This document shows, one piece after another, positions 1 through 64,000 of a stretch of 64,000 nt of DNA (positions are counted from its first letter, which is position 1; every line of letters starts with the position of its first letter). The translations under genes were made by a program, and so were the position numbers. Origin of the DNA: a virus; the IMG/VR virus record IMGVR_UViG_3300020463_000001, positions 62,001 through 126,000 of that record; one strand, written 5' to 3'. The notes under the pieces were generated by a model that did not search any database, was not told the DNA's origin, and saw only the letters and a list, made by a program, of their open reading frames with translations.

Positions 1-2
1 TA

Positions 3-716
3 TTACCTTGGGCTTCACCGATACTACCAATTACTTCTGCAAGTATTGGTGGTCTTGGAACATCTCCGACTGGTGTAGTTACTGGTGCATGGGTAATTGG
101 TTTTTTTCGCGATGGGTCTTCTGCAGAAGATCCGATTATATTTGGTACAGTTCCGGGCAAACCACAAAATGAGATAAACAAAGAAAATAAATTTTCTGAT
201 CCTGCTGGACTTTATCCTACAGAGAATAAAGATTCTTTGTTACCCAATGGTAGTGTTCTTAGGGAATCTGATGTCAATAGACTTGCGACTGGAGACAATA
301 CTTCAGAGACGATTGTACAGGAAAAGAAGGATTCACTAGACTCAAAGTCAGGAGAACCATCCACACCATATGCGGCAGAATACCCACACAACAATGTAAT
401 CAGTACTAAGTCAGGTCATCATGTGGAGTTCGATGATACGCCAGGCGCAGAAAGAATACACATCTATCATAAATCAGGAACATTCATAGAAATTCACCCA
501 GACGGTACTACAGTTAAGAAGTCAAAAAGTGACGATTATGAGATAGTAGAGGGAGATAAGACAGTCCATATTACAGGTAATTATAAGATGATAGTAGATG
601 GAAAAATTTCTGTTGATGTAGGTTCGTCTGCGGAGTATAAATATGGTGGAACACATAAAGTAAATTCGGGAGGAACTCACACGATTGAGGCCCCCAAACT
701 AGACTTAAATCCGTAA
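3..716 (+). CDS. 5: Baseplate hub/spike protein gp5-like, 5' end missing
   Basis: The reading frame is open from base 3, so the gene begins before the window; about 237 residues are visible. The first part (PWASPI..., GAWVIGFFRDG, DPIIFGTVPG) has the pattern of the OB-fold of T4 gp5, the hub protein at the tip of the tail tube. A polar linker of roughly 90 residues follows. The C-terminal part (FDDTPGAERIHIYHKSGTFIEI, then regularly spaced VEGDKTVHITGNYKMIVDG and SGGTHTIEAP) is the triple-stranded beta-helix spike with VgrG-like short repeats. In T4 a lysozyme domain sits between OB-fold and helix; here the linker is too short for one. Gene 25 follows after 6 bases. Identification is firm; the true start is outside the window. 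Confidence 0.88.
   Translation, partial: LPWASPILPITSASIGGLGTSPTGVVTGAWVIGFFRDGSSAEDPIIFGTVPGKPQNEINKENKFSDPAGLYPTENKDSLLPNGSVLRESDVNRLATGDNTSETIVQEKKDSLDSKSGEPSTPYAAEYPHNNVISTKSGHHVEFDDTPGAERIHIYHKSGTFIEIHPDGTTVKKSKSDDYEIVEGDKTVHITGNYKMIVDGKISVDVGSSAEYKYGGTHKVNSGGTHTIEAPKLDLNP
636..643 (+). promoter_or_regulatory. Possible T4-type late promoter box inside gene 5
   Basis: An exact TATAAATA lies in the last 30 codons of gene 5, about 80 bases before gene 25. T4 late promoters often lie inside the preceding gene, but in DNA this AT-rich a few exact matches are expected by chance and this one encodes ordinary residues (YKY). It is weak as evidence. Confidence 0.25.
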
Positions 717-722
717 AACATC

Positions 723-1154
723 ATGGCATATTCAAACACATCATCAGAAAATAGAATTGGTTTGCTCGGGGGCGATCAGTATCTAGATATTGATTTGTCC
801 TTTAAAAGAAACCCTATTACTAACGATGTAATGATGAAAAAAAATGTTAATGCGGTAAACCAGTCATTGAGAAATCTTCTTCTAACAAATAGATTCGAAA
901 GACAATTCTCTCCATCTTTTGGGGGAAATATATACAATTCTTTATTCGAGCCCCAAGACGAATTTACGGCAAGAGATTTAGAAGATAGAATTTCTAAAAC
1001 TATTACTAACTTTGAAAAAAGAGTTCAAGTTGTGGGTGTTTCCGTAGAATATCCAGAACTCTACCAAAATTCGGCAAAAATACAAGTAGTTTATGTCTTG
1101 ATTGCAACTGATGAGGAAGTGACAACTACATTTACTATAGAGAGAGTAAGATAA
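723..1154 (+). CDS. 25: Baseplate wedge protein gp25-like
   Basis: 143 residues, close to T4 gp25 (132). The diagnostic stretch is LRNLLLTNRFERQFSPSFGG followed by NIYNSLFEP, matching the conserved core of the gp25/GpW-like baseplate family (in T4, SLLGIITTRKGSRPFDPEFG). The later FEKRVQVVGVSV segment fits the family's E-x-R region. gp25 is part of the inner baseplate that joins the wedges to the hub and triggers sheath contraction. The stop overlaps the start of gene 6 by one base (ATAATG), suggesting translational coupling. In T4 gene 25 lies next to gene 26, far from gene 6; here it sits between 5 and 6. Confidence 0.93.
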   Translation: MAYSNTSSENRIGLLGGDQYLDIDLSFKRNPITNDVMMKKNVNAVNQSLRNLLLTNRFERQFSPSFGGNIYNSLFEPQDEFTARDLEDRISKTITNFEKRVQVVGVSVEYPELYQNSAKIQVVYVLIATDEEVTTTFTIERVR

Positions 1155-3019
1155 TGGCAAGAACTATTCAAATATCAGATCTTGATTTTAAAGATATTAA
1201 AAGAAACATAATTTCATATATGAAGGCCGACTCGACTTTTTCGGATTACGATTTTGAGGCTTCTGGTTTGAATACTCTAATGGATATATTATCGTATAAT
1301 ACACATTACACTTCATATTACTTAAATATGGTTGCAAATGAAATGTTCTTGGATACTGCAAGAATCCGAGAGAATGTGGTTTCCAGAGCGAAAATGTTGG
1401 GCTATGAATCCAGATCTAATGTCGCCCCGAAAGCCGTTGTCTCAATTGTTATAGAAAGGGTTGGCCCGTTAGAAAGCGAAACATCTACTGTTCTAATTAA
1501 CAACGAATTCAAGTTTTCTGCAAACTTGGATGGTGTTTCTTATAATTTTTTTCCAGAAGTTCCGAGGTCTGCCCCAGTATTATCGTCCACTGTTGCAAAT
1601 GACGGAATTACTGTAACTACTCGATATTTTTTAGGAGACTTGGTTTTGGTGCAGGGAAATCCAGTCACAGAATTTTTTATAGTAGATACGACTAATCCAA
1701 ATCAAAGATTTATTTTGTCTAATGCAGATGCGGATACTTCTTCAATAAAAGTTACTGTGCGAGAAGATTTGACTACTGACGAATTTACAGAATTCAAAAG
1801 ACCAACAGATACTATGGATTTAAGTGATGTATCTACTTCCTTCTTTGTCCAAGAAGTCGAAAGTGGCTTATATGAAATATTTTTCGGAGACGGAGTATTA
1901 GGAACCTCGTTAGAAAGTGGAAATTTGATTACAGTTGATTATTTAACTACATCCGGAGCAGCTGCAAATGGCATTGCAAAAATAAATACCAGCGCTACAG
2001 ACACAGATTTCAAAATAACAGAATTAACTACCGTAAATAAAGTTTATGGGGGTTCAAATAAAGAAACTACAGATTCTATCAAGTTTTATGCTCCTAGAAC
2101 TTTTGAAGGTCAAAATAGAGCAGTAACAGTAAGAGATTACAAAACAATTATACCTAAGATATACACGCAGTCATCCTCTGTAAATGTTTGGGGTGGAGAA
2201 GACAATGACCCTCCCCAATTTGGAAGAGTTTATATTTCAATCAAACCAAATGACGGAAGTTATCTTACAGATTTCGAAAAAACCACGATACAAAATAGAC
2301 TCAAAACAGACTATTCTATATTAACCATTCTTCCAGAAATTATTGATCCAAATTATACAAAACTTCTTGTATCCACTAATGTAAAATATGATAATGAGGC
2401 TACTATTCTTGGAGAAGACGAATTAAAAACAATAGTTTTAAACACTATCAAAACTTTTAGTGATACTTTTATGAACGAATTTGACAATTACTTCAGATAT
2501 TCTAATTTCATCAGTGCAATTGATAATTCTAATGACGCAATAACCAATAATACTACTACAGTTAACCTTCAGATTGAAAAGAAGATAACATTAAATGCCA
2601 GATCTCAATATGTTTATAATTTTAATAATGAGATTGCTGTCGGATCGATATCTTCCACTGGATTCAAGTCTATGAACTCAAATAATCTTTTATATATTGA
2701 AGATACTTCTGATACTGCTCTCAAGTTTTACTATACAGATTCTAATGGAAAGAAAGTATATGTTGATACGGTGTCGGGAACGATAGACCACAAAAAAGGA
2801 AATATAATCCTAAACGATCTCACTATAATAGAATTAGAAAATAATTCAAGTCTTTTAAAAATAAAAATGACTCCAAAAGATCAAGATGTATTCCCTAGAA
2901 GAAATCAAATATTAGTTATCGATACACAAGAAGTATCAATAAATATGATGGCAGATACTGATGATTATAATAATAATTACGACATCACTACTCAAAGCGT
3001 AAGTATCATCAGAAGATAA
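1154..3019 (+). CDS. 6: Baseplate wedge protein gp6-like
   Basis: 621 residues (T4 gp6 is 660). The N-terminus, with FKDIKRNIISYMK, SGLNTLMDILSYNTHY and NEMFLDTARIRENVVSRAK, is the conserved helical start of gp6. Near residues 235-275, ESGLYEIFFGDGVLG followed by GNLITVDYLTTSGAAANG is typical of the baseplate-J family to which gp6 belongs. gp6 dimers form the continuous inner ring of the baseplate and transmit the contraction signal. The start overlaps the gene 25 stop, and gene 7 begins 4 bases after this stop, so 25-6-7 look like one operon. Confidence 0.94.
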   Translation: MARTIQISDLDFKDIKRNIISYMKADSTFSDYDFEASGLNTLMDILSYNTHYTSYYLNMVANEMFLDTARIRENVVSRAKMLGYESRSNVAPKAVVSIVIERVGPLESETSTVLINNEFKFSANLDGVSYNFFPEVPRSAPVLSSTVANDGITVTTRYFLGDLVLVQGNPVTEFFIVDTTNPNQRFILSNADADTSSIKVTVREDLTTDEFTEFKRPTDTMDLSDVSTSFFVQEVESGLYEIFFGDGVLGTSLESGNLITVDYLTTSGAAANGIAKINTSATDTDFKITELTTVNKVYGGSNKETTDSIKFYAPRTFEGQNRAVTVRDYKTIIPKIYTQSSSVNVWGGEDNDPPQFGRVYISIKPNDGSYLTDFEKTTIQNRLKTDYSILTILPEIIDPNYTKLLVSTNVKYDNEATILGEDELKTIVLNTIKTFSDTFMNEFDNYFRYSNFISAIDNSNDAITNNTTTVNLQIEKKITLNARSQYVYNFNNEIAVGSISSTGFKSMNSNNLLYIEDTSDTALKFYYTDSNGKKVYVDTVSGTIDHKKGNIILNDLTIIELENNSSLLKIKMTPKDQDVFPRRNQILVIDTQEVSINMMADTDDYNNNYDITTQSVSIIRR

Positions 3020-3023
3020 TTAA

Positions 3024-6000
3024 ATGTCAAGTCCCAACTTAAAAAACATTTCTTCTATTGTTAAAGAATCTTTGCCCTTCCATATTAGGGAAGGGGAGTA
3101 CGATAATTTTGTAAAATTTATAGAACTATACTATGAGTGGTTGAGTCAAGATGGAAATCCTCTTGATGTTATGTCTGAAATTACAGAATATGGCGATCTC
3201 GACAAAACATTAGATATATTTGTAAATCAGTTCAAGTCTGAAATCGGTGCAGTATTTCCATCTGTTACAAGAATACGAGACAAAAATACAAATGCTAAAA
3301 TTCTAGGTGCCTTATTTAATTCTACCGTTCAGTCTAATTCAGAAAACGAAACATTCATTCAAGACACTTTTATGGGGAATGGAATAGTATCTGAATTTTT
3401 AATGTCTTATAGAGATCCTTCTTATTATTTCGGAAGAGATGTTTCTCCGTATGTTGCTGATCTAAAAGTCTATACAAATCCATCTAATCCATTTTCTGGC
3501 TCTCCTGCAACCGATTCTAGTCTGTTATCTTTTCCCAACGATTACACAGAGTTAACAGAAGGGACAGATTATTATTTAAATGACGATAGATTAGTTTTTG
3601 GAGAAGAAGATAATATTCTGGCTCCATTGAATGGAGTTTCTATTGTAGTAGTATTTCAGTTAAGGACGAATCCTACAACAACTCCAGATAAAAATATAGA
3701 AGAAGAAAAAAAGAAAAAATTTACAGATCAAAATCACTTTCTTAAACTACTTCGAGATTTTTATCAATCAAAAGGTTCTCAGAAATCTTTGCAATTTTTA
3801 TTCAGAGCATTTCTCAACGAAGATATTGATGTTTATTATCCGAAAGAAAATATTTTTAAAGTAAGTAATAATAGATGGGTTCAGAGTAAAAGTATAAGAA
3901 CGAATCCGAATACTACTTCTGCGGCTGGAACTCCTGTCAGAATTATAGGGGAAACGAGTTCTGCAATAGGGATAGTAGAATCTGAAATTAATTACACTCG
4001 TTCTAATTTCAACGTCAATGAATATTTTTTAGGAGATGTTTCGGGTGAATTTCAAGACCAAGAAAATGTTTTTGTCGAGATGGACGATGGAAGATTGGTC
4101 AGAGAACAGTTATACTCTTGCATTACTGGTTTTGAAGTAGTAAATCCTGGCAGCAATTATCCTAGAAATTTCGTTTTAGACTTTAATTTGGGAACGATTG
4201 GATCTGGCGTTGGATTTAGTGCAAAAATTAATAATACAACAACTGGAGAAGTTACCAATATAAATGTCAATACTGCCGGAGACAACTATATTACCGGAGA
4301 ATTTGTCGAGTTTGTAAATGATGGAACATTTGGATCTGGAGCCATAGGAAGGATATCGCGAGTTGGTGGAGTTGAAAGAGATTTCGATATTACATGGACT
4401 CAAAACACAAGAAATCCAAGTTATCCACAAGTGGTATGGGACATATCGGACTATCCAGATGCTGTATTTGATTCTCAAACTTCTAGAGAAGTAGAAGTTT
4501 ATCTGGTAAACAGAGATACTAGTTATGATGATGTTGTTTTATTATATGATTTCGATACGGTAAAATCGTCATCAATATTTTATGAGTTTAAAAATGATAC
4601 TAACAGTGATCGCCATAATGCGTATAGAGAAAATCCTTCTTTCGGATCCGCGATAGGTAACTTTAGTTTATCTCTAAGGGGAGATGGATATGTTAGAATA
4701 CCTACAGCTGCAAGTTATTTCCACGATATACCCTCATTTACAATAGATTTTTGGTATTATGGAACTGGAGGTTCAGATTCTGTCGTATTTGCATTTAACG
4801 GAATAGGCCAGAATGATAACGCAGATCTTTTTGTGATGCGTCACCTCGCATCCGGTCAGTTTGAGATGATTGCTTCTGATGGAGGTAATGTAAGAAGAGA
4901 TTATACTTCCCCCACTGATGTTCAGTTAACCCAATCGAATACTTGGAGACACGTTACAATATATTCTTCTGCCGCTGATGGGACTACGATATATCTTGAC
5001 GGAACAGAAGCAGCAGACTTTCCAGATTTAATTGTAGATATGAGAGAAGATGCAATTCTTACTATTGGCGCAGATAACGATGACGCAGATAGTGGTAGCG
5101 ATATGTCAACTGCATTTTTTGGTTCTTTTAGAATAACTAAAGGAAGAAGATTTACAGAATATCAAAATCAGACAACTGGAGCAATCCAAATATTTGGTTG
5201 GGATTTAGACCCCATTCAAGTTGCGAGAAGATTATCTGACTACCAGTTTTCAATTAGTTCTGTCAACAATACAATATCATTTATGGACTATAACACAGGA
5301 GGAGATTTAGTTCCTACGGCAATACCAGATTGGCAATCCTTACAACTTAAATTTAAGAACATTGGTAAAGGGCCGGTAGAAAAAATTGATTTGGTTACTG
5401 GTGGATCTGGATATGCAAGAAACCCATATGCATATATCTCCGATACTTCCAACGGTTATGTGTCCGGAGGTGCTGGGGCATCAGTATCGGTGACTGGTTC
5501 AAATATTGGAGGTATCGAAGGAATAACAATTCGTCAGGACTCATCAAATCCCTCTCAGGATGGTTTTGGCGTAGGGTACACAACTCCTCCCACAATAGAT
5601 TTAACTCCCATAGGAGACGGTATGGCGCAAGTAAATGTACTTACTGGGCCTCTATGTGTCAGAGAAGGGGCGTTTGTAGATGATCAAAGTTTTGCATCGT
5701 CCGATAACAGAATTCACGATGGATATTTGTGGCAAGATTACTCATATGTTGTAAGAGTTAACAGAGTTATTGATGAGTGGAGAGATCTTATCAAGAGAGT
5801 CATTCATCCTGCGGGCATGATGGTCTTCGGAGAAGTTACTCTTACTTCTAAGATTGAAGGAAAGAGGCTCAAGCAAGCAATTCTCTATTTATTCTACGAA
5901 ATCATCAAGAATGTCGATGTCACGATGAAGAACATGGACGGACTTGGAAAATGGACTGGCGGAACTGAACTTGACGGATCTGGAAATGTTGTCAATAAAC

Positions 6001-7238
6001 AAACTCCAGTCAACTCACAGGATTTGATGTCTTCCGGTCTTATCTTAGAGTACAATAATCGCCAATACAGTCTACATTCTCTTAGTGGAGTTTCAGACGA
6101 TACTCCAGTGGGCGCAACAGTCGATAAAGGAGAAGGTAGATACACTTTGATGGTCAATGCGGATGCCTCTGGTGGAGGGGCAAATAATTTTTCAGAAATT
6201 AATTACGTTGCATTAAATCATCATGATCAATTCTCCAAGAGTCAGAAACATTACTATGAAAGTGGTATTATCGGAAATTTCTTTACTTTCTACAATGTGT
6301 CAGAAGAAATAATAACTGGAGATGAACATAGAGTTACTCGTTCATTCGCTAAATTTGAAGTAACTAGTGCAGCCTCTACTGATCATTATATTTTACTTGG
6401 AGTTAATTTATTATCATCATATGGAGATCTTGATAATGATTTGAATACTCCGGGCAATACAGTAGAATTTAGATGGGATAAAGTTTCAAGGGGCAATGTT
6501 AGTCGGATAAATACTAATTGGGTAGGTTCTGTAAGAGATGGAGCAGATCCCAGAGATGAAAAGTTTATTGTAAATATCATTACTAGACAACAAGAGATAC
6601 CGAGTCTAGGAACATCTTACAGAAGTTTAGAAAGATTTAAGTTCTTTTTTGATACTACATTCTCATTTGATGACTTGATAAGATATCGTTTTAGTCCACA
6701 ACAAGAGGCATTAGATTCTCCATATCTTGCATATTACGGATATACTGGTGCGTTTAGAAATACTTCAATGGCAGGAAATCAGGTCACGTTAGTTCAGAAA
6801 GAAGATAAAACAAATGTATGGGGAGTTGTCCCAGTATTTTCGCAAAATAATTTTGTAGGTATTACTGATGGAACAGATCATGATTGGCCCAATACAACAA
6901 TACAAAAAGTAGAAGAATTATTTGAAAGAAATTATCACGCAGTTTTGGATTCTAGAATTACTTTAACTCCAAAATACTTGGTAATAACTGACGAAAATCC
7001 AGAAACCGATGGTCTGAGAGTTGCCGGAATGACAAATCTTTCTATTGAAAGATCTAAGTTCAGAGAAACTCCACAAGTATTAGACAACAACTTCGAAACT
7101 GTGAAAATAACAGACATAGATTCAAAATATCTGGAAAAAACAAATTTTGCACATGAAACAATTTTGAGTGTTTATGATACGAATAATATTCCATCTACAC
7201 TACAAGAACTAGAATCCTTAGTGCAATTGATAGATTAA
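3024..7238 (+). CDS. 7: Baseplate wedge protein gp7-like with LamG-like insertion
   Basis: 1404 residues against 1032 in T4 gp7. Two stretches tie it to gp7: residues about 243-275, LLRDFYQSKGSQKSLQFLF then NEDIDVYYP, match T4 FYSTKGIEASYKFLFKVLYNEE; near residue 925, RDLIKRVIHPAGMMVFGE matches T4 RFVHPVGFGF. The N-terminus (REGEYDNFVKFIELYYEWL) is typical of the marine forms. Residues about 540-720 contain SFTIDFWYYG, WRHVTIYSS, TIYLDG and GSFRITKG, the signature of a LamG/concanavalin-like sugar-binding fold absent from T4 gp7. GGSGY-type repeats flank it. gp7 organises each wedge and contacts the peripheral baseplate. The position between 6 and 8 agrees. Confidence 0.85.
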   Translation: MSSPNLKNISSIVKESLPFHIREGEYDNFVKFIELYYEWLSQDGNPLDVMSEITEYGDLDKTLDIFVNQFKSEIGAVFPSVTRIRDKNTNAKILGALFNSTVQSNSENETFIQDTFMGNGIVSEFLMSYRDPSYYFGRDVSPYVADLKVYTNPSNPFSGSPATDSSLLSFPNDYTELTEGTDYYLNDDRLVFGEEDNILAPLNGVSIVVVFQLRTNPTTTPDKNIEEEKKKKFTDQNHFLKLLRDFYQSKGSQKSLQFLFRAFLNEDIDVYYPKENIFKVSNNRWVQSKSIRTNPNTTSAAGTPVRIIGETSSAIGIVESEINYTRSNFNVNEYFLGDVSGEFQDQENVFVEMDDGRLVREQLYSCITGFEVVNPGSNYPRNFVLDFNLGTIGSGVGFSAKINNTTTGEVTNINVNTAGDNYITGEFVEFVNDGTFGSGAIGRISRVGGVERDFDITWTQNTRNPSYPQVVWDISDYPDAVFDSQTSREVEVYLVNRDTSYDDVVLLYDFDTVKSSSIFYEFKNDTNSDRHNAYRENPSFGSAIGNFSLSLRGDGYVRIPTAASYFHDIPSFTIDFWYYGTGGSDSVVFAFNGIGQNDNADLFVMRHLASGQFEMIASDGGNVRRDYTSPTDVQLTQSNTWRHVTIYSSAADGTTIYLDGTEAADFPDLIVDMREDAILTIGADNDDADSGSDMSTAFFGSFRITKGRRFTEYQNQTTGAIQIFGWDLDPIQVARRLSDYQFSISSVNNTISFMDYNTGGDLVPTAIPDWQSLQLKFKNIGKGPVEKIDLVTGGSGYARNPYAYISDTSNGYVSGGAGASVSVTGSNIGGIEGITIRQDSSNPSQDGFGVGYTTPPTIDLTPIGDGMAQVNVLTGPLCVREGAFVDDQSFASSDNRIHDGYLWQDYSYVVRVNRVIDEWRDLIKRVIHPAGMMVFGEVTLTSKIEGKRLKQAILYLFYEIIKNVDVTMKNMDGLGKWTGGTELDGSGNVVNKQTPVNSQDLMSSGLILEYNNRQYSLHSLSGVSDDTPVGATVDKGEGRYTLMVNADASGGGANNFSEINYVALNHHDQFSKSQKHYYESGIIGNFFTFYNVSEEIITGDEHRVTRSFAKFEVTSAASTDHYILLGVNLLSSYGDLDNDLNTPGNTVEFRWDKVSRGNVSRINTNWVGSVRDGADPRDEKFIVNIITRQQEIPSLGTSYRSLERFKFFFDTTFSFDDLIRYRFSPQQEALDSPYLAYYGYTGAFRNTSMAGNQVTLVQKEDKTNVWGVVPVFSQNNFVGITDGTDHDWPNTTIQKVEELFERNYHAVLDSRITLTPKYLVITDENPETDGLRVAGMTNLSIERSKFRETPQVLDNNFETVKITDIDSKYLEKTNFAHETILSVYDTNNIPSTLQELESLVQLID

Positions 7239-7247
7239 AAAAAGTTT

Positions 7248-7255
7248 TATAAATA
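7248..7255 (+). promoter_or_regulatory. T4-type late promoter box before gene 8
   Basis: An exact TATAAATA lies in the 50-base gap between genes 7 and 8. By T4 spacing (box at about -13 to -6) transcription would begin near 7261, leaving a leader of about 28 bases with AGAGGAT before the ATG at 7289. Confidence 0.75.
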
Positions 7256-7288
7256 TAGGATTAGACAATTTTTAGAGGATAATGATCA

Positions 7289-8977
7289 ATGGCGGCAATA
7301 ATCACAAATAGACTCAGAATATTTAATGCACAGCAGTTCATTGAATCACTTTCAGAACAAACTCCATTGTGGGAGGGCGGGGTATCCTACTCCGAGGGCG
7401 ATGTGGTTTTATATCAATCAAACCTTTATATCGCAGTAGAGGCCGGTACTTCCGATATTAGTTTACCCCCAACACATACTACTGGAGTTTCTTCTGGTGG
7501 TTCGGTGTTGCGATGGGCATTCTATAATGTGTCACTTTACAACAACCTTTACTTGGGCATCGGCAAAAACACATCTTGGACAGATGACTCAAACCCCCCA
7601 ACCCCATCAGATTCAGTAAAAGAACACTATACAGTAAAAAACGACTTGATTGCAATGAAAAAAGTCGGAGAAGATACTATTACTCTAGCACTTCCTAGAA
7701 TTGACTGGGAAACTGGTAGTGTCTATACAATGTATGATGATCTAGATCCAGAAGAAATTATTCCAAATGGTTATGTCCTTACAGAAGGAAATAACCAATA
7801 TAATGTTTATAAGTGTATCAATAATTCTAAGTGGACGGATACTTCTGTCGGTGTAGCGCCAGTCGCATCAACAGTAAAACCAACAGGAACTTCTACAACA
7901 GATCTTATAGAAACTGGTGACGGGTATGTGTGGAAGTATATGTATTCTGTGCAGTTGGATAGAGCACTGAAATTTCTAACAAAAGATTATTTTCCAGTTA
8001 AGTATTTGACTGCACAGCCAACAAATACTACTTCAGCAGATTATGTACAGTACCAAGTACAACAAAGTGCAAAATCATCTTCTGGTGCAATTGACTTTGT
8101 TAAAATTGTAGACGATGGAGATGGTTCTGGCCACGCCGGAGGTAGAGGATATCTTCAAAATATGAATCATTCTGGAGTGACTATTGGTGCAACTACAACC
8201 TCATTTTCTTTCACTCCGTCTTCCAGCGATATGATTCAAAGAGCAACCGATGCCGGTACAGGAGGATATGACGATTATTCTCTAGTATTTATATCAGGAA
8301 ATACATCATATCAACAGACAATTTCTTCGTTCTCTTTTAGTGCTGGCCAAGTTGACATAACTTTAGACGGAGTATTTCCTGGCCTGACAGGATCACAAAC
8401 TGGTGATATTATTATTGCACCGGAAGTTCAACTTGCAGGAGATGGAACTGGAGCAACGGCATACGGATTGACCCAAGGAACTGAAATCGCAAAGGTAGTT
8501 GTCAGCAACGGCGGAAGTGGTTATACCTATGCAACTGCAACAGTTTTGCCGGCACTTTCCAGTGGAACAGAGTGTCAGGTTAGAGCAATAATGTCGCCAG
8601 GCGATGGACACGGATGCAACCCAGTAGAAGAACTTGGCGGTTACTATGCAATGGTTGCTCTTAAATTAGAATATGACGAACAAGATACTAGAAATGGAAA
8701 TACCGAATCTGTATTCCCTGTCGTATCTAGTTCTTTAAGTGGATTTGACCCAGTATTCAGACAGATTATAATACTATCCGATCCAGTAGACACTTCTACA
8801 AGTAAGATTGCATACAATACAACCTACAGAGGCCCTTCACATCCAGAATACGGAGATGGAAACTCTGAGTTTGACGTAAACGCCGGAACTGGTAAAGTTC
8901 TTTACATAGAAAACAGACAACCTGTTTCAAGAGCAGTAGACCAAATCGAAGATATTAAAGTAGTATTCGAATTTTAA
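7289..8977 (+). CDS. 8: Baseplate wedge protein gp8-like
   Basis: 562 residues, longer than T4 gp8 (334). Core motifs match gp8 in order: LYLGIGKNTSWTDD then PPTPSDSV (T4 TFGRSEPWSS... PYPTDSV), LPRIDWETGSVYTMYDD, YNVYKCINNS, and GDGYVWKYMYSV (T4 GDGYVWEYLFEI). gp8 is a dimeric wedge protein. Two additions stand out: residues about 25-52 (LWEGGVSYSEGDVVLYQSNLYIAV across two adjacent segments) look like a small CBM5/12-type carbohydrate-binding module, and a GGSGYTYATATVLPAL segment lies near residue 415. A late promoter box precedes it and the DUF4815-type gene follows after 23 bases. An out-of-frame ATG at 7282 is not used. Confidence 0.92.
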   Translation: MAAIITNRLRIFNAQQFIESLSEQTPLWEGGVSYSEGDVVLYQSNLYIAVEAGTSDISLPPTHTTGVSSGGSVLRWAFYNVSLYNNLYLGIGKNTSWTDDSNPPTPSDSVKEHYTVKNDLIAMKKVGEDTITLALPRIDWETGSVYTMYDDLDPEEIIPNGYVLTEGNNQYNVYKCINNSKWTDTSVGVAPVASTVKPTGTSTTDLIETGDGYVWKYMYSVQLDRALKFLTKDYFPVKYLTAQPTNTTSADYVQYQVQQSAKSSSGAIDFVKIVDDGDGSGHAGGRGYLQNMNHSGVTIGATTTSFSFTPSSSDMIQRATDAGTGGYDDYSLVFISGNTSYQQTISSFSFSAGQVDITLDGVFPGLTGSQTGDIIIAPEVQLAGDGTGATAYGLTQGTEIAKVVVSNGGSGYTYATATVLPALSSGTECQVRAIMSPGDGHGCNPVEELGGYYAMVALKLEYDEQDTRNGNTESVFPVVSSSLSGFDPVFRQIIILSDPVDTSTSKIAYNTTYRGPSHPEYGDGNSEFDVNAGTGKVLYIENRQPVSRAVDQIEDIKVVFEF

Positions 8978-9000
8978 AAATTAATTGATAGAGAAAGAGT

Positions 9001-12000
9001 ATGGCATCCAATTTTAATGTAACTCCATATTATGATGACTATGACGTAAATAGTGGATATCTCAAAATACTGTTCAAGCCGGGTAACTCTGTTCAAGCAA
9101 GAGAACTGACACAAATTCAGTCTATCTTACAACAACAGATTGCGAATGTATCAGACCACTTCTTCAAAGAAGGTGCGATGATCATTCCTGGCCAATCAGC
9201 GATTGATACAGATATAACTTTTTTAAAAATAGGTTATCAAGACAATTCTGTTACATACAACTCTGCTGCAGATTTTGTAGGCAGAGTAGTTGTCGGTTCT
9301 ACTACAGGAATTCGAGCTCTTGTTGTCCATGCAGAAAACGCAACAGGTTCCACGGATACCGATGATCCCGATACCCTCTATGTTAAATTTATTAGTGGTG
9401 CCGATGTCTCTGATTATTCTTCGGTAGATTTTGTTGAGGGAGATAGTATATCCTTCTTGCCGGAAGAAGTTCTCACCACAGAATCAATTTCTTCAATGAG
9501 CGATTATGCGTGTGAAGTAAAACCATCATCCGATACTTCAATTGGAAAAGGTTCCGTTGCATTTATTGAGTCTGGAGTTTATTACCTTCAAAAGCATTTG
9601 GTAATGGTGAATGACCAAAAAATAGTTCTTGATAAGTACTCGAATAAACCATCATACAAAATCGGTCTGCAAGTCAACGAAGCTTTTGTCACAAGTAATA
9701 TGGACAATACTCTCCTTGACAATGCACAGGGAACAACAAACTTTAATGCGCCCGGCGCTGATAGATATAGAATATCCCTAGTATTCTCTAAGCGGTCAAT
9801 TGACGAAGTAGACACAAGCAACTTCATTGAACTTATCAGTGTTCGTAACGGAGTTGTGGAATCTCATGTGAGAACTACCGAATACTCTGTCTTAGAAGAA
9901 ACTCTGGCAAGAAGAACTTATGACGAATCTGGAGATTATACAGTAAGACCATACCAGATAGATGTTAGAGAACTGTTAAATGAGAATGGCAACAGGGGTG
10001 TATCTACGTTATCGGACTTCGAATTTACAAACGAAGTGGATGCTAAAGAAATGGCCCGAACACGGTTTTTTGACGAACCAGATATGATTGACCTTGCAAC
10101 TGGAAATGGACAGGCTCACACTGCAACACCAAACGACAGAACAAAATATCCAGAACAAAATTTAGATTCTACTGGAACCATATTCTATCCGGGCAAAACT
10201 CACGATAGTTTAGTTTCCGCACTTAGAGGAAGATTGGCGATTGGAATTGAGCCAGGCAAATCATACGTTAGAGGATATGAATTAGAAACTTTGGTAACTC
10301 AATTTGTAGATTATAAGAAATCTAGGGATCACATACAAAAGAATAATGAATATCTTACAACAAAATTAGGAAATTTTGTTTACCTTACAGATGTCATGGG
10401 TCTGCCCATACCAAATCAAACAGTAGATTTATTGAATATTAATGTTGCCGGTAATACTCATGTTAAAATTGACGATGACCCGACATTTAATGCTTCCGAT
10501 GGATCTACCAGTGAGGGAAAATCTACTTACGATAAAAATCAAATAAGTGCCGACTTTTCTACATGGTCATCAAATAATCCTATCGGTTCTGATGTTATTG
10601 GTACTGCAAAGATACGATATGTCGAACATTACGCACATGACCAAGACTCAGATTATTTATCCGCAAACTTTGCGCCTGGCGTGTCGAATGATGACAGTGC
10701 AATCTACAAAGTATATTTGTACGACATTAAGATGGAAATTAATCCAAGAACAAACAGAGAATATTTGTTAAACGACTTGAGGTCGATAGAGTCGCAGTCT
10801 GTCGCTGGGGCGTTTAATTTATTTAACGGAAATATTTTGGTAGAATATACTCTAGTAGATCAATTATCTACTTTTGATAATAAGAATATCGTATATTCTG
10901 AGTATCAAGATTCTCTGGTTAGAGGAGTTGTATATCACAGCTCTTCTAATAAAATATTAGTAAAAACTTTAGGAGCAGGAAATCCAACTTCGGTGGCTGT
11001 CGGTGAGTTAAATCCAAGACTTTTTGAGAGCAATGAAGTAATACGAGAAGTTGAATATGATACTACCCCAGAAAATGCTTTCTCTGGTTCTGTTAATCAT
11101 GATATTGGTTTAACCCCAAACAACGCAAGAGTTATATCTCGCAATGTTATTTTTAATACTTCCGGTTCAAGTATTATAGACACCGGATCTGATTTTGTTA
11201 AAACTATTAGGTTTGTCGATGACGATAGCGGAAATTCCAGCGTAGATACTTCATATACGGTTCAAATGAAATTTGAAAATGTTTCGCAAGCGTATGGAGG
11301 TTCTGGTAGTCAAGTAGAATTAACTCTAGGAACAAACTCCAATCAAATATTTGGTTCCTTTAACGAAAAATATTATTTTGCATACACACCAACTACCGGA
11401 AGCGGAGAACCTGTAGTACATAAACTGACATCTGATAACGTGGTATTATCCACTGATGGAAATAATAGAGTTACTACTGCGTTAGTATCGATAGAAGATT
11501 TGTCTGCTGGCAATAATGTAGTAGTTTATGCTCCAGTAATTAAGACCAACGCTGCAGAAAAAACAAAAACTCTGGTAGAAAATCAAGTCATATTCCCATA
11601 TTCAGCAAGAAAGACAGATGGAACTTTTGTTGCGTCTGAAACATATGCGGCAAATCCATCTTCCACATGGTATTCTTTAGATCTGTATGGTACAAATAAT
11701 ACTGGATCAGTTTTCAACTCTAATACTACTGACAGTTTAGGAAATTCTCTCGCATTGACTTCTATTCAATTAGAACATTCTGATATATTTGAATTAACTG
11801 CAGTATATGATACCTGTACTGTTTCAAATGTAATCTATCAAATAGATTCTGTCGGCACTAAAAAATTCTACAATGAAATGACTGCAGCCGAGTTAAAGTT
11901 TGCTCTTGACGCATACTTAGAATACGAAGAAACAGGAGTTAATCCAACCGGATTTGCAGATGTTCCAGTAAAAATTGTAGACATAACTGACAGATATACT

Positions 12001-15000
12001 TTAGATAATGGCCAAAGAACTGGGATGTATGACATTGGAGATATTAAAATACAACCAGGCCAAAGCGAATGTGCTGGTCGAGTTGCAATCGTTTACTCTT
12101 ACTTTGATCATAGTACTGGAGGAGATTATTTCTCTGCAGATTCTTACACACACTCGACTTCTGGTATAGAATATTCACAGATACCAACATTTAAAGATAG
12201 TCGCTTATCCGATGTATTAGATTTTAGACCTAAGACTGTCAGTGCGGATTTATTTACTGAATATTCCCTAGCAACCCCCCTAAAGTTTGGCAAAGTGTCT
12301 ACTACTTCTAGCACGCCGCTGGATAACTCATATGTTATTGCAGATTATCGCCAGTATCTGCCAAGAAAGGATAAGGTATATTTGAGTAAAGAAGGAGATT
12401 TCTTAATAAAATATGGAGCTCCATCAATTTCTCCAAATTATCCAGAAGATCCAAATGACGGCATGGTTATCTATAAACTCGCAACGGATCCATACAGTCT
12501 AGGGACAGAAAGCATAACTGCAGAGATGTTGGATAATAGACGATATACTATGAGGGATATTGGCAAGTTAGAAAAACGAATTAAGACTGTAGAATACTAC
12601 ACATCATTATCTTTATTAGAAAAAGAAACAAAAGATATGGATGTTCTTGATGAAAATGGTCTGGATAGATTTAAAAACGGATTTGTTGTAGAACCATTTA
12701 CAAGTCATAATATTGGGGATGTTTTTGATACTCAATATAATTGTGCAATTGATGTAGTAAATAAAGAACTTAGACCAGTTTTTAATCAAAAGAATACTCC
12801 CATGAATTTTAATCAGTCGGAATCGACTCTTTATAGTATCAAAGATGGGATGGTTATGCTGCCATATTCTTCGGCCGTTCTTGCGGGACAAGGCAAATCT
12901 TCCAAAACAGTTTCGGTCAATCCATACGCGATAATGGGATTTAGGGGTTATGTTAAACTATTCCCAGAGCAAGATGATTGGAAAGACACTAATAGGGGCA
13001 ATGGTTCTCAAAATGGAGGCGTAGGAGGAGATTTAAATTGGCCTCCTTATGAATCGGATGAAGATGATGATTTGAGTGATGGTTCTCCAAAGGGATCTAG
13101 ACCAGAACAAAATTTCTTTATTAGAGAAAGAAACGTATTTTTCCATGCATCTGGAATGAAACCAAAGACAAGAGTATTTGCATACTTTGATGGAACTCCT
13201 GTATCACAATTTTGCATAACCACAAAAACTATCAAAGTTACTGGGGTATCTTCTGCAGATAATTTTATTCAAACATATGAATCAGAAATTATTGACAATA
13301 CTGGGGATATGACTCTGGTGAACAATCAGGGCCATGAAGTTAGAGTAGTGGGAATTCAGTACGTTGACGCAAGTAGTTTAAATTTTTATGTGATTGACAA
13401 TATCGACACAAACACTTTCACTGCCGGACAGGCTGTATTCTTAGTCGGGCCCAATTTTACCAACGGAATATCGCCAGGCAAATTTGCCTTAGAGACTGGT
13501 TCTAATAGTTCAACTCTAGTTACTGACGAATCTGGAAACTTAAGGGGTTTATTCGCAATACCAAATACGGAAGAAATGAGGTTTAGAACCGGAGATAAAA
13601 TATTCAAATTGTCCGATCAACAATCCAGTACAGCTTTTAGTCAAACAGAGGCAGAAGGACTTTACTCCGCAAAGAGTAAATTAGACTCTTCAAGTTCTAC
13701 TAGACAGGAAAGATATAGTTCTCAGTTCGTTCAGAGTAATGGTTCGGTAAGAAATCAAATTGGTGAAGGATCTAATCAATTTAATCCTATTGCACAAACG
13801 GTCATGACAGACAAGATTGGAGGAGCATTTCTTACATCAGTAAATATTTTCTTCTCATCAAAAGATTCGGTTATACCAGTAAGTGTAGAATTGAGAAATA
13901 CAGTTGGGGGGTATCCGGGCAAGACAGTTCTTACTAGAAAAACTTTATATCCTTCTAATGTATTGACTTCTTCTACCGGAAATCTTGCAACAAACTTTTT
14001 ATTTGACGCTCCAGTTTACATAGAACAAGGAGTAGAATATGCAATAGTCGTTTTGGCAGATTCGCAGGATTATAGTGTTCATGTTGCAAGACTTGGTGAA
14101 AATTCTCTAGATGGGACTGGAACTATTAGTAAACAACCATATAGTGGAGTATTCTTTAAGGCGGCATCAACTTCTTGGGCACCGGAACAAATGGAGGATA
14201 TGAAGTTTACTCTGTTTAGAGCTCAGTTTAATACTTCAGTAAGTTCTACATTATATTTTGAGAATAAGGGGACGGATAAGTTAGGATATCCTTCGAATAC
14301 CGTTCAGTTAGGAACATCTTCTATCGAAACATTCGCTGGATCTGACAATGTTCGATTTCATGTTCCCAACCACGATTTAGTATCTTCTGGTGGGTCGAAT
14401 ACACATTACTATGTGACTATTGCCGGACTCAATTCAAACGCAAGATATGGGGGAGATACAAATACAAACGCATGGTTGGGGTCTGAATTGAATGGAACTC
14501 ATGAAGTAGTTGCTACTACATTAAACACTTTCGATATATTGATGACCAATGTCAAATATGTCGGAGGAAACAGTATTGCAGGGACATCAAAGGCTTCTAC
14601 TCTTGCATCATCAGGAAGATTTAATCCATCTCCAGATTCTTCTGGGAAAGTTACTGCAGAGGTGAACTCTAAGTTTGATGTTTTAGTTCCTATAATACAA
14701 ACATTGCAATTACCACAGACAAATGTCACCTATTCGATGAAGACTACCAGCGGACAGTCCCAAGACTCAGATATGCCGACTGGCGTTAAAGATAGCTCTT
14801 GGACTAATTTTGTTCCAAATAAAGATATATCTTTCGATACCCCAAGAGCAGTGTATTCCCCATATAACGAAAATAATTTTGGAACAGGAAGCAGTAATTT
14901 TGAGAAAAAATCTCTTGCGTATAAGTTGACACTATCATCAACGCAAGATAATATATCTCCAGTAATTGATACCCAAAGGTTTAGTTCTACATTAATATCT

Positions 15001-15459
15001 AATGTGGTAAATTATCCCATATGGACTACGAATACAGATTCACAAGGAAATTCTACTGATACTTCTTCTAATTATACAGATTTTATATCGGAAAGACAAA
15101 ATACTGGAGGAACCGTAGAATCTAAGTATATTACTAGAGAAATACAATTAAATCAACCGGCAACATCATTTAAAATTGTGTTAACAATGCATCGCCCTCA
15201 AGATGCAGATGTCGATTTGTATTATAAGTTAAAAACTAGTGATAGTCAAGACTATCGAAAATTGAATTATGAATACATTTCTAGACCAGAGGGATACTCC
15301 CAATCTTCTATAGGAGTAGATCAGTTTACAGAATTTGATTATGATGTTAAGGGCCTAACTGAATTTTCATCATTTGGAATTAAGATAGTAATGCGAAGTA
15401 AGAACTCTGCATTGCCACCTAGAATAAAAGATTTGAGGATTATCGCTCTTGCGAACTAA
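9001..15459 (+). CDS. Giant DUF4815-type baseplate/fibre protein
   Basis: 2152 residues. The N-terminus (NVTPYYDDYDVNSGYLKILF, then GNSVQARELTQIQSILQQQI and FFKEGAMIIPG) is the conserved start of the DUF4815 family of phage virion proteins found next to baseplate genes in marine T4-like phages. Residues 1593 onward (NPIAQTVMTDKIGGAFLTSV, FFSSKDSVIPVSVELR, GGYPGKTVL, EYAIVVLADSQDYSVHVARLG) form a lectin-like beta-sandwich seen in the same family. The C-terminus (DADVDLYYKLK, YISRPEG, FTEFDYDVKGLTEFSSFGIKIVM) is another conserved beta domain. It occupies the T4 gene 9/10 position directly after gene 8 and probably forms the peripheral baseplate and fibre attachment. The role is inferred from position. 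GAGAAAGAG precedes the ATG. Confidence 0.8.
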   Translation: MASNFNVTPYYDDYDVNSGYLKILFKPGNSVQARELTQIQSILQQQIANVSDHFFKEGAMIIPGQSAIDTDITFLKIGYQDNSVTYNSAADFVGRVVVGSTTGIRALVVHAENATGSTDTDDPDTLYVKFISGADVSDYSSVDFVEGDSISFLPEEVLTTESISSMSDYACEVKPSSDTSIGKGSVAFIESGVYYLQKHLVMVNDQKIVLDKYSNKPSYKIGLQVNEAFVTSNMDNTLLDNAQGTTNFNAPGADRYRISLVFSKRSIDEVDTSNFIELISVRNGVVESHVRTTEYSVLEETLARRTYDESGDYTVRPYQIDVRELLNENGNRGVSTLSDFEFTNEVDAKEMARTRFFDEPDMIDLATGNGQAHTATPNDRTKYPEQNLDSTGTIFYPGKTHDSLVSALRGRLAIGIEPGKSYVRGYELETLVTQFVDYKKSRDHIQKNNEYLTTKLGNFVYLTDVMGLPIPNQTVDLLNINVAGNTHVKIDDDPTFNASDGSTSEGKSTYDKNQISADFSTWSSNNPIGSDVIGTAKIRYVEHYAHDQDSDYLSANFAPGVSNDDSAIYKVYLYDIKMEINPRTNREYLLNDLRSIESQSVAGAFNLFNGNILVEYTLVDQLSTFDNKNIVYSEYQDSLVRGVVYHSSSNKILVKTLGAGNPTSVAVGELNPRLFESNEVIREVEYDTTPENAFSGSVNHDIGLTPNNARVISRNVIFNTSGSSIIDTGSDFVKTIRFVDDDSGNSSVDTSYTVQMKFENVSQAYGGSGSQVELTLGTNSNQIFGSFNEKYYFAYTPTTGSGEPVVHKLTSDNVVLSTDGNNRVTTALVSIEDLSAGNNVVVYAPVIKTNAAEKTKTLVENQVIFPYSARKTDGTFVASETYAANPSSTWYSLDLYGTNNTGSVFNSNTTDSLGNSLALTSIQLEHSDIFELTAVYDTCTVSNVIYQIDSVGTKKFYNEMTAAELKFALDAYLEYEETGVNPTGFADVPVKIVDITDRYTLDNGQRTGMYDIGDIKIQPGQSECAGRVAIVYSYFDHSTGGDYFSADSYTHSTSGIEYSQIPTFKDSRLSDVLDFRPKTVSADLFTEYSLATPLKFGKVSTTSSTPLDNSYVIADYRQYLPRKDKVYLSKEGDFLIKYGAPSISPNYPEDPNDGMVIYKLATDPYSLGTESITAEMLDNRRYTMRDIGKLEKRIKTVEYYTSLSLLEKETKDMDVLDENGLDRFKNGFVVEPFTSHNIGDVFDTQYNCAIDVVNKELRPVFNQKNTPMNFNQSESTLYSIKDGMVMLPYSSAVLAGQGKSSKTVSVNPYAIMGFRGYVKLFPEQDDWKDTNRGNGSQNGGVGGDLNWPPYESDEDDDLSDGSPKGSRPEQNFFIRERNVFFHASGMKPKTRVFAYFDGTPVSQFCITTKTIKVTGVSSADNFIQTYESEIIDNTGDMTLVNNQGHEVRVVGIQYVDASSLNFYVIDNIDTNTFTAGQAVFLVGPNFTNGISPGKFALETGSNSSTLVTDESGNLRGLFAIPNTEEMRFRTGDKIFKLSDQQSSTAFSQTEAEGLYSAKSKLDSSSSTRQERYSSQFVQSNGSVRNQIGEGSNQFNPIAQTVMTDKIGGAFLTSVNIFFSSKDSVIPVSVELRNTVGGYPGKTVLTRKTLYPSNVLTSSTGNLATNFLFDAPVYIEQGVEYAIVVLADSQDYSVHVARLGENSLDGTGTISKQPYSGVFFKAASTSWAPEQMEDMKFTLFRAQFNTSVSSTLYFENKGTDKLGYPSNTVQLGTSSIETFAGSDNVRFHVPNHDLVSSGGSNTHYYVTIAGLNSNARYGGDTNTNAWLGSELNGTHEVVATTLNTFDILMTNVKYVGGNSIAGTSKASTLASSGRFNPSPDSSGKVTAEVNSKFDVLVPIIQTLQLPQTNVTYSMKTTSGQSQDSDMPTGVKDSSWTNFVPNKDISFDTPRAVYSPYNENNFGTGSSNFEKKSLAYKLTLSSTQDNISPVIDTQRFSSTLISNVVNYPIWTTNTDSQGNSTDTSSNYTDFISERQNTGGTVESKYITREIQLNQPATSFKIVLTMHRPQDADVDLYYKLKTSDSQDYRKLNYEYISRPEGYSQSSIGVDQFTEFDYDVKGLTEFSSFGIKIVMRSKNSALPPRIKDLRIIALAN

Positions 15460-15467
15460 TATAAATA
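15460..15467 (+). promoter_or_regulatory. T4-type late promoter box touching the next start codon
   Basis: An exact TATAAATA begins inside the DUF4815-type gene's stop region and ends 3 bases before the ATG at 15471. With T4 spacing, transcription would begin at about 15473, inside that start codon, so the transcript may mainly serve the fibre gene at 15688. Confidence 0.6.
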
Positions 15468-15470
15468 TTC

Positions 15471-15701
15471 ATGAAAGATATAAAAGATTATTTAATAGTA
15501 AAGGAAGATAGAACTCTGAGAAGAGATCCATATTCTGGTGCTATAATAAATTTTGATAATGGTGCGTATGTTAAATACATGAAAAAGTTGAAAAAGATTG
15601 AGATGCAAGAGAGGGAAATAGAAGGTTTAAAAACCGAAATAACGGAAATAAAGGGACTTCTGAATAAAATTTTAGAGAGCAAACAACATGGCAACATTTA
15701 A
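15471..15701 (+). CDS. Small coiled-coil protein of unknown function
   Basis: 76 residues, not recognised by name. The first half ([34 protein letters not shown]) is compact and charged. The second half ([20 protein letters not shown], then [13 protein letters not shown]) has heptad-like spacing of L/I/M and should be one coiled-coil helix. No Shine-Dalgarno sequence precedes the ATG; a late promoter box ends 3 bases upstream. The gene overlaps the fibre gene at 15688 by 14 bases. It may be a fibre chaperone or adaptor, a common role for small coiled-coil proteins beside fibre genes, but that is a guess from position. Confidence 0.7.
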
Positions 15702-17661
15702 TTATCCAACAACAAACAATGTATTAAGGACTGATACCTTTGATGCGTGGAAGAATAAAACTAATGAGTTGAATTCTCACGGACTTTATATTGAGTCCTT
15801 GATAGGGAATTTCAATAACTTAAACACGGCTAATAAAACTATAGTCGGGGCATTCAATGAGATTCATGGCGAAACAGATGTAAACACCGCAAACATTGGA
15901 GATGTTGCCTCTCTTAATTCTGCATATACTTCTGCATCGAACCTTTCGACTGCGATGAATAATTTGTATACGACTGCAACAAATTATACCAATACACAAG
16001 TTGCAAACGAAGCAGCAACAAGACTTGCTGAAGATAATACTTTACAAAGTAAAATAGACACAATTGAAGTTTCTGCTGGATTGACCGGAAACGGCGGATA
16101 TATTCAACAATCAAGTCTCAGGTATATTGCATCTGCATCCAATCTTGCAGACGCAGATACAAAATTAGATCAATCACTAGATGCAACTCAACAAGAACTA
16201 GATGTTACTCAAAGTTCTATTGGAACAGAAGCAGACGGAACTTTACCTCTTTCTGGAAATTATATTTCCGGTACAGTTAAAGTATCCTTGAGCGCACTAG
16301 ACAGTCAAGTATATGTCAACGAAAATGCAATTGCAAATCTGAATGCATACGCGAATAGAATCCAAAATGAATTAGACGCGACTCAGAGTGGTGCCGGTCT
16401 TGGAAGTTCTGGAGGGTATATCGGAACAATTTCTGGTGCATCGACTCTATCACAGGCAGACACTATCCTACAACAACAAATATCTTCTAATGACAGTGAA
16501 CTGGCCAATCATGAAATTAGACTGCAACGAACCGCAACAACTATTAATTCTTTTTTAGGTGCAGCTTTAGGAGATACTCACAGTTACTCTGGAACAAATT
16601 ACATAGATTCGCAGACTGTCCGTAATGCTGTACAGTCTCTAGATACTGAAGTCAAACAGAATGAAACTCAAATAGGTATAATTCAGGCAAAGCCAGGGTA
16701 TGAATTCGATCCGACAACACTTCATCCTGTGGCGTTAAGTGGAGACTATGATGACCTCGATTCTGCAAATGTTCCTACAAATCTAAATGAGTTTACTAAT
16801 GGCACACCAGCAGAATATTTCTTAAAGAACACTAATAAATTAAGTGTATCAAATTTACCAAACGGTACAGTATATTCTGCGTCTGATGGATCTACTTCAA
16901 ATATTTCTGATGTTATAATAGATACTCTAACTCTAAGAATAGCAGGTTCTAGTCAAAACGTCAGTTTTGAAAATACTCATCCTAATCAGTATGTTCAAGA
17001 TGTATCTATGAGTGGAAACACTCTAACATTAACTGACAGGGATGGGACTACTACATCATACACTCCGTCATTTACTGATAATGATACCACATACACAGCA
17101 GAGTTGCCACTGAGTATCGACAGCAGCAATGAGATAAGCCTCGGTAAAATAGGAACTTCAAATCTTCCAACAGGAACTCTTTCTTCATTGCAACCACTTA
17201 CTTCCGTTACTGGAAATCAACAATCTGGAATTAGATTCGCAAGAAGTGGCATAGGCATGACAGATTTCTATGATACTCATCCCAGTGAATATATTAAGAA
17301 GCCTTCTAAAAGTGGTAATACTTTGACTTTGACGAAACAAGACGGAACTACCCTATCTTATACTCCGTCATTTACAAACACAGACACTACATATAGCCCC
17401 GGCACAGGAATTAATATTAACGGAACAGTAATAAGTACTTCCTTTACAAATACTAATACTTGGCATTCGAATACAAATGCCAGAGAAGGTTATGTTGCTT
17501 CCGGCAGTGGCCAATATAATAAAGTTTGGAAAACTAACTCCAGTGGCACCCCTGCATGGAGAAATCCCGATGATAGTACTTGGGGCGGTAAAAAGATATC
17601 AGTGGTTAGTTCTCTGCCTTCTTCTACAGATGCAAACACCATTTACTTCATCAAAGAGTAG
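15688..17661 (+). CDS. Fibre protein with ELDATQ-type repeats (group C)
   Basis: 657 residues, low in charged residues and rich in T, S, N and A, as in trimeric fibres. The first 60 residues ([33 protein letters not shown]) form a typical fibre N-terminus. Helical repeat units follow with [24 protein letters not shown], and [18 protein letters not shown]; the same unit dominates the gene at 45931. The C-terminal half is beta-rich with a duplicated segment [20 protein letters not shown] and [20 protein letters not shown], near residues 435 and 545. It ends in [19 protein letters not shown], a small domain common at fibre ends. It likely forms a tail or whisker fibre; exact placement is unknown. 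The overlap with the small coiled-coil gene suggests coupled translation. Confidence 0.8.
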
Positions 17662-17667
17662 TAAAGT

Positions 17668-19557
17668 ATGCCCATACAAGTACCAAATTCCAATGGCACA
17701 TTCAGTGACCTAAAAGAAATTTATGTCGGAAGAGATTCGATATCTCAAGTTTATTCTGGCAGTGATTTGGTATGGGCAAAAGATATTACGCAAGTAACTT
17801 TGCCTAATAGTACGAACTATAATACTAGTTTAAGAAAAAATTGGTTAGCCTATGATCAATGGAGAAATGAAACTGGAAAATGTTATTTTCAAATTAATGG
17901 TTGGGCAATTAATGAAATACAATGTCAGAATAAAAGTGTAGGAAACTTTAGCACTAGTTCGGGAGATGGAGTTTCTAGTAATAGTACATTCGAAACTAAT
18001 TATAAATCAAGCAATTACTTTACTCATGGAGGAAAAGATTATACCATTATAAAAGATCTTTCAGTTATAAATGGATATTTCCCTCTTACCTTTACATTTC
18101 AGACATATTGTCTGGGTAGCCCATCAGATAATAATATTAATAATTTATTTTTTATCACTACTGCAAATTCTACTTCAAATGGTCGATTGGATAAAGATCA
18201 AAGTATTGCATCTAATACTCCGTTGATAGTCAATCAACCGACTAACAGAATTGAACTAGATGATGTATATCTTTTACCAAACGATAATAGTCAAAGGAAT
18301 TTTACTATTGGTCAAAAAAATAGGTCAGGCACTTATAGGTTAGCTAACTATGAGGGGAGGAATCCACAGAATTATGATGTAAGACCACTTCCTTGGAAAC
18401 AAGGTAATGCCATGAATAGTGTTGGTGATGCAAATATAAATTCTCAGAGCGGAAGGGTTATTATTCTCGCTAATGACAGTGGTTTGGATGCATCAAGAGG
18501 TTTTAGAGATAATACTACAGACTACTGGGAAGGAACTTCAAATCCAGATCAATTCTCTTTTAACACTCAAATTTCTGTAACAATGATGGCAAAAAAGGAC
18601 GATTGGACGGATAAAGACATATCCTTCGTTCAAATATATTCTCGACAGGGCTCTGGTAGCAGACCTTCTTCGGAATTAGATTTTAATGATATAAAATTTA
18701 TGCAAAAAGTAAATTTCTGTCTATTAACTGAAAGTCAATATGTAGATAAAGTTTCTTCTAATAAGTTTACCAGAATTGTGCGGTCGAATTTACAATCATA
18801 TCCTCAACTTTCATTGCCAAAAACATCAGATAATTCTGTCAGACTGAGGTGGGAACCAGCTGCGCCGGAACCAGACACTGCTGGCACTACTCCTTCAGTC
18901 AGTACTCCTGTTGTAACCGAAACGGAGGATATTGTTTCTACATCAGATGTTAGATATATTACAAATAAATATACTCCCGTTGATGACAATTCTATCCAAT
19001 CCGTTACGATATCATTTCTTCCCGATGGATTTATTGAACTACAGGGCATGGCGAAAAAATCAATCTTATTTTCTGGCAACAACGCCAACAATAGAATAAT
19101 TGGAGGATCGACTATTGTAACTGTGAGTAATAAATTCAAATGGCATGAGGATGCTGGAACTTCGGCAATGACTGGGACTTACGAAGCTAAGGCAAGGCTT
19201 ATATCTGGCAAAAGAATTACTATGGCAGATAATCAATATAAGAAAATGACGATTGGTGGGAGTCAGGCAGTATATAGACTTTTCAGCAACGAAGAAGTAA
19301 AGACCCGGCTTCACATTGAAATTAGGAATGCTGATACTAGAGAAATAGTTGCGACTTGGAACCAAACTCTAGAGCTCAAATTGGATCCAGATAATAATAA
19401 CACTTCTAGTAATACAAATACTACAACCGAGTCTACTATCGCGGAAGATAATACTCAACAAGAAACTACTCAACAAGGAAAGTGGGTTCTTGTTCCCAAT
19501 CCAGATCGTGCATACCCCGATTTAGTATGGGTGCCAACTACGAAGGCACCTTCGTAG
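17668..19557 (+). CDS. Virion structural protein, appendage type
   Basis: 629 residues, start 6 bases after the previous stop. The N-terminus (MPIQVPNSNGTFSDLKEIYV, then DSISQVYSGSDLVWAKD) is a short module common at the start of phage appendage proteins. The body is beta-rich with many N, S and T residues and no catalytic motif that I can see. Near residues 395-415 a proline/threonine-rich linker (PDTAGTTPSVSTPVVTE) separates it from a second beta domain, and another S/T/N/Q-rich linker precedes a short C-terminus ending WVLVPNPDRAYPDLVWVPT. The 3' end of the gene lies in a perfect inverted repeat. It is probably an adhesin or fibre-associated protein; no family name is offered. Confidence 0.7.
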   Translation: MPIQVPNSNGTFSDLKEIYVGRDSISQVYSGSDLVWAKDITQVTLPNSTNYNTSLRKNWLAYDQWRNETGKCYFQINGWAINEIQCQNKSVGNFSTSSGDGVSSNSTFETNYKSSNYFTHGGKDYTIIKDLSVINGYFPLTFTFQTYCLGSPSDNNINNLFFITTANSTSNGRLDKDQSIASNTPLIVNQPTNRIELDDVYLLPNDNSQRNFTIGQKNRSGTYRLANYEGRNPQNYDVRPLPWKQGNAMNSVGDANINSQSGRVIILANDSGLDASRGFRDNTTDYWEGTSNPDQFSFNTQISVTMMAKKDDWTDKDISFVQIYSRQGSGSRPSSELDFNDIKFMQKVNFCLLTESQYVDKVSSNKFTRIVRSNLQSYPQLSLPKTSDNSVRLRWEPAAPEPDTAGTTPSVSTPVVTETEDIVSTSDVRYITNKYTPVDDNSIQSVTISFLPDGFIELQGMAKKSILFSGNNANNRIIGGSTIVTVSNKFKWHEDAGTSAMTGTYEAKARLISGKRITMADNQYKKMTIGGSQAVYRLFSNEEVKTRLHIEIRNADTREIVATWNQTLELKLDPDNNNTSSNTNTTTESTIAEDNTQQETTQQGKWVLVPNPDRAYPDLVWVPTTKAPS

Positions 19558-19561
19558 TTGG
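19534..19561 (+). repeat. Perfect 13-base inverted repeat spanning a stop codon
   Basis: CCAACTACGAAGG (19534-19546) and its exact complement CCTTCGTAGTTGG (19549-19561) are separated by 2 bases, giving an RNA hairpin of about 12 pairs with a 4-base loop. The TAG stop (19555-19557) lies in the right arm. There is no T-run behind it, so it is not a standard intrinsic terminator; it may be a processing or stability element at the end of the upstream message. Confidence 0.75.
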
Positions 19562-19581
19562 ATCAGTCGTATAACATAGGA

Positions 19582-19589
19582 TGTAAATA
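19582..19589 (+). promoter_or_regulatory. Weak late-promoter-like box
   Basis: TGTAAATA differs from the late consensus at one base and lies 10 bases before the start at 19600. It is listed because it follows the same pattern as the other inter-unit gaps, just after the hairpin at 19534-19561. Confidence 0.25.
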
Positions 19590-19599
19590 GAGATATAGT

Positions 19600-21576
19600 A
19601 TGGCAATAAAATTAATAAACAGTCTTAACGATTTGCCTAATTATGGTGTTTCTGTGTCTAGATCTGGGTTTACCAAACTCACAGATACTGGAGGAATCGA
19701 TAGCACTGGAGCAGTTTCTGGCGTGGGTCTCATGATGACTCTTGCATCAGATATGACTGCCAGCTGGCAACTATATAATGGAGATTCAACTCCAGACAAT
19801 AAAATACAATTGGTCGGTGTCGGAGATAATGCGAATACTGATGTTACTAAACAATTTTTTAATCAGTTGCCTATCAATTCTCAGACGTATTTCGGTCAAG
19901 CAAACTTCGGGCCAGTGGGAAATTTAAGACAACACGTTTTACTATTCGAAACAACCAACGAAATATTACCAAATCGCGGATCAGTATCTAGAGGAGTCGA
20001 TCAATCATATAGAGTAAGATTTGAATTTGATGAACGCCCCAGATTACATACAACAGATGTTGAATTTAATAGAGAACTGTATCAGTTAAATTTAAGACTG
20101 AGGTCTATGGGAAGAGCGCAGTATGTTGTCGGGTCTCAAATAAACGAAACCTCGACTTCGCAACATCAACTAGAAACCACTAAAGATGCAGATAATAATT
20201 TAGTTCATACTGGTTATACGTTCAACGGCACTTGGGCGGTATCCGATGGGATACCAAATTGTATGTATGGATGGATGAAAATTAATGTAGGTACATCAAA
20301 TCAACTTTTGAACAATGGAACTGTATTAGAATCGATATCGGGTAACGATGGTCTTATCACCCTAGAAAATGGATCTACTCTTACTACATCAGTTGTACGA
20401 ACTCCGGGCGAATTGGTAGATCTTCATTTTGAAGATGTGGTGATACCAGCACAATCTCTCGTTTTTCCATACGATGGTATTAATCAATATTCAGTGGGAG
20501 AAGTTATTTCTGGGCCTGGCGGAGCATCTGCTACTGTTCATAGTGTATCGACATCCTCTACAACTCAAAGTGTTACTTTTTCTGATTGGAATAACATCGA
20601 TTTTGATGAGGGGGAAACTATTACTGGCGCAAATAGTTCTTTGTCTCTTTCTTTAACTCTTGTTACTACACAAATAAATAGAAGTAAGAGATTTAGAAAT
20701 AAGAGAAAGGGAAAGGGTTGGTTCAAGAGATTTCCTAAAATTGGAACAAATCTTGAAGGAACTTATCCCATGTCATATCGATTAACTATGACAGAACGGG
20801 GATTTGTTTTATATATGTTTGATGATGCTGCCAGTGATCAATCAGATGATTATGCTTGGACTTGTGTTCAAAGAACTGTTGATAATACAGAGGGAACTAC
20901 GCCGTCAGACGAATCTACCAGATTTCCTGTCCATGTTCTATATTCTTGTTCCAGAGAAAGTGTATATGCGAGAGATTTCGGTGTATATTTCTCCGAGTCT
21001 GCCGCAAACCTTCAAACTGCAGAAACTGCAGTTAACAGTGTTTTTGATAATGAGGGGAATCAGTACACAGTAGATAGCCTAGGAAATGATAGTTTTTATA
21101 TTTTAAGTCCTTACGATAGAGAAGATTCTCTTGCAGATGAATTTACTGCAAAACTTATCTGGCGATTTGTTGCGAGAGAATTTGATATATTAAAACCTTG
21201 GGATGTTCATAAACTTGCGACTAAACACCAGACCGACAGTAATGCGATTATAAATCCTCTAGAACAGTTAGCAATCACTAACGACAATAGATTTGTAATT
21301 ACATTCCCAACTGGTTTGACAACGCAAAGATTTATGTATCCGAAAGAAGAAATAGACCTCATATGTTTTTCTTCTGCGGAGGTTGTGGCTGAAGGAAGTA
21401 ATGTTCCTATGAATACATATCTTCCTTCTGGAAACGCAGACAATAGAAGATATCAGGGAATGAGGTCAACTCTTGCTAATGGAAATGGCATGAGAATTAT
21501 GTTATTAGTGAACGGAAGACACATCTTTAACAGTGATGTTAACATTGGAACAGATACTTCCGCAAACTTAATTTAA
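19600..21576 (+). CDS. Group A appendage protein 1 (four-member paralogue family)
   Basis: 658 residues, the shortest and most divergent member. Family blocks seen: DQSYRVRFEFDERP near residue 133; a strongly basic patch RSKRFRNKRKGKGWFKRF near 360-378; YPMSYRLTMTERGFVLYMFD near 389; DDYAWTCVQRTVD; FPVHVLYSCSRES; RFVAREFDILKPWDVHKLAT near 521; TDSNAIINPLEQLAI; TTQRFMYPKEEIDLICFSSA; and a C-terminal YQGMRSTLANGNGMRI. The N-terminal 130 residues (LMMTLASDMTASWQLY, FGPVGNLRQHVLLFETTNE) are specific to this member. It has no signal peptide or membrane segment and is a soluble beta-rich virion protein by context. Its function is unknown. A perfect hairpin and a weak promoter-like box lie just upstream. 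Confidence 0.72.
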   Translation: MAIKLINSLNDLPNYGVSVSRSGFTKLTDTGGIDSTGAVSGVGLMMTLASDMTASWQLYNGDSTPDNKIQLVGVGDNANTDVTKQFFNQLPINSQTYFGQANFGPVGNLRQHVLLFETTNEILPNRGSVSRGVDQSYRVRFEFDERPRLHTTDVEFNRELYQLNLRLRSMGRAQYVVGSQINETSTSQHQLETTKDADNNLVHTGYTFNGTWAVSDGIPNCMYGWMKINVGTSNQLLNNGTVLESISGNDGLITLENGSTLTTSVVRTPGELVDLHFEDVVIPAQSLVFPYDGINQYSVGEVISGPGGASATVHSVSTSSTTQSVTFSDWNNIDFDEGETITGANSSLSLSLTLVTTQINRSKRFRNKRKGKGWFKRFPKIGTNLEGTYPMSYRLTMTERGFVLYMFDDAASDQSDDYAWTCVQRTVDNTEGTTPSDESTRFPVHVLYSCSRESVYARDFGVYFSESAANLQTAETAVNSVFDNEGNQYTVDSLGNDSFYILSPYDREDSLADEFTAKLIWRFVAREFDILKPWDVHKLATKHQTDSNAIINPLEQLAITNDNRFVITFPTGLTTQRFMYPKEEIDLICFSSAEVVAEGSNVPMNTYLPSGNADNRRYQGMRSTLANGNGMRIMLLVNGRHIFNSDVNIGTDTSANLI

Positions 21577-21592
21577 GTGATGAAAAAAGTTT

Positions 21593-21600
21593 TATAAATA
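21593..21600 (+). promoter_or_regulatory. T4-type late promoter box
   Basis: An exact TATAAATA lies in the 60-base gap before the gene at 21637. Predicted initiation near 21606 leaves a leader of about 30 bases carrying a strong AAGGAGA. Confidence 0.78.
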
Positions 21601-21636
21601 GTCAGATAAGTAAAATATGTCTCAAAGGAGAAAATA

Positions 21637-24600
21637 ATGCCTGTTGCAAGTGGATATAGTATTCAAAGAAATGAAATCATTAATATACCTCATCGTCAGC
21701 AATATGAAACCCATTCTGCTGAAGGTACAAAGAACCAGTTTTTCTTGAGGTCTAAGATTGATTTCGCAAGTAAAGATTGGGAGTGGAGCATCAAAGTTGG
21801 TGGTGTTCGCTATGATTTAGACAGAACAATCTCTCCTGCCTCTGTTACAAATGGAGGAAACTCCCAAAGAAATGCTCAGGGAGTTTCAGCGGCCAGCGGT
21901 ACTGCTTCTGGTAAGACTGACCAAGCAATTTGGGATTCTTCTACGGAAACCTATGCAGAAGGAGATACTGTTTCTGGATCTGGCGCGGTAAAGTTTGATC
22001 AGAGTCTTGGTGTATTCGGGGGCATCGAATTCGCACCAGAGTATACTCCATCCGGCAACGAAATCCTAGAGATTACATATCAAGAACATGAAACTCAATG
22101 GACTGGTTCCAGAGGCGGACTTCTTTTCCAACTTGCAAGTGATATGTGTATCCATCCGTATGATTCTCCAGAGATATTCAAGTATATGGGTTCCGCTAGT
22201 CCAATTGGACTTTCAGAGTCTTTTAGTGAGGACTTTAGTGAGAACCCAGCAACTAACACTGCTCAAGCGATTGAGGATGCTAGAAAAACTGCAAGAACTC
22301 CTAATGCGGTTTACAAACTTATTAGAGAACACTCAGTAACATATTCGGCTGTAGATATATCGGACTCAGATCCGTCCAACATTACTCCAAAAACATTAAC
22401 TAGTGATTTCCCATTTTCTATTGCTGATTTAGGAGACGGAGAATTCCGAGTATCTATTGCAGGAAGAGTTATCCAAGATGAATACTGGTCTGTTGAACAA
22501 AACTCAGATCGTTCTGTAACCATTAAGTTATTGGTTGCTTCTTCTGAATTCAACTGGGTATCTGACGCAAGTTCCGTCGAAGTTATTGTAGGTTTTCACT
22601 GGAAGCATTCACTCGCAGTTCCATTTGGTGCAAAGTTTGGGCCATTCGATCCTGACGGCGGACAAATCACATATACCAACCCGTCTTCTGGAAATAGAGC
22701 AACTATATTATTTTCTGATCTTGTCGATGATACCGATCCAGATAATCCGGTTGCGACTGGACTTAACACTGGTAAAACTCAATCTGCAGACTTAGATTTT
22801 ATCAAGTCAGGAGATCTGTTCCTACTAGAATTCAAAGATGACGAACAGTTTATCCCTGCGTTTAATCTGATTCACCCCAAACCAGTAAGTAATTCCAAAG
22901 AAGATGTTCTTGCTGCACTGAAACAAGTCACTACAAAATTTCTTGTAGAATCCGCAAGAGGAACTGACTTGCTATCAGATGACGAATTGACTCCGATCTC
23001 TACCGATCCAACATCAAATAAGACCAAACCACAAAACTGGAGAATTCGTTTTGAGTATAGTGGTGATGGTGCTCAGATTAAGGTCAATGTTGCAACAGAA
23101 TATCAACTCCTTGATGACATGACAATTACGCAAGGGCAAGGAAGAGATGGTGCGAAATATCCCATCTACAGAGAGCCGGGCGAATTATGTGATGTTTACC
23201 AAGAACCAAGTATTGGTCGAGGTGTTGTCACCAGAATTCAAAAGGCCAAGTCACAATTCTTTACAAGAGTTTCTAAATCTGAGGATGAGGTCGCAAGATC
23301 ATATCCAATGTCATATAGAATGACAGTAACCGACCACGGCATGGGATTGTTCATATTTGACCAAGCGTCAGTAGACCAAGATGATGATTATTCTTGGTTC
23401 GTTGTACAACGTCATGTTGATCAATCTACTGGACAACCAGAATTCTCAGGTAAGTCTCCTGTACACTGTGTATACTCGCCAACAAAACGACCAGTAGAAA
23501 TTAGTGATTTAAACACATATTACTCAACACAAGATGTTGCAGATCTTTCTAAGCCAAGAAATATCTTCGATAGTTTTGGTAGAGAATTAGAAACAGAAGC
23601 TCCTACAATCTTTGTAAATAGAGATCAGAGTTTCTTTAATGACTTTGTGAACGCAATTGACTTCACAGGAACATACGCTATTCCAGAAACTTCTGGTGGT
23701 CAATCGGTGTATAAAGATGAACTAGATGTTGGTTTTATCGGCGGTGCGGATGTCAGTGATGATATCGCAATACTATATTGGAATGATGGAGCAAGCGATC
23801 CCAAACCAATAAATGAATTACAAATTTTAGGATTTGAGAGATTAGGAAGATCTGGACAAGGAACAAATATCGGAAGGGTGGCCAATACTATTGGGCCATT
23901 TGCTACGGCGACAGCACCGTCTGTTTCGATTAATTCTCAAAATGGTGCAAGTTGGCAGACAAACCCAGCACAACAGACTGGAACACAACTTTCTGGAAAC
24001 GTAACATTCCCAGTTTCTGCATTAGAAGCAGTTTCTAATTTTGAAGATGCTACTAGTCAAACTCCGGGCCCGACTGCTACTGCTCCTGCAACTCTTTCAG
24101 ATTGGGACGATCCATCTTATGCACTCTTAGATATCCTCTTCAACGAAGTATCTGCAAACAGAGAAAAGGTATTTGAAAGTTTAGTAGTTGCTCTTGACGG
24201 AGTAGAAATCCTACGAGATCCTAACGCATATGTCCTTACATATGACGAATGGGTACGAAATGGAGATCCATCAACAGTACAAAGATTCTTAGAGGGTCTT
24301 GATAATGCTGGTGTTAAAAATTTTGGAACTAGCTTTAAGTTGCCGGAAAATTCTAGCAATGTCACTGCGAACTTTATCACTAACATTGGGAATGCGAAAA
24401 ACGAATCTAAGAGTACCAGTAGTCAGTCTGGAGACGATTATGATACTGACTTTGTAACTAATATACAAGGTCTAAATACAACAGCCTATCTAGTAATTTC
24501 TACAGATTCTGTTGGGTTGAGAGGTAAATTGCCAGGAGATCCAATCTTCTCAGATTACGGAACATCTCAGCTGAACTTGACTGCAGGGCCCAACAGGTAT

Positions 24601-25308
24601 CTGTATGACTTCTTCAACCAGACTCTGTACTTTAGAGACACACCAAGATCAGGTTCTTCGTTCTCTATGAAGTTGGTGAACTATAACTCATCTACTCCAT
24701 CACAGACCACATACATTGTGACGGTTCCGCCGGATAGAGATCTTCCGGATCGTAACCAAAACTCTGTTAAGACTATCAACAGGTTTATCGTAAGAGAAAG
24801 TGATGTATTGAAACCTTGGGATTATCATACTTCTGCAACAATGCATGAGGCAGATTCTAACTCAATCATCAACCCACAAGAGCAGTTGTCAATCACTCAG
24901 GATAGGGATTTCGTATTTAGTTTCCCAACTCAGTTGACTTCTCAGAGATTCTATTATCCTAGAAGTGAATTAGACTTGATTGCGATTTCTTCTGCTGACT
25001 TCTCTACACAGGCTGGTCACATTGAAATTGACAAGTATTCTGACTCTGACGGAAAGAACGGAACTCTATTTGTTGGCGCTAATCAAGAAGGTATCAATCC
25101 TACTGGAATTTCTGATAGTGCTGGGCCATTTAGGTTTGCAGCGCATACCGGGCCAGACAACAGACAGTACATCTGGAAGAAGAATAAGAGGAAGTATGAA
25201 GGTATGATGAGTACAGAACCAAATGGTAACGGTATGAGAGTGTTCTTACAGGTTACTGGTTCTAGTGTACGTTATAGTGATGTTACCGAAGGTGAAGCTC
25301 CAGCATAA
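21637..25308 (+). CDS. Group A appendage protein 2
   Basis: 1223 residues. The N-terminus SGYSIQRNEIINIPHRQQYE resembles that of the next gene (SSGFSVQRNEILTVQPPYYT). Family blocks: NWRIRFEYSGDGAQIKVNVA near residue 467 with ATEYQLLDDM; REPGELCDVY; SYPMSYRMTVTDHGMGLFIF near 554; DDDYSWFVVQRHVD; KSPVHCVYSPTKRP; RFIVRESDVLKPWDYH near 1049; DSNSIINPQEQLSITQD; TSQRFYYPRSELDLIAISSA; and YEGMMSTEPNGNGMRVF near the end. A variable insert of about 450 residues lies between the PVHCVY and VLKPWD blocks. Good Shine-Dalgarno and own late promoter. Close similarity to the following gene, also at DNA level near the VLKPWD block, points to tandem duplication. Virion role inferred; biochemical function unknown. 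Confidence 0.78.
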   Translation: MPVASGYSIQRNEIINIPHRQQYETHSAEGTKNQFFLRSKIDFASKDWEWSIKVGGVRYDLDRTISPASVTNGGNSQRNAQGVSAASGTASGKTDQAIWDSSTETYAEGDTVSGSGAVKFDQSLGVFGGIEFAPEYTPSGNEILEITYQEHETQWTGSRGGLLFQLASDMCIHPYDSPEIFKYMGSASPIGLSESFSEDFSENPATNTAQAIEDARKTARTPNAVYKLIREHSVTYSAVDISDSDPSNITPKTLTSDFPFSIADLGDGEFRVSIAGRVIQDEYWSVEQNSDRSVTIKLLVASSEFNWVSDASSVEVIVGFHWKHSLAVPFGAKFGPFDPDGGQITYTNPSSGNRATILFSDLVDDTDPDNPVATGLNTGKTQSADLDFIKSGDLFLLEFKDDEQFIPAFNLIHPKPVSNSKEDVLAALKQVTTKFLVESARGTDLLSDDELTPISTDPTSNKTKPQNWRIRFEYSGDGAQIKVNVATEYQLLDDMTITQGQGRDGAKYPIYREPGELCDVYQEPSIGRGVVTRIQKAKSQFFTRVSKSEDEVARSYPMSYRMTVTDHGMGLFIFDQASVDQDDDYSWFVVQRHVDQSTGQPEFSGKSPVHCVYSPTKRPVEISDLNTYYSTQDVADLSKPRNIFDSFGRELETEAPTIFVNRDQSFFNDFVNAIDFTGTYAIPETSGGQSVYKDELDVGFIGGADVSDDIAILYWNDGASDPKPINELQILGFERLGRSGQGTNIGRVANTIGPFATATAPSVSINSQNGASWQTNPAQQTGTQLSGNVTFPVSALEAVSNFEDATSQTPGPTATAPATLSDWDDPSYALLDILFNEVSANREKVFESLVVALDGVEILRDPNAYVLTYDEWVRNGDPSTVQRFLEGLDNAGVKNFGTSFKLPENSSNVTANFITNIGNAKNESKSTSSQSGDDYDTDFVTNIQGLNTTAYLVISTDSVGLRGKLPGDPIFSDYGTSQLNLTAGPNRYLYDFFNQTLYFRDTPRSGSSFSMKLVNYNSSTPSQTTYIVTVPPDRDLPDRNQNSVKTINRFIVRESDVLKPWDYHTSATMHEADSNSIINPQEQLSITQDRDFVFSFPTQLTSQRFYYPRSELDLIAISSADFSTQAGHIEIDKYSDSDGKNGTLFVGANQEGINPTGISDSAGPFRFAAHTGPDNRQYIWKKNKRKYEGMMSTEPNGNGMRVFLQVTGSSVRYSDVTEGEAPA

Positions 25309-25331
25309 GGAGTTCCCCCTTCGTAATATCT

Positions 25332-25339
25332 CATAAATA
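25332..25339 (+). promoter_or_regulatory. Late promoter box variant
   Basis: CATAAATA (one change from TATAAATA) sits in the 47-base gap before 25356. Predicted initiation near 25345 leaves about 11 bases containing AGAGGAAAG before the ATG. Confidence 0.55.
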
Positions 25340-25355
25340 ATATAAAGAGGAAAGT

Positions 25356-28300
25356 ATGTCTTCGACTTTGAATTATCCATTTAAGTCTTCCGGATTTTCA
25401 GTACAAAGAAATGAAATACTTACTGTTCAACCTCCTTATTATACTCACCTATTACAAGGAGATGGGACATCAACTTCGTTTCCAGTTTATGCGGAAGAAG
25501 GAAAGAAACCAAATCTGAACTTATCAGACGTTCAGCAGTTTCGCGTGTTTCAAAACTCTGTCAATGGGCCAGAATATAGTTTAGATAATATAACTGGCGA
25601 TTCTTCTTTCTCAAACAACGGCGAATTCTATTATACTCCTCCGCAAACTTCAGATGATTCTGATAACGGAACTATAACATTTAGAACTGCTCCAGCTGGA
25701 GGATTAAAAATTCTAGTTCAATACTTTCCTGTAGTTAACTCAGGAAATGCTGATCCAGCAGGAATTCTTCAGAGTCTTGCGAAAGATTTAACATTACATC
25801 CATATCGAAATGATTTCTCTGAAGCATGGTCATCTAATCAACAGAAGAAATCTACTGCCACCATTAATCTTGCAACTAATTTTGTTGAACAGTCAGGAAC
25901 CATAACAGTAACTGATTCTGATGGGGCCTCAGTCAATTTTGATGCAAATGATGTCGGAAAAAGAATTAGAGAGAAATATGGATCTGGTATGTTTGTGATA
26001 GATTCTGTTACAGATAATGTTGCAAATATAACTGTAGTATCACCAAAGTCCGATTCCTCTACGACTTCTTATACAGAGGGAGAGTGGATGTTAATAATTC
26101 CTAGCTCTGATGTAGAACCTCAAGCATATAATATTATTTATCCGAGAGTACAAGATTCTGATATTACACATCCATCAATAAATTTTGATGGACAACAAGA
26201 TCACACCTCAGTTATGGATTGTATCAGAAGAATCGGGTCTGTATTTGTAGTAGAATCGGAAAAGGGAACAGACATTCTTTCCTCACTAAAAGACATTGAT
26301 TCTTCTAATACATTTATACCTACTACTGCCGTTGCTTCTCAAGTCGCACAGGAAAATCGAACACCACAAAAATGGAGAATGAGATTCTTTTATGATACTA
26401 GAGATGAATACATTCATGTAAATATTGGAACTAAATTTCAAATAATGGACGATGGAGATATATCTCAAACAGTAGGCAGGGATGGCATAACATCTGGCCC
26501 CACAAGAAATCCCGGCGAACTTTCCGATGTATACTATAAGTTTGACGAAAGAGGAAATAAAGCAAAATCTGGTTTTTATAGAAGACAAGGAAAGACTGAT
26601 ACAAATATCGCTGGAAGTTATCCTATATCATATCGACTTACTTGTTCGGATCATGGTACTGCGTTTTTTATCCAAGATCAAGCATCTATAGACGATGATG
26701 ATTATGCATGGTTTGTTGTGCAACGTCATGTCAATAATATTTCTGGTAAAATAGATCTGGAAGACGGAAAGTCTCCCGTTCATTGTGTCTATGCACCCTC
26801 TAAGCGTCCCACAGAGGCGTCCGATTTTAACATGGGTTTCTATGCATCATATTCATCACAAACCTTTGCTAACGGAAAGACAGTCATTGAAACAACAGAT
26901 TTGGGCCCAATCTTTAAAACTGATGGAACTCAACTAACACCAGAGACACCAATACAATTTACCATCGTTACTGACAAAGATCCAGTAGCAGTTTCTTCTG
27001 CAGGAACATCATACTATAGAGGAACAAGTTATAGAATCCCTCCTAGTGATTACGATCCAATTCACGAAATCAATATTGCAGATTATGCTTTGGGTTCTGG
27101 AAACTATGCACTTCCTCTTGGATCTAATTATACTACAAAGGGTGTTTATAACAAACTTATGCCACCCGATGTGGGACTTAATACTGCAGGCGATATGTTG
27201 GGATATCCAATTGGTCAGACAGGAACTCCAACTCCCAACGCACCAACTGATGCGATAGAAACTGCAGATCAGGAATTTGCGGTCATATCTTATGCATCAG
27301 CAGCAACATCTGGTATTCAATTATCTAATCCGGATGGGCTTAAATATGTCCCTAAAAAATTAAATACATTAAGTCTTTCTAGACAAGAACAACTGGGCCC
27401 AGCAGAATCTGGGTTATCTCCATATCAAGTTCAAATTTTCGACATTGATTCTGGGGGAAGTAATGGGTTAGCCGATCTTGTCGAAGGAATAGATTATAAT
27501 ATTGTAAAAGAAAATGATGAATACTGGTACTTTCAATTTGTCACAAAAGATACGGATAATATCATTCCTAATGCATACATATCTGATCTTGTTGAGGGCC
27601 CAAATATGCCCGGCGCAAATTCTTCCAATCCTAAATCTTTATCTAGGATGGGGTGGTATGATTCTTCTGGCATTTTAGTCGAACCAAGAAATGTTCTATT
27701 AAACGGGGCAATCATACCAAGCTCGCATTATACTATTGATCAGGAAATAAACTTCACAGTCAAGGTTGCGGCTTTTAATATTCCGGCAGGGTTCGCCTCT
27801 GCAGATCTTACTTTTGATAATGGAAATAGAACAGCATCTGGAGTATCTGTAACACAGACCGGAACACAAGGAGAGTTTGCAGTTTCTGTAGTAGTTAATG
27901 AATCAGACTCGACACCTTTCCCAATAGGTTCCAGTGTTATTATGGAAGACTCTGGAAACACTTATACGTTTATTGTTGACGAAGTTTCTACAACTATGGT
28001 AATAGATCCGATATTTAAATATGTTAGGGGCGATACTGTAGTACTTGGTAATAGTGATGTACTAGAAATTAAATCTTATTTCAGTCCAGAGAATACAAAG
28101 ATTATTTTATCTTATGTTTGGAATGGGGCTGGTTATCAAAACAAATATATCAATCCATTTGGAGGTTCATCACAAATAAGATCACAAACTCAGATTAAAC
28201 CTCTTTATGAAGTTAATAGGTTAGATGTTTTTGTAAATGGAGTAGAAATTAATTCTTCTCCGTATCCAAATGGGTATTTTATAGAATCTGATGGTGATGT

Positions 28301-29117
28301 AACATTTAGAGATATAAGTTTGAGTTTACAAAACGAATATGTCTACTCTATGCCTCAGGATACAATATATATTAAGAATGATTTAGTGAAGGGAGAACAA
28401 CTCAAATTCTCTTATGAAAATTATAATTCTGCAGAGGAAACGGACTCTTCTGCAGCATCTTATTTGTTGGAAATACCAGAAGATAGAGATATACCAAGTG
28501 CTTGGTCTAATTTGCACAAAGATACAATTGCAATATACAGATTTGTTGTGAGAGAAGATGATGTTCTTAAGCCTTGGGATTTTCATGTGTCTGCGATAAT
28601 TCCACAAATAGATAGTCCAGCTATTATCAACCCACAGGAACAATTGTCAATCACTCAGGATAAGACTTTTGTATTTACATTCCCTTCTCCTTTGACAACT
28701 CAGAAGTTTATCTATCCAAACTCTGAAATGGATTTACTGTGTTATTCTGGTGCAAGTTCATCTACCCTTGGAGGATTCACTAGTATTGGTACTGCAGCGT
28801 CTCCTAAATACGATCTGGATGGAAAACAAGTAAGTCTTGCAACTGACATCACTGGATCTTACAGTCTCGACAACGGAATTGGAGTTGCGCCTAGCGCATC
28901 ATCTGCGGGGGATTATACTTCTGCGAGTGGTGATGTTCTTAACTACAGAGACATATATTCTTGGCACACCGGAACTGACACATCAACAACTTCTGCATCT
29001 AGATCTTATGTGGGTATGCAATCTACACAAAGTTATGGAAACGGCATGAGAATATTCGTTCTAGTAAGAGGTGGGCCAATCAATCCTATATATTCGGATT
29101 TTGTTGTTAGGACTTAA
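25356..29117 (+). CDS. Group A appendage protein 3
   Basis: 1253 residues, the nearest relative of the gene at 21637. Blocks: FSVQRNEILTVQPPYY at the start; QSLAKDLTLHPYRND near 145; QKWRMRFFYDTRDEYIHVNI near 337; NPGELSDVYYKFD; GFYRRQGK; SYPISYRLTCSDHGTAFFIQ near 421; DDDYAWFVVQRHVN; KSPVHCVYAPSKRP; RFVVREDDVLKPWDFH near 1061; AIINPQEQLSITQD; TTQKFIYPNSEMDLLCYSGA; and a terminal YVGMQSTQSYGNGMRIFVLV. The insert between PVHCVY and VLKPWD is unlike that of its neighbour, so the shared blocks are a scaffold and the insert is the variable part. The function is unknown and the virion location is inferred. An interlocked promoter and terminator follow the gene. Confidence 0.78.
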   Translation: MSSTLNYPFKSSGFSVQRNEILTVQPPYYTHLLQGDGTSTSFPVYAEEGKKPNLNLSDVQQFRVFQNSVNGPEYSLDNITGDSSFSNNGEFYYTPPQTSDDSDNGTITFRTAPAGGLKILVQYFPVVNSGNADPAGILQSLAKDLTLHPYRNDFSEAWSSNQQKKSTATINLATNFVEQSGTITVTDSDGASVNFDANDVGKRIREKYGSGMFVIDSVTDNVANITVVSPKSDSSTTSYTEGEWMLIIPSSDVEPQAYNIIYPRVQDSDITHPSINFDGQQDHTSVMDCIRRIGSVFVVESEKGTDILSSLKDIDSSNTFIPTTAVASQVAQENRTPQKWRMRFFYDTRDEYIHVNIGTKFQIMDDGDISQTVGRDGITSGPTRNPGELSDVYYKFDERGNKAKSGFYRRQGKTDTNIAGSYPISYRLTCSDHGTAFFIQDQASIDDDDYAWFVVQRHVNNISGKIDLEDGKSPVHCVYAPSKRPTEASDFNMGFYASYSSQTFANGKTVIETTDLGPIFKTDGTQLTPETPIQFTIVTDKDPVAVSSAGTSYYRGTSYRIPPSDYDPIHEINIADYALGSGNYALPLGSNYTTKGVYNKLMPPDVGLNTAGDMLGYPIGQTGTPTPNAPTDAIETADQEFAVISYASAATSGIQLSNPDGLKYVPKKLNTLSLSRQEQLGPAESGLSPYQVQIFDIDSGGSNGLADLVEGIDYNIVKENDEYWYFQFVTKDTDNIIPNAYISDLVEGPNMPGANSSNPKSLSRMGWYDSSGILVEPRNVLLNGAIIPSSHYTIDQEINFTVKVAAFNIPAGFASADLTFDNGNRTASGVSVTQTGTQGEFAVSVVVNESDSTPFPIGSSVIMEDSGNTYTFIVDEVSTTMVIDPIFKYVRGDTVVLGNSDVLEIKSYFSPENTKIILSYVWNGAGYQNKYINPFGGSSQIRSQTQIKPLYEVNRLDVFVNGVEINSSPYPNGYFIESDGDVTFRDISLSLQNEYVYSMPQDTIYIKNDLVKGEQLKFSYENYNSAEETDSSAASYLLEIPEDRDIPSAWSNLHKDTIAIYRFVVREDDVLKPWDFHVSAIIPQIDSPAIINPQEQLSITQDKTFVFTFPSPLTTQKFIYPNSEMDLLCYSGASSSTLGGFTSIGTAASPKYDLDGKQVSLATDITGSYSLDNGIGVAPSASSAGDYTSASGDVLNYRDIYSWHTGTDTSTTSASRSYVGMQSTQSYGNGMRIFVLVRGGPINPIYSDFVVRT

Positions 29118-29132
29118 ACCTTAATAAATTAT

Positions 29133-29140
29133 CATAAATA
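29133..29140 (+). promoter_or_regulatory. Late promoter box variant fused to a terminator
   Basis: CATAAATA ends one base before the left arm of the terminator at 29141-29166. Transcription from it would begin near 29146, inside that arm, so the new transcript could not form the full hairpin. It would serve the acidic repeat protein at 29183. Confidence 0.55.
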
Positions 29141-29166
29141 AAAGGAGGCTTGTGTCTCCTTTTTTT
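29141..29166 (+). terminator. Intrinsic terminator after group A protein 3
   Basis: AAAGGAG (29141-29147) pairs with CTCCTTT (29156-29162); two further pairs (G48-T55, C49-G54) can close the loop. Seven T residues lie at 29160-29166. It would end transcripts from the group A genes upstream. Confidence 0.8.
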
Positions 29167-29182
29167 ATATCCAGAGAACCCG

Positions 29183-32100
29183 ATGGCAGATTTTAAAACA
29201 ATATTTTTATTTGAAGATTATGTCGCTACGGAGATTGGCGCACAACCTCAATCTGTCGGATCGAATGAAATTTTAGTTTCCGGCTTGGATGATTCCGTTG
29301 TACTGGTTTTTCAAAATGGATTTATGTATGTTGATGATATTTTCTGGGGAAATATCGTATCCGTACAAAATGGCGATAGGCTACGATTACAAGTTAATCA
29401 TCAAGTTATAAACGAACCAGTAGAATATGAAATACTGGTTCTAGAAAGATCTTCTGGGTTTGTCTTTGAGGTCACTGATTCCTTTACATGGAATGTGGAA
29501 ATAAATGATCCTCTGGCAAATGAACCGGCAAAATTTTCAACACAATCTTCCACCGACGAAAATAATAGAATATCAGACATTCTGACATCTATTGTTGCTT
29601 CGAGTTTATCAGAAGCGATTACTGCGAATAGAAGTTCTGCAACCTCTACATTGGGCCAAATAGAACCAGAATTAATTCTAGAAGTTTTACAAAAGGCTGG
29701 ATTTATAGAAACAGATACTTCTGGAGAAATAGATTTAAATTCTCTAAGTCAAGTATTTGACAGCTTTAGAGAAATTATAAACGATACCTCTAGAAATATT
29801 GTAGAAGATATTTTATCCGACGAAACTCTAATACAACAATTCACTTCAGATGCTGAAGAAAATTTAATAGTAGACATAGAAAATACTTCAGAACAATTAA
29901 AAGAATCATTCACAAATAGATTGAACGAAATGTTTTCTGAAGTATCAGAAACTACTTCCGTACAAACTACAGATACAGATGAAACTCAAGACATTTCTGC
30001 AATAGATTCTACTACTATTGCAGAAGAATCATCAATAACTTCAGAAACGACACAAATAAATGTTTCTGAATTGGTAGAAGAAAAAACACAAACACTGACA
30101 GAAACAAAAGAAGTATTACAATCAATTCAACAATCTGTGGACGAGAGTTCTGATGATGCGGATTTGTCTCAACAGGCGTTTGCAGAATTCTTAGAGTCAA
30201 CTGAAATTAATGATAAAGTTCTTGGAGAACTTTCTGAGTTAATTGATTTACAAGATCCAAAACCAATAGATGAATTAATTGAGAATGTTGAACAATCTAT
30301 ACAAACATTCCAAGATTTACAAGAAATAGAACAATCTAATCCTCAAGTATTTGTAGATATTCAAGAAGCACTAGGAATTAATGTAGATCCACAGTTTGAT
30401 GAAACATTAGATATCATACAAGAAAATACCCAGTTATTTGGTGAGTTGGATGATCTAATACAAACTAATTTACAATTATTCCAAACCTCATTAGAAACCG
30501 ACAGGTTTGAAGCGAAATCTTTCCATGAAATAAGGTCAATAGGTTTCAGAACTATAGATGAATTTAGTGATAGGTTGTTTGCGGAACGATCAGAAATAAT
30601 AGATGTATTGACAAAATTAGTTTCTGAATTTATAGAAGAAGCCCTGATAAAAACCTTAGTCACTGCTGAAGAAGAATTATTAGTCGATGCACTACAGAGA
30701 TTGTTTGGAGAAGAACAAGAATCCTTTGATTTAGAAACTATAAGAAGAACAGAGATAACAGACATAGATGATGTCTTCGCAAAAACTTTAATAGAAGAAC
30801 TAGAAAAACAATCAGAATTTCAATATGATTTAGCAGAGACAACTCTCTTAGATACTCTGGTCAATCTCAATATTGTAAGTTTCGTAGAAACATTCCTAGA
30901 GAATGTTCAAAATCTAATAGAAGATACTGATAAGGTTCAGTTACTAGATCAAACCCTTATATCAGAACTAGAAAATAATTTTGAAAGTTTAATAATAGAA
31001 TCATCTTTTGATGATATAATTGACGAATTGAAGGCCTTAGATTTTACTGAAGATGTCCCAGAGATACAGGATCTATTGAGGTTTGTATCTACAGAAGAAA
31101 GTGAATTTGTAGAAAATATTTTAAGATTATTTGATACCGACGATTCAATCAGTGGCGAATCTATAATAGAAGATGAAACTACCGAGAGTGTCACTGGAGA
31201 AGAATCAAGAGAGGAGGAAACTGACTCTATTGTTTCTGGAGAAGATTCTATAGGAGATGAAACCGACGAAACAATTTCATCATCCGATGTAATAGGAGAC
31301 GAAAGCACTCAGACTGTTACTGGAGAGGAAGAACGCGAAGAAGAATCTGATTCTACTATCTTCGGAGAAGATATTATAGGAGATGAGTCTTCTACCACAA
31401 CAGAAGGTACGGACACTGTTGGAGAAGACACACAATCATCTCAATTAGCAGAAGACGAATTAGGAGAAACTTCTCCAGAGATTGTAAACGCAGAACAAGA
31501 AGTAATAGATACAGGAGATTCTTCAGATGTTTCAGAACAAGAAGTAGTCGATACTGGTGATTCTTCAGATGTTTCAGAGCAGGAAATAGTAGATACTGTT
31601 GCTCCTCCAGATAACGCAGTAGATCCAATATCTGATGTTGGTATATCTTCTGATGAAAGTTTAGAAGAATCCTCCGATACTGTTGCTCCTCCAGATAACG
31701 CAGTGGATCCAATATCTGATGTCGGGTTATCTTCTGATGAAGCAGAAGAAGAAGCATCCGATATATCAGATCCAGCAGATGAAGTATTGGAAGATGCTCC
31801 GGATGTGTCTATATCTCCAGAAGATGCGATAGAAGTTACAGAAGACACTGCGATATCTTCAGATGTCGGTGAGGTAGATCCAAATGACACTGGCGATTCG
31901 GCAGATCTTGGTGAAGTTCAGCCAGATGACACTGGTGATTCCGCTGATGTCGGAGAAGTAGATCCGAGCGACACTGGGGATTCTGCTGATGTCGGAGAAG
32001 TAGATCCGAGCGACACTGGGGATTCTGCTGATGTCGGAGAAGTAGATCCAAATGATACCGGAGACTCTACTGATGTTGGTGAAGTAGATCCAAGCGACAC

Positions 32101-32614
32101 TGGTGATTCTGCTGATGTTGGTGAAGTAGATCCAATAGACACCGGAGACTCTGCTGATGTTGGAACAGAACAACCAACAGATACTGGAGATTCTGCGGAT
32201 GTCGTTGAAGAAACACCTTCTCAAATCGGCGATTCTACCAACGATTTTGAAGAAGACCCATCTATCGTGGGCGATTCTACAGATGTAGTCGAAGACGATC
32301 CAACAAACATAGGAGATTCTTCCGATGATGTTGAAGATGAAGTAAGTGAAATAACAGATGAAGCAGACGAAACTGAAACTGACGCAGGAAATATTAGTGA
32401 TGGTGCTGGTGAATCAGAGACTCCGTTAGACAATGCAGACGACGGACAAGATCCAGATGAGGTGAACGATGACTTTGAAACAAAGGGAATCATACAACTC
32501 CGAGACGGGACGATGACATTTTATAAACTAAGACCATTCAGAATCGCAACTTCTGATCAATTCATTGGGCCATTTATAGATAGACTTGGAATAAGTAGGG
32601 ATATAAGGTTATAA
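29183..32614 (+). CDS. Very acidic protein with 31 tandem 14-residue repeats
   Basis: 1143 residues from the ATG at 29183. A TTG at 29150 extends the frame by 11 codons but lies inside the terminator hairpin and is rejected. Residues 1-115 form a beta domain (FKTIFLFEDYVATEIGA, DSVVLVFQNGFMYVDDIFWG). Residues about 120-655 are E/Q/L/I-rich and helical, probably coiled coil. Residues 657-1090 are 31 consecutive 14-residue units without a single insertion or deletion, best units VGEVDPSDTGDSAD; this part has no lysine and only two arginines. A short C-terminus (GTMTFYKLRPFRIATSDQFI, DRLGISRDIRL) is basic again. I do not recognise a family. It lies among virion genes and ends one base before the next start, so a virion protein is likely. 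Extended acidic stalk, cation-binding solenoid or disordered spacer are all possible. Confidence 0.75.
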   Translation: MADFKTIFLFEDYVATEIGAQPQSVGSNEILVSGLDDSVVLVFQNGFMYVDDIFWGNIVSVQNGDRLRLQVNHQVINEPVEYEILVLERSSGFVFEVTDSFTWNVEINDPLANEPAKFSTQSSTDENNRISDILTSIVASSLSEAITANRSSATSTLGQIEPELILEVLQKAGFIETDTSGEIDLNSLSQVFDSFREIINDTSRNIVEDILSDETLIQQFTSDAEENLIVDIENTSEQLKESFTNRLNEMFSEVSETTSVQTTDTDETQDISAIDSTTIAEESSITSETTQINVSELVEEKTQTLTETKEVLQSIQQSVDESSDDADLSQQAFAEFLESTEINDKVLGELSELIDLQDPKPIDELIENVEQSIQTFQDLQEIEQSNPQVFVDIQEALGINVDPQFDETLDIIQENTQLFGELDDLIQTNLQLFQTSLETDRFEAKSFHEIRSIGFRTIDEFSDRLFAERSEIIDVLTKLVSEFIEEALIKTLVTAEEELLVDALQRLFGEEQESFDLETIRRTEITDIDDVFAKTLIEELEKQSEFQYDLAETTLLDTLVNLNIVSFVETFLENVQNLIEDTDKVQLLDQTLISELENNFESLIIESSFDDIIDELKALDFTEDVPEIQDLLRFVSTEESEFVENILRLFDTDDSISGESIIEDETTESVTGEESREEETDSIVSGEDSIGDETDETISSSDVIGDESTQTVTGEEEREEESDSTIFGEDIIGDESSTTTEGTDTVGEDTQSSQLAEDELGETSPEIVNAEQEVIDTGDSSDVSEQEVVDTGDSSDVSEQEIVDTVAPPDNAVDPISDVGISSDESLEESSDTVAPPDNAVDPISDVGLSSDEAEEEASDISDPADEVLEDAPDVSISPEDAIEVTEDTAISSDVGEVDPNDTGDSADLGEVQPDDTGDSADVGEVDPSDTGDSADVGEVDPSDTGDSADVGEVDPNDTGDSTDVGEVDPSDTGDSADVGEVDPIDTGDSADVGTEQPTDTGDSADVVEETPSQIGDSTNDFEEDPSIVGDSTDVVEDDPTNIGDSSDDVEDEVSEITDEADETETDAGNISDGAGESETPLDNADDGQDPDEVNDDFETKGIIQLRDGTMTFYKLRPFRIATSDQFIGPFIDRLGISRDIRL
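31151..32452 (+). repeat. 31 tandem 42-base units coding 14-residue repeats
   Basis: In-frame units begin every 42 bases from 31151. The middle units (31865 to about 32200) are nearly identical; the flanking ones keep length and acidic pattern but differ in sequence. Two adjacent 42-base copies (31946-31987 and 31988-32029) are identical base for base. An 84-base double unit is itself duplicated (31592-31675 and 31676-31759, APPDNAVDPISDVG). This suggests growth from the middle by slippage or unequal crossing over, with older units at the edges. Confidence 0.92.
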
Positions 32615-32615
32615 G

Positions 32616-35291
32616 ATGCCAGTATTTTTTGGATCCGGTAATATAATAACGAAAGCGAAGACAGTTCGTATGTCTTCATTTATCTATACTGAAGCTTCCG
32701 AAGTTGATATTACCTATGAAAACCACTTCAAAGAATATGTCATTGACATGGTTGATGGGTTTTCTGAGCGTCAAAATATTTACTATGATCCATTTAAATA
32801 CAGCGATTATCTTGACCGAGTTACTTCTACTTCATTTGATACCAAGGAAGTCTATAGTGGAGAAAGATACAATACATTTTTCAATTCCCCCGAGCATAAC
32901 TTGGAATATATTTTGGGATCTTCTTTTAATACAGAAGACAACACTAATCTTATAAACACCAAATATGTTTCGGAGATATATCAATCTCTGGATAATCTTC
33001 TTTCTACTGGAATGTCTTACGAAGAAGTAAGTGCAAAAATTCGAGTGCAATTGTTAGCATATTCATTTATGACTCTAGATGTATTTGAAAGAAAGAAAGA
33101 GTACGCTCTTAGAAATTTAAATATAGTCGAGGATCAAATAAAAGAACTTGGCGGACAAGATATAGAATCGAAACAATTACTTCAAGCACTTTATTTTAGC
33201 ACAAGTAGTCAAGATGTTAAATCCGCACTAAATCCTCTTGACGGAACTCTCAATTTAAATATTGTTACTGAACTATTTATTAAATCTAGACTAGAAGACT
33301 TCTCACTAAATAAGAGTTCGTTTATTTTAGATATAGAAGAAAGGGGAATATACAAAGAAATAGAAAGGGCCACTTTTGAAGAAACTGTTCCCATTCTACA
33401 AAATCCGGAAACTGGTCTTTACTATCTAGAGTTTAAAGATACGATAGAACAGATAGACGATTCTATGTTTTTTGATAACGATGTGGATAGAGTGTATGAG
33501 GCTCAGAATTTAATATACGGAAGTCCTAATGTAGAATATCATCCAATTAATAATTTCTTCCAAAGATATATGCCAAGACAAGCAGCATCAGGTGAACATC
33601 ATGAAATCATTTCGGATCTTGTAATTGAAACTGAATTTTATACCCAAGAGAAAAATGATATATTAATTAACCTAGAACCAAAGTATATCTCAGATAACGA
33701 CAAGACTTTTATTCGTAGTATATTCTATATTGAACTAGACGATTATCAGGATTATCTTGGTTATGTTCCATATGTTAAATCTTCTACAGATACTGCATAT
33801 ATTCCGGACGAACAGTTTTTACAAACAAAAGTTCACATCCCAGATAAGAATATCTTTAAGTTTAGATATGAAGAAATTAAGTTTGGTGGTAAATATGTGG
33901 TCACTGAGGCTGGAGAAGTATTTGTATTTTACAATACTATGGAAGCAAGATATGCCGGATACTATAAAGACTATGATACTCTTTATGAATACATCAATGA
34001 TTTATTCTTATCGACAAACTTGTCTTCGCATGATTCTATAAAACCACATGAAACATTATATTATAGACCAGAATCAAATCATCCAATAAACGGAGGATCT
34101 CATTTGGGTCATACTGTTCCTCATGTTATGGTCATGAGTAATAGCACCAGACTTATGGAAACAGAATACATAAAAGAAACTACTGCAGAAAATGTTGATC
34201 AAGAATACAGATTCTTTCAAAGTGTTGTGGGAAGAGATGCGGCGTTTGGAAAACTTTTTGAGTTTGACCCAGTATATCACGATTTAGATCAAAACGCAAT
34301 AGGAGATACTTTTAATTTTGTTTATGAGGTGGTCAGTGGCAGATTGCCTAATTGTTTGACTCTCAATAATTCTATCATTAGTGGAAATATAGGAGAAACA
34401 GAACAGTTTCTGAAACAGTATTCATACGAATCGTGGATTAAAAATCAAAATCTAGAAATAGATACCAACTACGAAGATTTCAATCCAGAAGAGGTCAAGG
34501 AAATAGAAGTTACAATTGTTGGTAGGGCCACAACGCGAGGAACTATAGATATTATAGATGACGTTGGATTTTCTATTGGAGATATTATAACACAAAGAGA
34601 CAGTTCTGGCAACTTACAGGGTTCTGCTACAATAACTAGAATTCTATTTAATTACATCAGAGAGTTTTCTGTTCTTGGCGCAGACCCACAAGATCTCAAT
34701 ATTATACGATATGAAATAGATAATATTGAAGGCTCATTCATCGCATCAGAGATAAATCAGATAATTGTGAACGATGAACTGAGAATTGTACTAGAAAGTA
34801 TCCAAAGGGCAAATGGGTTGATGGTTCTGGAATCAGAATTATCTACTGCTAGTGGATTAATAAAACAAATTGACTTAATTTTCCCCATAAATAATAATTA
34901 CACCTATGATAAAGATAGGTTCTTATTAAATACTGAAGGTATATCTGACAGAGAAGATCAATATGAATGGTTGACCTACATGAGAAGTCAAGGTCATTAT
35001 AGATTTGATGTAGATGCGAATATCGCTGCAATACAAGAATCCATAAATGAATTGACAAAGGATTACAGAGCAGGCAGAACCAATCTTACTCAGAAACAGT
35101 TTAATGAAGAAATAGAGTTTCTGGAGTTATCGAAAGGTAATCCTTTCGAAGAAGAAACTTACGAAAGATTAGAAAGAATAGAAGAATTTAAATTGGATTG
35201 TAAAGAAGAAGTGGACGAACAAACTTACTACGAAGACAATCCAGAAAGAGTTACGACAAGAGGATACCCAATATATGTCAGCTGTAACTAG
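32616..35291 (+). CDS. Virion structural protein with Ig-like segment
   Basis: 891 residues, start one base after the previous stop. The body is rich in Y, D and E. Residues about 548-595 contain AIGDTFNFVYEVVSGRLPNC then LTLNNSIISGNI, resembling the putative-Ig (He_PIG-type) pattern LPxGLxLxxxxGxIxG. The C-terminal 100 residues are helical (IAAIQESINELTKDYRAGR, FLELSKGNPFEEETYERLER) and end YPIYVSCN. Beyond that I recognise no family. The last 17 bases overlap the PAAR gene, so both may be made together; this protein might hold or be tipped by the PAAR cone, which is inference from overlap only. Confidence 0.72.
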   Translation: MPVFFGSGNIITKAKTVRMSSFIYTEASEVDITYENHFKEYVIDMVDGFSERQNIYYDPFKYSDYLDRVTSTSFDTKEVYSGERYNTFFNSPEHNLEYILGSSFNTEDNTNLINTKYVSEIYQSLDNLLSTGMSYEEVSAKIRVQLLAYSFMTLDVFERKKEYALRNLNIVEDQIKELGGQDIESKQLLQALYFSTSSQDVKSALNPLDGTLNLNIVTELFIKSRLEDFSLNKSSFILDIEERGIYKEIERATFEETVPILQNPETGLYYLEFKDTIEQIDDSMFFDNDVDRVYEAQNLIYGSPNVEYHPINNFFQRYMPRQAASGEHHEIISDLVIETEFYTQEKNDILINLEPKYISDNDKTFIRSIFYIELDDYQDYLGYVPYVKSSTDTAYIPDEQFLQTKVHIPDKNIFKFRYEEIKFGGKYVVTEAGEVFVFYNTMEARYAGYYKDYDTLYEYINDLFLSTNLSSHDSIKPHETLYYRPESNHPINGGSHLGHTVPHVMVMSNSTRLMETEYIKETTAENVDQEYRFFQSVVGRDAAFGKLFEFDPVYHDLDQNAIGDTFNFVYEVVSGRLPNCLTLNNSIISGNIGETEQFLKQYSYESWIKNQNLEIDTNYEDFNPEEVKEIEVTIVGRATTRGTIDIIDDVGFSIGDIITQRDSSGNLQGSATITRILFNYIREFSVLGADPQDLNIIRYEIDNIEGSFIASEINQIIVNDELRIVLESIQRANGLMVLESELSTASGLIKQIDLIFPINNNYTYDKDRFLLNTEGISDREDQYEWLTYMRSQGHYRFDVDANIAAIQESINELTKDYRAGRTNLTQKQFNEEIEFLELSKGNPFEEETYERLERIEEFKLDCKEEVDEQTYYEDNPERVTTRGYPIYVSCN

Positions 35292-35562
35292 ATTAGGAGA
35301 CTCTTGTACGGGTCATGGTTGTTATGCGCCTAGAGCTTGCATCAAGGGTAGTAGTAACGTCTTTGTGAATGGAAAGGCGGCACATCGAAAAGGAGATGCT
35401 TGGAATCTACATCCTTGCGGAAACTCTAAACATGGGGGAGTTACTTCTGTGGGATCTTCTAGTGTTTATGTAAATGGAAAACCTCTTGCGAGAAAGGGAG
35501 ATCCAATATCTTGTGGATCTGCTATCTTGCAGGGAAGTGACAATGTTAGTGCTGGTGGGTAA
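35275..35562 (+). CDS. PAAR-motif spike-tip protein (T4 gp5.4-like)
   Basis: 95 residues with the hallmarks of a PAAR protein: TRLGDSCTGHGC, RACIKGSSNVFVNGKAAHRK, GDAWNLHPCG, a second repeat VGSSSVYVNGKPLARKGDPI and a final GSAILQGSDNV. Family members fold into a sharp cone that caps the spike of contractile tails and bind one metal ion; candidate ligands here are the C and H residues of CTGHGC, HPCGNSKH and SCGSA. In T4 the equivalent gene 5.4 follows gene 5; here it is about 34 kb away and overlaps the 891-residue gene by 17 bases. It could cap gp5 or decorate another spike. Confidence 0.9.
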   Translation: MSAVTRLGDSCTGHGCYAPRACIKGSSNVFVNGKAAHRKGDAWNLHPCGNSKHGGVTSVGSSSVYVNGKPLARKGDPISCGSAILQGSDNVSAGG

Positions 35563-35573
35563 GGAGATAAACT

Positions 35574-38393
35574 TTGGCATTTAATACACCAAGACCATTA
35601 AAGGCTATATTCCAGAGTGATGGAGAAGTTATCCTTGGAGAATTCAACGAGGATGATGTTCTTGAAGTCGCGAGTGGCGGAACTGGTACTAGTACACTAG
35701 ATCAATTTAGAACTAATATCAGCGCAATTAAATACGAAGATTTCGCAACCTTCGCAGACTTCCCTGCGATCCCAGAAAGTGGTAGACTCGCAAAAGATTT
35801 ATCTACCGGATCTCTATACTATTCTCATAATGATACTTGGATAGAAGTCGGCAGCGCACAAATAGTTTCTGGTACAGACGTTGCGGGAGTTGCAATAAAC
35901 GATGTCGAAGTAGAGAAACTAGTATTCGATGGCAATTTAATATTTGATTATGATTCAGTAACTAAAGTAGGAACTCTTTCTGTTAGTGCATCTCTAACAG
36001 CAACTGAACTGACTATAGGTCTTCCTACAGACGGAACTTACGATGATGGTGCGATAGGGATATCTGATACTGCGAAGACTGCAGATGTCATCGATGATCT
36101 CAACGAAGCACTAGATAATATCAGAAATAATACATTTGTCAAAAGTGTTTTATTTTCCGGTTCTCCCCTTACTGGAGGAGAAGGAATGAATGTTACTCTT
36201 AGCATAACTTCCGATGGAAATCCAAATCGTTATGACATAGATTGGGGAGATGGTTCTCAAACTAATGGATCCTCCAGTTCTACACCAAGTCACATTTATA
36301 CTTCAAATGTTAACAGTCCATATACTATTACTGTCCGGGCATTCCACAATCAGGCCACAGGAACTGGAAGCGAAGCATTTCACACAAGAGAAGATTATAT
36401 TATCGTATTTACTGCTAACCCTGCTGTTGCCTTTAGATTATACAGAAATTCTTCTGGAGGAACACCGTTAACAGGTAATGATTTGTATGTTGTAGAGGGT
36501 GGTTCTTTATATCTAGAAAATATTACAACAAACACTCTTATGGCAGATGTGACTTACGACATGGACTGGGGAGATGGTTCCACTAACGATACAATCGCAA
36601 ATGACTCTGCTGCTGGTGGAGTGAGCGGAGACAGACTACAACATACATGGGCGGATGGAACAGATAGTGGGACAGGAAGAGATACTATGAGACTCACACT
36701 AGATTCTCACACTACTGCAGACCCGAATGCAGTTCCAACAAATAGTACGTTAAGCCTAAAGGTTTACGATGACAGTATTGCCGCGCCCGATGGTTTGAGT
36801 ACTAAATCAATTTCTTTCACAGAGGATGTGGGTTCTTCGCCAAGACTTGCACATGGGTTTACAGATAACACCGGAGTCACAACTCAATCTGCGGGAAATG
36901 AAGTCAATAGAATTACATCAACTTCTGGGACTACTGAATCTAGTGAGATAACTTCATTTGCACATAACGCAGACTCCGGTGCGTTGAGTGCTATAGTAAA
37001 TGAAACTTCAGACGGTTCGGTTACTTTAACTACCGGAAGTAATGCAGGAACACACGGAAGTTTAGTTCTCACACAGGAAAGTGACTATAATCTTTTGAGC
37101 GCGCAAGGAACTCCCACTAGTTTTAATTCTAGTATATATCGCCCAGATTTATATAAAGGATTTAAGGCGAGGGTATCAAAAGACTCCAACACAATTCCGA
37201 ATGGTGTTAACAGTTTTCAGTTATCTCACACAGAAACCGGAGACACCAACAAAGTAGAATTTATCAAAGATGATTTGACATCTACTCCAACAGTTACAAA
37301 TGGTACTATAACAGAAAAGACCGGAACTTACAAGTATATTAGTGGTATTCCTTACTACGATACTGGATCGTCTTTAACATGGAGCGGAATACAAATAACG
37401 AACTTTATTGGCCAAACATATAGAGTAACTAATAGTGTGATAGAAGTTTCTTCGAGCACAAACTTAGAAGGGACAAGTGGAAGTTCTATTGCAAGTGAAA
37501 ATTATTCTTATTCTGAAGTTGACAATCCATTAGATTCTTTCTTGACTGGAGGAATACCAAATGCAAATACAGCAAAAGATACTCAGTATACCATAAAAGA
37601 TCTGACTGTCAATATCACACCGTCAAGTGTTCGGTCTGTAGAAAAAATAAAAGTTAGAGGTCTGAATGTCAACGGCTCTGGCAGTTATGAAACTAATGAT
37701 ATGATTTTACAGGTTCACACCGCAAATCAAACAGGAATCAACGAATTATCCATACCCGTAAGTTCATCTCTTGGAGATGGTTTCAATGACAACGGAGTGA
37801 GGATATTCGATTTTGCTTCAGAGACTACGGATAATCCTTCCATAAGTAACTCCACAAATTACTATACAAATAGTCTTTATGCAGAGTCATCAGATCCCGG
37901 CGTAGTAGGAACACAAGAAGCAACAATAAGATTGGGAAGATTGTCTCATAGTGTCGCAGATTATACTTCTGGATATCTTCCGGTTGGGCCAGATAGAAGT
38001 GGTGACACAGGAATTCAGTATTTTACTTTTGCGTTCAGAAGAACAGTGACTGCGAACTTCAATATCAATATATCCTCTGGGGGTATCAGTGGTATTTGGA
38101 TTGCATCGCCTGGCACTACAATAGATAACTCCAGTACAATCAATGGATGGTTGGATTGTTCGGTTCAGTATGCTGGTGCTGGTGTGCCTGGCGAGGATAC
38201 TGCTGCTGGAGGAAACGGAAGCAATGGTTGTGCGTCTACAGGTTCGGACAAAATACAATCAAACACCACACTAAGCGGTTTTTACAGAATGACATTGGGA
38301 ACAGAGAACTTGACAAACGCGACTGGAAATGTTGCATTGGTTAGAATTGCATTGAACTCTGGACAGTCAGTCAATTCTATTAGTATCACATAG
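35574..38393 (+). CDS. Appendage protein with two PKD-like domains, TTG start
   Basis: 939 residues. The start is TTG at 35574, supported by AAGGAG seven bases upstream that overlaps the PAAR stop; no in-frame ATG fits. The N-terminus (RPLKAIFQSDGEVILGEF, GGTGTSTLDQFRTN) is a fibre-type module whose GGTG...RTN motif recurs in the gene at 45400. Residues about 185-290 (YDIDWGDGSQTNGSS, HIYTS, YTITVRAF) and 300-400 (YDMDWGDGSTND, HTWADGTDSG) are two PKD-type Ig folds with the WGDGS signature. The C-terminal half is beta-rich with no family that I can name. PKD domains usually serve as spacers or bind polysaccharide or protein, so an extended adhesin is likely. Confidence 0.78.
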   Translation: MAFNTPRPLKAIFQSDGEVILGEFNEDDVLEVASGGTGTSTLDQFRTNISAIKYEDFATFADFPAIPESGRLAKDLSTGSLYYSHNDTWIEVGSAQIVSGTDVAGVAINDVEVEKLVFDGNLIFDYDSVTKVGTLSVSASLTATELTIGLPTDGTYDDGAIGISDTAKTADVIDDLNEALDNIRNNTFVKSVLFSGSPLTGGEGMNVTLSITSDGNPNRYDIDWGDGSQTNGSSSSTPSHIYTSNVNSPYTITVRAFHNQATGTGSEAFHTREDYIIVFTANPAVAFRLYRNSSGGTPLTGNDLYVVEGGSLYLENITTNTLMADVTYDMDWGDGSTNDTIANDSAAGGVSGDRLQHTWADGTDSGTGRDTMRLTLDSHTTADPNAVPTNSTLSLKVYDDSIAAPDGLSTKSISFTEDVGSSPRLAHGFTDNTGVTTQSAGNEVNRITSTSGTTESSEITSFAHNADSGALSAIVNETSDGSVTLTTGSNAGTHGSLVLTQESDYNLLSAQGTPTSFNSSIYRPDLYKGFKARVSKDSNTIPNGVNSFQLSHTETGDTNKVEFIKDDLTSTPTVTNGTITEKTGTYKYISGIPYYDTGSSLTWSGIQITNFIGQTYRVTNSVIEVSSSTNLEGTSGSSIASENYSYSEVDNPLDSFLTGGIPNANTAKDTQYTIKDLTVNITPSSVRSVEKIKVRGLNVNGSGSYETNDMILQVHTANQTGINELSIPVSSSLGDGFNDNGVRIFDFASETTDNPSISNSTNYYTNSLYAESSDPGVVGTQEATIRLGRLSHSVADYTSGYLPVGPDRSGDTGIQYFTFAFRRTVTANFNINISSGGISGIWIASPGTTIDNSSTINGWLDCSVQYAGAGVPGEDTAAGGNGSNGCASTGSDKIQSNTTLSGFYRMTLGTENLTNATGNVALVRIALNSGQSVNSISIT

Positions 38394-38401
38394 AGGCAAT
38401 A

Positions 38402-39313
38402 ATGGCAATCTCCGACGATCAAAAAATTGACTATCTGTGGAAGAAGCTTGGTTATGGTGCTTCAAAGACAGATATCAATTCAATCAAAGGTGCGACAAAC
38501 GAGAGCATTCCTAGTCCTTTATTGATAAGAGGGGATAAATTGTGGTCAGATTCCGCACAGATTCCTTCTGTAATGCCTACATCATCTAATACCTATGTTG
38601 GTGTCTATTTGGATTCTCAGTCCAGTACAGTGGAATGTACGAAGGATTTGACCGCTTCTGCGAATAGGACATGGATTACAGGACTGACAGATTGGATACC
38701 GCCTGAGTTCGGATCCACATATCAGGTCAAAGTATACATCGAATCTTCTGGAATGTCAACCCCCCAATCTACAGGAGATCAAATATTTGCGGCTGGATCC
38801 GGAAATAATGACGAATGGTTTTTTGACTATCAAAGTGGTATTCTTCATTTTATTGGAACAAATCTTCCGAGCGGAATTAATGGAAATGTAGTTTATATAT
38901 CTGGTGCGAGATATGTCGGAGACTTTGGAGTTGGCGGCGGATCGATTGGAGCAAACATACAGTCTCTCGTAAATAATATACAGAATGTTCAGAACGCACT
39001 AAATAACTTCGAATATTCCGGACACACCCAGTCAGAAATAGATACTCTGGTTGCCGGCGGAGAACCTATAGGTATTGTATATGACGATACGACTGGTAAG
39101 TTTATTCCATCGACTATATCAGCATCAGGAGGAGGCGGAGGGAGTAGTAGTGTTCCATTCTTGCCTCTTTTACTAAATAACGGAACAGAAGAACAAGTTC
39201 CTCTATTGACCACATTCGATGGCCAAGAGTTGATCAGTGGTTTGTTGAGGTTTACATTAACAGACGGGAACAGAGACGATATTGATTTGTTAATATCCGG
39301 ATCCACTCCGTAA
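38402..39313 (+). CDS. Conserved virion structural protein of marine T4-like phages
   Basis: 303 residues, start 8 bases after the previous stop. The opening (SDDQKIDYLWKKLGYGASKT, NESIPSPLLIRGDKLW) and the ECTKDLTASANRTWITGLTDW and STYQVKVY segments fit a structural-protein type I recall from marine T4-like phages; no biochemical role is known to me. Residues 150-160 (WFFDYQSGILHFIGTNLP) are followed by a helical stretch (IQSLVNNIQNVQNALNNF) and a glycine-rich linker SASGGGGGSSS, then a short beta C-terminus. The arrangement suggests a trimeric connector. It ends this operon, and a late promoter follows. Confidence 0.68.
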   Translation: MAISDDQKIDYLWKKLGYGASKTDINSIKGATNESIPSPLLIRGDKLWSDSAQIPSVMPTSSNTYVGVYLDSQSSTVECTKDLTASANRTWITGLTDWIPPEFGSTYQVKVYIESSGMSTPQSTGDQIFAAGSGNNDEWFFDYQSGILHFIGTNLPSGINGNVVYISGARYVGDFGVGGGSIGANIQSLVNNIQNVQNALNNFEYSGHTQSEIDTLVAGGEPIGIVYDDTTGKFIPSTISASGGGGGSSSVPFLPLLLNNGTEEQVPLLTTFDGQELISGLLRFTLTDGNRDDIDLLISGSTP

Positions 39314-39329
39314 TAGAATGAAAAATAAT

Positions 39330-39337
39330 TATAAATA
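39330..39337 (+). promoter_or_regulatory. T4-type late promoter box
   Basis: An exact TATAAATA before the largest group A gene. A 7-base inverted repeat (AATACTA 39334-39340, TAGTATT 39359-39365) starts inside the box, so a transcript initiated here near 39343 lacks its left arm. AAGGAG precedes the ATG at 39390. Confidence 0.75.
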
Positions 39338-39389
39338 CTAAGACAATCACACTAAATATAGTATTAATTTAAGCGCAAAGGAGCTCCAT

Positions 39390-42300
39390 ATGGGCGTCAA
39401 TCTTGAACGAAATAATGTCATACATCTTGACGGATATCATTGGGATAAAGAAAAAGATGACGATAAACCACTTCTTAGTCAGCTAACAGACGATCTATTG
39501 GCCAACGGATTTACAGACGTTGGGCCAGAAGTAATTAAACTCACAATCTCTGACAGCGAGTTGACTTCGTTTATCGATAAATTTATCGTATACCACTATG
39601 ATTCTGATCCCTCTACGGTTGGAGGTGGAGCGTTTGGTAATGCATTTGAAGACTCCAAAAAAATACCAAACTATACTGTGCCTGCAGTTAACGAACATGA
39701 TCATAATAAATTTGTTTACGACTTACCTTTAGGAAATGGAGAAGATCCAACAGGCCAAAGATTCAAATACATTCACCAAGCATATGCCGATGCAGAACGA
39801 TGGAATAAAAGGTGGTCAGAGTTCCCTACATTAGAACAAATTTCGGGATCAACATCCGCTGCATCTTACCTTGGCCCAAACTCCGAATTGTTTGCGTATT
39901 TAAATCCACACCCATCGAATATGATGACTAATGAAACTAGTCAAACCCTACCTTCTGGTGTTATAAATCATCAGAGTCGAGTTAAGAAAATTATTTTTAA
40001 TATCGGTGCAGATAAGTACGAGAGAGTATTTAATCAACTGGATACTGTTGGTGAAGAGGGTTCCGGTGTCTTCTTGGGATCAAATCGAGGACAAGAAGCA
40101 ATTAGTATTTCTAGTCAAACTGGATCTCTTACTGGAGATAATGACTCTAGTGGAAGTATAGATGATAATTTTCCTCTCGCAAAAGAAATATATCCCGCTG
40201 CAGCAAGATTTACTGAAGTTGCTCAATTTAGAGTTGGACAGAGAGTTGTTGGTGAACAATCAGGAGCAATCGGTGTTGTAACAGAATTTATAGATGCAAA
40301 TGGAGATCCCTGTGTAGTGGGTAAAAACATATTTGAAAAGAATATGATGTATGACCCAGAGTTACTTGCAAATGTCAGAGGCCAAACTGCAACACATATT
40401 TCTGATGGAACTAAAAGCGTTCTAGAGTTTTCTACAGATTTTTCTATCGCAGATTTTGATGAAACTGTAGATCAAGTTTATACAGTAACTACAACCGATT
40501 CTTCTGATGTCGTAACAAAATTAACCTCGACAGGTCTTACGCCAAATTATTCTACAAATGGAACTGGAATTACATTTTTAGATTTTGGTGGACAACCAGT
40601 ATCAGTAGGAAATGAGTTGACTGTAACTGTCTCTTATGGCCCGAAAATGTTAAAAAGCAGACTCCCAAGTGCTGGGATGGTTTATGGTGGAAACTATGTT
40701 CCAGAATACGACTTGCCCGATGACGAAGATTCTACTCGCGGAAAAATAATCACAAGAGTTAATGTTGAAAAGAAACCATATGGAAATCTACAAAGAAAAA
40801 CTGTCTTTATAGACGAATGGGTAGAACAGACAGAGGGAAGACAACTTGTAGTAGAAGCATTGTCTAAAGATTTCTTCCCCGGCGAAAAAATCTTTTCAGA
40901 AAACCCTTTTGGAGATGACGACAATTCTACTGCAGAACTGACTGGATGGTCAGAACCAATAGATGTGACTGTAAACTATGAGAACAAATCGGTGTCAAAT
41001 ACCTTTACTATGGCTGGCACTTTTAATGCTCAAGATCATGATATAAGTATAGTAGTTAGACCTTATAGATTGGTTGGTTCCGGAACATCATCTAAAAGAG
41101 AAGCTTCGGCCGCGGATCAATTTATTCTTGAAGGAGCAACTTTGACTTCTAATAGTGGCCAAAGACTAAAAAATGGAGGGTTTTCTGCGACTCAAATTCA
41201 GTATCCTTCGGGGAGTTATGATTATTGGACTCAATCTGGACCTGGCCAGGCAAATGCAACTGAAAGTGGGCCCAGCCAACAGTCGTCATTGCGTAATGCT
41301 CAGATTATAGTAACTGTATCGGCCAAAGAACCAGATTATACTACTCTTTCTAGAATTCCTCCACAATCTACCGGATTTTCTAATTCCGGTGTTCAAACTC
41401 TTGGAGAAAAGGGAGATAAGACAGGAGATTTTGGAGCTCTTACTTTTTCAAAGTTAAGTAGATTTAGTGCTCAAACCGAATTAACAAATGTCGCCGATAA
41501 AAACACTAATGATATAGTACACAGTTCAAGTATTGGTGCCGGTTCAGCAGAGTCTTTATCCTTTAGAATAGAATTTGAAAGAGAGAAAAGTCTTCTTAAC
41601 AAAATAGAACCTGTAACTGATCAGTTTGATATCAATAATCAAGTGGTTGTGAATCTTGTAAATGATTCTTTGGGAACTTCTCATCAAGTCGGAGATAGTT
41701 TTACTGTTAGTTCTTGGGACAATGATGATGTAAGAAACGCTGCAACTACTCAATATTTTCCGGCATTAGTTGTCGGATGGATCAAATCAAAATCCTCCGG
41801 CATGCCTGCCGGTAAGCAACGGGTAACTTTTGACGAACAAAACGAGTATGATGGTAGAGGTGCATCTCCTACAGAAAGAATGAGTTACGTAACTCTTGAT
41901 ATGGTACAACCCGAAGAGTCTAATGAATTTATTGTAAATTCTGGAGAAGGTAAGACATTTCTAAAGAAAGATCCGCAAGGTGGGGTAATTTCTGGAACTG
42001 GGTATTCTACTGGATATGTAGGAATCGGAACAGTTGCTAAACTTGTTTACGAAAATGAATATAACAAAGTTAAGAGATGTTTGATCAATTCTGCAAGAGG
42101 TGTTAAGTTTTCTCCGGAAGATGTTACTACTGGTCTGTCTACTTCCACCGAAGCAAGTTTAGTTCAGTATAAAGAAGAAGAACTAGTTCAAGGAAATAAA
42201 CATCATTTCTGGATTGCGTTAGATAAATCAGAAACATTCTTTACTTCAGATCAAATAGAACCAAAGACTCTTCTGGGATCTATGACTTTATCTATGAAAA

Positions 42301-45300
42301 CAGAAGATAATAGTTCCCCATCGGCACTGGCGGTAACAGGTATGCAGTTAGGAGATGTTTATACTTTTACTCTACAAAGGATTAAAGGAAGATATACTGG
42401 AGCTTCTAGTGATGTATTATTTGGCGATCCAGTAACTGTTCAGATTACTGTAGAGTCTACTTCTATTTCTGACTTTGCATTAGAATTAGCGAACGAGTTG
42501 AATGATAATTTACCAGAATATAGTTTTGAGATAGATTCGGAGAATACATCTAATATATTGTTTAGATCTAATAAAGTAGGATTTGATTTATCTATTGGTT
42601 ACAATTCTTCAAACTATTCAGAAAGTTTAGAACCAGTTAGAATAGAATCTGATAGAGCCAACTTTGGAATGAGTCCAGTCGATACGAGTGTTAGAAGCGC
42701 TTCTTCTACTCCAATTGGTATAACTGCAATCAACGGTTCTTTCGGTGTTGCTGTAAAGGATAGTTCCGATGCAAATGGTAATTATTATTTGGGAGGATAT
42801 CATCATAAGATTGATTTCGCTCTTCCAAACGAAGCCTACTATGGAGATAAATTTGAGTTTGTATTAAGTGGTTTGATAACTCAGAGTTCTATTTCGGAAA
42901 TCTACACTACTCCTTCAACTTTTGATTTAACTTTGGAGTATACTGCGGATAGAAGATTTAACAGTTCCGCATCGTTAGGTGCTGCCATTAAGAATTCAGT
43001 TATAACTAATTCTTATATATCTAAGTTTATGAAAGTAAGTCTAGAATCAAACCTAATTAAGTTTGAATATACACCAGACTCATGGGCGTATCTAGACAAG
43101 ACATCTATACATAACCAAACTGGTGCATATGGATTAATGAATGAAAATTCTTCTAAATACACATCAGTTTATGCTACAGGATCATCTGATTCAGATCCAT
43201 TTGGTTCTGTAATTACTGCAGCGACAGGATTAGCAGACGATTCATTCTTAGTTATTATGAATGAAATGACATCAAATGGATATACAGATATTCCTACTAC
43301 TGTATCTTTATATGATATGGAAGTATGGGACGGAACACAATACACAAACAATACAATGTATGTAGACGATCTACCATCAGAAGCAGTGTTTACTGGTCAA
43401 CTTACAGTTACACCAATGACTCAGTATGAGTTCACTGACGATGATACTGGAGGTTTGGGGCCTCTACAAACAATTGGTTTTGTAAGATCTCAATTACCTT
43501 CTTCTCTGGTAAGACAAAAAGTTAAAATTAAGTTTCCATTTGCCAGAGATTTTGGAACATTTGCGGATCCAATAACTCACTTATCAGATGCTGTCGGGGC
43601 AAGTTATAATAATTCATCCACATCTACTGCAGATGCTACGTCTCATCCGACAACTTTGGGAGGGAATACTAAGTATTTTACTTCTTACAAACAACACGTT
43701 ATTGGTGCAGCAGGGCCTAAGTTTGTCTCTGAAGCTGGGACTACATATTCTTCAACCGGATTTATATCTCAGGGAGATAGAAAGGGCCCAGAAACCTCAT
43801 TTGACCCAGATCTGAGAGGGTATCATCCAGAAGTTTCTGTGTCCGATAACTACGCACACTATTCTTCTTTCCCATACCATGAGTGTGGTTTAGAATTAGA
43901 AAGTTTTGAGTTTATCGCAGATCACTCAATCGGGCCGATTGTTCTTGAAACAAATGACCAATCAAACTTAGGTGGTGTTGGCGGAGATCAACCTTGGAGA
44001 ATTCGTTTCGAAGTCAGTAGAGGTTATGAAGTAACAGATGCGTCTCCATTTATTGCAACTCAAAACTATCAAGGTGTTGGGGGAAATAAAGGAAATACTG
44101 AGTTTGAATATCTGAAAGTACACGTTGCGACAGAATATCAAATTAAAGGTGATGGAACTGTAACTTCTATACAAAGTGCAGATGGACTTGAAAAAGGAGA
44201 ATTTAGAGAGCCAGGATTCCTTGGTGGTGTTAGACCTCAATACTCAGGATATGTTCGAGCAAGAACTCACTTAATATCGCCAGAAGTTACTGATTATTTG
44301 GAAGTTCAATCACTTCAAGCAATAAGAACTAGTGGTCTGAATCCTTCTGCCGGTATTGTTGGATTTAAGGATTATAATAAAGTAGTTTCTGGCACAGAAG
44401 GCGAAAGAATTCTTGGGGGAGGAACTTCTGACGGAACAGAAACAACTAAAGCAGAATTTAGATATGAAGATAAATATCTGAGAGGATCAAGTACAGAATT
44501 AGTATTTGATACTCCATTCAATACTGGTACTCTGAGAATGCAGAAAGGATTCTTTAGAAGAACTGGTAAACAAGAAAGAAGTGTTGCATTATCATACCCA
44601 ATGAGTTATACATTAACTGTTGCGGATCACGGTGTTGTTTTCTATCTCAGAGATCAAGCCGCAAGCGCACAAGCAGACGATTATGCATGGTTTGTTATTC
44701 AGAGACACGTTGATTCTACAACTGGTGTTCCGGATTATGATTCATTATCACAACCAGTACACTGTGTATATCAAACGTCTGAACCGCCTTTGTTGTATTC
44801 CGATTTGACTCCATTCTTCTCTGTAGATGAATCCAGTGGAGAAACTACAGACAGAACAACTTCTGCCTTTGTAGAAGGACTAACAAATCAATTCGGATCT
44901 AGAATCTTTGACTTCAGAGTCGATGAATTTGTAGAACAGGAATTGAAGGCTTTTGATATTGAGAACCAAGGACGATTCAGAAGATTCGTAGTTCGCGAGA
45001 AAGACGTACTGAAACCTTGGGATAGACACGTTTTCGCCGGTATATCTGAGACGGACTCTCATGCGGTACTAAATATATTAGAACAACTTGCATTGAATGA
45101 AGACGGACAATTAGTAATCCAGTTCCCGAATAGATTGGGATCACAGAGATACTTCTTTACAGGAAAAGAATTGGATTTGATTGCGTTTTCTGATGGAGGT
45201 GCCGTAGGTCAGGATACTTTGATAACAAGTGATCGATTCAGTACTACTGGTACAACAGACAAGAGAAGACTGTATAAGGCACTTATGTCAACGAAACCTT

Positions 45301-45386
45301 TTGGTAATGGTATGAGAGTTTTGACAATGGTCGCTGGATATGGAATCACATCATCACAGGCGGATACGCGGCTCCTATCATCGTAA
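39390..45386 (+). CDS. Group A appendage protein 4, giant member
   Basis: 1998 residues, the largest of the family. The first 1500 residues are unique to it: a start NLERNNVIHLDGYHWDKEKD and a long beta-rich region with no motif that I can name. The family scaffold is at the C-terminus: PWRIRFEVSRG near residue 1532 with HVATEYQIKGDG; REPGFLGGV; GFFRRTGK; SYPMSYTLTVADHGVVFYLR near 1735; DDYAWFVIQRHVD; QPVHCVYQTSEPP; RFVVREKDVLKPWDRHVFAG near 1864; NILEQLALNEDGQLVIQFPN; RLGSQRYFFTGKELDLIAFS; and YKALMSTKPFGNGMRVL. Good Shine-Dalgarno AAGGAG and an own late promoter. The shared C-terminus may be the assembly or attachment part and the long N-terminus the variable one; that polarity is inference. 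Confidence 0.78.
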   Translation: MGVNLERNNVIHLDGYHWDKEKDDDKPLLSQLTDDLLANGFTDVGPEVIKLTISDSELTSFIDKFIVYHYDSDPSTVGGGAFGNAFEDSKKIPNYTVPAVNEHDHNKFVYDLPLGNGEDPTGQRFKYIHQAYADAERWNKRWSEFPTLEQISGSTSAASYLGPNSELFAYLNPHPSNMMTNETSQTLPSGVINHQSRVKKIIFNIGADKYERVFNQLDTVGEEGSGVFLGSNRGQEAISISSQTGSLTGDNDSSGSIDDNFPLAKEIYPAAARFTEVAQFRVGQRVVGEQSGAIGVVTEFIDANGDPCVVGKNIFEKNMMYDPELLANVRGQTATHISDGTKSVLEFSTDFSIADFDETVDQVYTVTTTDSSDVVTKLTSTGLTPNYSTNGTGITFLDFGGQPVSVGNELTVTVSYGPKMLKSRLPSAGMVYGGNYVPEYDLPDDEDSTRGKIITRVNVEKKPYGNLQRKTVFIDEWVEQTEGRQLVVEALSKDFFPGEKIFSENPFGDDDNSTAELTGWSEPIDVTVNYENKSVSNTFTMAGTFNAQDHDISIVVRPYRLVGSGTSSKREASAADQFILEGATLTSNSGQRLKNGGFSATQIQYPSGSYDYWTQSGPGQANATESGPSQQSSLRNAQIIVTVSAKEPDYTTLSRIPPQSTGFSNSGVQTLGEKGDKTGDFGALTFSKLSRFSAQTELTNVADKNTNDIVHSSSIGAGSAESLSFRIEFEREKSLLNKIEPVTDQFDINNQVVVNLVNDSLGTSHQVGDSFTVSSWDNDDVRNAATTQYFPALVVGWIKSKSSGMPAGKQRVTFDEQNEYDGRGASPTERMSYVTLDMVQPEESNEFIVNSGEGKTFLKKDPQGGVISGTGYSTGYVGIGTVAKLVYENEYNKVKRCLINSARGVKFSPEDVTTGLSTSTEASLVQYKEEELVQGNKHHFWIALDKSETFFTSDQIEPKTLLGSMTLSMKTEDNSSPSALAVTGMQLGDVYTFTLQRIKGRYTGASSDVLFGDPVTVQITVESTSISDFALELANELNDNLPEYSFEIDSENTSNILFRSNKVGFDLSIGYNSSNYSESLEPVRIESDRANFGMSPVDTSVRSASSTPIGITAINGSFGVAVKDSSDANGNYYLGGYHHKIDFALPNEAYYGDKFEFVLSGLITQSSISEIYTTPSTFDLTLEYTADRRFNSSASLGAAIKNSVITNSYISKFMKVSLESNLIKFEYTPDSWAYLDKTSIHNQTGAYGLMNENSSKYTSVYATGSSDSDPFGSVITAATGLADDSFLVIMNEMTSNGYTDIPTTVSLYDMEVWDGTQYTNNTMYVDDLPSEAVFTGQLTVTPMTQYEFTDDDTGGLGPLQTIGFVRSQLPSSLVRQKVKIKFPFARDFGTFADPITHLSDAVGASYNNSSTSTADATSHPTTLGGNTKYFTSYKQHVIGAAGPKFVSEAGTTYSSTGFISQGDRKGPETSFDPDLRGYHPEVSVSDNYAHYSSFPYHECGLELESFEFIADHSIGPIVLETNDQSNLGGVGGDQPWRIRFEVSRGYEVTDASPFIATQNYQGVGGNKGNTEFEYLKVHVATEYQIKGDGTVTSIQSADGLEKGEFREPGFLGGVRPQYSGYVRARTHLISPEVTDYLEVQSLQAIRTSGLNPSAGIVGFKDYNKVVSGTEGERILGGGTSDGTETTKAEFRYEDKYLRGSSTELVFDTPFNTGTLRMQKGFFRRTGKQERSVALSYPMSYTLTVADHGVVFYLRDQAASAQADDYAWFVIQRHVDSTTGVPDYDSLSQPVHCVYQTSEPPLLYSDLTPFFSVDESSGETTDRTTSAFVEGLTNQFGSRIFDFRVDEFVEQELKAFDIENQGRFRRFVVREKDVLKPWDRHVFAGISETDSHAVLNILEQLALNEDGQLVIQFPNRLGSQRYFFTGKELDLIAFSDGGAVGQDTLITSDRFSTTGTTDKRRLYKALMSTKPFGNGMRVLTMVAGYGITSSQADTRLLSS

Positions 45387-45399
45387 GTAGGAGTAACAT

Positions 45400-45831
45400 A
45401 TGTCTAACTCTACTATCCCAATTAGAGTTAATAAGGATGGCACAGGAAATACCGAGGGGCTCGCTGAATTTCAAACCGGCGAGCATATCGGACTGGAGCA
45501 TGGTGGAACTGGTGGATCTAATGCCGCCGAAGCGAGAACTAATCTAGAACTTGCCAGTATTGCTACAACTTCAGATTATATAGATCTGATTAATAAACCA
45601 GTATTAAGAACATTTAGATATGTTATTAATAGTGCTGCAAATCAGTGGGTCATCCAACATGACAAAGGAACTACTTCTTTTCATGAAAAACTTTTCGAAA
45701 CTGACGGAACCCCATTCATTGCTTATGTAGAAGTAATAGATTCTAATAGCTTTAAAGTACATCTTTCAGAAACAATTACTGGTTATGTCGATGTTATTTT
45801 CGATAATGTAGAATTATTGCCAGATAACTAA
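45400..45831 (+). CDS. Small fibre-tip-like protein with GGTG motif
   Basis: 143 residues, start 13 bases after the giant gene with TAGGAG upstream. The N-terminus (STIPIRVNKDGTGNTEGLAEF, then LEHGGTGGSNAAEARTNLEL) carries the GGTG...RTNL motif found in many phage fibre proteins and in the gene at 35574. Its last 65 residues (FRYVINSAANQWVIQHDKG, LFETDGTPFIAYVEVIDSNS, FKVHLSETITGYVDVIFDN) form a beta domain of the type at the tip of short fibres; the gene at 45931 ends in a comparable one. It is likely a small receptor-contact or adaptor protein; the assignment is inferred. Confidence 0.7.
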   Translation: MSNSTIPIRVNKDGTGNTEGLAEFQTGEHIGLEHGGTGGSNAAEARTNLELASIATTSDYIDLINKPVLRTFRYVINSAANQWVIQHDKGTTSFHEKLFETDGTPFIAYVEVIDSNSFKVHLSETITGYVDVIFDNVELLPDN

Positions 45832-45850
45832 CCTTAAAATTAAATTATTT

Positions 45851-45858
45851 TATAAATA
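45851..45858 (+). promoter_or_regulatory. T4-type late promoter box
   Basis: An exact TATAAATA in a 99-base gap. Predicted initiation near 45864 gives the longest leader in the window, about 67 bases, ending in AGAGAGGAAAAAA before the ATG at 45931. Confidence 0.8.
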
Positions 45859-45930
45859 GAACACTGTCGATTCGAGTTACCGGATCATTTAATTTTGCAA
45901 AAATAAATCTTTTTAACAGAGAGGAAAAAA

Positions 45931-48504
45931 ATGTCTAATAAGTATATTAAATTTCATGGCATTAAGCTTGCAGACAATTCAGTAATCGAAAGTTTACGAA
46001 TTGAGCAGGTGGCTGCCGACCCTACACCAGCATCCGCTGGTCGTTTGTGGTATAATACTACTGAAAAAGTATTTAAGTTCTCCAGTTTAGACGGAAGCGA
46101 TCAAGTCGTAGTACGTCAAGCGGTTACACTCACAGAGATGACAGCGGCAATTGCAGTAGAAACATCTGCTAGAATTGCGGACGTTAATGCTGAAGAATCC
46201 GCGAGACAATCTGCTGACGCGGCGATTCAATCTGAACTAGACGCCACACAAACTGGTGCTGGTCTATCTGCTGACGGCTCGTTAGCCAGTCACAGTGGAA
46301 CAAACTATATTGACAGTGCAACAACCCTTAAAGGGACTGACGCATTGTTGGATGCTGCGATTAAAGCAGTATCAGACGAAATCAACACTAGCCAATCTGG
46401 CACAGGGTTGAACTCAGACGGTACTTATACCGCTGATGGTTCGTCAAACTATATTTCTGGTGCAACCTCATTAAAGAATGCAGATTCTTTATTGGATGCC
46501 CAGATCAAGACAAATGCTGATGCGATTACTTCAGAAGCAACTTCAAGAGCTTCTGCAGACAGCGCAAACGCAACGTCTATTGGAAATGTACAATCTGAGT
46601 TGGATGCAACTCAAACAGGTGCTGGACTTGGTGCCGATGGTGCGTATAGTGCTAATGGTGCTACTACTTACCTCACAGGTGCAACTTCATTGGTTTCTGC
46701 CGATGAAGCATTAGATAGCGCTGTTGCTGCAGTTCAGTCTGAATTAGATGCAACACAAACTGGTGCTGGTCTTGGAACAGGTGGTGCTTACACTGCAAAT
46801 GGTTCTACGAACTATCTTGCTTCTGCGACTTCATTGGTATCTGCTGACGAAGCTCTTGATGCACAGATTAAGTCTGTTGCTGATTCAGTTGCTGGTTCCG
46901 TATCTAGTGGTATCACAGGACTTCAATCAGAAGTTGATGCCATAGAAAACGCAGTAGGTCTTGCTGCTGATGGATCGTTTGTATCATACAGTGGTACTAA
47001 CTATCTTGACTCAACAACATCTATGAAGACTGCTGACGAAGCACTTGACAGTGCAACTAAGGCAGTATCTGATGTTGCTGACGCTGCAGTAGTGAGAGCT
47101 GGTGATACGATGGGTGGTACTCTGAATATGAGCACCAACAAAATCACTAACTTGCCTACTCCTTCTGACGATGCGGATGCTGCGACTAAGGGTTATGTAG
47201 ACGCAACTGCTTCTGGTCTTGATGTTAAGGCATCAGTACGAGTTACTACAACAGGAAATGTAGACCTTTCAAGCGCACTCGCTAATGGTTCAACAGTTGA
47301 CGGTGTTACACTGTCAAGTGGTGACAGAGTACTTGTTAAGGATCAAACAGACGCATCTCAGAACGGTATCTATGTTGCTCAGGCATCTGGTGCTGCTGTA
47401 AGAGCTGCGGATTTTGATTCTGACCCAGAAGTTACTTCTGGTGCGTTCACATTCGTTGAAGAAGGTACTACAAACGCAAGCAACGGTTTCGTACTTGTAA
47501 GTGCAGATAACATCTCTGTTGGTTCTACCAACATGACGTTTGAGCAGTTCTCAGGTGCTGGACAAATCGAAGCTGGTGCTGGTATTAAGAAGAATGGTAA
47601 TGAACTATTCTTGTCATTTGGTGCTGGTGTTGTAGAACTACCTTCCGACGAAATCGGTCTAGACCTTGCGTCTGATTCTGGTTTGATGTTGTCACAAGAC
47701 GGTTCTAGTGCTTCAACTCATACTGATGCTACGCTTCAGATGAAGTTAGACGGTGCCACTCTTACAAAGACGGCCTCTGGTGTTAGAGTTGCTGCTTCAA
47801 TAGTCAGTGACATTTCTACACTTCAGTCTGATGCTACTAGTCTCCAATCTGAATTGGATGCTACTCAGACAGGTGCTGGTCTTGGAACAGACGGTTCATA
47901 CAGTGCAAATGGTTCTACCAACTATCTTGCTTCTGCTACATCATTGGTTTCTGCTGACGAAGCTCTTGATGCACAAATCAAGTCTGTTGCAGATTCAGTT
48001 GCCGGTTCAGTATCTAGTGGTATCACAGGACTTCAAACAGAAGTTGATGCTGTAGAAACCGCTGCTGGTCTGAATGCAGATGGTACGTTCTCTGCTCACA
48101 GTGGAACAAACTATCTTGATTCTGCGACAACGATGAAGGAAGTAGACGCTGCACTAGATTCACAACTTGCATCTAGTACTGCTGAGTTAGACTCACTGAT
48201 CTCTGATGTTGAGGGTGACCTCTCAACAGAAACTGCTGCTAGAATTTCTGGTGACAGTGCGATCAGATCTGCCGTAAACTCTACGAAGTTTACCTTCCAG
48301 TCTACATCAACAGCTACGACTCACACAGTTTCTCACAACTTGAACTCCAACTTCTTGGTTGTACAAGTTATGGTACTGGGTGATGACGGATTGTATGCTA
48401 ACGATCTCGTACCTGTAGAAGAGACTGACGCAAATACTCTTACTTGCTACTTAACAGAAGCAAGACACGTTAGAGTATCTGTAATGTCAATGTCAGATAT
48501 CTAA
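45931..48504 (+). CDS. Major fibre protein with ELDATQ repeats (group C)
   Basis: 857 residues. At least five helical repeat units carry ELDATQTGAGLxxDG (or TSQSGTGLNSDG) followed by TNYLxSATSLxxADEALDAQI, alternating with EETSARI-like coiled coil. In the middle (residues about 403-540) is a widespread fibre module: KITNLPTPSDDADAATKGYV, SSGDRVLVKDQTDASQNGIY, NGFVLVSADNISVGS. The C-terminus (TTHTVSHNLNSNFLVVQVMV, DDGLYANDLVPVEETDANTL) is a beta tip. It has its own late promoter and is closed by the strongest terminator in the window, so it is a single-gene unit. Codons ending in T in Gly/Ala/Ser (GGT, GCT) are noticeably favoured over neighbours, consistent with high expression. It is probably an abundant trimeric fibre. 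Confidence 0.85.
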   Translation: MSNKYIKFHGIKLADNSVIESLRIEQVAADPTPASAGRLWYNTTEKVFKFSSLDGSDQVVVRQAVTLTEMTAAIAVETSARIADVNAEESARQSADAAIQSELDATQTGAGLSADGSLASHSGTNYIDSATTLKGTDALLDAAIKAVSDEINTSQSGTGLNSDGTYTADGSSNYISGATSLKNADSLLDAQIKTNADAITSEATSRASADSANATSIGNVQSELDATQTGAGLGADGAYSANGATTYLTGATSLVSADEALDSAVAAVQSELDATQTGAGLGTGGAYTANGSTNYLASATSLVSADEALDAQIKSVADSVAGSVSSGITGLQSEVDAIENAVGLAADGSFVSYSGTNYLDSTTSMKTADEALDSATKAVSDVADAAVVRAGDTMGGTLNMSTNKITNLPTPSDDADAATKGYVDATASGLDVKASVRVTTTGNVDLSSALANGSTVDGVTLSSGDRVLVKDQTDASQNGIYVAQASGAAVRAADFDSDPEVTSGAFTFVEEGTTNASNGFVLVSADNISVGSTNMTFEQFSGAGQIEAGAGIKKNGNELFLSFGAGVVELPSDEIGLDLASDSGLMLSQDGSSASTHTDATLQMKLDGATLTKTASGVRVAASIVSDISTLQSDATSLQSELDATQTGAGLGTDGSYSANGSTNYLASATSLVSADEALDAQIKSVADSVAGSVSSGITGLQTEVDAVETAAGLNADGTFSAHSGTNYLDSATTMKEVDAALDSQLASSTAELDSLISDVEGDLSTETAARISGDSAIRSAVNSTKFTFQSTSTATTHTVSHNLNSNFLVVQVMVLGDDGLYANDLVPVEETDANTLTCYLTEARHVRVSVMSMSDI
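46741..46968 (+). repeat. Direct repeat copy 1 within the fibre gene
   Basis: About 228 bases closely matching 47851-48078, coding the unit from ELDATQTGAGL through GSVSSGITGLQ and the following helix. The two copies lie 1110 bases apart in the same frame; silent differences are scattered through them. Confidence 0.8.
47851..48078 (+). repeat. Direct repeat copy 2 within the fibre gene
   Basis: Second copy of the unit at 46741-46968, with runs such as the SADEALDAQIKSVADSVAGS coding segment nearly identical. Recombination between copies would remove the central fibre module and keep the frame. Confidence 0.8.
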
Positions 48505-48521
48505 TACATATCTATAGTGAT

Positions 48522-48550
48522 AAAAGGGGGAGCATTGCTCCCCTTTTTTT
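48522..48550 (+). terminator. Strong intrinsic terminator after the major fibre gene
   Basis: GGGGGAGC (48526-48533) pairs with GCTCCCC (48537-48543, with one further G-T pair), flanked by AAAA and TTTT that extend the stem; seven T residues follow at 48544-48550. It isolates the fibre gene from the genes downstream. Confidence 0.93.
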
Positions 48551-48570
48551 ATATTCTTTTAAAAATATAT

Positions 48571-48578
48571 TATAAATA
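48571..48578 (+). promoter_or_regulatory. T4-type late promoter box after the terminator
   Basis: An exact TATAAATA 21 bases behind the terminator's T-run restarts transcription for 48607 and 48806. Predicted initiation near 48584 leaves a leader of about 23 bases with AAAGGAAAG. Confidence 0.78.
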
Positions 48579-48606
48579 GAAGGTGAACATTCAAAAGGAA
48601 AGTTAA

Positions 48607-48813
48607 ATGGTTCCAATGAAACTATATAATATCCAGACAATGAAAAGTCCGGAAAGAGTGAAAGAGGCCATCGAAGAGGCGGTTAGTATTCTTAAACAAA
48701 ATTGTATTCTTGCAGATTTTAATGAGGACGATATTAGAGAAACATATTCTGAACATTTACGACTGGTAAAAAACTACTTAACTATATTGGAGTTGATGTT
48801 AGACGATGAGTAA
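48607..48813 (+). CDS. Small helical protein, unknown
   Basis: 68 residues, with AAAGGAAAG upstream of the ATG. The sequence (ERVKEAIEEAVSILKQNCIL, DDIRETYSEHLRLVKNYLTI) predicts two or three amphipathic helices, acidic at the end (LMLDDE). I do not recognise it. It is followed with an 8-base overlap by the next small gene, so the two are probably co-translated. Both differ from the beta-rich appendage proteins around them and may be small assembly factors, but nothing in the sequence proves that. Confidence 0.68.
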   Translation: MVPMKLYNIQTMKSPERVKEAIEEAVSILKQNCILADFNEDDIRETYSEHLRLVKNYLTILELMLDDE

Positions 48814-49027
48814 AAGAACTGTACATGGCCCACAACTTCTTACATTTATAAGTAAGATAGAAAAGAACCTAGAAGACTTTAATTTTTATGATGCAAATTC
48901 TTCCAAGGAAGATAAAATGGCATATATCCGATATCAGAGAGAACTTTTTGATATCGCAGAAAGAGTTTTGGCTGGTAGTTTATATTTTGTTGGTACATCT
49001 CAAGAGGTAAGGGAAGTAAAAAGTTAG
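48806..49027 (+). CDS. Small helical protein, unknown
   Basis: 73 residues, overlapping the preceding stop by 8 bases (GATGAGTAA). The sequence (GPQLLTFISKIEKNLEDFNF, SSKEDKMAYIRYQRELFDIA) is helical and charged. Not recognised. Its partner gene and the shared promoter suggest the two act together. Confidence 0.66.
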   Translation: MSKRTVHGPQLLTFISKIEKNLEDFNFYDANSSKEDKMAYIRYQRELFDIAERVLAGSLYFVGTSQEVREVKS

Positions 49028-49054
49028 AATTATTTCTAAATTAATTCTATTTTT
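49025..49054 (+). terminator. Possible weak AT-rich terminator
   Basis: TAGAATTA (49025-49032) pairs with TAATTCTA (49042-49049) and is followed by five T residues. The stem has a single G-C pair, so any termination would be leaky. It sits just at the end of the small gene at 48806. Confidence 0.35.
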
Positions 49055-49077
49055 GGGTTTTTTGAGACAACTAAAAT

Positions 49078-49085
49078 AATAAATA
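49078..49085 (+). promoter_or_regulatory. Late promoter box variant before the group B array
   Basis: AATAAATA (one change) lies 61 bases before the first group B gene at 49147 and is flanked by two copies of CTAAATTAATTCTA (49036-49049 and 49110-49123). The ATG has a strong AAAGGAG. Confidence 0.42.
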
Positions 49086-49146
49086 TACACATACAATTAC
49101 TTGATGAGACTAAATTAATTCTAATTTTCGCAAAGGAGATTCATAA

Positions 49147-50022
49147 ATGGCGGATTCAAATCTAAGCACTTCTATTGCTGCAGTACTTTCTAGAGGTCAA
49201 TCACTTATTTCAAGTGCAACCGCATCAGAACTTGCTGACATCACCGAAGCACTTAAAAAAATCAAAAAGACTGATGATGCAACAGCAGAAACTGCTGTCA
49301 ACGCAAGAGTAAGTTCGTTGTATTCTACTGCAACGATTGACGAAAAACTTAAATTATCCAGAGCTGTCGCAAATATGTTGGAAACAAAATTTGTAGATGG
49401 TATTCAATTTCCAGATGATACTGGATTATCCGATAGAATTCTAAAGACAACTGGTATGTCTACTCAATGGGCGAAAGTATCTTTATCTGATATGAATGCT
49501 CTATCTGGAACTCCTACCGCTGGAGATATTCTAGTTTATGATGCTAGTTCAACTGCATTTGTTTCTACTCCTGCCGATGCTGCAAAAATTCGATACTACG
49601 CAGACGCCGCAAGTCTCCCAACAGATGGTGAGAAGGGCGAACTAGTTCTTTGTGGTACAGACTTTAAATTCTATTGTGTTAAGAGTGTAACTCATAGTGT
49701 AACTGCAGTAACTGGTGCATATGTTATCAATTCAGAGAATAATCCTGCGTTGACTTTCTATAGAGGAAGCACATACACATTCGCACTTGATGGAACTTCA
49801 ACATCAACTCATCCATTCTATTTTGCGACAAGCAATGCAGGAAGTTATACTGGAGAGTATACGACTGGAGTGACTAATTCAAGAGCAACATCAGGAAGTG
49901 TAACGATCACAGTTCCTTCTGACGCTCCGGATACTTTATACTATCAGTGTGGAAATCACTCATCAATGGTGGGAACTATTACCGTTGCGGGGCCTTGGGT
50001 CGAAGTAACGGCTGCAAACTAA
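49147..50022 (+). CDS. Group B protein 1: anchor plus cupredoxin-like domain
   Basis: 291 residues. Residues 1-85 are the group B anchor (SNLSTSIAAVLSRGQSLISS, ASELADITEALKKIKKTDDA, EKLKLSRAVANMLE). Residues about 145-180 are the small beta domain shared with siblings (GEKGELVLCGTDFKFYCVKS). Residues 185-285 form a cupredoxin-like beta-sandwich: FYRGSTYTFALDG, STSTHPFYFATS, VTITVPSDAPDTLYYQCGNH and SSMVGTITV. H222, C268, H271 and M274 occupy the places of the type-1 copper ligands of plastocyanin and azurin (His, Cys, His, Met), although C-to-H-to-M spacing is tighter than in plastocyanin. Such domains are common in marine phage virion proteins as I recall them; whether they bind copper is not known to me. 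Strong Shine-Dalgarno AAAGGAG. Confidence 0.8.
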   Translation: MADSNLSTSIAAVLSRGQSLISSATASELADITEALKKIKKTDDATAETAVNARVSSLYSTATIDEKLKLSRAVANMLETKFVDGIQFPDDTGLSDRILKTTGMSTQWAKVSLSDMNALSGTPTAGDILVYDASSTAFVSTPADAAKIRYYADAASLPTDGEKGELVLCGTDFKFYCVKSVTHSVTAVTGAYVINSENNPALTFYRGSTYTFALDGTSTSTHPFYFATSNAGSYTGEYTTGVTNSRATSGSVTITVPSDAPDTLYYQCGNHSSMVGTITVAGPWVEVTAAN

Positions 50023-50046
50023 TAAGAAATATAACGGAGAAAAGGA

Positions 50047-50637
50047 ATGTCATATTTAGATAGCGCATTAGACGCAGCAAGACTTACAATGGTTGCTGAC
50101 ATCGAAGCACAAGTCTCTACCGCAAACAAAGATGACCTCTTGAAATATGCAAGAATGGTCAAGAATCTAAGAGAAACTGATAATGTAACAATCGAAACAT
50201 TAATCAACGCAAGATTAGAATCACTTCTTTCTACGGAAGATGATGTCGATACTCTTTTAGATCTCTCTGACAGTTTGTCAAAGGTACTGGACTTGGTTCA
50301 ACCTAACACAGAAACAGGAAGAGAACTTCCTACACAATCCGGTAACGGTGGTAAGTATCTTACAACAGACGGAACAAACGTCTCTTGGGGAACACCAGCA
50401 TTATCAGATGTTTCTGATTTAACCAGTGTTTCTGACGGCGAAGTTCCAGTTTATACTGGTTCTGGATTTACCGGAGAAAGCTTAGTAAACAAAACTGTCG
50501 CTGCAGAATACAACTCAGTCGCTGGTTTGCCCGCAAGTGCAAGCAATGGTGACTTTGCATATGTTCTAGAGAACAGTAACATTTATTATTGGAATGGAAC
50601 TGCATGGACTGCATTTGGTTCATTTGTAGCTTCCTAA
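50047..50637 (+). CDS. Group B protein 2: anchor without a head domain
   Basis: 196 residues. Anchor at the start (LDSALDAARLTMVADIEAQV, KDDLLKYARMVKNLRETDNV, TLLDLSDSLSKVLDLVQ), then the linker PTQSGNGGKYLTTDGTNVSW with DVSDLTSVSDGEVPVYTGSG, and the small beta domain NGDFAYVLENSNIYYWNGTA. The protein ends (WTAFGSFVAS) exactly where the 1637-residue sibling at 51261 continues into its head (YWNGTEWKVAAVVATGG). GGAG lies about 8 bases before the ATG. It is complete, without frameshift; it could be an adaptor, a short fibre, or a headless competitor in assembly. Confidence 0.76.
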   Translation: MSYLDSALDAARLTMVADIEAQVSTANKDDLLKYARMVKNLRETDNVTIETLINARLESLLSTEDDVDTLLDLSDSLSKVLDLVQPNTETGRELPTQSGNGGKYLTTDGTNVSWGTPALSDVSDLTSVSDGEVPVYTGSGFTGESLVNKTVAAEYNSVAGLPASASNGDFAYVLENSNIYYWNGTAWTAFGSFVAS

Positions 50638-50665
50638 TAAGACAAAATAACGAGGGATAAAAGAC

Positions 50666-51205
50666 ATGGCAGATTCAAATTTACAAAACGCAATCGGCGC
50701 GATGAAAACAAAAATTCGTGCAGAAGTCGGTGGTGCGGATGTAGATAATGTATTAAAGTTGTCTAGGGCTGCAAAGAATACAGGTTTGGATACAGACGGA
50801 GATGTTGAGGGAGATTTCAACATTAGAGCGTTGTCTCTATCCACAACTGCTACTGCAGGCGAAGTAGACAAGTTAAGTAGAGGAATTAAGAAACTTATCA
50901 CAAGAGATGTAGATACAGGTGGAGTCCAGATCAGTAGTTCTGATGACGTTCCAGCTGGTTCTTCAAACCAATACTTTTCTCAGGGTGGAGCAAGAGCATT
51001 AGTCCAGACTAGTGGAGACGTAAGTTATAATTCAGTAACTGGTGAATTTTCTTTCACTGCCCCAGCGGGTGGTTTGACAGTTTACGCAAATTCATCAGAA
51101 TTACCTTTGAGTGGAAATAACGCAGGCGATCAGGCACTAGTTACTTCTACAAACAGACTGTACATCTTCACAGGATCAGGATGGTATAGCGTACCAGTAT
51201 CTTAA
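50666..51205 (+). CDS. Group B protein 3: anchor without a head domain
   Basis: 179 residues. Anchor (SNLQNAIGAMKTKIRAEVGG, VDNVLKLSRAAKNTGLDTDG, AGEVDKLSRGIKKL), then a fibre-type segment GSSNQYFSQGGARALVQTSG with DVSYNSVTGEFSFTAP, and the small beta domain ELPLSGNNAGDQALVTSTNR with LYIFTGSGWYSVPVS. It stops where the siblings at 56179 and 58195 go on into an Ig-like domain and a propeller. GAGGGAT precedes the start. Complete and in frame; same open question as the previous gene. Confidence 0.76.
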   Translation: MADSNLQNAIGAMKTKIRAEVGGADVDNVLKLSRAAKNTGLDTDGDVEGDFNIRALSLSTTATAGEVDKLSRGIKKLITRDVDTGGVQISSSDDVPAGSSNQYFSQGGARALVQTSGDVSYNSVTGEFSFTAPAGGLTVYANSSELPLSGNNAGDQALVTSTNRLYIFTGSGWYSVPVS

Positions 51206-51260
51206 TATTTGGTTGGTTCCTTATACTGTCAATAACAAAGTAATTTAAGGGAGTTGCCGA

Positions 51261-54200
51261 ATGGCTGACGCACAACTATCAACGTCGATAACATCAATTA
51301 GCGAAAGAGCATCAGAGGTCGCCGTATCGGCCTCTGCGGATGAGTTACAGAAAATATCTAGAGTTGCTCCAAGTCTTGAACAATCAGAAAACGCAGCATT
51401 AGAAGTTGCAATCAACACCAGAGCAGCAGCAATTGCTGGAACTGCGTCTGCGTCTGACTTGAAGAAGATTGGAAAAGCAATCGGAAATATGTTGGAACCG
51501 CAAACTGCTTCTGTATCAGGAGAGTTTATTGGTTCTCAAACCAATCATTCTGGAAAATTCTTTTCTACAAATGGAACTGCGAAGAACTGGGGTGGAGTCA
51601 CTATGGGTGGTCTTCAACAGGTTCAGTTGTCTACAATAGAGAACGATCAGACACTTGTGTATAATAGTGTCAGCGGTAAATTTGAAAACTCTTCAAGAGC
51701 ATTTGATATTCCACAATACTCACTAACACAAAATCTACCAGCGTCTGCAAATGCTGGTGAAGTTGTTTTTGATGTTCAGTCATCTCAACTCAAATACTGG
51801 AACGGAACGGAATGGAAGGTTGCGGCGGTTGTTGCGACAGGTGGAACTGCTGGTGGAGTAACTTGGACAAGAGGGTCTAGTTTCAATATAGCACACCCAG
51901 AATCAAATTTGACTCCATCCTACGGTGGATGGGAGACTGGGCCAGCGACACAGGGCCCTCCTCGTATTGATGCATATGGAAATTATCTTGCGATAGCAGA
52001 TAGTTTTAATCAGTCAGACAATAGTGGCAATGCAAATGCCAGAAGAGGTAGAGTTTATATTTACGATATGTCAAACTCTTCTACTGTGCCAATAAGAACT
52101 TATAAATCAGAATCTATCAATTCCTATGATAGTCAAGAGTTCGGTAAAAGAATAAAGTTCTGGAAAAATCCATCCAATGATAAACTTTATGTTCTTATTT
52201 CGCTGCACGGCGCAACTCAAACGTATGCATTCAATGTAACCGATGGTTCTTTATCACCGGAATTTCAATTCGGAGGATATTCTAGTGGATTTAGTTCTCA
52301 GAATAAGGGAGTTATTACTCCAGACGGAAATTATTATATATTGCCTGGTGGGGCCCCTAGAGGAGTTTATGTATACGATTTGATTAATACTCAAACGACA
52401 CACAAATGGTTTGTTGGAAAGAATACCAGTAATGGCCAGGAGTTGCGTGATTATAACGGCATTTTTGTAGATGCATCTACAGGAAAACTCATTATTACGG
52501 ATCCATATGCTAATAGTAATACGGGCCAGGTCGAGATATATGACATATCTGATTTATCAACTCAGGCCCCGAATTTACTAGCGTCATATTATTTTGATAG
52601 TCCGTATGGCAGCGCATATTATGGTTATACTGCTGCATATGATCCAAGTTCACAATATTTATATCTTGGACATGATAGTAGTGGTGGTGGACAAGTTGAT
52701 AATCCTCCTGTATATGTTTATGATGTTTCTGCCCTTACATCAACGGATGGAGGGAAACACGCTTTACCTACTCCAGTAATTTCAATACCAAATCCCAGAG
52801 TGGATGAAAGTGGCAACGCATATCCAAAAAATTCTCATGTAGGCTGGACAAGAGGCGGAATTCACATCTTAAGTGATAGATTATATATCGCAGATAGTAG
52901 TGGAACTTCCAACGGCGCAGTAGGGAATGGTGTCATTCATGTATTCAATAAGTCTGACGGATCTCATTTAGAAACAATAGCAAATCCACATCCAGAACTG
53001 AGAGCAAGATTCGCAAGACAAGGTTTTGTTATTGGAGAAGATCCAGATTCAGACACTGCATATCTTATGGGAACAGCAAATGTTAATTCCGGAGCTGGCG
53101 AAGGACAATACTGGAATAATGAAACAGATTATATGGCAATGGGATATGTATTCACTAAAGATTCTGCATCCAGTGGTTCTGGAGAAAGTTCTAGTTCGCC
53201 CACATCGTCAATACAGTTCGATGGTTCGGATGATTACTTAACCGTAGATTTCCAATCAACTGTCATTTCTTCCAATGAAGAGTTTACTGTAGAATTTTGG
53301 ATTTCCCCAAATGATCTTGCTAACAATTATGGCAACGGATTATTGAACTTTACAAATAATTTGGGAACATATGAAAAGTTATTGTATATTTCTAGCACAG
53401 GAAATGTCTCTTTGTATAATAACGGAGATATTACATCCAACTCCGGAGGTGGTCTTACTGTAGATGGGTGGCACCATATTGCATTGACTAGACAATCTGA
53501 TAATTACATTAGAATTTATATTGATGGCCAATTAATAAATACATCGTCTAGTCAGTGGGATGTGGAATTACCAAGATATCTTGAAATAGGAAGGGTTAGT
53601 TCCACTACTGGATATTTTGATGGAGAGCTTGCAGATTTGCGTATCGTTAAAGGCACATCGGTCTATAACGCAAACTTCACTCCGACAACATCGCCACTAG
53701 GAGATGTCGCAGGAACATCACTACTAATATCTAGCAGCAACACTACAGATATTGTTGATGCGTCTTCATCTAATGAAACTATAACTGCATCCGGCAGTCC
53801 TACTGTTGTTACAGACACTCCATATACAGCATCTGGTGGTGGTTCTGAACAATCCTCTGAAAGTTCTGGAGAATCCACTCCGACAATTACATATAAGATG
53901 GTTGTGGGTGCGGATAGAGACGATGATAATGGTGGATTACAAACTGGATCTGTTTATGTATACGATCTAGATGGTTCTAATGAAGTCAAAATAACCGCAA
54001 GTGATGCTCAACAGGGGGATCAATTCGGAAGAGATGTGGCAACCGGAAACGATAAAATTGTAGTCGGTGCATATAAAGAAGATACTAGAGGTGACGCAGC
54101 AGGAAAGGCATACATTTACGATCTAGATGGAACTAATGAAGTCATATTGTGTCCTACCGATCTTTCCGCTGGTGACAATTTTGGTGTCGCGGTTGCGGCT

Positions 54201-56174
54201 GGAAATAATAAAGTTGCTGTCGGTGCAAACGCACAATCAGACTATGATGGGGCCGTGTATGTCTATGATCTAGACGGAACCAACGAAGTTAAAATAACTC
54301 CTAGTGCCGGAGCAGGCAATAGTTTCGGAAGATCTGTAGTTATTGGACATAATAAATTGGCAGTTGGTGCTGAAGGTAACGGCGGTGCTGGAGCCGTATG
54401 TGTCTACGATTTAGACGGAACCAACGAGGTTATAATAACTGGCAGTGATTCAACTCCCAATGCAAGATTTGGTTCATATGAACAATCTCTTGCTATTGGA
54501 GAAAATAAAATTGTAGTTGGCGCATCACAACAAACAGGGCCAGGTGGAGTAGATAGCGGACAAAATAATTATGGAGCCGTATATGTCTATGATTTAGATG
54601 GAACCAACGAAGTTAAAATAACTGCTAGTGATGCTGGAACTGAACATGATTATTTTGGATGGTCGGTTGCGGTAGGAGAAAGCAAAATCGCAGTTGGTGC
54701 TAGATTCCAAGATAGTGCAGTGAATAATGGAGGAAAGGTCTATCTTTACGACTTAGATGGAAGTAATGAAATTCAAATTGTTGCAAGCGATCCTGATGTC
54801 GATGATAACTTTGGTTTTGATGTTGCAATTGCAAACGGAAAAGTTATTGTAGGATCTAATGATGATAAGACTGGAGCAAATAATGGCGCAGTTTACGTCT
54901 ATGATCTAGACGGATCTAATGAGGTTAAAGTTCTTGCAAGTGATGGAGCAATTAGTGATCTCTTCGGCCAATCAATTGCAGTTCCTACAGTCGCAGGAGT
55001 TACTTCTTCTGGAAGTTCTTCTAGCTCATCCACACCAGTAGATTGGAGTCCGCTCACATTGATACAGACTGCTGGTAAGAGTGTACACACTATTACTGGT
55101 GGAACTACAGGAGAGTCAGATCTTGCAGTAGATATGACAGAAACATACACAGTTCTTGGAGTAGACAAAGCATATAGTGGTTACGGATCAGCATATATTA
55201 TAGATACTGTATCTGGAAATGTTACTGCGACCATAAACAATCCCAATCCGTTAACATCAGGAAGTTTCGCAAGAAGAAACTCTGTCGGCACAGACGGTGT
55301 TCATGTTGTTCTTGGTAATAGGGATCAAGATGAAGTATATGTCTACAATATGTCAGGACAAATTCAAAGAACTATCAGTGGCCCTGACTCCGGCGCAATG
55401 TTCGGTCACTCTGTTAAGATTGATGGAGACTATATCGTAGTCGGTGGATATAATCAAGATAAGGCATATATCTGTTCTACATCAACAGGTGCGGTTCTAT
55501 ATACATTGACAAATCCAAATGTATACGGATCTACTCCGGATCAGTTCGGTCAGGTAGTTGATATTTCCGGAAACTTCATGGTAGTTTCTACTGTAGAAGA
55601 AGATGCTGCAGATGGAAGTAACTCAGGTGTCGCATATGTGTATACTGTAGATGCTGGTAGTTTACTTCATACATTTGTCAATCCAAACGCACATGGAACA
55701 AGTGCCTTGGATAACTTTGGAATTGATTGTGCTCTTGATGGAAACTACCTCGTAGTGGGTGCTTTTGGGGAATCTGACGCTGCTGTAGGGTCTGGTTCTG
55801 GTAAGGCGTACTTCTACAATGTCGCAACAGGAACACTCTTACACACCATTGACAACCCAAATCCGGACAGCGGAACTGAAGTAGATTACATGGGTTGGTC
55901 AGTTGATGTTGAAGGTCAAACCGCAATAGTCAGTGCATGGTATGAGACTGGAGCTGCAGGAGCAGACTCTGGTAAGTGTTACCTCTATGATGTAGTATCA
56001 GGAAATCTATTACATACCATTGAAGATCCAAATGTATATTCTGGTGGGGGAACTGATGATAGATTTGGTTCAGAAGTTGCAATATCAGGAACTTTCATAG
56101 CAATCTCCGCAAAGGGCGAAGATCATGCAAGTCAAAATAATGTTGGCGCAATCTATGTATTCAAAGGAGAATAA
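51261..56174 (+). CDS. Group B protein 4: anchor, propellers and LamG domain
   Basis: 1637 residues. Anchor at 1-85 (SISERASEVAVSASADELQK, ASASDLKKIGKAIGNMLE) and the shared beta domain to about 195. Residues about 215-640 look like a first beta-propeller (GNYLAIADSF, GRVYIYDMS, GKLIITDPYANSNTGQVEIY). Residues about 650-830 are a LamG fold (SIQFDGSDDYLTVDFQS, FTVEFWISPND, GWHHIALTRQSDNYIRIYID, GELADLRIVKGTSVYN). Residues 876-1245 contain seven VYVYDLDGTNEVKITASD-type blades with FGxxVAxGxxKIxVGA between them. Residues 1255-1637 are a third propeller with seven HTI...NPN-type strands. FG-GAP-like propellers and LamG commonly bind ligands or glycans, so this is a large adhesin. GGGAG precedes the ATG. 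Confidence 0.85.
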   Translation: MADAQLSTSITSISERASEVAVSASADELQKISRVAPSLEQSENAALEVAINTRAAAIAGTASASDLKKIGKAIGNMLEPQTASVSGEFIGSQTNHSGKFFSTNGTAKNWGGVTMGGLQQVQLSTIENDQTLVYNSVSGKFENSSRAFDIPQYSLTQNLPASANAGEVVFDVQSSQLKYWNGTEWKVAAVVATGGTAGGVTWTRGSSFNIAHPESNLTPSYGGWETGPATQGPPRIDAYGNYLAIADSFNQSDNSGNANARRGRVYIYDMSNSSTVPIRTYKSESINSYDSQEFGKRIKFWKNPSNDKLYVLISLHGATQTYAFNVTDGSLSPEFQFGGYSSGFSSQNKGVITPDGNYYILPGGAPRGVYVYDLINTQTTHKWFVGKNTSNGQELRDYNGIFVDASTGKLIITDPYANSNTGQVEIYDISDLSTQAPNLLASYYFDSPYGSAYYGYTAAYDPSSQYLYLGHDSSGGGQVDNPPVYVYDVSALTSTDGGKHALPTPVISIPNPRVDESGNAYPKNSHVGWTRGGIHILSDRLYIADSSGTSNGAVGNGVIHVFNKSDGSHLETIANPHPELRARFARQGFVIGEDPDSDTAYLMGTANVNSGAGEGQYWNNETDYMAMGYVFTKDSASSGSGESSSSPTSSIQFDGSDDYLTVDFQSTVISSNEEFTVEFWISPNDLANNYGNGLLNFTNNLGTYEKLLYISSTGNVSLYNNGDITSNSGGGLTVDGWHHIALTRQSDNYIRIYIDGQLINTSSSQWDVELPRYLEIGRVSSTTGYFDGELADLRIVKGTSVYNANFTPTTSPLGDVAGTSLLISSSNTTDIVDASSSNETITASGSPTVVTDTPYTASGGGSEQSSESSGESTPTITYKMVVGADRDDDNGGLQTGSVYVYDLDGSNEVKITASDAQQGDQFGRDVATGNDKIVVGAYKEDTRGDAAGKAYIYDLDGTNEVILCPTDLSAGDNFGVAVAAGNNKVAVGANAQSDYDGAVYVYDLDGTNEVKITPSAGAGNSFGRSVVIGHNKLAVGAEGNGGAGAVCVYDLDGTNEVIITGSDSTPNARFGSYEQSLAIGENKIVVGASQQTGPGGVDSGQNNYGAVYVYDLDGTNEVKITASDAGTEHDYFGWSVAVGESKIAVGARFQDSAVNNGGKVYLYDLDGSNEIQIVASDPDVDDNFGFDVAIANGKVIVGSNDDKTGANNGAVYVYDLDGSNEVKVLASDGAISDLFGQSIAVPTVAGVTSSGSSSSSSTPVDWSPLTLIQTAGKSVHTITGGTTGESDLAVDMTETYTVLGVDKAYSGYGSAYIIDTVSGNVTATINNPNPLTSGSFARRNSVGTDGVHVVLGNRDQDEVYVYNMSGQIQRTISGPDSGAMFGHSVKIDGDYIVVGGYNQDKAYICSTSTGAVLYTLTNPNVYGSTPDQFGQVVDISGNFMVVSTVEEDAADGSNSGVAYVYTVDAGSLLHTFVNPNAHGTSALDNFGIDCALDGNYLVVGAFGESDAAVGSGSGKAYFYNVATGTLLHTIDNPNPDSGTEVDYMGWSVDVEGQTAIVSAWYETGAAGADSGKCYLYDVVSGNLLHTIEDPNVYSGGGTDDRFGSEVAISGTFIAISAKGEDHASQNNVGAIYVFKGE

Positions 56175-56178
56175 TTAA

Positions 56179-58176
56179 ATGGCTAATACGTTTACCGCAA
56201 GAGATACACTCAAGACAAAACTACTCGCAGCATTAAGTAGTGCTACTAATGCAGATCAAATTGTCAAGTTATCTAGAACAATAGAAAAAGCAAACCTAGA
56301 CGATGATGCAGATCTAGAAACCGCATTGGACACAAAAGTATCTGCAATGGCAACTACTGCCTCTACAGGAGATATTGAGAAACTTGCGTTTGGTGTCAAG
56401 AAATTAAGAACTTCTGAGACTGCAACAGATCCAGTTTCTAGTATGATCCCAGAAGGTTCTAGTAATCTTTATGTAACTGATTCTAGAGTTAGAAGTTCTT
56501 TTAGTGCAACTGGAGATTTATCTTATGATTCCGGAACTGGTGTCTTATCTTACACTGCATTACCAGATGCGTTAACAGTTTATGCGACAGTTGCAGATTT
56601 ACCCTTACCCGAAAATACTCCTTCTGGTGCAAAGGGAATAGTTGAAGAGAACAAGAAACTTTATATTAACACAGGATCTGCATGGCTTAATGTAGGTCTT
56701 GTAGATCAGAAACCAAACTTCACAACAACACCAGACGGTTCATATACATTGAGCCCAGGCGCAGATACAGTTATTACCTTGTCTGCTACTGATCCTCAAG
56801 GAGATCCTATCACATTTTCTCATGTGGTATCTGTAGGGTCTTTGGGAGGAACTACAGTGTCACAATCCGGTAATGTCTTCACAATCACAGGAAGTTCTGA
56901 TACTAACGATACTGCCCCCTTCTCAATAACATTTAGAGCAAGTGACGGAACAAATATTACAGATACAACTTCAGAATTCACAGTGCAATTTACAGTAGTG
57001 CCTAACTGGGGTGCGTTAGATGGAAATTACGAAACTCTTGTATCAGGACAGGCGAACGGCGCAGAGCTCGGAGCCGCGTTAAGACTTGCAGGAGATTATC
57101 TAATTGCGGTACAGCAAAGTGGTACACTTTATTGGGGATTTGATATGAGTTCTCAAACTGGACAAGTAAGTTCTTCAAGTGCTCTTTGGCAATCGAACTT
57201 GACTGGGTATATGCAGCATTATTCTGATTCACTTGCGGGAAATGAACACTTCTTTGTTACATCATTGGCAAATACCGCCCATGGCCACAGTGCAAGCGGT
57301 ATGGCTGTTGTAAGACCATCAGATGGTCATGTATATGGATACTTATTTGATGCTGCAGTAGGTACTAGTTTGGGGTATGGTGTTGCACTTTACGGCGATG
57401 GCCCTTGGTATGTCTTTAGTGCTCATCAACATAATAACCATCATTTTTTATTTAAAATTAATTCATTAGAACCATTCAATTTCGAACTGGTATCGCATGG
57501 CAAAAATGTTGGAGAAGCATTTCTGGATAGTTCGGTAGTTAACGAAGGGGGGCTTCATGGATCTGAGGTTTCTCTTGGAGATAACTTAGTAGTAATGTCA
57601 GCATTTAACGCACCTTGGAATGGTGTTAATGGGGCGAGAAATAATGGTTCAGTTCACCTTTACGATTATGCAGGGTCATTGCAATCATCTTTGTATTCTC
57701 CTTTAGGAGAACCGGATGCAAACCGAGAAAATGGATTCGGTGGGGGAAATAATAGATCCGGAGGAACTCATGTTGATGGCAATACTCTGTATGTGGGAGA
57801 ACAAGGAAATACATACGGATCCAATAATACGGATGGAGCAATCCATATATACGATATAAGTGATGTAACCTCGCCAACTCTTACCCAGACCATCAGACCA
57901 TCAGATCTTGGTCTGAGTAATGCGGTTCATTTTGGAAGGTCAATCCAAGTTTCCCAGACATCAATGTTGATATCTTATAAAAATTCTAGCAACAATGGGG
58001 AAGCATATGCAATTGTTGATACTTCTGATATGTCACTGAAAAAGAATTTCTCATCCGTTATGGGATTCGCAGGGTGGCCAAGAAACTCAATTTCAGTCAA
58101 CTCTTCTGGTATCGGAACTTTTGCTTATTGGGTCTACGATAGTAAGGGAAAGATCGCTGTCCACAGAACAACTTAA
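56179..58176 (+). CDS. Group B protein 5: anchor, Ig-like domain and propeller
   Basis: 665 residues, 4 bases after the previous stop with AAAGGAG inside the preceding gene. Anchor 1-85 (ARDTLKTKLLAALSSATNAD, QIVKLSRTIEKANLDDDADL, GDIEKLAFGVKKLRTSE), fibre segment SSNLYVTDSRVRSSFSATGD with LSYDSGTGVLSYTA, small beta domain (GAKGIVEENKKLYINTGSAW). Residues about 180-275 are a cadherin-like Ig domain (VITLSATDPQGDPITFSH, VFTITGSSDTNDTAPFSITF, RASDGTN). Residues 275-665 have propeller-type blades (GDYLIAVQQSG, GDNLVVMSAFNAPWNGVNGA, GSVHLYDYAG, GNTLYVGEQGNTYGSNNTDG, AIHIYDISD). Likely an adhesin. Confidence 0.82.
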   Translation: MANTFTARDTLKTKLLAALSSATNADQIVKLSRTIEKANLDDDADLETALDTKVSAMATTASTGDIEKLAFGVKKLRTSETATDPVSSMIPEGSSNLYVTDSRVRSSFSATGDLSYDSGTGVLSYTALPDALTVYATVADLPLPENTPSGAKGIVEENKKLYINTGSAWLNVGLVDQKPNFTTTPDGSYTLSPGADTVITLSATDPQGDPITFSHVVSVGSLGGTTVSQSGNVFTITGSSDTNDTAPFSITFRASDGTNITDTTSEFTVQFTVVPNWGALDGNYETLVSGQANGAELGAALRLAGDYLIAVQQSGTLYWGFDMSSQTGQVSSSSALWQSNLTGYMQHYSDSLAGNEHFFVTSLANTAHGHSASGMAVVRPSDGHVYGYLFDAAVGTSLGYGVALYGDGPWYVFSAHQHNNHHFLFKINSLEPFNFELVSHGKNVGEAFLDSSVVNEGGLHGSEVSLGDNLVVMSAFNAPWNGVNGARNNGSVHLYDYAGSLQSSLYSPLGEPDANRENGFGGGNNRSGGTHVDGNTLYVGEQGNTYGSNNTDGAIHIYDISDVTSPTLTQTIRPSDLGLSNAVHFGRSIQVSQTSMLISYKNSSNNGEAYAIVDTSDMSLKKNFSSVMGFAGWPRNSISVNSSGIGTFAYWVYDSKGKIAVHRTT

Positions 58177-58194
58177 TTTAAATAGGAAACAATA

Positions 58195-60486
58195 ATGCCT
58201 AATACTAATTTAGAAAACTCAAAGACCAACATGAAGACTCGTATTAGAAATCGAGTCCAAGCTGGTCAAACACCAAGAGATCTAGGTAGACTTGCGAAGT
58301 CTGCTAGATTTGTGGGACTCACAGATGACGCAGAAGTAGAATCTGATATTGATACTCAGATGGCTGCTGCGATTCCTGCAGCATCCATAGATGATCTCGT
58401 AGAAATGTCTGAAGGTCTTGCAGAGTTAAGAACTGGTTCTGCAGATATGGGTAGAGTCAGTAATACAGATAATTTAACAGAGGGCGGAAATAAGTTTCTT
58501 AAAGCATCAAACGTACAACCAGCAATAAGTGTCTCTGGAGACTTGTCTTATGACAGTGGTGTGGTTTCATACACTGCTCCGACTTCTGCTGCACTTCAAG
58601 TTGTCGCGACAGTTGGAGATCTTCCTACTGGTGCAAGTCCCGGCGATCAAGCAGTTGTTCAATCCAATAATAAATTGTATATTAGAACTGCAGATGGTTG
58701 GTATGCAACTGCGTTGATTAATACTGCACCAACAGTATCAGGAAACGATGCGACATATACGCTTGCAACAGACGGAAGCCCTACAGTTATTACATTAACC
58801 GCTGTTGATCCAGAGAATGATCCAGTATCATTCTCACATTCAGTGACTTCTGGAGATCTCAATGGAACTACAGTAGATCAGACAGATAATGTCTTTACTA
58901 TCACTCCACACGCATCACAGGCAGCAACATTCGAATTAACATTCTCTGCAGATGACTCAGTAAATGTCACAACTGCAGTTTCAAGTTTTAGTTTAGTGTT
59001 CGGATTAGATTGGAGCAGTCCTACCCAAATAGGATCTAATAGAGACTATGAATTGAATTATGTGTATGAACAAAATGGATTTTATACATACAACGCTTAT
59101 ATTGATCAGTGGCCTGGAGGAGGATCCCAGAGCGCCTTTGGATCTTATTCCAAGAATGGAAAGAGTTGGATGGTTTTTGGAGACTCTCAGGTTAGAGATG
59201 CTAGTACTGACACCAGAGGTTTTATTGCTGGACTAGCACTTCATGATCCATACGGATTTGAAGGAAACAACGGAGGAAACTTTGCAGCGGCAAGGTGGTC
59301 TTTCAAAAATCCAAATATATACACCACTCCACATAATTATGATAATTTCGGGCATAAAGTTGCTGTTTCTCCAAGTGGAACTTATGTTGCGGTTTCCGCT
59401 CAAGAAGAAAACGCACCTCAACTATATGGAAGAAGTTCGGGCGGCCGAGCATATCTTTATAATATAGATACAAATACATATACAACCATAGATGATCCAA
59501 ATATAAGTCATGTCGGAATGTTTGGCCAGGGAATTGCCGTAAGCGACACTCATACTGCTGTCGGGAAAACCGACTACAGCGAACAGGGTGGCGGCATGGC
59601 CGGAAGAGTACACATATTTGACAACGCCACTGGTAATTTTTTAGCATATGTCACTCATGATAGTACTACTTATCAAAGATCAGATTATCCTCAACAATCT
59701 TGGCAATTGCCAGAAGATGGTGATTTATTCGGCGCAAACGTAGTAATGAATAATGAATATTTGTGCGTTGCTGCTGAAAACGAACAACCCGTAAGTGGAC
59801 ATAACGGTGTTGGTGCAGTTTATGTGTATGATATGGCAGATCCTTCCAATCCAAGTTTTTTATATAAGTTACAACCTACCGGATATAGTGGCGCAAATGC
59901 TCCGACATCGATGGTTGGAGTTAATGCACCATATCAAATGAATCATAAGGTTTATTTCGGAGGAAGTAGATCCAACTCTAGCATGGTAATATCTGGAAAT
60001 AAACTTGCTGTGGGTGCTCCTGGCCATTTCACTAATACCCCTCGGCCGGTTGCTGGAAACTATAGTGGTAGTTCTGTATTCGGATGGGATGGAACTGGAT
60101 ATAATCAGGGCCCCGAAGAATCAAGGGGAGGAAAGATATTTATATATGATTTAACTTCTGGAAATCTCATTACAGAAATTGAACATCCCCAGAACTATGG
60201 ATATTCAAATATTTCCGGAAGTCTTGGCGGTGCATACAGTTTAGGTCATGCATTTGCATTCGACGGGGATGTCGTGGTCGCTGGAAGAGGTCGTACTAGA
60301 GATGTAGATGTCTATAGTGCATCTGATGGAAGTATTATAACAACTTTGGTTGATGCAGCTCCATTTACAGGAAGTCTTGATAGGCCTCCTGTAGTATTTC
60401 TACAAGATAACTATATTGTTGCATTAGGTAAAACTGGAGGCAGCAACTCTGGCGGAATGCCAATAGGTAACGTCTGGAAAGCATAA
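58195..60486 (+). CDS. Group B protein 6: anchor, Ig-like domain and propeller
   Basis: 763 residues, closest to the preceding gene in architecture. Anchor (NSKTNMKTRIRNRVQAGQTP, RDLGRLAKSARFVGLTDDAE, SIDDLVEMSEGLAELRTGSA), then NVQPAISVSGDLSYDSGVVS and the small beta domain (SPGDQAVVQSNNKLYIRTAD). Residues about 175-270: Ig-like (VITLTAVDPENDPVSFSH, VFTITPHASQAATFELTFSA). Residues 275-763: propeller blades (GTYVAVSAQEEN, GRAYLYNID, GRVHIFDNATGNF, EYLCVAAENEQ, GAVYVYDMAD, NKLAVGAPGHF, GKIFIYDLTSGNLITEIEHP). AGGAAA precedes the ATG. Last gene of the array. Confidence 0.82.
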   Translation: MPNTNLENSKTNMKTRIRNRVQAGQTPRDLGRLAKSARFVGLTDDAEVESDIDTQMAAAIPAASIDDLVEMSEGLAELRTGSADMGRVSNTDNLTEGGNKFLKASNVQPAISVSGDLSYDSGVVSYTAPTSAALQVVATVGDLPTGASPGDQAVVQSNNKLYIRTADGWYATALINTAPTVSGNDATYTLATDGSPTVITLTAVDPENDPVSFSHSVTSGDLNGTTVDQTDNVFTITPHASQAATFELTFSADDSVNVTTAVSSFSLVFGLDWSSPTQIGSNRDYELNYVYEQNGFYTYNAYIDQWPGGGSQSAFGSYSKNGKSWMVFGDSQVRDASTDTRGFIAGLALHDPYGFEGNNGGNFAAARWSFKNPNIYTTPHNYDNFGHKVAVSPSGTYVAVSAQEENAPQLYGRSSGGRAYLYNIDTNTYTTIDDPNISHVGMFGQGIAVSDTHTAVGKTDYSEQGGGMAGRVHIFDNATGNFLAYVTHDSTTYQRSDYPQQSWQLPEDGDLFGANVVMNNEYLCVAAENEQPVSGHNGVGAVYVYDMADPSNPSFLYKLQPTGYSGANAPTSMVGVNAPYQMNHKVYFGGSRSNSSMVISGNKLAVGAPGHFTNTPRPVAGNYSGSSVFGWDGTGYNQGPEESRGGKIFIYDLTSGNLITEIEHPQNYGYSNISGSLGGAYSLGHAFAFDGDVVVAGRGRTRDVDVYSASDGSIITTLVDAAPFTGSLDRPPVVFLQDNYIVALGKTGGSNSGGMPIGNVWKA

Positions 60487-60498
60487 TTTAAAATACAA

Positions 60499-60506
60499 TA
60501 TAAATA
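60499..60506 (+). promoter_or_regulatory. T4-type late promoter box next to a start codon
   Basis: An exact TATAAATA ends 6 bases before the ATG at 60513. With T4 spacing transcription would begin at about 60512, giving a message with almost no leader. Layout and sequence (TATAAATATTC...ATGAAAGA) closely match the site at 15460. Confidence 0.72.
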
Positions 60507-60512
60507 TTCTTT

Positions 60513-61532
60513 ATGAAAGAATTGACGCTGAGTGAAGACTCAATAAACTACTTGGATGATTATTACAATCTTGATGGCGAGAAGTTAACATCGAAATATG
60601 AATGTAACTTTCCCATCAAGGTTGATAATAATTTCGCATTCTCCCTCAATTATGATAACAAAGGGGGGTTCTGTATTGGAAACAAAAAAGAATCTCTTTT
60701 CTTCTATTCTCCAAATGACAAGATAGAGTACAAATACAGAACTCGCAATACTAACACATTTGGAACTTTTTTTCAAGAGAAACAAAAGACAAATACTTTC
60801 CCGATAGTATTCAACAATACCATATCACTTCTCAACTATAGTCACGCAAGAAAGAAAGCTTGGATTAATTCCTCTAGTCTTAAAATAGATTCTCTGGTGG
60901 AATCAAAAACTGCGATCTTTGGAAAGAGTTATTATAACTTTTTTATCACTCAAAGTGAAATCATAATTGTTTCTAATAATTTCCAATCCGCAAGAAAGAT
61001 TAAATTAAGAAACAAAATAATCAAGAATGTAGAGATAGGAACTAAAGAAGAGAATAAGATCTCTCTGGTTATCAATACTAATCTGGGCGTATGTATCTTT
61101 GATGTGTCTATCCCCAGATTTGCATTCAAGGATAAGAAGTTCTTCTTTGGAGATTACGAAGTATCTATCAACTCAAATAACGAGATATTCTTATACGACA
61201 ATCAAAGCTCTAAGTATACCAAATTAGATCACTACACATATTCTTCTAATTATAAGAACCAACGATTCTATCCGGTATGCCTTGGTAATAATGTATCGTA
61301 TTTTTCCGAAAGACAGAATATACTATTTGAAGAAGATCCGGATCTTGAGTTTAATGTTGAAGGTATGTTTTTCCAGAGAATGAAAGAATTTCCTATGGAG
61401 GAATTTCCTGTCAATGCTCGTATAGAGAAGATAGATCTCAACGAAGAAACCTTCGAAAAACATCAAATAAACCTAGACTCTGAGGTTATTAAGTTTCCTT
61501 TTTATAAACCAAGGAAAAGAAGGAAATCCTAA
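60513..61532 (+). CDS. Unknown protein in the T4 wac position
   Basis: 339 residues, not recognised. Unlike the fibre genes around it, it is rich in K, N, F and Y, with alternating hydrophobic segments that suggest an all-beta, propeller-like body (NFAFSLNYDNKGGFCIG, SYYNFFITQSEIIIVSNNFQ, ISLVINTNLGVCIFDVSIPR, FGDYEVSINSNNEIFLYDNQ). The C-terminus is a basic tail (FPFYKPRKRRKS). It sits directly before gene 13, where T4 has the whisker gene wac, but shows no fibritin coiled coil. There is no Shine-Dalgarno sequence, and the late promoter box ends 6 bases upstream. Expression may be leaderless or weak. Whether it is a virion protein is open. Confidence 0.72.
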   Translation: MKELTLSEDSINYLDDYYNLDGEKLTSKYECNFPIKVDNNFAFSLNYDNKGGFCIGNKKESLFFYSPNDKIEYKYRTRNTNTFGTFFQEKQKTNTFPIVFNNTISLLNYSHARKKAWINSSSLKIDSLVESKTAIFGKSYYNFFITQSEIIIVSNNFQSARKIKLRNKIIKNVEIGTKEENKISLVINTNLGVCIFDVSIPRFAFKDKKFFFGDYEVSINSNNEIFLYDNQSSKYTKLDHYTYSSNYKNQRFYPVCLGNNVSYFSERQNILFEEDPDLEFNVEGMFFQRMKEFPMEEFPVNARIEKIDLNEETFEKHQINLDSEVIKFPFYKPRKRRKS

Positions 61533-61535
61533 AAA

Positions 61536-61543
61536 TATAAATA
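61536..61543 (+). promoter_or_regulatory. T4-type late promoter box before gene 13
   Basis: An exact TATAAATA, predicted to start transcription near 61549 and to drive 13-14-15-16. Its last 4 bases belong to the left arm of the hairpin at 61540-61564. Confidence 0.78.
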
Positions 61544-61564
61544 CTCTTATAGAATAGGAGTATT
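61540..61564 (+). promoter_or_regulatory. Hairpin covering the gene 13 Shine-Dalgarno sequence
   Basis: Bases 61540-61549 pair with 61555-61564 (10 pairs including one G-T, 5-base loop). The right arm contains AGGAG (61556-61560), spaced 7 bases from the ATG at 61568. Read-through RNA from upstream would hide the ribosome site; RNA started at the promoter at 61536 lacks most of the left arm and leaves it open. Confidence 0.6.
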
Positions 61565-61567
61565 AGT

Positions 61568-62317
61568 ATGTCTGCAATAACCAGCAGAAGCGAATTCAAA
61601 GAATACTGTCTCAGAAAATTAGGCAAACCTGTCATCCAGATAAACATAGCCGACGAACAAGTCGATGATCGTGTTGATGATGCATTTGAACATTATCGCG
61701 ACTATCACTATGATGCGGTAGAAAAGGTTTATCTGAAACATCAAGTTACTCAAGATAATATCACAAACGGATACATCGAACTTAACGATGCGATTGTTGG
61801 TGTCAAAAGAGTTCTTCCTTTATTTGATAAGACAGACGGATATTCTAAAAGTTTCTTTGATGTTCGTTATCAAATGCACCTCAACGAAATTTATGATCTT
61901 AAAAGTATGGAGTTGTTGACTTATGAACTCACACAGTCACATCTTCAGTTAGTTAATGATATGATCACAGGAAGAGTGCCGATTAGATTTAATCGTCACC
62001 AAAATCGTTTATTCTTAGATATAGACTGGGAGGAGAGTCTGGATGTTGATGAATATCTAATTGTAGAAGTGTATCGTGTTTTGGATCCGGATACTTATAC
62101 GGATGTTTGGAATGACAGATGGTTGAAGAGATACGCAACTGCACTTATAAAGAAGCAATGGGGAGAGAATCTATCGAAGTACGAAGGAATTCAAATGCCT
62201 GGCGGCATGACATTTAGTGGGACAAGAATCTTGGACGAAGCAAACCAAGAGATAACTCAACTTGAGGAAGAGATGTCTACTAACTACGAATTACCTGTAG
62301 ATTTCTTGGTAGGTTAA
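61568..62317 (+). CDS. 13: Neck protein gp13-like
   Basis: 249 residues (T4 gp13 is 309). The sequence has the gp13 features: SRSEFKEYCLRKLGKPVIQI at the start, then DEQVDDRVDDAFEHYRDYHY, and the conserved GVKRVLPLF, WEESLDVDEYLIVEVYRVLD and ATALIKKQWGENLSKYEGIQ with MPGGMTFSG. gp13 forms a ring on the filled capsid below the portal and, with gp14, makes the neck to which the tail joins. It heads the 13-14-15-16 operon behind a late promoter and the hairpin at 61540-61564. Gene 14 starts one base after its stop. Confidence 0.95.
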   Translation: MSAITSRSEFKEYCLRKLGKPVIQINIADEQVDDRVDDAFEHYRDYHYDAVEKVYLKHQVTQDNITNGYIELNDAIVGVKRVLPLFDKTDGYSKSFFDVRYQMHLNEIYDLKSMELLTYELTQSHLQLVNDMITGRVPIRFNRHQNRLFLDIDWEESLDVDEYLIVEVYRVLDPDTYTDVWNDRWLKRYATALIKKQWGENLSKYEGIQMPGGMTFSGTRILDEANQEITQLEEEMSTNYELPVDFLVG

Positions 62318-62318
62318 C

Positions 62319-63179
62319 ATGGCTGTCAATCAATACTTTAATCAGACAAGTCTAGCATCTGAACAAAATCTTTTGGAGGATTTGGTCGTTGAGTCTATTC
62401 AGATTCATGGTCAGAACTTCTATTATATAGAAAGAACTGAAGTTAACTCTGATACTGTATTCAACGAAGCAACTCTAAGTGAATTCAATACCGCATATCT
62501 GGTAGAGATGCATATAGAAGATACAGATGGATTTGCTGGTGAAGGAGACTTTCTTTCTAAGTTTGGTCTAGAAGTACGAGACCAATTAAATGTTATTGTA
62601 TCAAAGAAAAGATTCACAGAAGCAACCAGTAAAACAATTCCTTTATCTGGAGACTTAATATATTTCCCTTTAGTTGATAGGTGTTTCGAAATTCAATTTG
62701 TCGAAGATGAAGTGCCATTCTATCAACTTGGCAAAATGTATGTATTCAGATTGTCAACAGAGCTCTTCGAATACTCACACGAATCATTTGATACTGGTGT
62801 TGCAGAGATAGACGATATCGGAACTGAGAATACAACATTCAGTGTAGACCTAACTTTTGGAACTGGAACTGGAGAATTTTCTGTAGGTGAGACTATCTAT
62901 CAGGGAGCAGATCTTGCAAACGCAACTGCAACAGGAGAAGTAATCTCTTGGAACTCTGGAACTAATGTTCTGAGAGTTGGTTCACTTACCGGAACATTCG
63001 CACAGAATACAAATACAATCGGTGCAACCTCGTCAGCAGATTATCTCTTAGGTGCGACACAACAAATAACTTATATAGAAACAACAGAAAATGTAGTAGA
63101 TAATAGTTCAGATTTCTCTGGAACTGCTGACACAGTTATCGATTTTTCAGTCACCAATCCATTCAGTGAGAGTTACTAA
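62319..63179 (+). CDS. 14: Neck protein gp14-like
   Basis: 286 residues (T4 gp14 is 256). The N-terminus NQYFNQTSLASEQNLLEDLV with ESIQIHGQNFYYIERTEVN, and the DTVFNEATLSEFNTAY, GDFLSKFGLEVRDQLNVIVS and DLIYFPLVDRCFEIQFVEDE segments, are conserved gp14 features. Its beta-rich second half includes FSVGETIYQGADLANATATG with VISWNSGTNVLRV, an insertion-like stretch common in marine relatives. gp14 joins gp13 in the neck. The stop overlaps the gene 15 start by one base (TAATG). Confidence 0.95.
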   Translation: MAVNQYFNQTSLASEQNLLEDLVVESIQIHGQNFYYIERTEVNSDTVFNEATLSEFNTAYLVEMHIEDTDGFAGEGDFLSKFGLEVRDQLNVIVSKKRFTEATSKTIPLSGDLIYFPLVDRCFEIQFVEDEVPFYQLGKMYVFRLSTELFEYSHESFDTGVAEIDDIGTENTTFSVDLTFGTGTGEFSVGETIYQGADLANATATGEVISWNSGTNVLRVGSLTGTFAQNTNTIGATSSADYLLGATQQITYIETTENVVDNSSDFSGTADTVIDFSVTNPFSESY

Positions 63180-63931
63180 TGTTAGGCATAACCCCACAAT
63201 ATAGAGGAACTCTTCGAAACTATATTATAGGATTCGGTTCTCTCTTTGATGACATAGATATCCAGAGAAAAGATTCTTCTGGGAATGTTACGAGTATTAT
63301 AAGAGTACCACTTTCGTATGGGCCTGCCCAAAAGTATATCTCTAGAATTAACTCAGAGAGTAGTGATGTCGCAGTAGTTCTTCCCAGAATGAGTTTTGAG
63401 ATATCTGGCATCAGTTATGACTCAGGAAGAAAACTTAATAAGATGTCTGGATATACTGGTGCTCATACTCCAGAGGGAAGTAAAACATTTGTTTACAATC
63501 CTGTTCCTTGGGATATATCTTTGACGCTTTCTTTATTAGTAAAGAATGCAGAGGATGGTACACAGATATTAGAACAGATACTCCCTTTCTTTACTCCTTC
63601 CTTTATAGTACCTATAAAAGAAGTAGAAGAATTAGATATAGTAAGAGATACTCCAGTCATATTGGATTCAGTAGATGTTCAAGATACATATGAAGGAGAC
63701 TACTTAACAAGAAGAGTTTTAGAGTGGACTCTAGGTTTTACACTCAAAGGATATCTATATGGTTCTCAGGATAATAAGAAGACAATCAAAAAATCAACTG
63801 CGAAGATTGTCAATATAGATACAAACAGAGATTTTTCTCAACAAGAATATGAAATAGATCCTACTACTGCCACAGAACTTGATGATTATGGATTTGGCAC
63901 AAGTATAACAGAGTTTAATAATGAAGACTAA
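63179..63931 (+). CDS. 15: Tail sheath stabiliser / tail terminator gp15-like
   Basis: 250 residues (T4 gp15 is 272). It begins LGITPQYRGTLRNYIIGFGS with LFDDIDIQR and continues IIRVPLSYGPAQKYISR, VVLPRMSFEISGISYDSGRK, VPWDISLTLSLLVKNAEDGT and QILEQILPFFTPSF, all typical of gp15; the late YLTRRVLEWTLGFTLKGYLY segment is also conserved. A gp15 hexamer caps the tail tube and sheath and joins the tail to the neck. The start overlaps gene 14 by one base, and the next gene starts 11 bases before its stop. Confidence 0.95.
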   Translation: MLGITPQYRGTLRNYIIGFGSLFDDIDIQRKDSSGNVTSIIRVPLSYGPAQKYISRINSESSDVAVVLPRMSFEISGISYDSGRKLNKMSGYTGAHTPEGSKTFVYNPVPWDISLTLSLLVKNAEDGTQILEQILPFFTPSFIVPIKEVEELDIVRDTPVILDSVDVQDTYEGDYLTRRVLEWTLGFTLKGYLYGSQDNKKTIKKSTAKIVNIDTNRDFSQQEYEIDPTTATELDDYGFGTSITEFNNED

Positions 63932-64000
63932 AAGTGTGGACGAAAAACTCAACGATTTTCTTGGAATCGAAACTGAGATAAAAGAAACATCTCAGGAGTT
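63921..64000 (+). CDS. 16: Probable small terminase subunit gp16, 3' end missing
   Basis: The ATG at 63921 lies inside the end of gene 15 and opens a frame that runs off the window: MKTKSVDEKLNDFLGIETEI then KETSQE. The LNDFLGIE start fits my memory of small terminase subunits in marine T4-like phages, and T4 has gene 16 directly after gene 15. The small subunit recognises phage DNA and regulates the packaging motor gp17. With 26 residues visible the call rests mainly on gene order. Confidence 0.65.
   Translation, partial: MKTKSVDEKLNDFLGIETEIKETSQE

Follow-up and report, generated by a model that had tools for sequence, protein, structure and literature searches.

An acidic array of 31 fourteen-residue units with a constrained motif, encoded among phage baseplate and tail genes

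The acidic-repeat gene and its neighbours

The analysed stretch of 64,000 nucleotides, referred to as the window, corresponds to positions 62001-126000 of a virus record 200,733 bases long. Its features are listed in Table 1. The acidic-repeat gene sits between homologues of the T4-type proteins gp25/gp6/gp8 and those of gp13-15, and these gene neighbours back the label of a virion-locus protein given to it in the initial annotation. Three consecutive sheath-related genes lie directly upstream (19600-29117) and matched phrog_12249 with E-values of 4e-49, 6e-45 and 6e-35. Tail-fibre matches to PHROG models are also present around the gene. The 891-residue gene on its 3' side was found as well in four of the related contigs described below (L006, L007, L008 and L014). 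The gp6-like protein has its closest matches in marine Kyanoviridae, namely Melnitz and HTVC008M, and these two phages also have a similar gene order. Because the gene lies among T4-type baseplate and tail genes, its product probably belongs to the baseplate or a fibre, and this position suggests that it is present in the virion. Tail tape measure proteins are likewise long helical phage tail proteins, but the acidic protein had no PHROG match to them and the genome contains another candidate, so this assignment was rejected.

A usual sheath gene, separate from the upstream trio, was located at L024:2093-4147. Relatives of the second sheath-related gene occur in Erwinia and Dickeya phages and in phage NCTB. 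The latter also encodes a strongly acidic protein near sheath-like genes, which was dismissed as a relative, as its sequence is unrelated and consists of D/E runs. The fibre-like gene at 45931-48504 contains a tandem repeat of its own at 46594-46853 with a period of 144 bp (48 residues, 1.8 copies).

Table 1. Coordinates of the acidic-repeat gene, its parts and its neighbours. Positions are those of the window unless a contig is given.
Feature	Coordinates	Strand	Remarks
gp5-lysozyme-type, gp25-, gp6- and gp8-like baseplate proteins	237-8977		PHROG models
Three consecutive tail-sheath-related genes	19600-21576, 21637-25308, 25356-29117	+	phrog_12249
Terminator-like hairpin with T tail	29140..29163	+	10 pairs, z -3.2
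Whole acidic-repeat gene	29183..32614	+	1143 aa, ATG start
N-terminal region, ~aa 1-110, predicted beta strands	29183..29512	+	low-confidence model (strands 27-105)
Thr/Asp/Glu-rich stretch with one SVQTTDTDETQDIS unit	29954..30061	+	lag-14 signal absent in the window virus
Helical, coiled-coil-like region, aa 313-655	30119..31147	+	hidden 14-residue period, predicted helices
Acidic array, 31 x 14 residues	31151..32452	+	in-register split, lag-14 identity
Array units 1-8, diverged, S/T-G-E type	31151..31486	+	lag-14 identity 0.34
Array units 9-17, intermediate	31487..31864	+	lag-14 identity 0.38; two near-identical 28-residue supra-units DTVAPPDNAVDPISDVG
Array core units 18-25, motif [VLI]G..xPxDTGDSxD	31865..32200	+	invariant positions, dN/dS about 0.11
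Array units 26-31, diverged C-terminal edge	32201..32452	+	lag-14 identity 0.44; gapless alignment with distant relative L014
Conserved non-repeat C-terminal segment, 53 residues (KGIIQLRDGTMTFYKLRPFRIATSDQFIGPFIDRLG...)	32453..32614	+	near-neutral charge
Next gene, 891 aa	32616..35291	+	no confident family match
PAAR spike-tip protein	35275..35562	+	PF05488 E 1e-14; phrog_281 E 1.6e-33
Head-tail adaptor, head closure and sheath stabiliser proteins	61568-63931		PHROG models
Tape-measure candidate	L023:10278-12752	-	phrog_58 E 1.5e-4

The ATG start is supported by the start peptide MADFK/MPDYK, which is common to the relatives L002/L006 and L003/L007. An alternative in-frame TTG at 29150 is less likely, as it sits within the strong terminator-like hairpin that separates the acidic gene from the sheath-like gene before it. 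L006 and L007 have the hairpin sequence at the same place before the gene, and its retention suggests a transcription boundary at this point. The N-terminal region gave no family match and has a dN/dS of 0.06-0.08 where dS could be estimated; it is a candidate attachment domain. For the C-terminal segment, dN/dS was about 0.08-0.11 in most comparisons.

Two regions with a fourteen-residue period and their relatives

The initial annotation had divided the protein from SGESII onwards into 31 consecutive 14-residue units with no insertion or deletion. The split was reproduced exactly, with SGESII at aa 657 (nt 31151) and the end at 32452. Lag-14 identity of the array was 0.48 compared to 0.116 ± 0.015 in 5000 shuffles (maximum 0.176). 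The diverged edge units are genuine members of the array as well, since lag-14 identity exceeded every shuffle in each edge block (shuffle maxima 0.23-0.28, with 0.28 for units 1-8). The strongly acidic composition without lysine was likewise recovered, with D 87, E 66, S 59, T 42, R 2 and K 0; thus, Asp and Glu make up 153 of the 434 residues, and the net charge is -0.35 per residue. Units 20, 21 and 23 are the exact string VGEVDPSDTGDSAD. The two supra-units among the intermediate units (31592-31763) are kept in L006, L007 and L008.

A second, hidden period was detected upstream of the array. Residues 313-655 showed excess identity at lag 14 (z 4.2), lag 28 (z 4.4) and lag 42 (z 2.2) and no excess at lags 7 (z -1.1), 21 and 35. 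General amphipathic helicity would also lift lags 7, 11 and 18. The same 14-residue period runs over the corresponding helical region of L006 and L007. The hydrophobic period of the region is 3.55, which together with the predicted helices would fit a coiled-coil-like shaft of double heptads. When the phase of the helical period was compared with that of the array, the best phase was non-significant, and no claim is therefore made that the acidic array is a phase-continuous descendant of the shaft.

Among 2.9 million viral contigs, the gene was found in only five others, namely L006, L007, L008, L014 and L004, of which L014 contains the C-terminal part only and L004 is broken off before the array. 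The window has 31 array units, and four other contigs have 30, 27 (L007), 30 and at least 9. The length changes of the array amount to 14, 28 and 28 residues, all multiples of 14. Register-breaking insertions or deletions were thus absent from the arrays of these few relatives, as expected from the initial annotation, and every change corresponds to whole units. Outside the array, length changes of 1 and 60 residues occurred, plus a net 28 in the Thr/Glu-rich stretch. In L006, the stretch at 29954-30061 is expanded by 28 aa to three 14-residue units of the type SVQTTDxDETQDxx and forms a second small array (lag-14 z 6.6). The neighbouring genes also show few small indels, so that the absence of such indels from the array, taken alone, is only suggestive of constraint.

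No convincing relative was found in annotated phage records. The one candidate, a 31% match in EBPR podovirus 1 that carries no annotation, was judged to be compositional chance. A 28-residue open stretch in another contig, the only additional hit of a DNA scan for DTGDSAD, was rejected as a chance match. Searches of Pfam, PHROGs, NCBIfam and PDB sequences gave no usable match to the acidic protein, in line with the earlier statement that no named repeat family has this unit. Judged from these searches, the array is a new repeat unit of a small family, so far seen only in a few viral contigs.

Two further observations were made on the relatives. L007 and the window are diverged in the N-terminal half (57% by tblastn), whereas their last array units and C-termini are almost the same, a contrast which suggests recombination inside the gene. 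The gene family is also carried by L019 (PAPS01000031.1), which is binned in a Saprospirales MAG. This match is the same 37,816-base contig as L008, and it therefore does not count as evidence for a cellular home of the gene; L019 is likely a viral contaminant of the MAG, or else a hint to the host.

Constraint on the repeat unit

Core units 18-25 of the window were compared as paralogues and gave a dS of about 1.03 and a dN of about 0.11 (dN/dS about 0.11). Since synonymous sites are near saturation while dN stays low, the core units are not recent copies of each other. Comparisons of the core between viruses gave dN/dS values of 0.08-0.15. Across five viruses, 32 core units distinct in nucleotide sequence were compared; G2, P6, D8, T9, G10, D11, S12 and D14 were invariant in all of them, with synonymous variation in the codons of most of these positions. 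D8, D11 and D14 were never replaced by Glu, and T9 was never replaced by Ser. Recent duplication or gene conversion would have homogenised the synonymous sites too; it is therefore the amino acids that are conserved as such. If only acidity were selected, D could be exchanged with E and S with T, which was never seen at these positions. The core is accordingly a constrained motif, PxDTGDSxD. On this sequence comparison, the array core is regarded as old and constrained at the level of the motif.

The proposal of the initial annotation that the 14-residue period is itself under selection holds in part. Amino-acid-level constraint on the unit supports it, while the strict register is weak proof, because 42-bp tandem duplication also yields multiples of 14 and because small indels are rare in neighbouring genes. 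The same points would suit a plain acidic disordered linker, the register of which merely results from 42-bp tandem duplication: the array is predicted to be disordered, unit-length duplications give a register without structure, and even neighbouring genes rarely show small indels. Such a linker is improbable, however, as the D, T, G and S positions are invariant at nearly saturated synonymous sites, which differs from the prediction of composition-only selection, and recent homogenisation would have wiped out the synonymous differences as well. Tethers made of acidic repeats tend to be discounted as low-complexity filler. In the phage array, old core copies keep their Asp, Thr, Gly and Ser while the codons drift, which means that the unit does something specific.

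The D14 codon is GAT in 74 of 78 cases. This bias was rejected as a special signal, since GAC before G would make a CpG, which is probably the explanation.

Predicted structure and possible function

AlphaFold2 was applied to the full protein (six sequences) and to 14 core units (four sequences). The full-length model placed strands at aa 27-105 and helices at 127-650 and left the array without either, with very low confidence (pLDDT 33 for the array). The core units were modelled with a pLDDT of 45 and a pTM of 0.11 and with no helix or strand besides one three-residue turn. As the alignments were only 4-6 sequences deep and even the N-terminal region scored low, the low confidence is weak proof of disorder. 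In a charge-hydropathy analysis, the N- and C-termini came out on the folded side, and the array fell far inside the disordered zone. The solenoid or cation-stapled rod suggested initially is not borne out by these results. For a beta-solenoid, no strands were found in the array and pTM was 0.11, a result of limited weight given the shallow alignment. Taken together, the models and the charge-hydropathy analysis argue against a constitutive solenoid; ion-dependent folding is outside their reach.

The reading given preference, which is held with about even confidence, is an elongated, fibre-like structural protein associated with the tail or baseplate of an uncultured T4-like marine phage, with an array that is a disordered acidic tether carrying a constrained motif that is read. 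The protein would consist of a beta-strand N-terminus, a helical shaft with the 14-residue period, the polyanionic array of 31 x 14 residues and the conserved C-terminal segment. The array is interpreted as extended and intrinsically disordered because it is without predicted structure and lies far below the hydropathy boundary of folded proteins; in this state it would most likely hold the C-terminal segment off the shaft. The PxDTGDSxD motif of each unit would be read, be it by a divalent cation, by a repeated surface of a partner or by an enzyme that modifies it, and the copy number would shift in steps of whole units as 42-bp segments are duplicated in frame or lost.

A known counterpart is the SD-repeat stalk of staphylococcal surface adhesins, such as the R domain of ClfA, an acidic Ser/Asp tandem array of variable copy number which is predicted to be disordered and joins a functional domain to its anchor (PMC3324548). 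Such stalks illustrate that strict repetition does not by itself imply a fold. The phage array has 31, 30, 27 and 30 units in the viruses compared and conserved segments on both sides, and it is predicted to be disordered. The SD unit differs in having 18 nt and only S and D, whereas the phage unit has 42 nt or 14 residues, fixed Gly, Pro and Thr and, altogether, G, P, T, V and A beside S and D. A pure tether would not need such a strict motif, so that an ordered or ligand-bound state is possible.

One such state is a rod stapled by cations, disordered in the host and adopting a 14-residue fold upon contact with Ca2+ and Mg2+ in seawater, similar to RTX domains with a different unit. RTX domains fold with Ca2+ and are disordered in its absence (PMC4642704, PMC4303809). 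Their make-up of Asp/Gly-rich tandem repeats, with Asp residues that could bind Ca2+, is shared by the phage array. Cation binding by the array is possible from its sequence, as all 32 nucleotide-distinct core units have Asp and not Glu at positions 8, 11 and 14, surrounding G10; the strong purifying selection on the unit and the array length changes in whole units are also in favour of a rod. The RTX unit comprises nine residues, XUXGGXGXD, and forms a beta-roll (PMC6891781), while the phage period is 14, GGxGxD does not occur and no Ca2+-binding repeat family was matched in Pfam or the other family searches. No strands of an RTX-type beta-roll were present in the 14 core units, which were modelled ion-free from a shallow alignment, and AlphaFold2 produced no repeat fold. 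The array also has few hydrophobic residues to build a core, and a coil of 14 residues is short for a beta-solenoid. A rod of this kind is therefore considered unlikely. A further version, in which the array represents a new cation-responsive class of 14-residue repeats that is floppy in the low-calcium cytoplasm, stiff in seawater and derived from the shaft, is quite unlikely.

The motif-level conservation and the three sheath-related genes directly upstream would also be in agreement with a multivalent docking array, in which each unit binds one repeated partner such as successive sheath-like or fibre rings. Fourteen extended residues measure approx. 40-47 Angstrom by own estimate and would span one ring. 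The partner is hypothetical, though, and the array length is not proportional to tail length, because 31 units in the window and 27 in L007 stand against tape-measure candidates of 824 and about 800 aa. Docking of this type is thus very doubtful, and a function as tail-length ruler is disfavoured by the same comparison of copy number and tape-measure length.

Should divalent cations or a periodic partner turn out to be bound by the motif, extended virion parts would be seen to use a new repeat unit, which would at the same time act as a simple switch, open to testing, between the host cytoplasm and seawater. Human HDAC6, a eukaryotic enzyme, has acidic tandem repeats of 14 residues as well, the Ser- and Glu-containing SE14 tetradecapeptides, which are linked to intracellular retention and tau interaction (PMC3615964); they are likened to the phage units by this description only, and homology is not claimed.

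Follow-up and report, generated by a model that had tools for sequence, protein, structure and literature searches.

Exchanged heads on constant docks in a three-cluster, probably receptor-binding gene family of a T4-like marine virus

The array and its genomic setting

The window analyzed here, a stretch of 64,000 nucleotides, corresponds to positions 62001-126000 of a 200,733-bp record of a T4-like marine virus. Within it, six intact, ATG-started genes, each with a Shine-Dalgarno-like site, form a plus-strand array at 49147-60486. The first-pass annotation had described these genes as sharing one N-terminal anchor, and approximately the first 170-195 residues of all six did align; this common region is referred to below as the dock, and what follows it as the head. 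Gene g1 (49147-50022) combines a dock with a cupredoxin head (approximately residues 178-283), g2 (50047-50637) and g3 (50666-51205) are headless docks of lineage I and of lineage II (that of the A and B types), and g4 (51261-56174), g5 (56179-58176) and g6 (58195-60486) are genes of the C, B and A type, respectively. Ahead of g1, a plus-strand intrinsic-terminator-like hairpin with a 12-pair stem and a T-run (48522-48548) ends the preceding unit, and an exact match to the T4-type late-promoter-like motif TATAAATA (48571-48578, plus strand) opens that of the array, the two together setting the array apart from the gene before it. The next plus-strand copy of the motif is at 60499, and eight of the nine plus-strand copies in the window sit in gaps directly upstream of structural genes.

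The left side of the window carries T4-type gp5-like, gp25, gp6 and other baseplate wedge genes, as well as a VrlC homologue (9001-15459) with stretches 32-39% identical to VrlC of HTVC008M. Genes for a gp13-like head-tail adaptor, gp14 and gp15 follow at 61568-63931, so that the array is placed between the VrlC homologue and these genes, with one gene of unknown function separating it from the gp13-like gene. Comparison of gp6 with cultured phages gave at most 36% identity (Melnitz, HTVC008M), which indicates that the lineage is uncultured. Searches with g2 and with the g4 head by tblastn returned no match among 50,697 phage records. One contig was binned in a Saprospirales MAG, a hint to the host only, as binning can be wrong.

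A dock family in three clusters

A profile built from the six N-termini retrieved eight further ORFs from the same genome (E 1e-45 to 1e-59). The relatedness of the array members was thereby borne out, but the family proposed initially as one of six has 14 members in three clusters. When the helical and beta halves were profiled separately, each profile recovered the identical 14 ORFs, the next matches of these half-dock profiles having E values of 0.042 and 0.0035, and the 14-ORF dock family is far beyond chance. Cluster 1 is the array itself (window 49147-60486, six plus-strand members); cluster 2 (record 136267-143750) has three members that immediately follow the major capsid region, and cluster 3 (record 5905-1 and 200733-193919) has five members on the minus strand and spans the contig end.

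Related viral contigs were found in IMG/VR with single docks as queries (L010, L011, L015 and others). The dock tree has two deep lineages, one made up of the C-type docks with g2 and g1 and the other of the A- and B-type docks with g3. Across contigs, docks from one genomic slot mostly fall together, which is the pattern that vertical inheritance predicts, and, as judged from the tree, slot-by-slot vertical inheritance of the docks is shown. No homologue of the dock was detectable in the structural regions of HTVC008M or Melnitz, and a PDB sequence search returned no match. The named families among the weak matches to the dock were mostly tail families; Pfam matches below the cut-off (BfiI DNA-binding, Toxin_R_bind_N, DUF2793) were disregarded as weak.

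The dock is built of two parts, a four-helix domain and, after it, a small beta domain. An AlphaFold2 model of g2 was of moderate quality (pLDDT 71.8, pTM 0.41), with helices at residues 3-23, 28-40, 47-63 and 67-80 mostly at pLDDT 75-91 and less confidence in the beta part. For the helices, only generic bundles were matched, and Foldseek searches of the anchor against PDB and BFVD gave no match with E below 0.001; because the model is moderate, we do not call the helical dock fold new. Residues 150-196 aligned with the trimerization domains of collagen XV/XVIII over nearly the whole domain length (3n3f, Z 5.7, 46 of 53 residues; 3hon, Z 5.4, 47 of 55; rmsd 2.0-2.5), and these middling Z scores are support for trimerization rather than proof. 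The small beta domain thus probably trimerizes the chain, and a trimerizer placed directly before the junction would allow unrelated heads to fold on one dock.

Fixed members and exchanged heads

The first-pass annotation had pictured the heads as interchangeable cassettes on a common dock. This held for g4-g6, where the docks are kept and most of the A- and B-type heads are unrelated between genomes, but not for g1-g3, which are unchanged in architecture and almost unchanged in length across all of the nine contigs that carry them and are therefore outside head exchange. The identity of g1-g3 was 92-98% in six relatives, 83-95% in L015 and 69-76% in L016, the most distant, with dN/dS of 0.05-0.20 overall. 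By gene, g1 was 69-97% identical across the nine contigs, g2 was 92-98% identical in seven relatives and 76% in the most distant (dN/dS 0.05-0.19), and g3 was 95-98% identical in seven relatives and 75% in the most distant (dN/dS 0.07-0.14).

That g2 and g3 are headless yet intact genes, as proposed initially, was confirmed by their Shine-Dalgarno-like sites, kept length and purifying selection. Conserved length and purifying selection indicate genes maintained as headless and not decaying, and together with the ribosome-binding sites they rule out degenerate remnants. There is one such fixed headless dock for each dock lineage. In g1, the cupredoxin-like head was supported by Foldseek and VIA matches to rusticyanin (Z 10.7, 95 residues, rmsd 2.0), and the type-1 copper ligands H222, C268, H271 and M274 were invariant in 57 of 57 sequences. 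As far as sequence and fold comparison reach, the g1 head is a cupredoxin fold with the type-1 ligand set His, Cys, His, Met and hence a putative copper site. The domain matches PHROG 677 (baseplate wedge tail fibre connector, E 1e-20), and domains of the g1 type were found in 396 confirmed viral-contig stretches as well as in a Melnitz gene that is annotated as a tail fibre and lies near a neck gene. Most likely, g1-g3 are constant structural parts, serving the variable fibres, for example, as adaptors or spacers.

The remaining three genes differ in how firmly their head domains can be assigned. Propellers plus LamG in g4 were corroborated by an FG-GAP Pfam match (E 4e-91) and by homology to the Pfam LamG domain. 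For g5 and g6, described beforehand as an Ig-like domain plus a propeller, the Ig/cadherin-like match was weak; the propeller was supported in g6 (FG-GAP E 5e-6) and weak in g5, where the match (E 0.039) fell below the cut-off. The heads scanned contained FG-GAP propellers, LamG, glycine-rich and Ig-like domains and no pectate-lyase-type Pfam match.

Head exchange was assessed in about 13 related contigs. This comparison with related genomes, set beforehand as the refutation test, found that the heads of g4-g6 are not fixed. DNA homology to relatives, at 86-95% identity, covers 48600-51835, approximately 55096-56984, 58164-59000 and approximately 60472 onward, and is missing between these blocks except for patches inside g4 and at the end of g6 in L010. 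The first block ends with the conserved C-type dock of g4 (51261-51835). The variable part that follows (51836-55094; propellers, FG-GAP repeats and a LamG segment at approximately 53211-53831) has mosaic or absent homology in relatives, and the gene closes with a conserved C-terminal propeller (55095-56174; residues 1279-1637, the last 359 or so), which is 85-87% identical in L011 and L015 and retained in L010 and L016 too. The C-type genes have mosaic heads with conserved stretches. The dock and Ig-like domain of g5 (56179-56984) and those of g6 (58195-59000) are both 88-93% identical in relatives, and DNA homology stops at 56984-57003 and 58973-59024, respectively. Beyond these points, the exchangeable g5 head (56985-58176) matched none of the ortholog heads by blastp at E<1e-5, and the exchangeable propeller head of g6 (59001-60486) was homologous, at 45%, only in R17748 and unrelated in R20420a and R2786. 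A single breakpoint at the same place in all members, as originally proposed, was not found: C-type homology is lost at residues ~192-223, after the beta domain, and A- and B-type homology at residues ~268-281, after the Ig domain.

In the A and B slots of relatives, docks were 80-97% identical. Dock identity was at least 75% in 28 non-redundant same-slot A/B pairs; in 23 of these, the heads gave no blastp match at E<1e-5, and some same-slot heads were still recognizably homologous at 24-56% identity. Within the genome, A-type docks and their Ig domains were 73-83% identical up to residue ~273-281, after which several pairs diverged fully. Three head families cross dock types, one occurring with C, B and A docks and two with A and B docks. 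The C-type head of the virus's own cluster 3 and a cluster-1 B-type head of L010 were 86% identical in amino acids and 90.2% identical over 1,072 nt, on docks only 26% identical; in cluster 3, one A-type and one B-type gene (3A1 and 3B) carry a common head, for which there was no PDB sequence match worth naming. At the level of sequence comparison, these data show that genomes with neighboring DNA 86-95% identical differ by replacement or mosaicism in their A-, B- and C-type heads, and that certain head families pass from one dock type or cluster to another. By trading gene ends, the virus seems to vary what it grips.

Proposed function, alternatives and known systems

Altogether, we consider it probable, at roughly 0.78, that the array belongs, as one of its three clusters, to a 14-member, late-expressed, trimeric tail-fibre-type receptor-binding family whose heads are exchanged in a T4-like marine myovirus. 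As is characteristic of receptor-binding proteins, a conserved N-terminal attachment region is combined with a variable C-terminal region, and the array is encoded in the late tail/host-recognition region. From this position, the late-promoter motif, the domain types and the Melnitz tail-fibre homologue, we infer an adhesin function and a location on the tail. On this reading, trimers of the proteins would share one attachment site on the virion, most probably on its baseplate or tail, and ligands on the host surface would be bound by the heads, among them beta-propellers, LamG and glycine-rich domains. Each head may be regarded as flanked by the conserved dock of its own gene and that of the next gene, and with docks on both sides, what lies between can be swapped by ordinary phage recombination. 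Heads would then move by homologous recombination; a RecA/UvsX-like protein is encoded in the virus record. Since paralogous docks within the genome share exact stretches of only 14-53 nt, same-slot exchange between genomes looks easier than shuffling between slots, but the heads found across dock types indicate that shuffling happens too. A diversity-generating retroelement and a Mu gin-type inversion are unsupported as mechanisms, as the virus's own record, which is possibly incomplete, contained neither an RVT_1 match nor a Resolvase (serine invertase) match.

Very fast evolution of the heads in place, without exchange, could account for those same-slot heads that are homologous at 24-56% identity, but the docks of the same genes have remained 80-97% identical with dN/dS of 0.09-0.19. 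This explanation is contradicted by the sharp breaks in DNA identity and by the related heads found on other docks (identity up to 86% in amino acids and 90% in nucleotides), and we give it hardly any credence. Scarcely more probable is that the array encodes secreted or intracellular proteins outside the virion, such as exclusion factors: such head domains are also known in bacterial cell-surface proteins, but the late-promoter motif, the placement in the structural region from VrlC to the neck genes and the tail-protein-like beta motif all speak against it. The docks might instead bind the head shell or neck, with the heads tethering virions to cells, to particles or to polymers resembling mucus. 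Decoration proteins such as Hoc typically have Ig-like and lectin-like heads, the gene before the array has head decoration among its best PHROG matches, and the position of cluster 2 directly after the major capsid gene makes a capsid location possible. Against capsid fibres stand the tail-fibre/host-recognition position of cluster 1, the PHROG 677 match of a g1 head domain that recurs in the Melnitz tail fibre, and the predominance of tail families among the named weak dock matches, and we regard them as unlikely.

The first-pass annotation had also raised the possibility of caps or competitors; in such a role, the headless docks would fill docking sites and adjust how many headed fibres there are. 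Their intact, conserved genes with ribosome-binding sites, the strong purifying selection and the presence of one for each lineage would fit such a role, but conservation is equally compatible with a structural adaptor or spacer, and we hold the suggestion as a tentative one, with the odds well against it. More speculative again is an extension in which all 14 docks compete or heteromerize on the same few sites, giving each virion a random fibre mix and each burst a heterogeneous tropism, with headless docks setting the number of headed fibres and tandem-dock exchange refreshing the repertoire; we think this rather improbable.

The preferred reading, a tail-fibre-type receptor-binding family, has parallels in known systems. 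The Klebsiella jumbo phage phiKp24 has fourteen putative branched tail fibres and a broad receptor repertoire (PMC9700779), and likewise combines many fibre proteins per phage with N-terminal attachment modules and variable C-terminal specificity domains (PMC9700779). It differs in its beta-helical depolymerase heads and in N-termini of differing length, groups G1-G4 (PMC9700779), whereas the virus studied here has one dock family, propeller, LamG and cupredoxin heads, fixed headless members and three dispersed clusters. In RaK2/phiK64-1 and CBA120, conserved N-terminal domains join several receptor-binding proteins into a branched complex, and domains are swapped between phages (PMC10253068). 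Their N-terminal domains (D1, D2, AD) resemble T4 baseplate-type domains (PMC10253068), whereas our dock has only generic structural matches and no PDB sequence match, Foldseek giving only short matches with E>1 to the CBA120 tailspikes. The parallel beta-helix depolymerase heads of CBA120 and RaK2 have no counterpart among the scanned heads of this virus. T4 fibritin is likewise a virion fibre with a conserved N-terminal part whose C-terminal module is swapped in T4-like phages but it is a single gene, and its swapping is reported to have been nearly all in the distant past (PMC3797505); here, many genes are involved, with swaps between genomes whose neighboring DNA is 86-95% identical. The tail fibres of eCIS, with the anchor domains eBAP1-5, also have a conserved N-terminal baseplate anchor and highly exchangeable receptor-binding domains (PMC12923769), but these are injection systems, not phages, and the likeness to our dock is one of description.

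The closest positional parallel is the hypervariable host-recognition cluster of pelagimyophages and cyanomyophages, which, in the sections of that study used here, runs from VrlC to gp14 and has ConA-like and other binding domains in its tail genes (PMC7029224). The array occupies the same position, as do the Melnitz tail fibres. Those sections describe variability at the level of the island; a dock family of 14 members, conserved slot by slot and exchanging its heads alone, is not described in them (PMC7029224).

Modular receptor-binding proteins with many paralogues (phiKp24, RaK2, CBA120) and a hypervariable host-recognition cluster are thus already known; what is new is the dock family, the slot-wise split into a constant dock and a replaced head, the spread over three clusters and the fixed headless docks of each lineage. 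The headless docks that never vary raise a well-defined, testable question on assembly, and a search with the dock profile can directly bring up the lineage's adhesin repertoire. Among closely related marine phages from the wild, whole fibre heads are seen to be replaced while docks stay constant, at DNA resolution, and host-range change in uncultured T4-like marine phages thereby becomes directly measurable from metagenomes.

A curli-type operon beside array cluster 3

Adjoining cluster 3, the five minus-strand array genes that lie across the contig end, is a complete-looking curli-type operon (own genome 6096-11857, minus strand; numbering as in L040). CsgF (PF10614) and CsgG (PF03783, E 6e-53) are encoded within this interval, together with a curlin-repeat protein (7919-8734) whose Pfam match is just above cut-off and a protein combining CHASE2 and nucleotide-cyclase domains (6096-7931). 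Visual inspection added another secreted protein (9719-10501), its repeats curlin-like, and an FecR-like ORF. In the pelagimyophages, CsgF and CsgG were reported as the sole curli genes identified and CsgA/CsgB were called missing (PMC7029224).

Probable closure of the record

One cluster-3 gene of the C-type dock spans the contig end (own genome 1-991 and 197817-200733) through near-identical tandem repeats. This makes it probable that the record is circular or closes inside the repeat, and leaves the repeat number uncertain.

Late-promoter-like motifs and a possible host

The TATAAATA motif was found 12 times in the window (6.2 expected), including in gaps upstream of structural genes at 7248, 15460, 21593, 39330, 45851, 48571, 60499 and 61536; these positions give a candidate T4-type late-promoter map for this uncultured phage. 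Between the late-promoter motif at 48571 and g1, the first array gene in the window, lie two short ORFs of roughly 68 and 73 aa (window 48608-49027). They are part of a DNA block conserved in relatives, and their products may serve the array as accessory or assembly proteins.

The relative contig L015/L217 (PAPS01000031.1, 37.8 kb) was binned in a Saprospirales (Bacteroidota) MAG; such binning, which can be wrong, hints weakly at a Saprospirales host.
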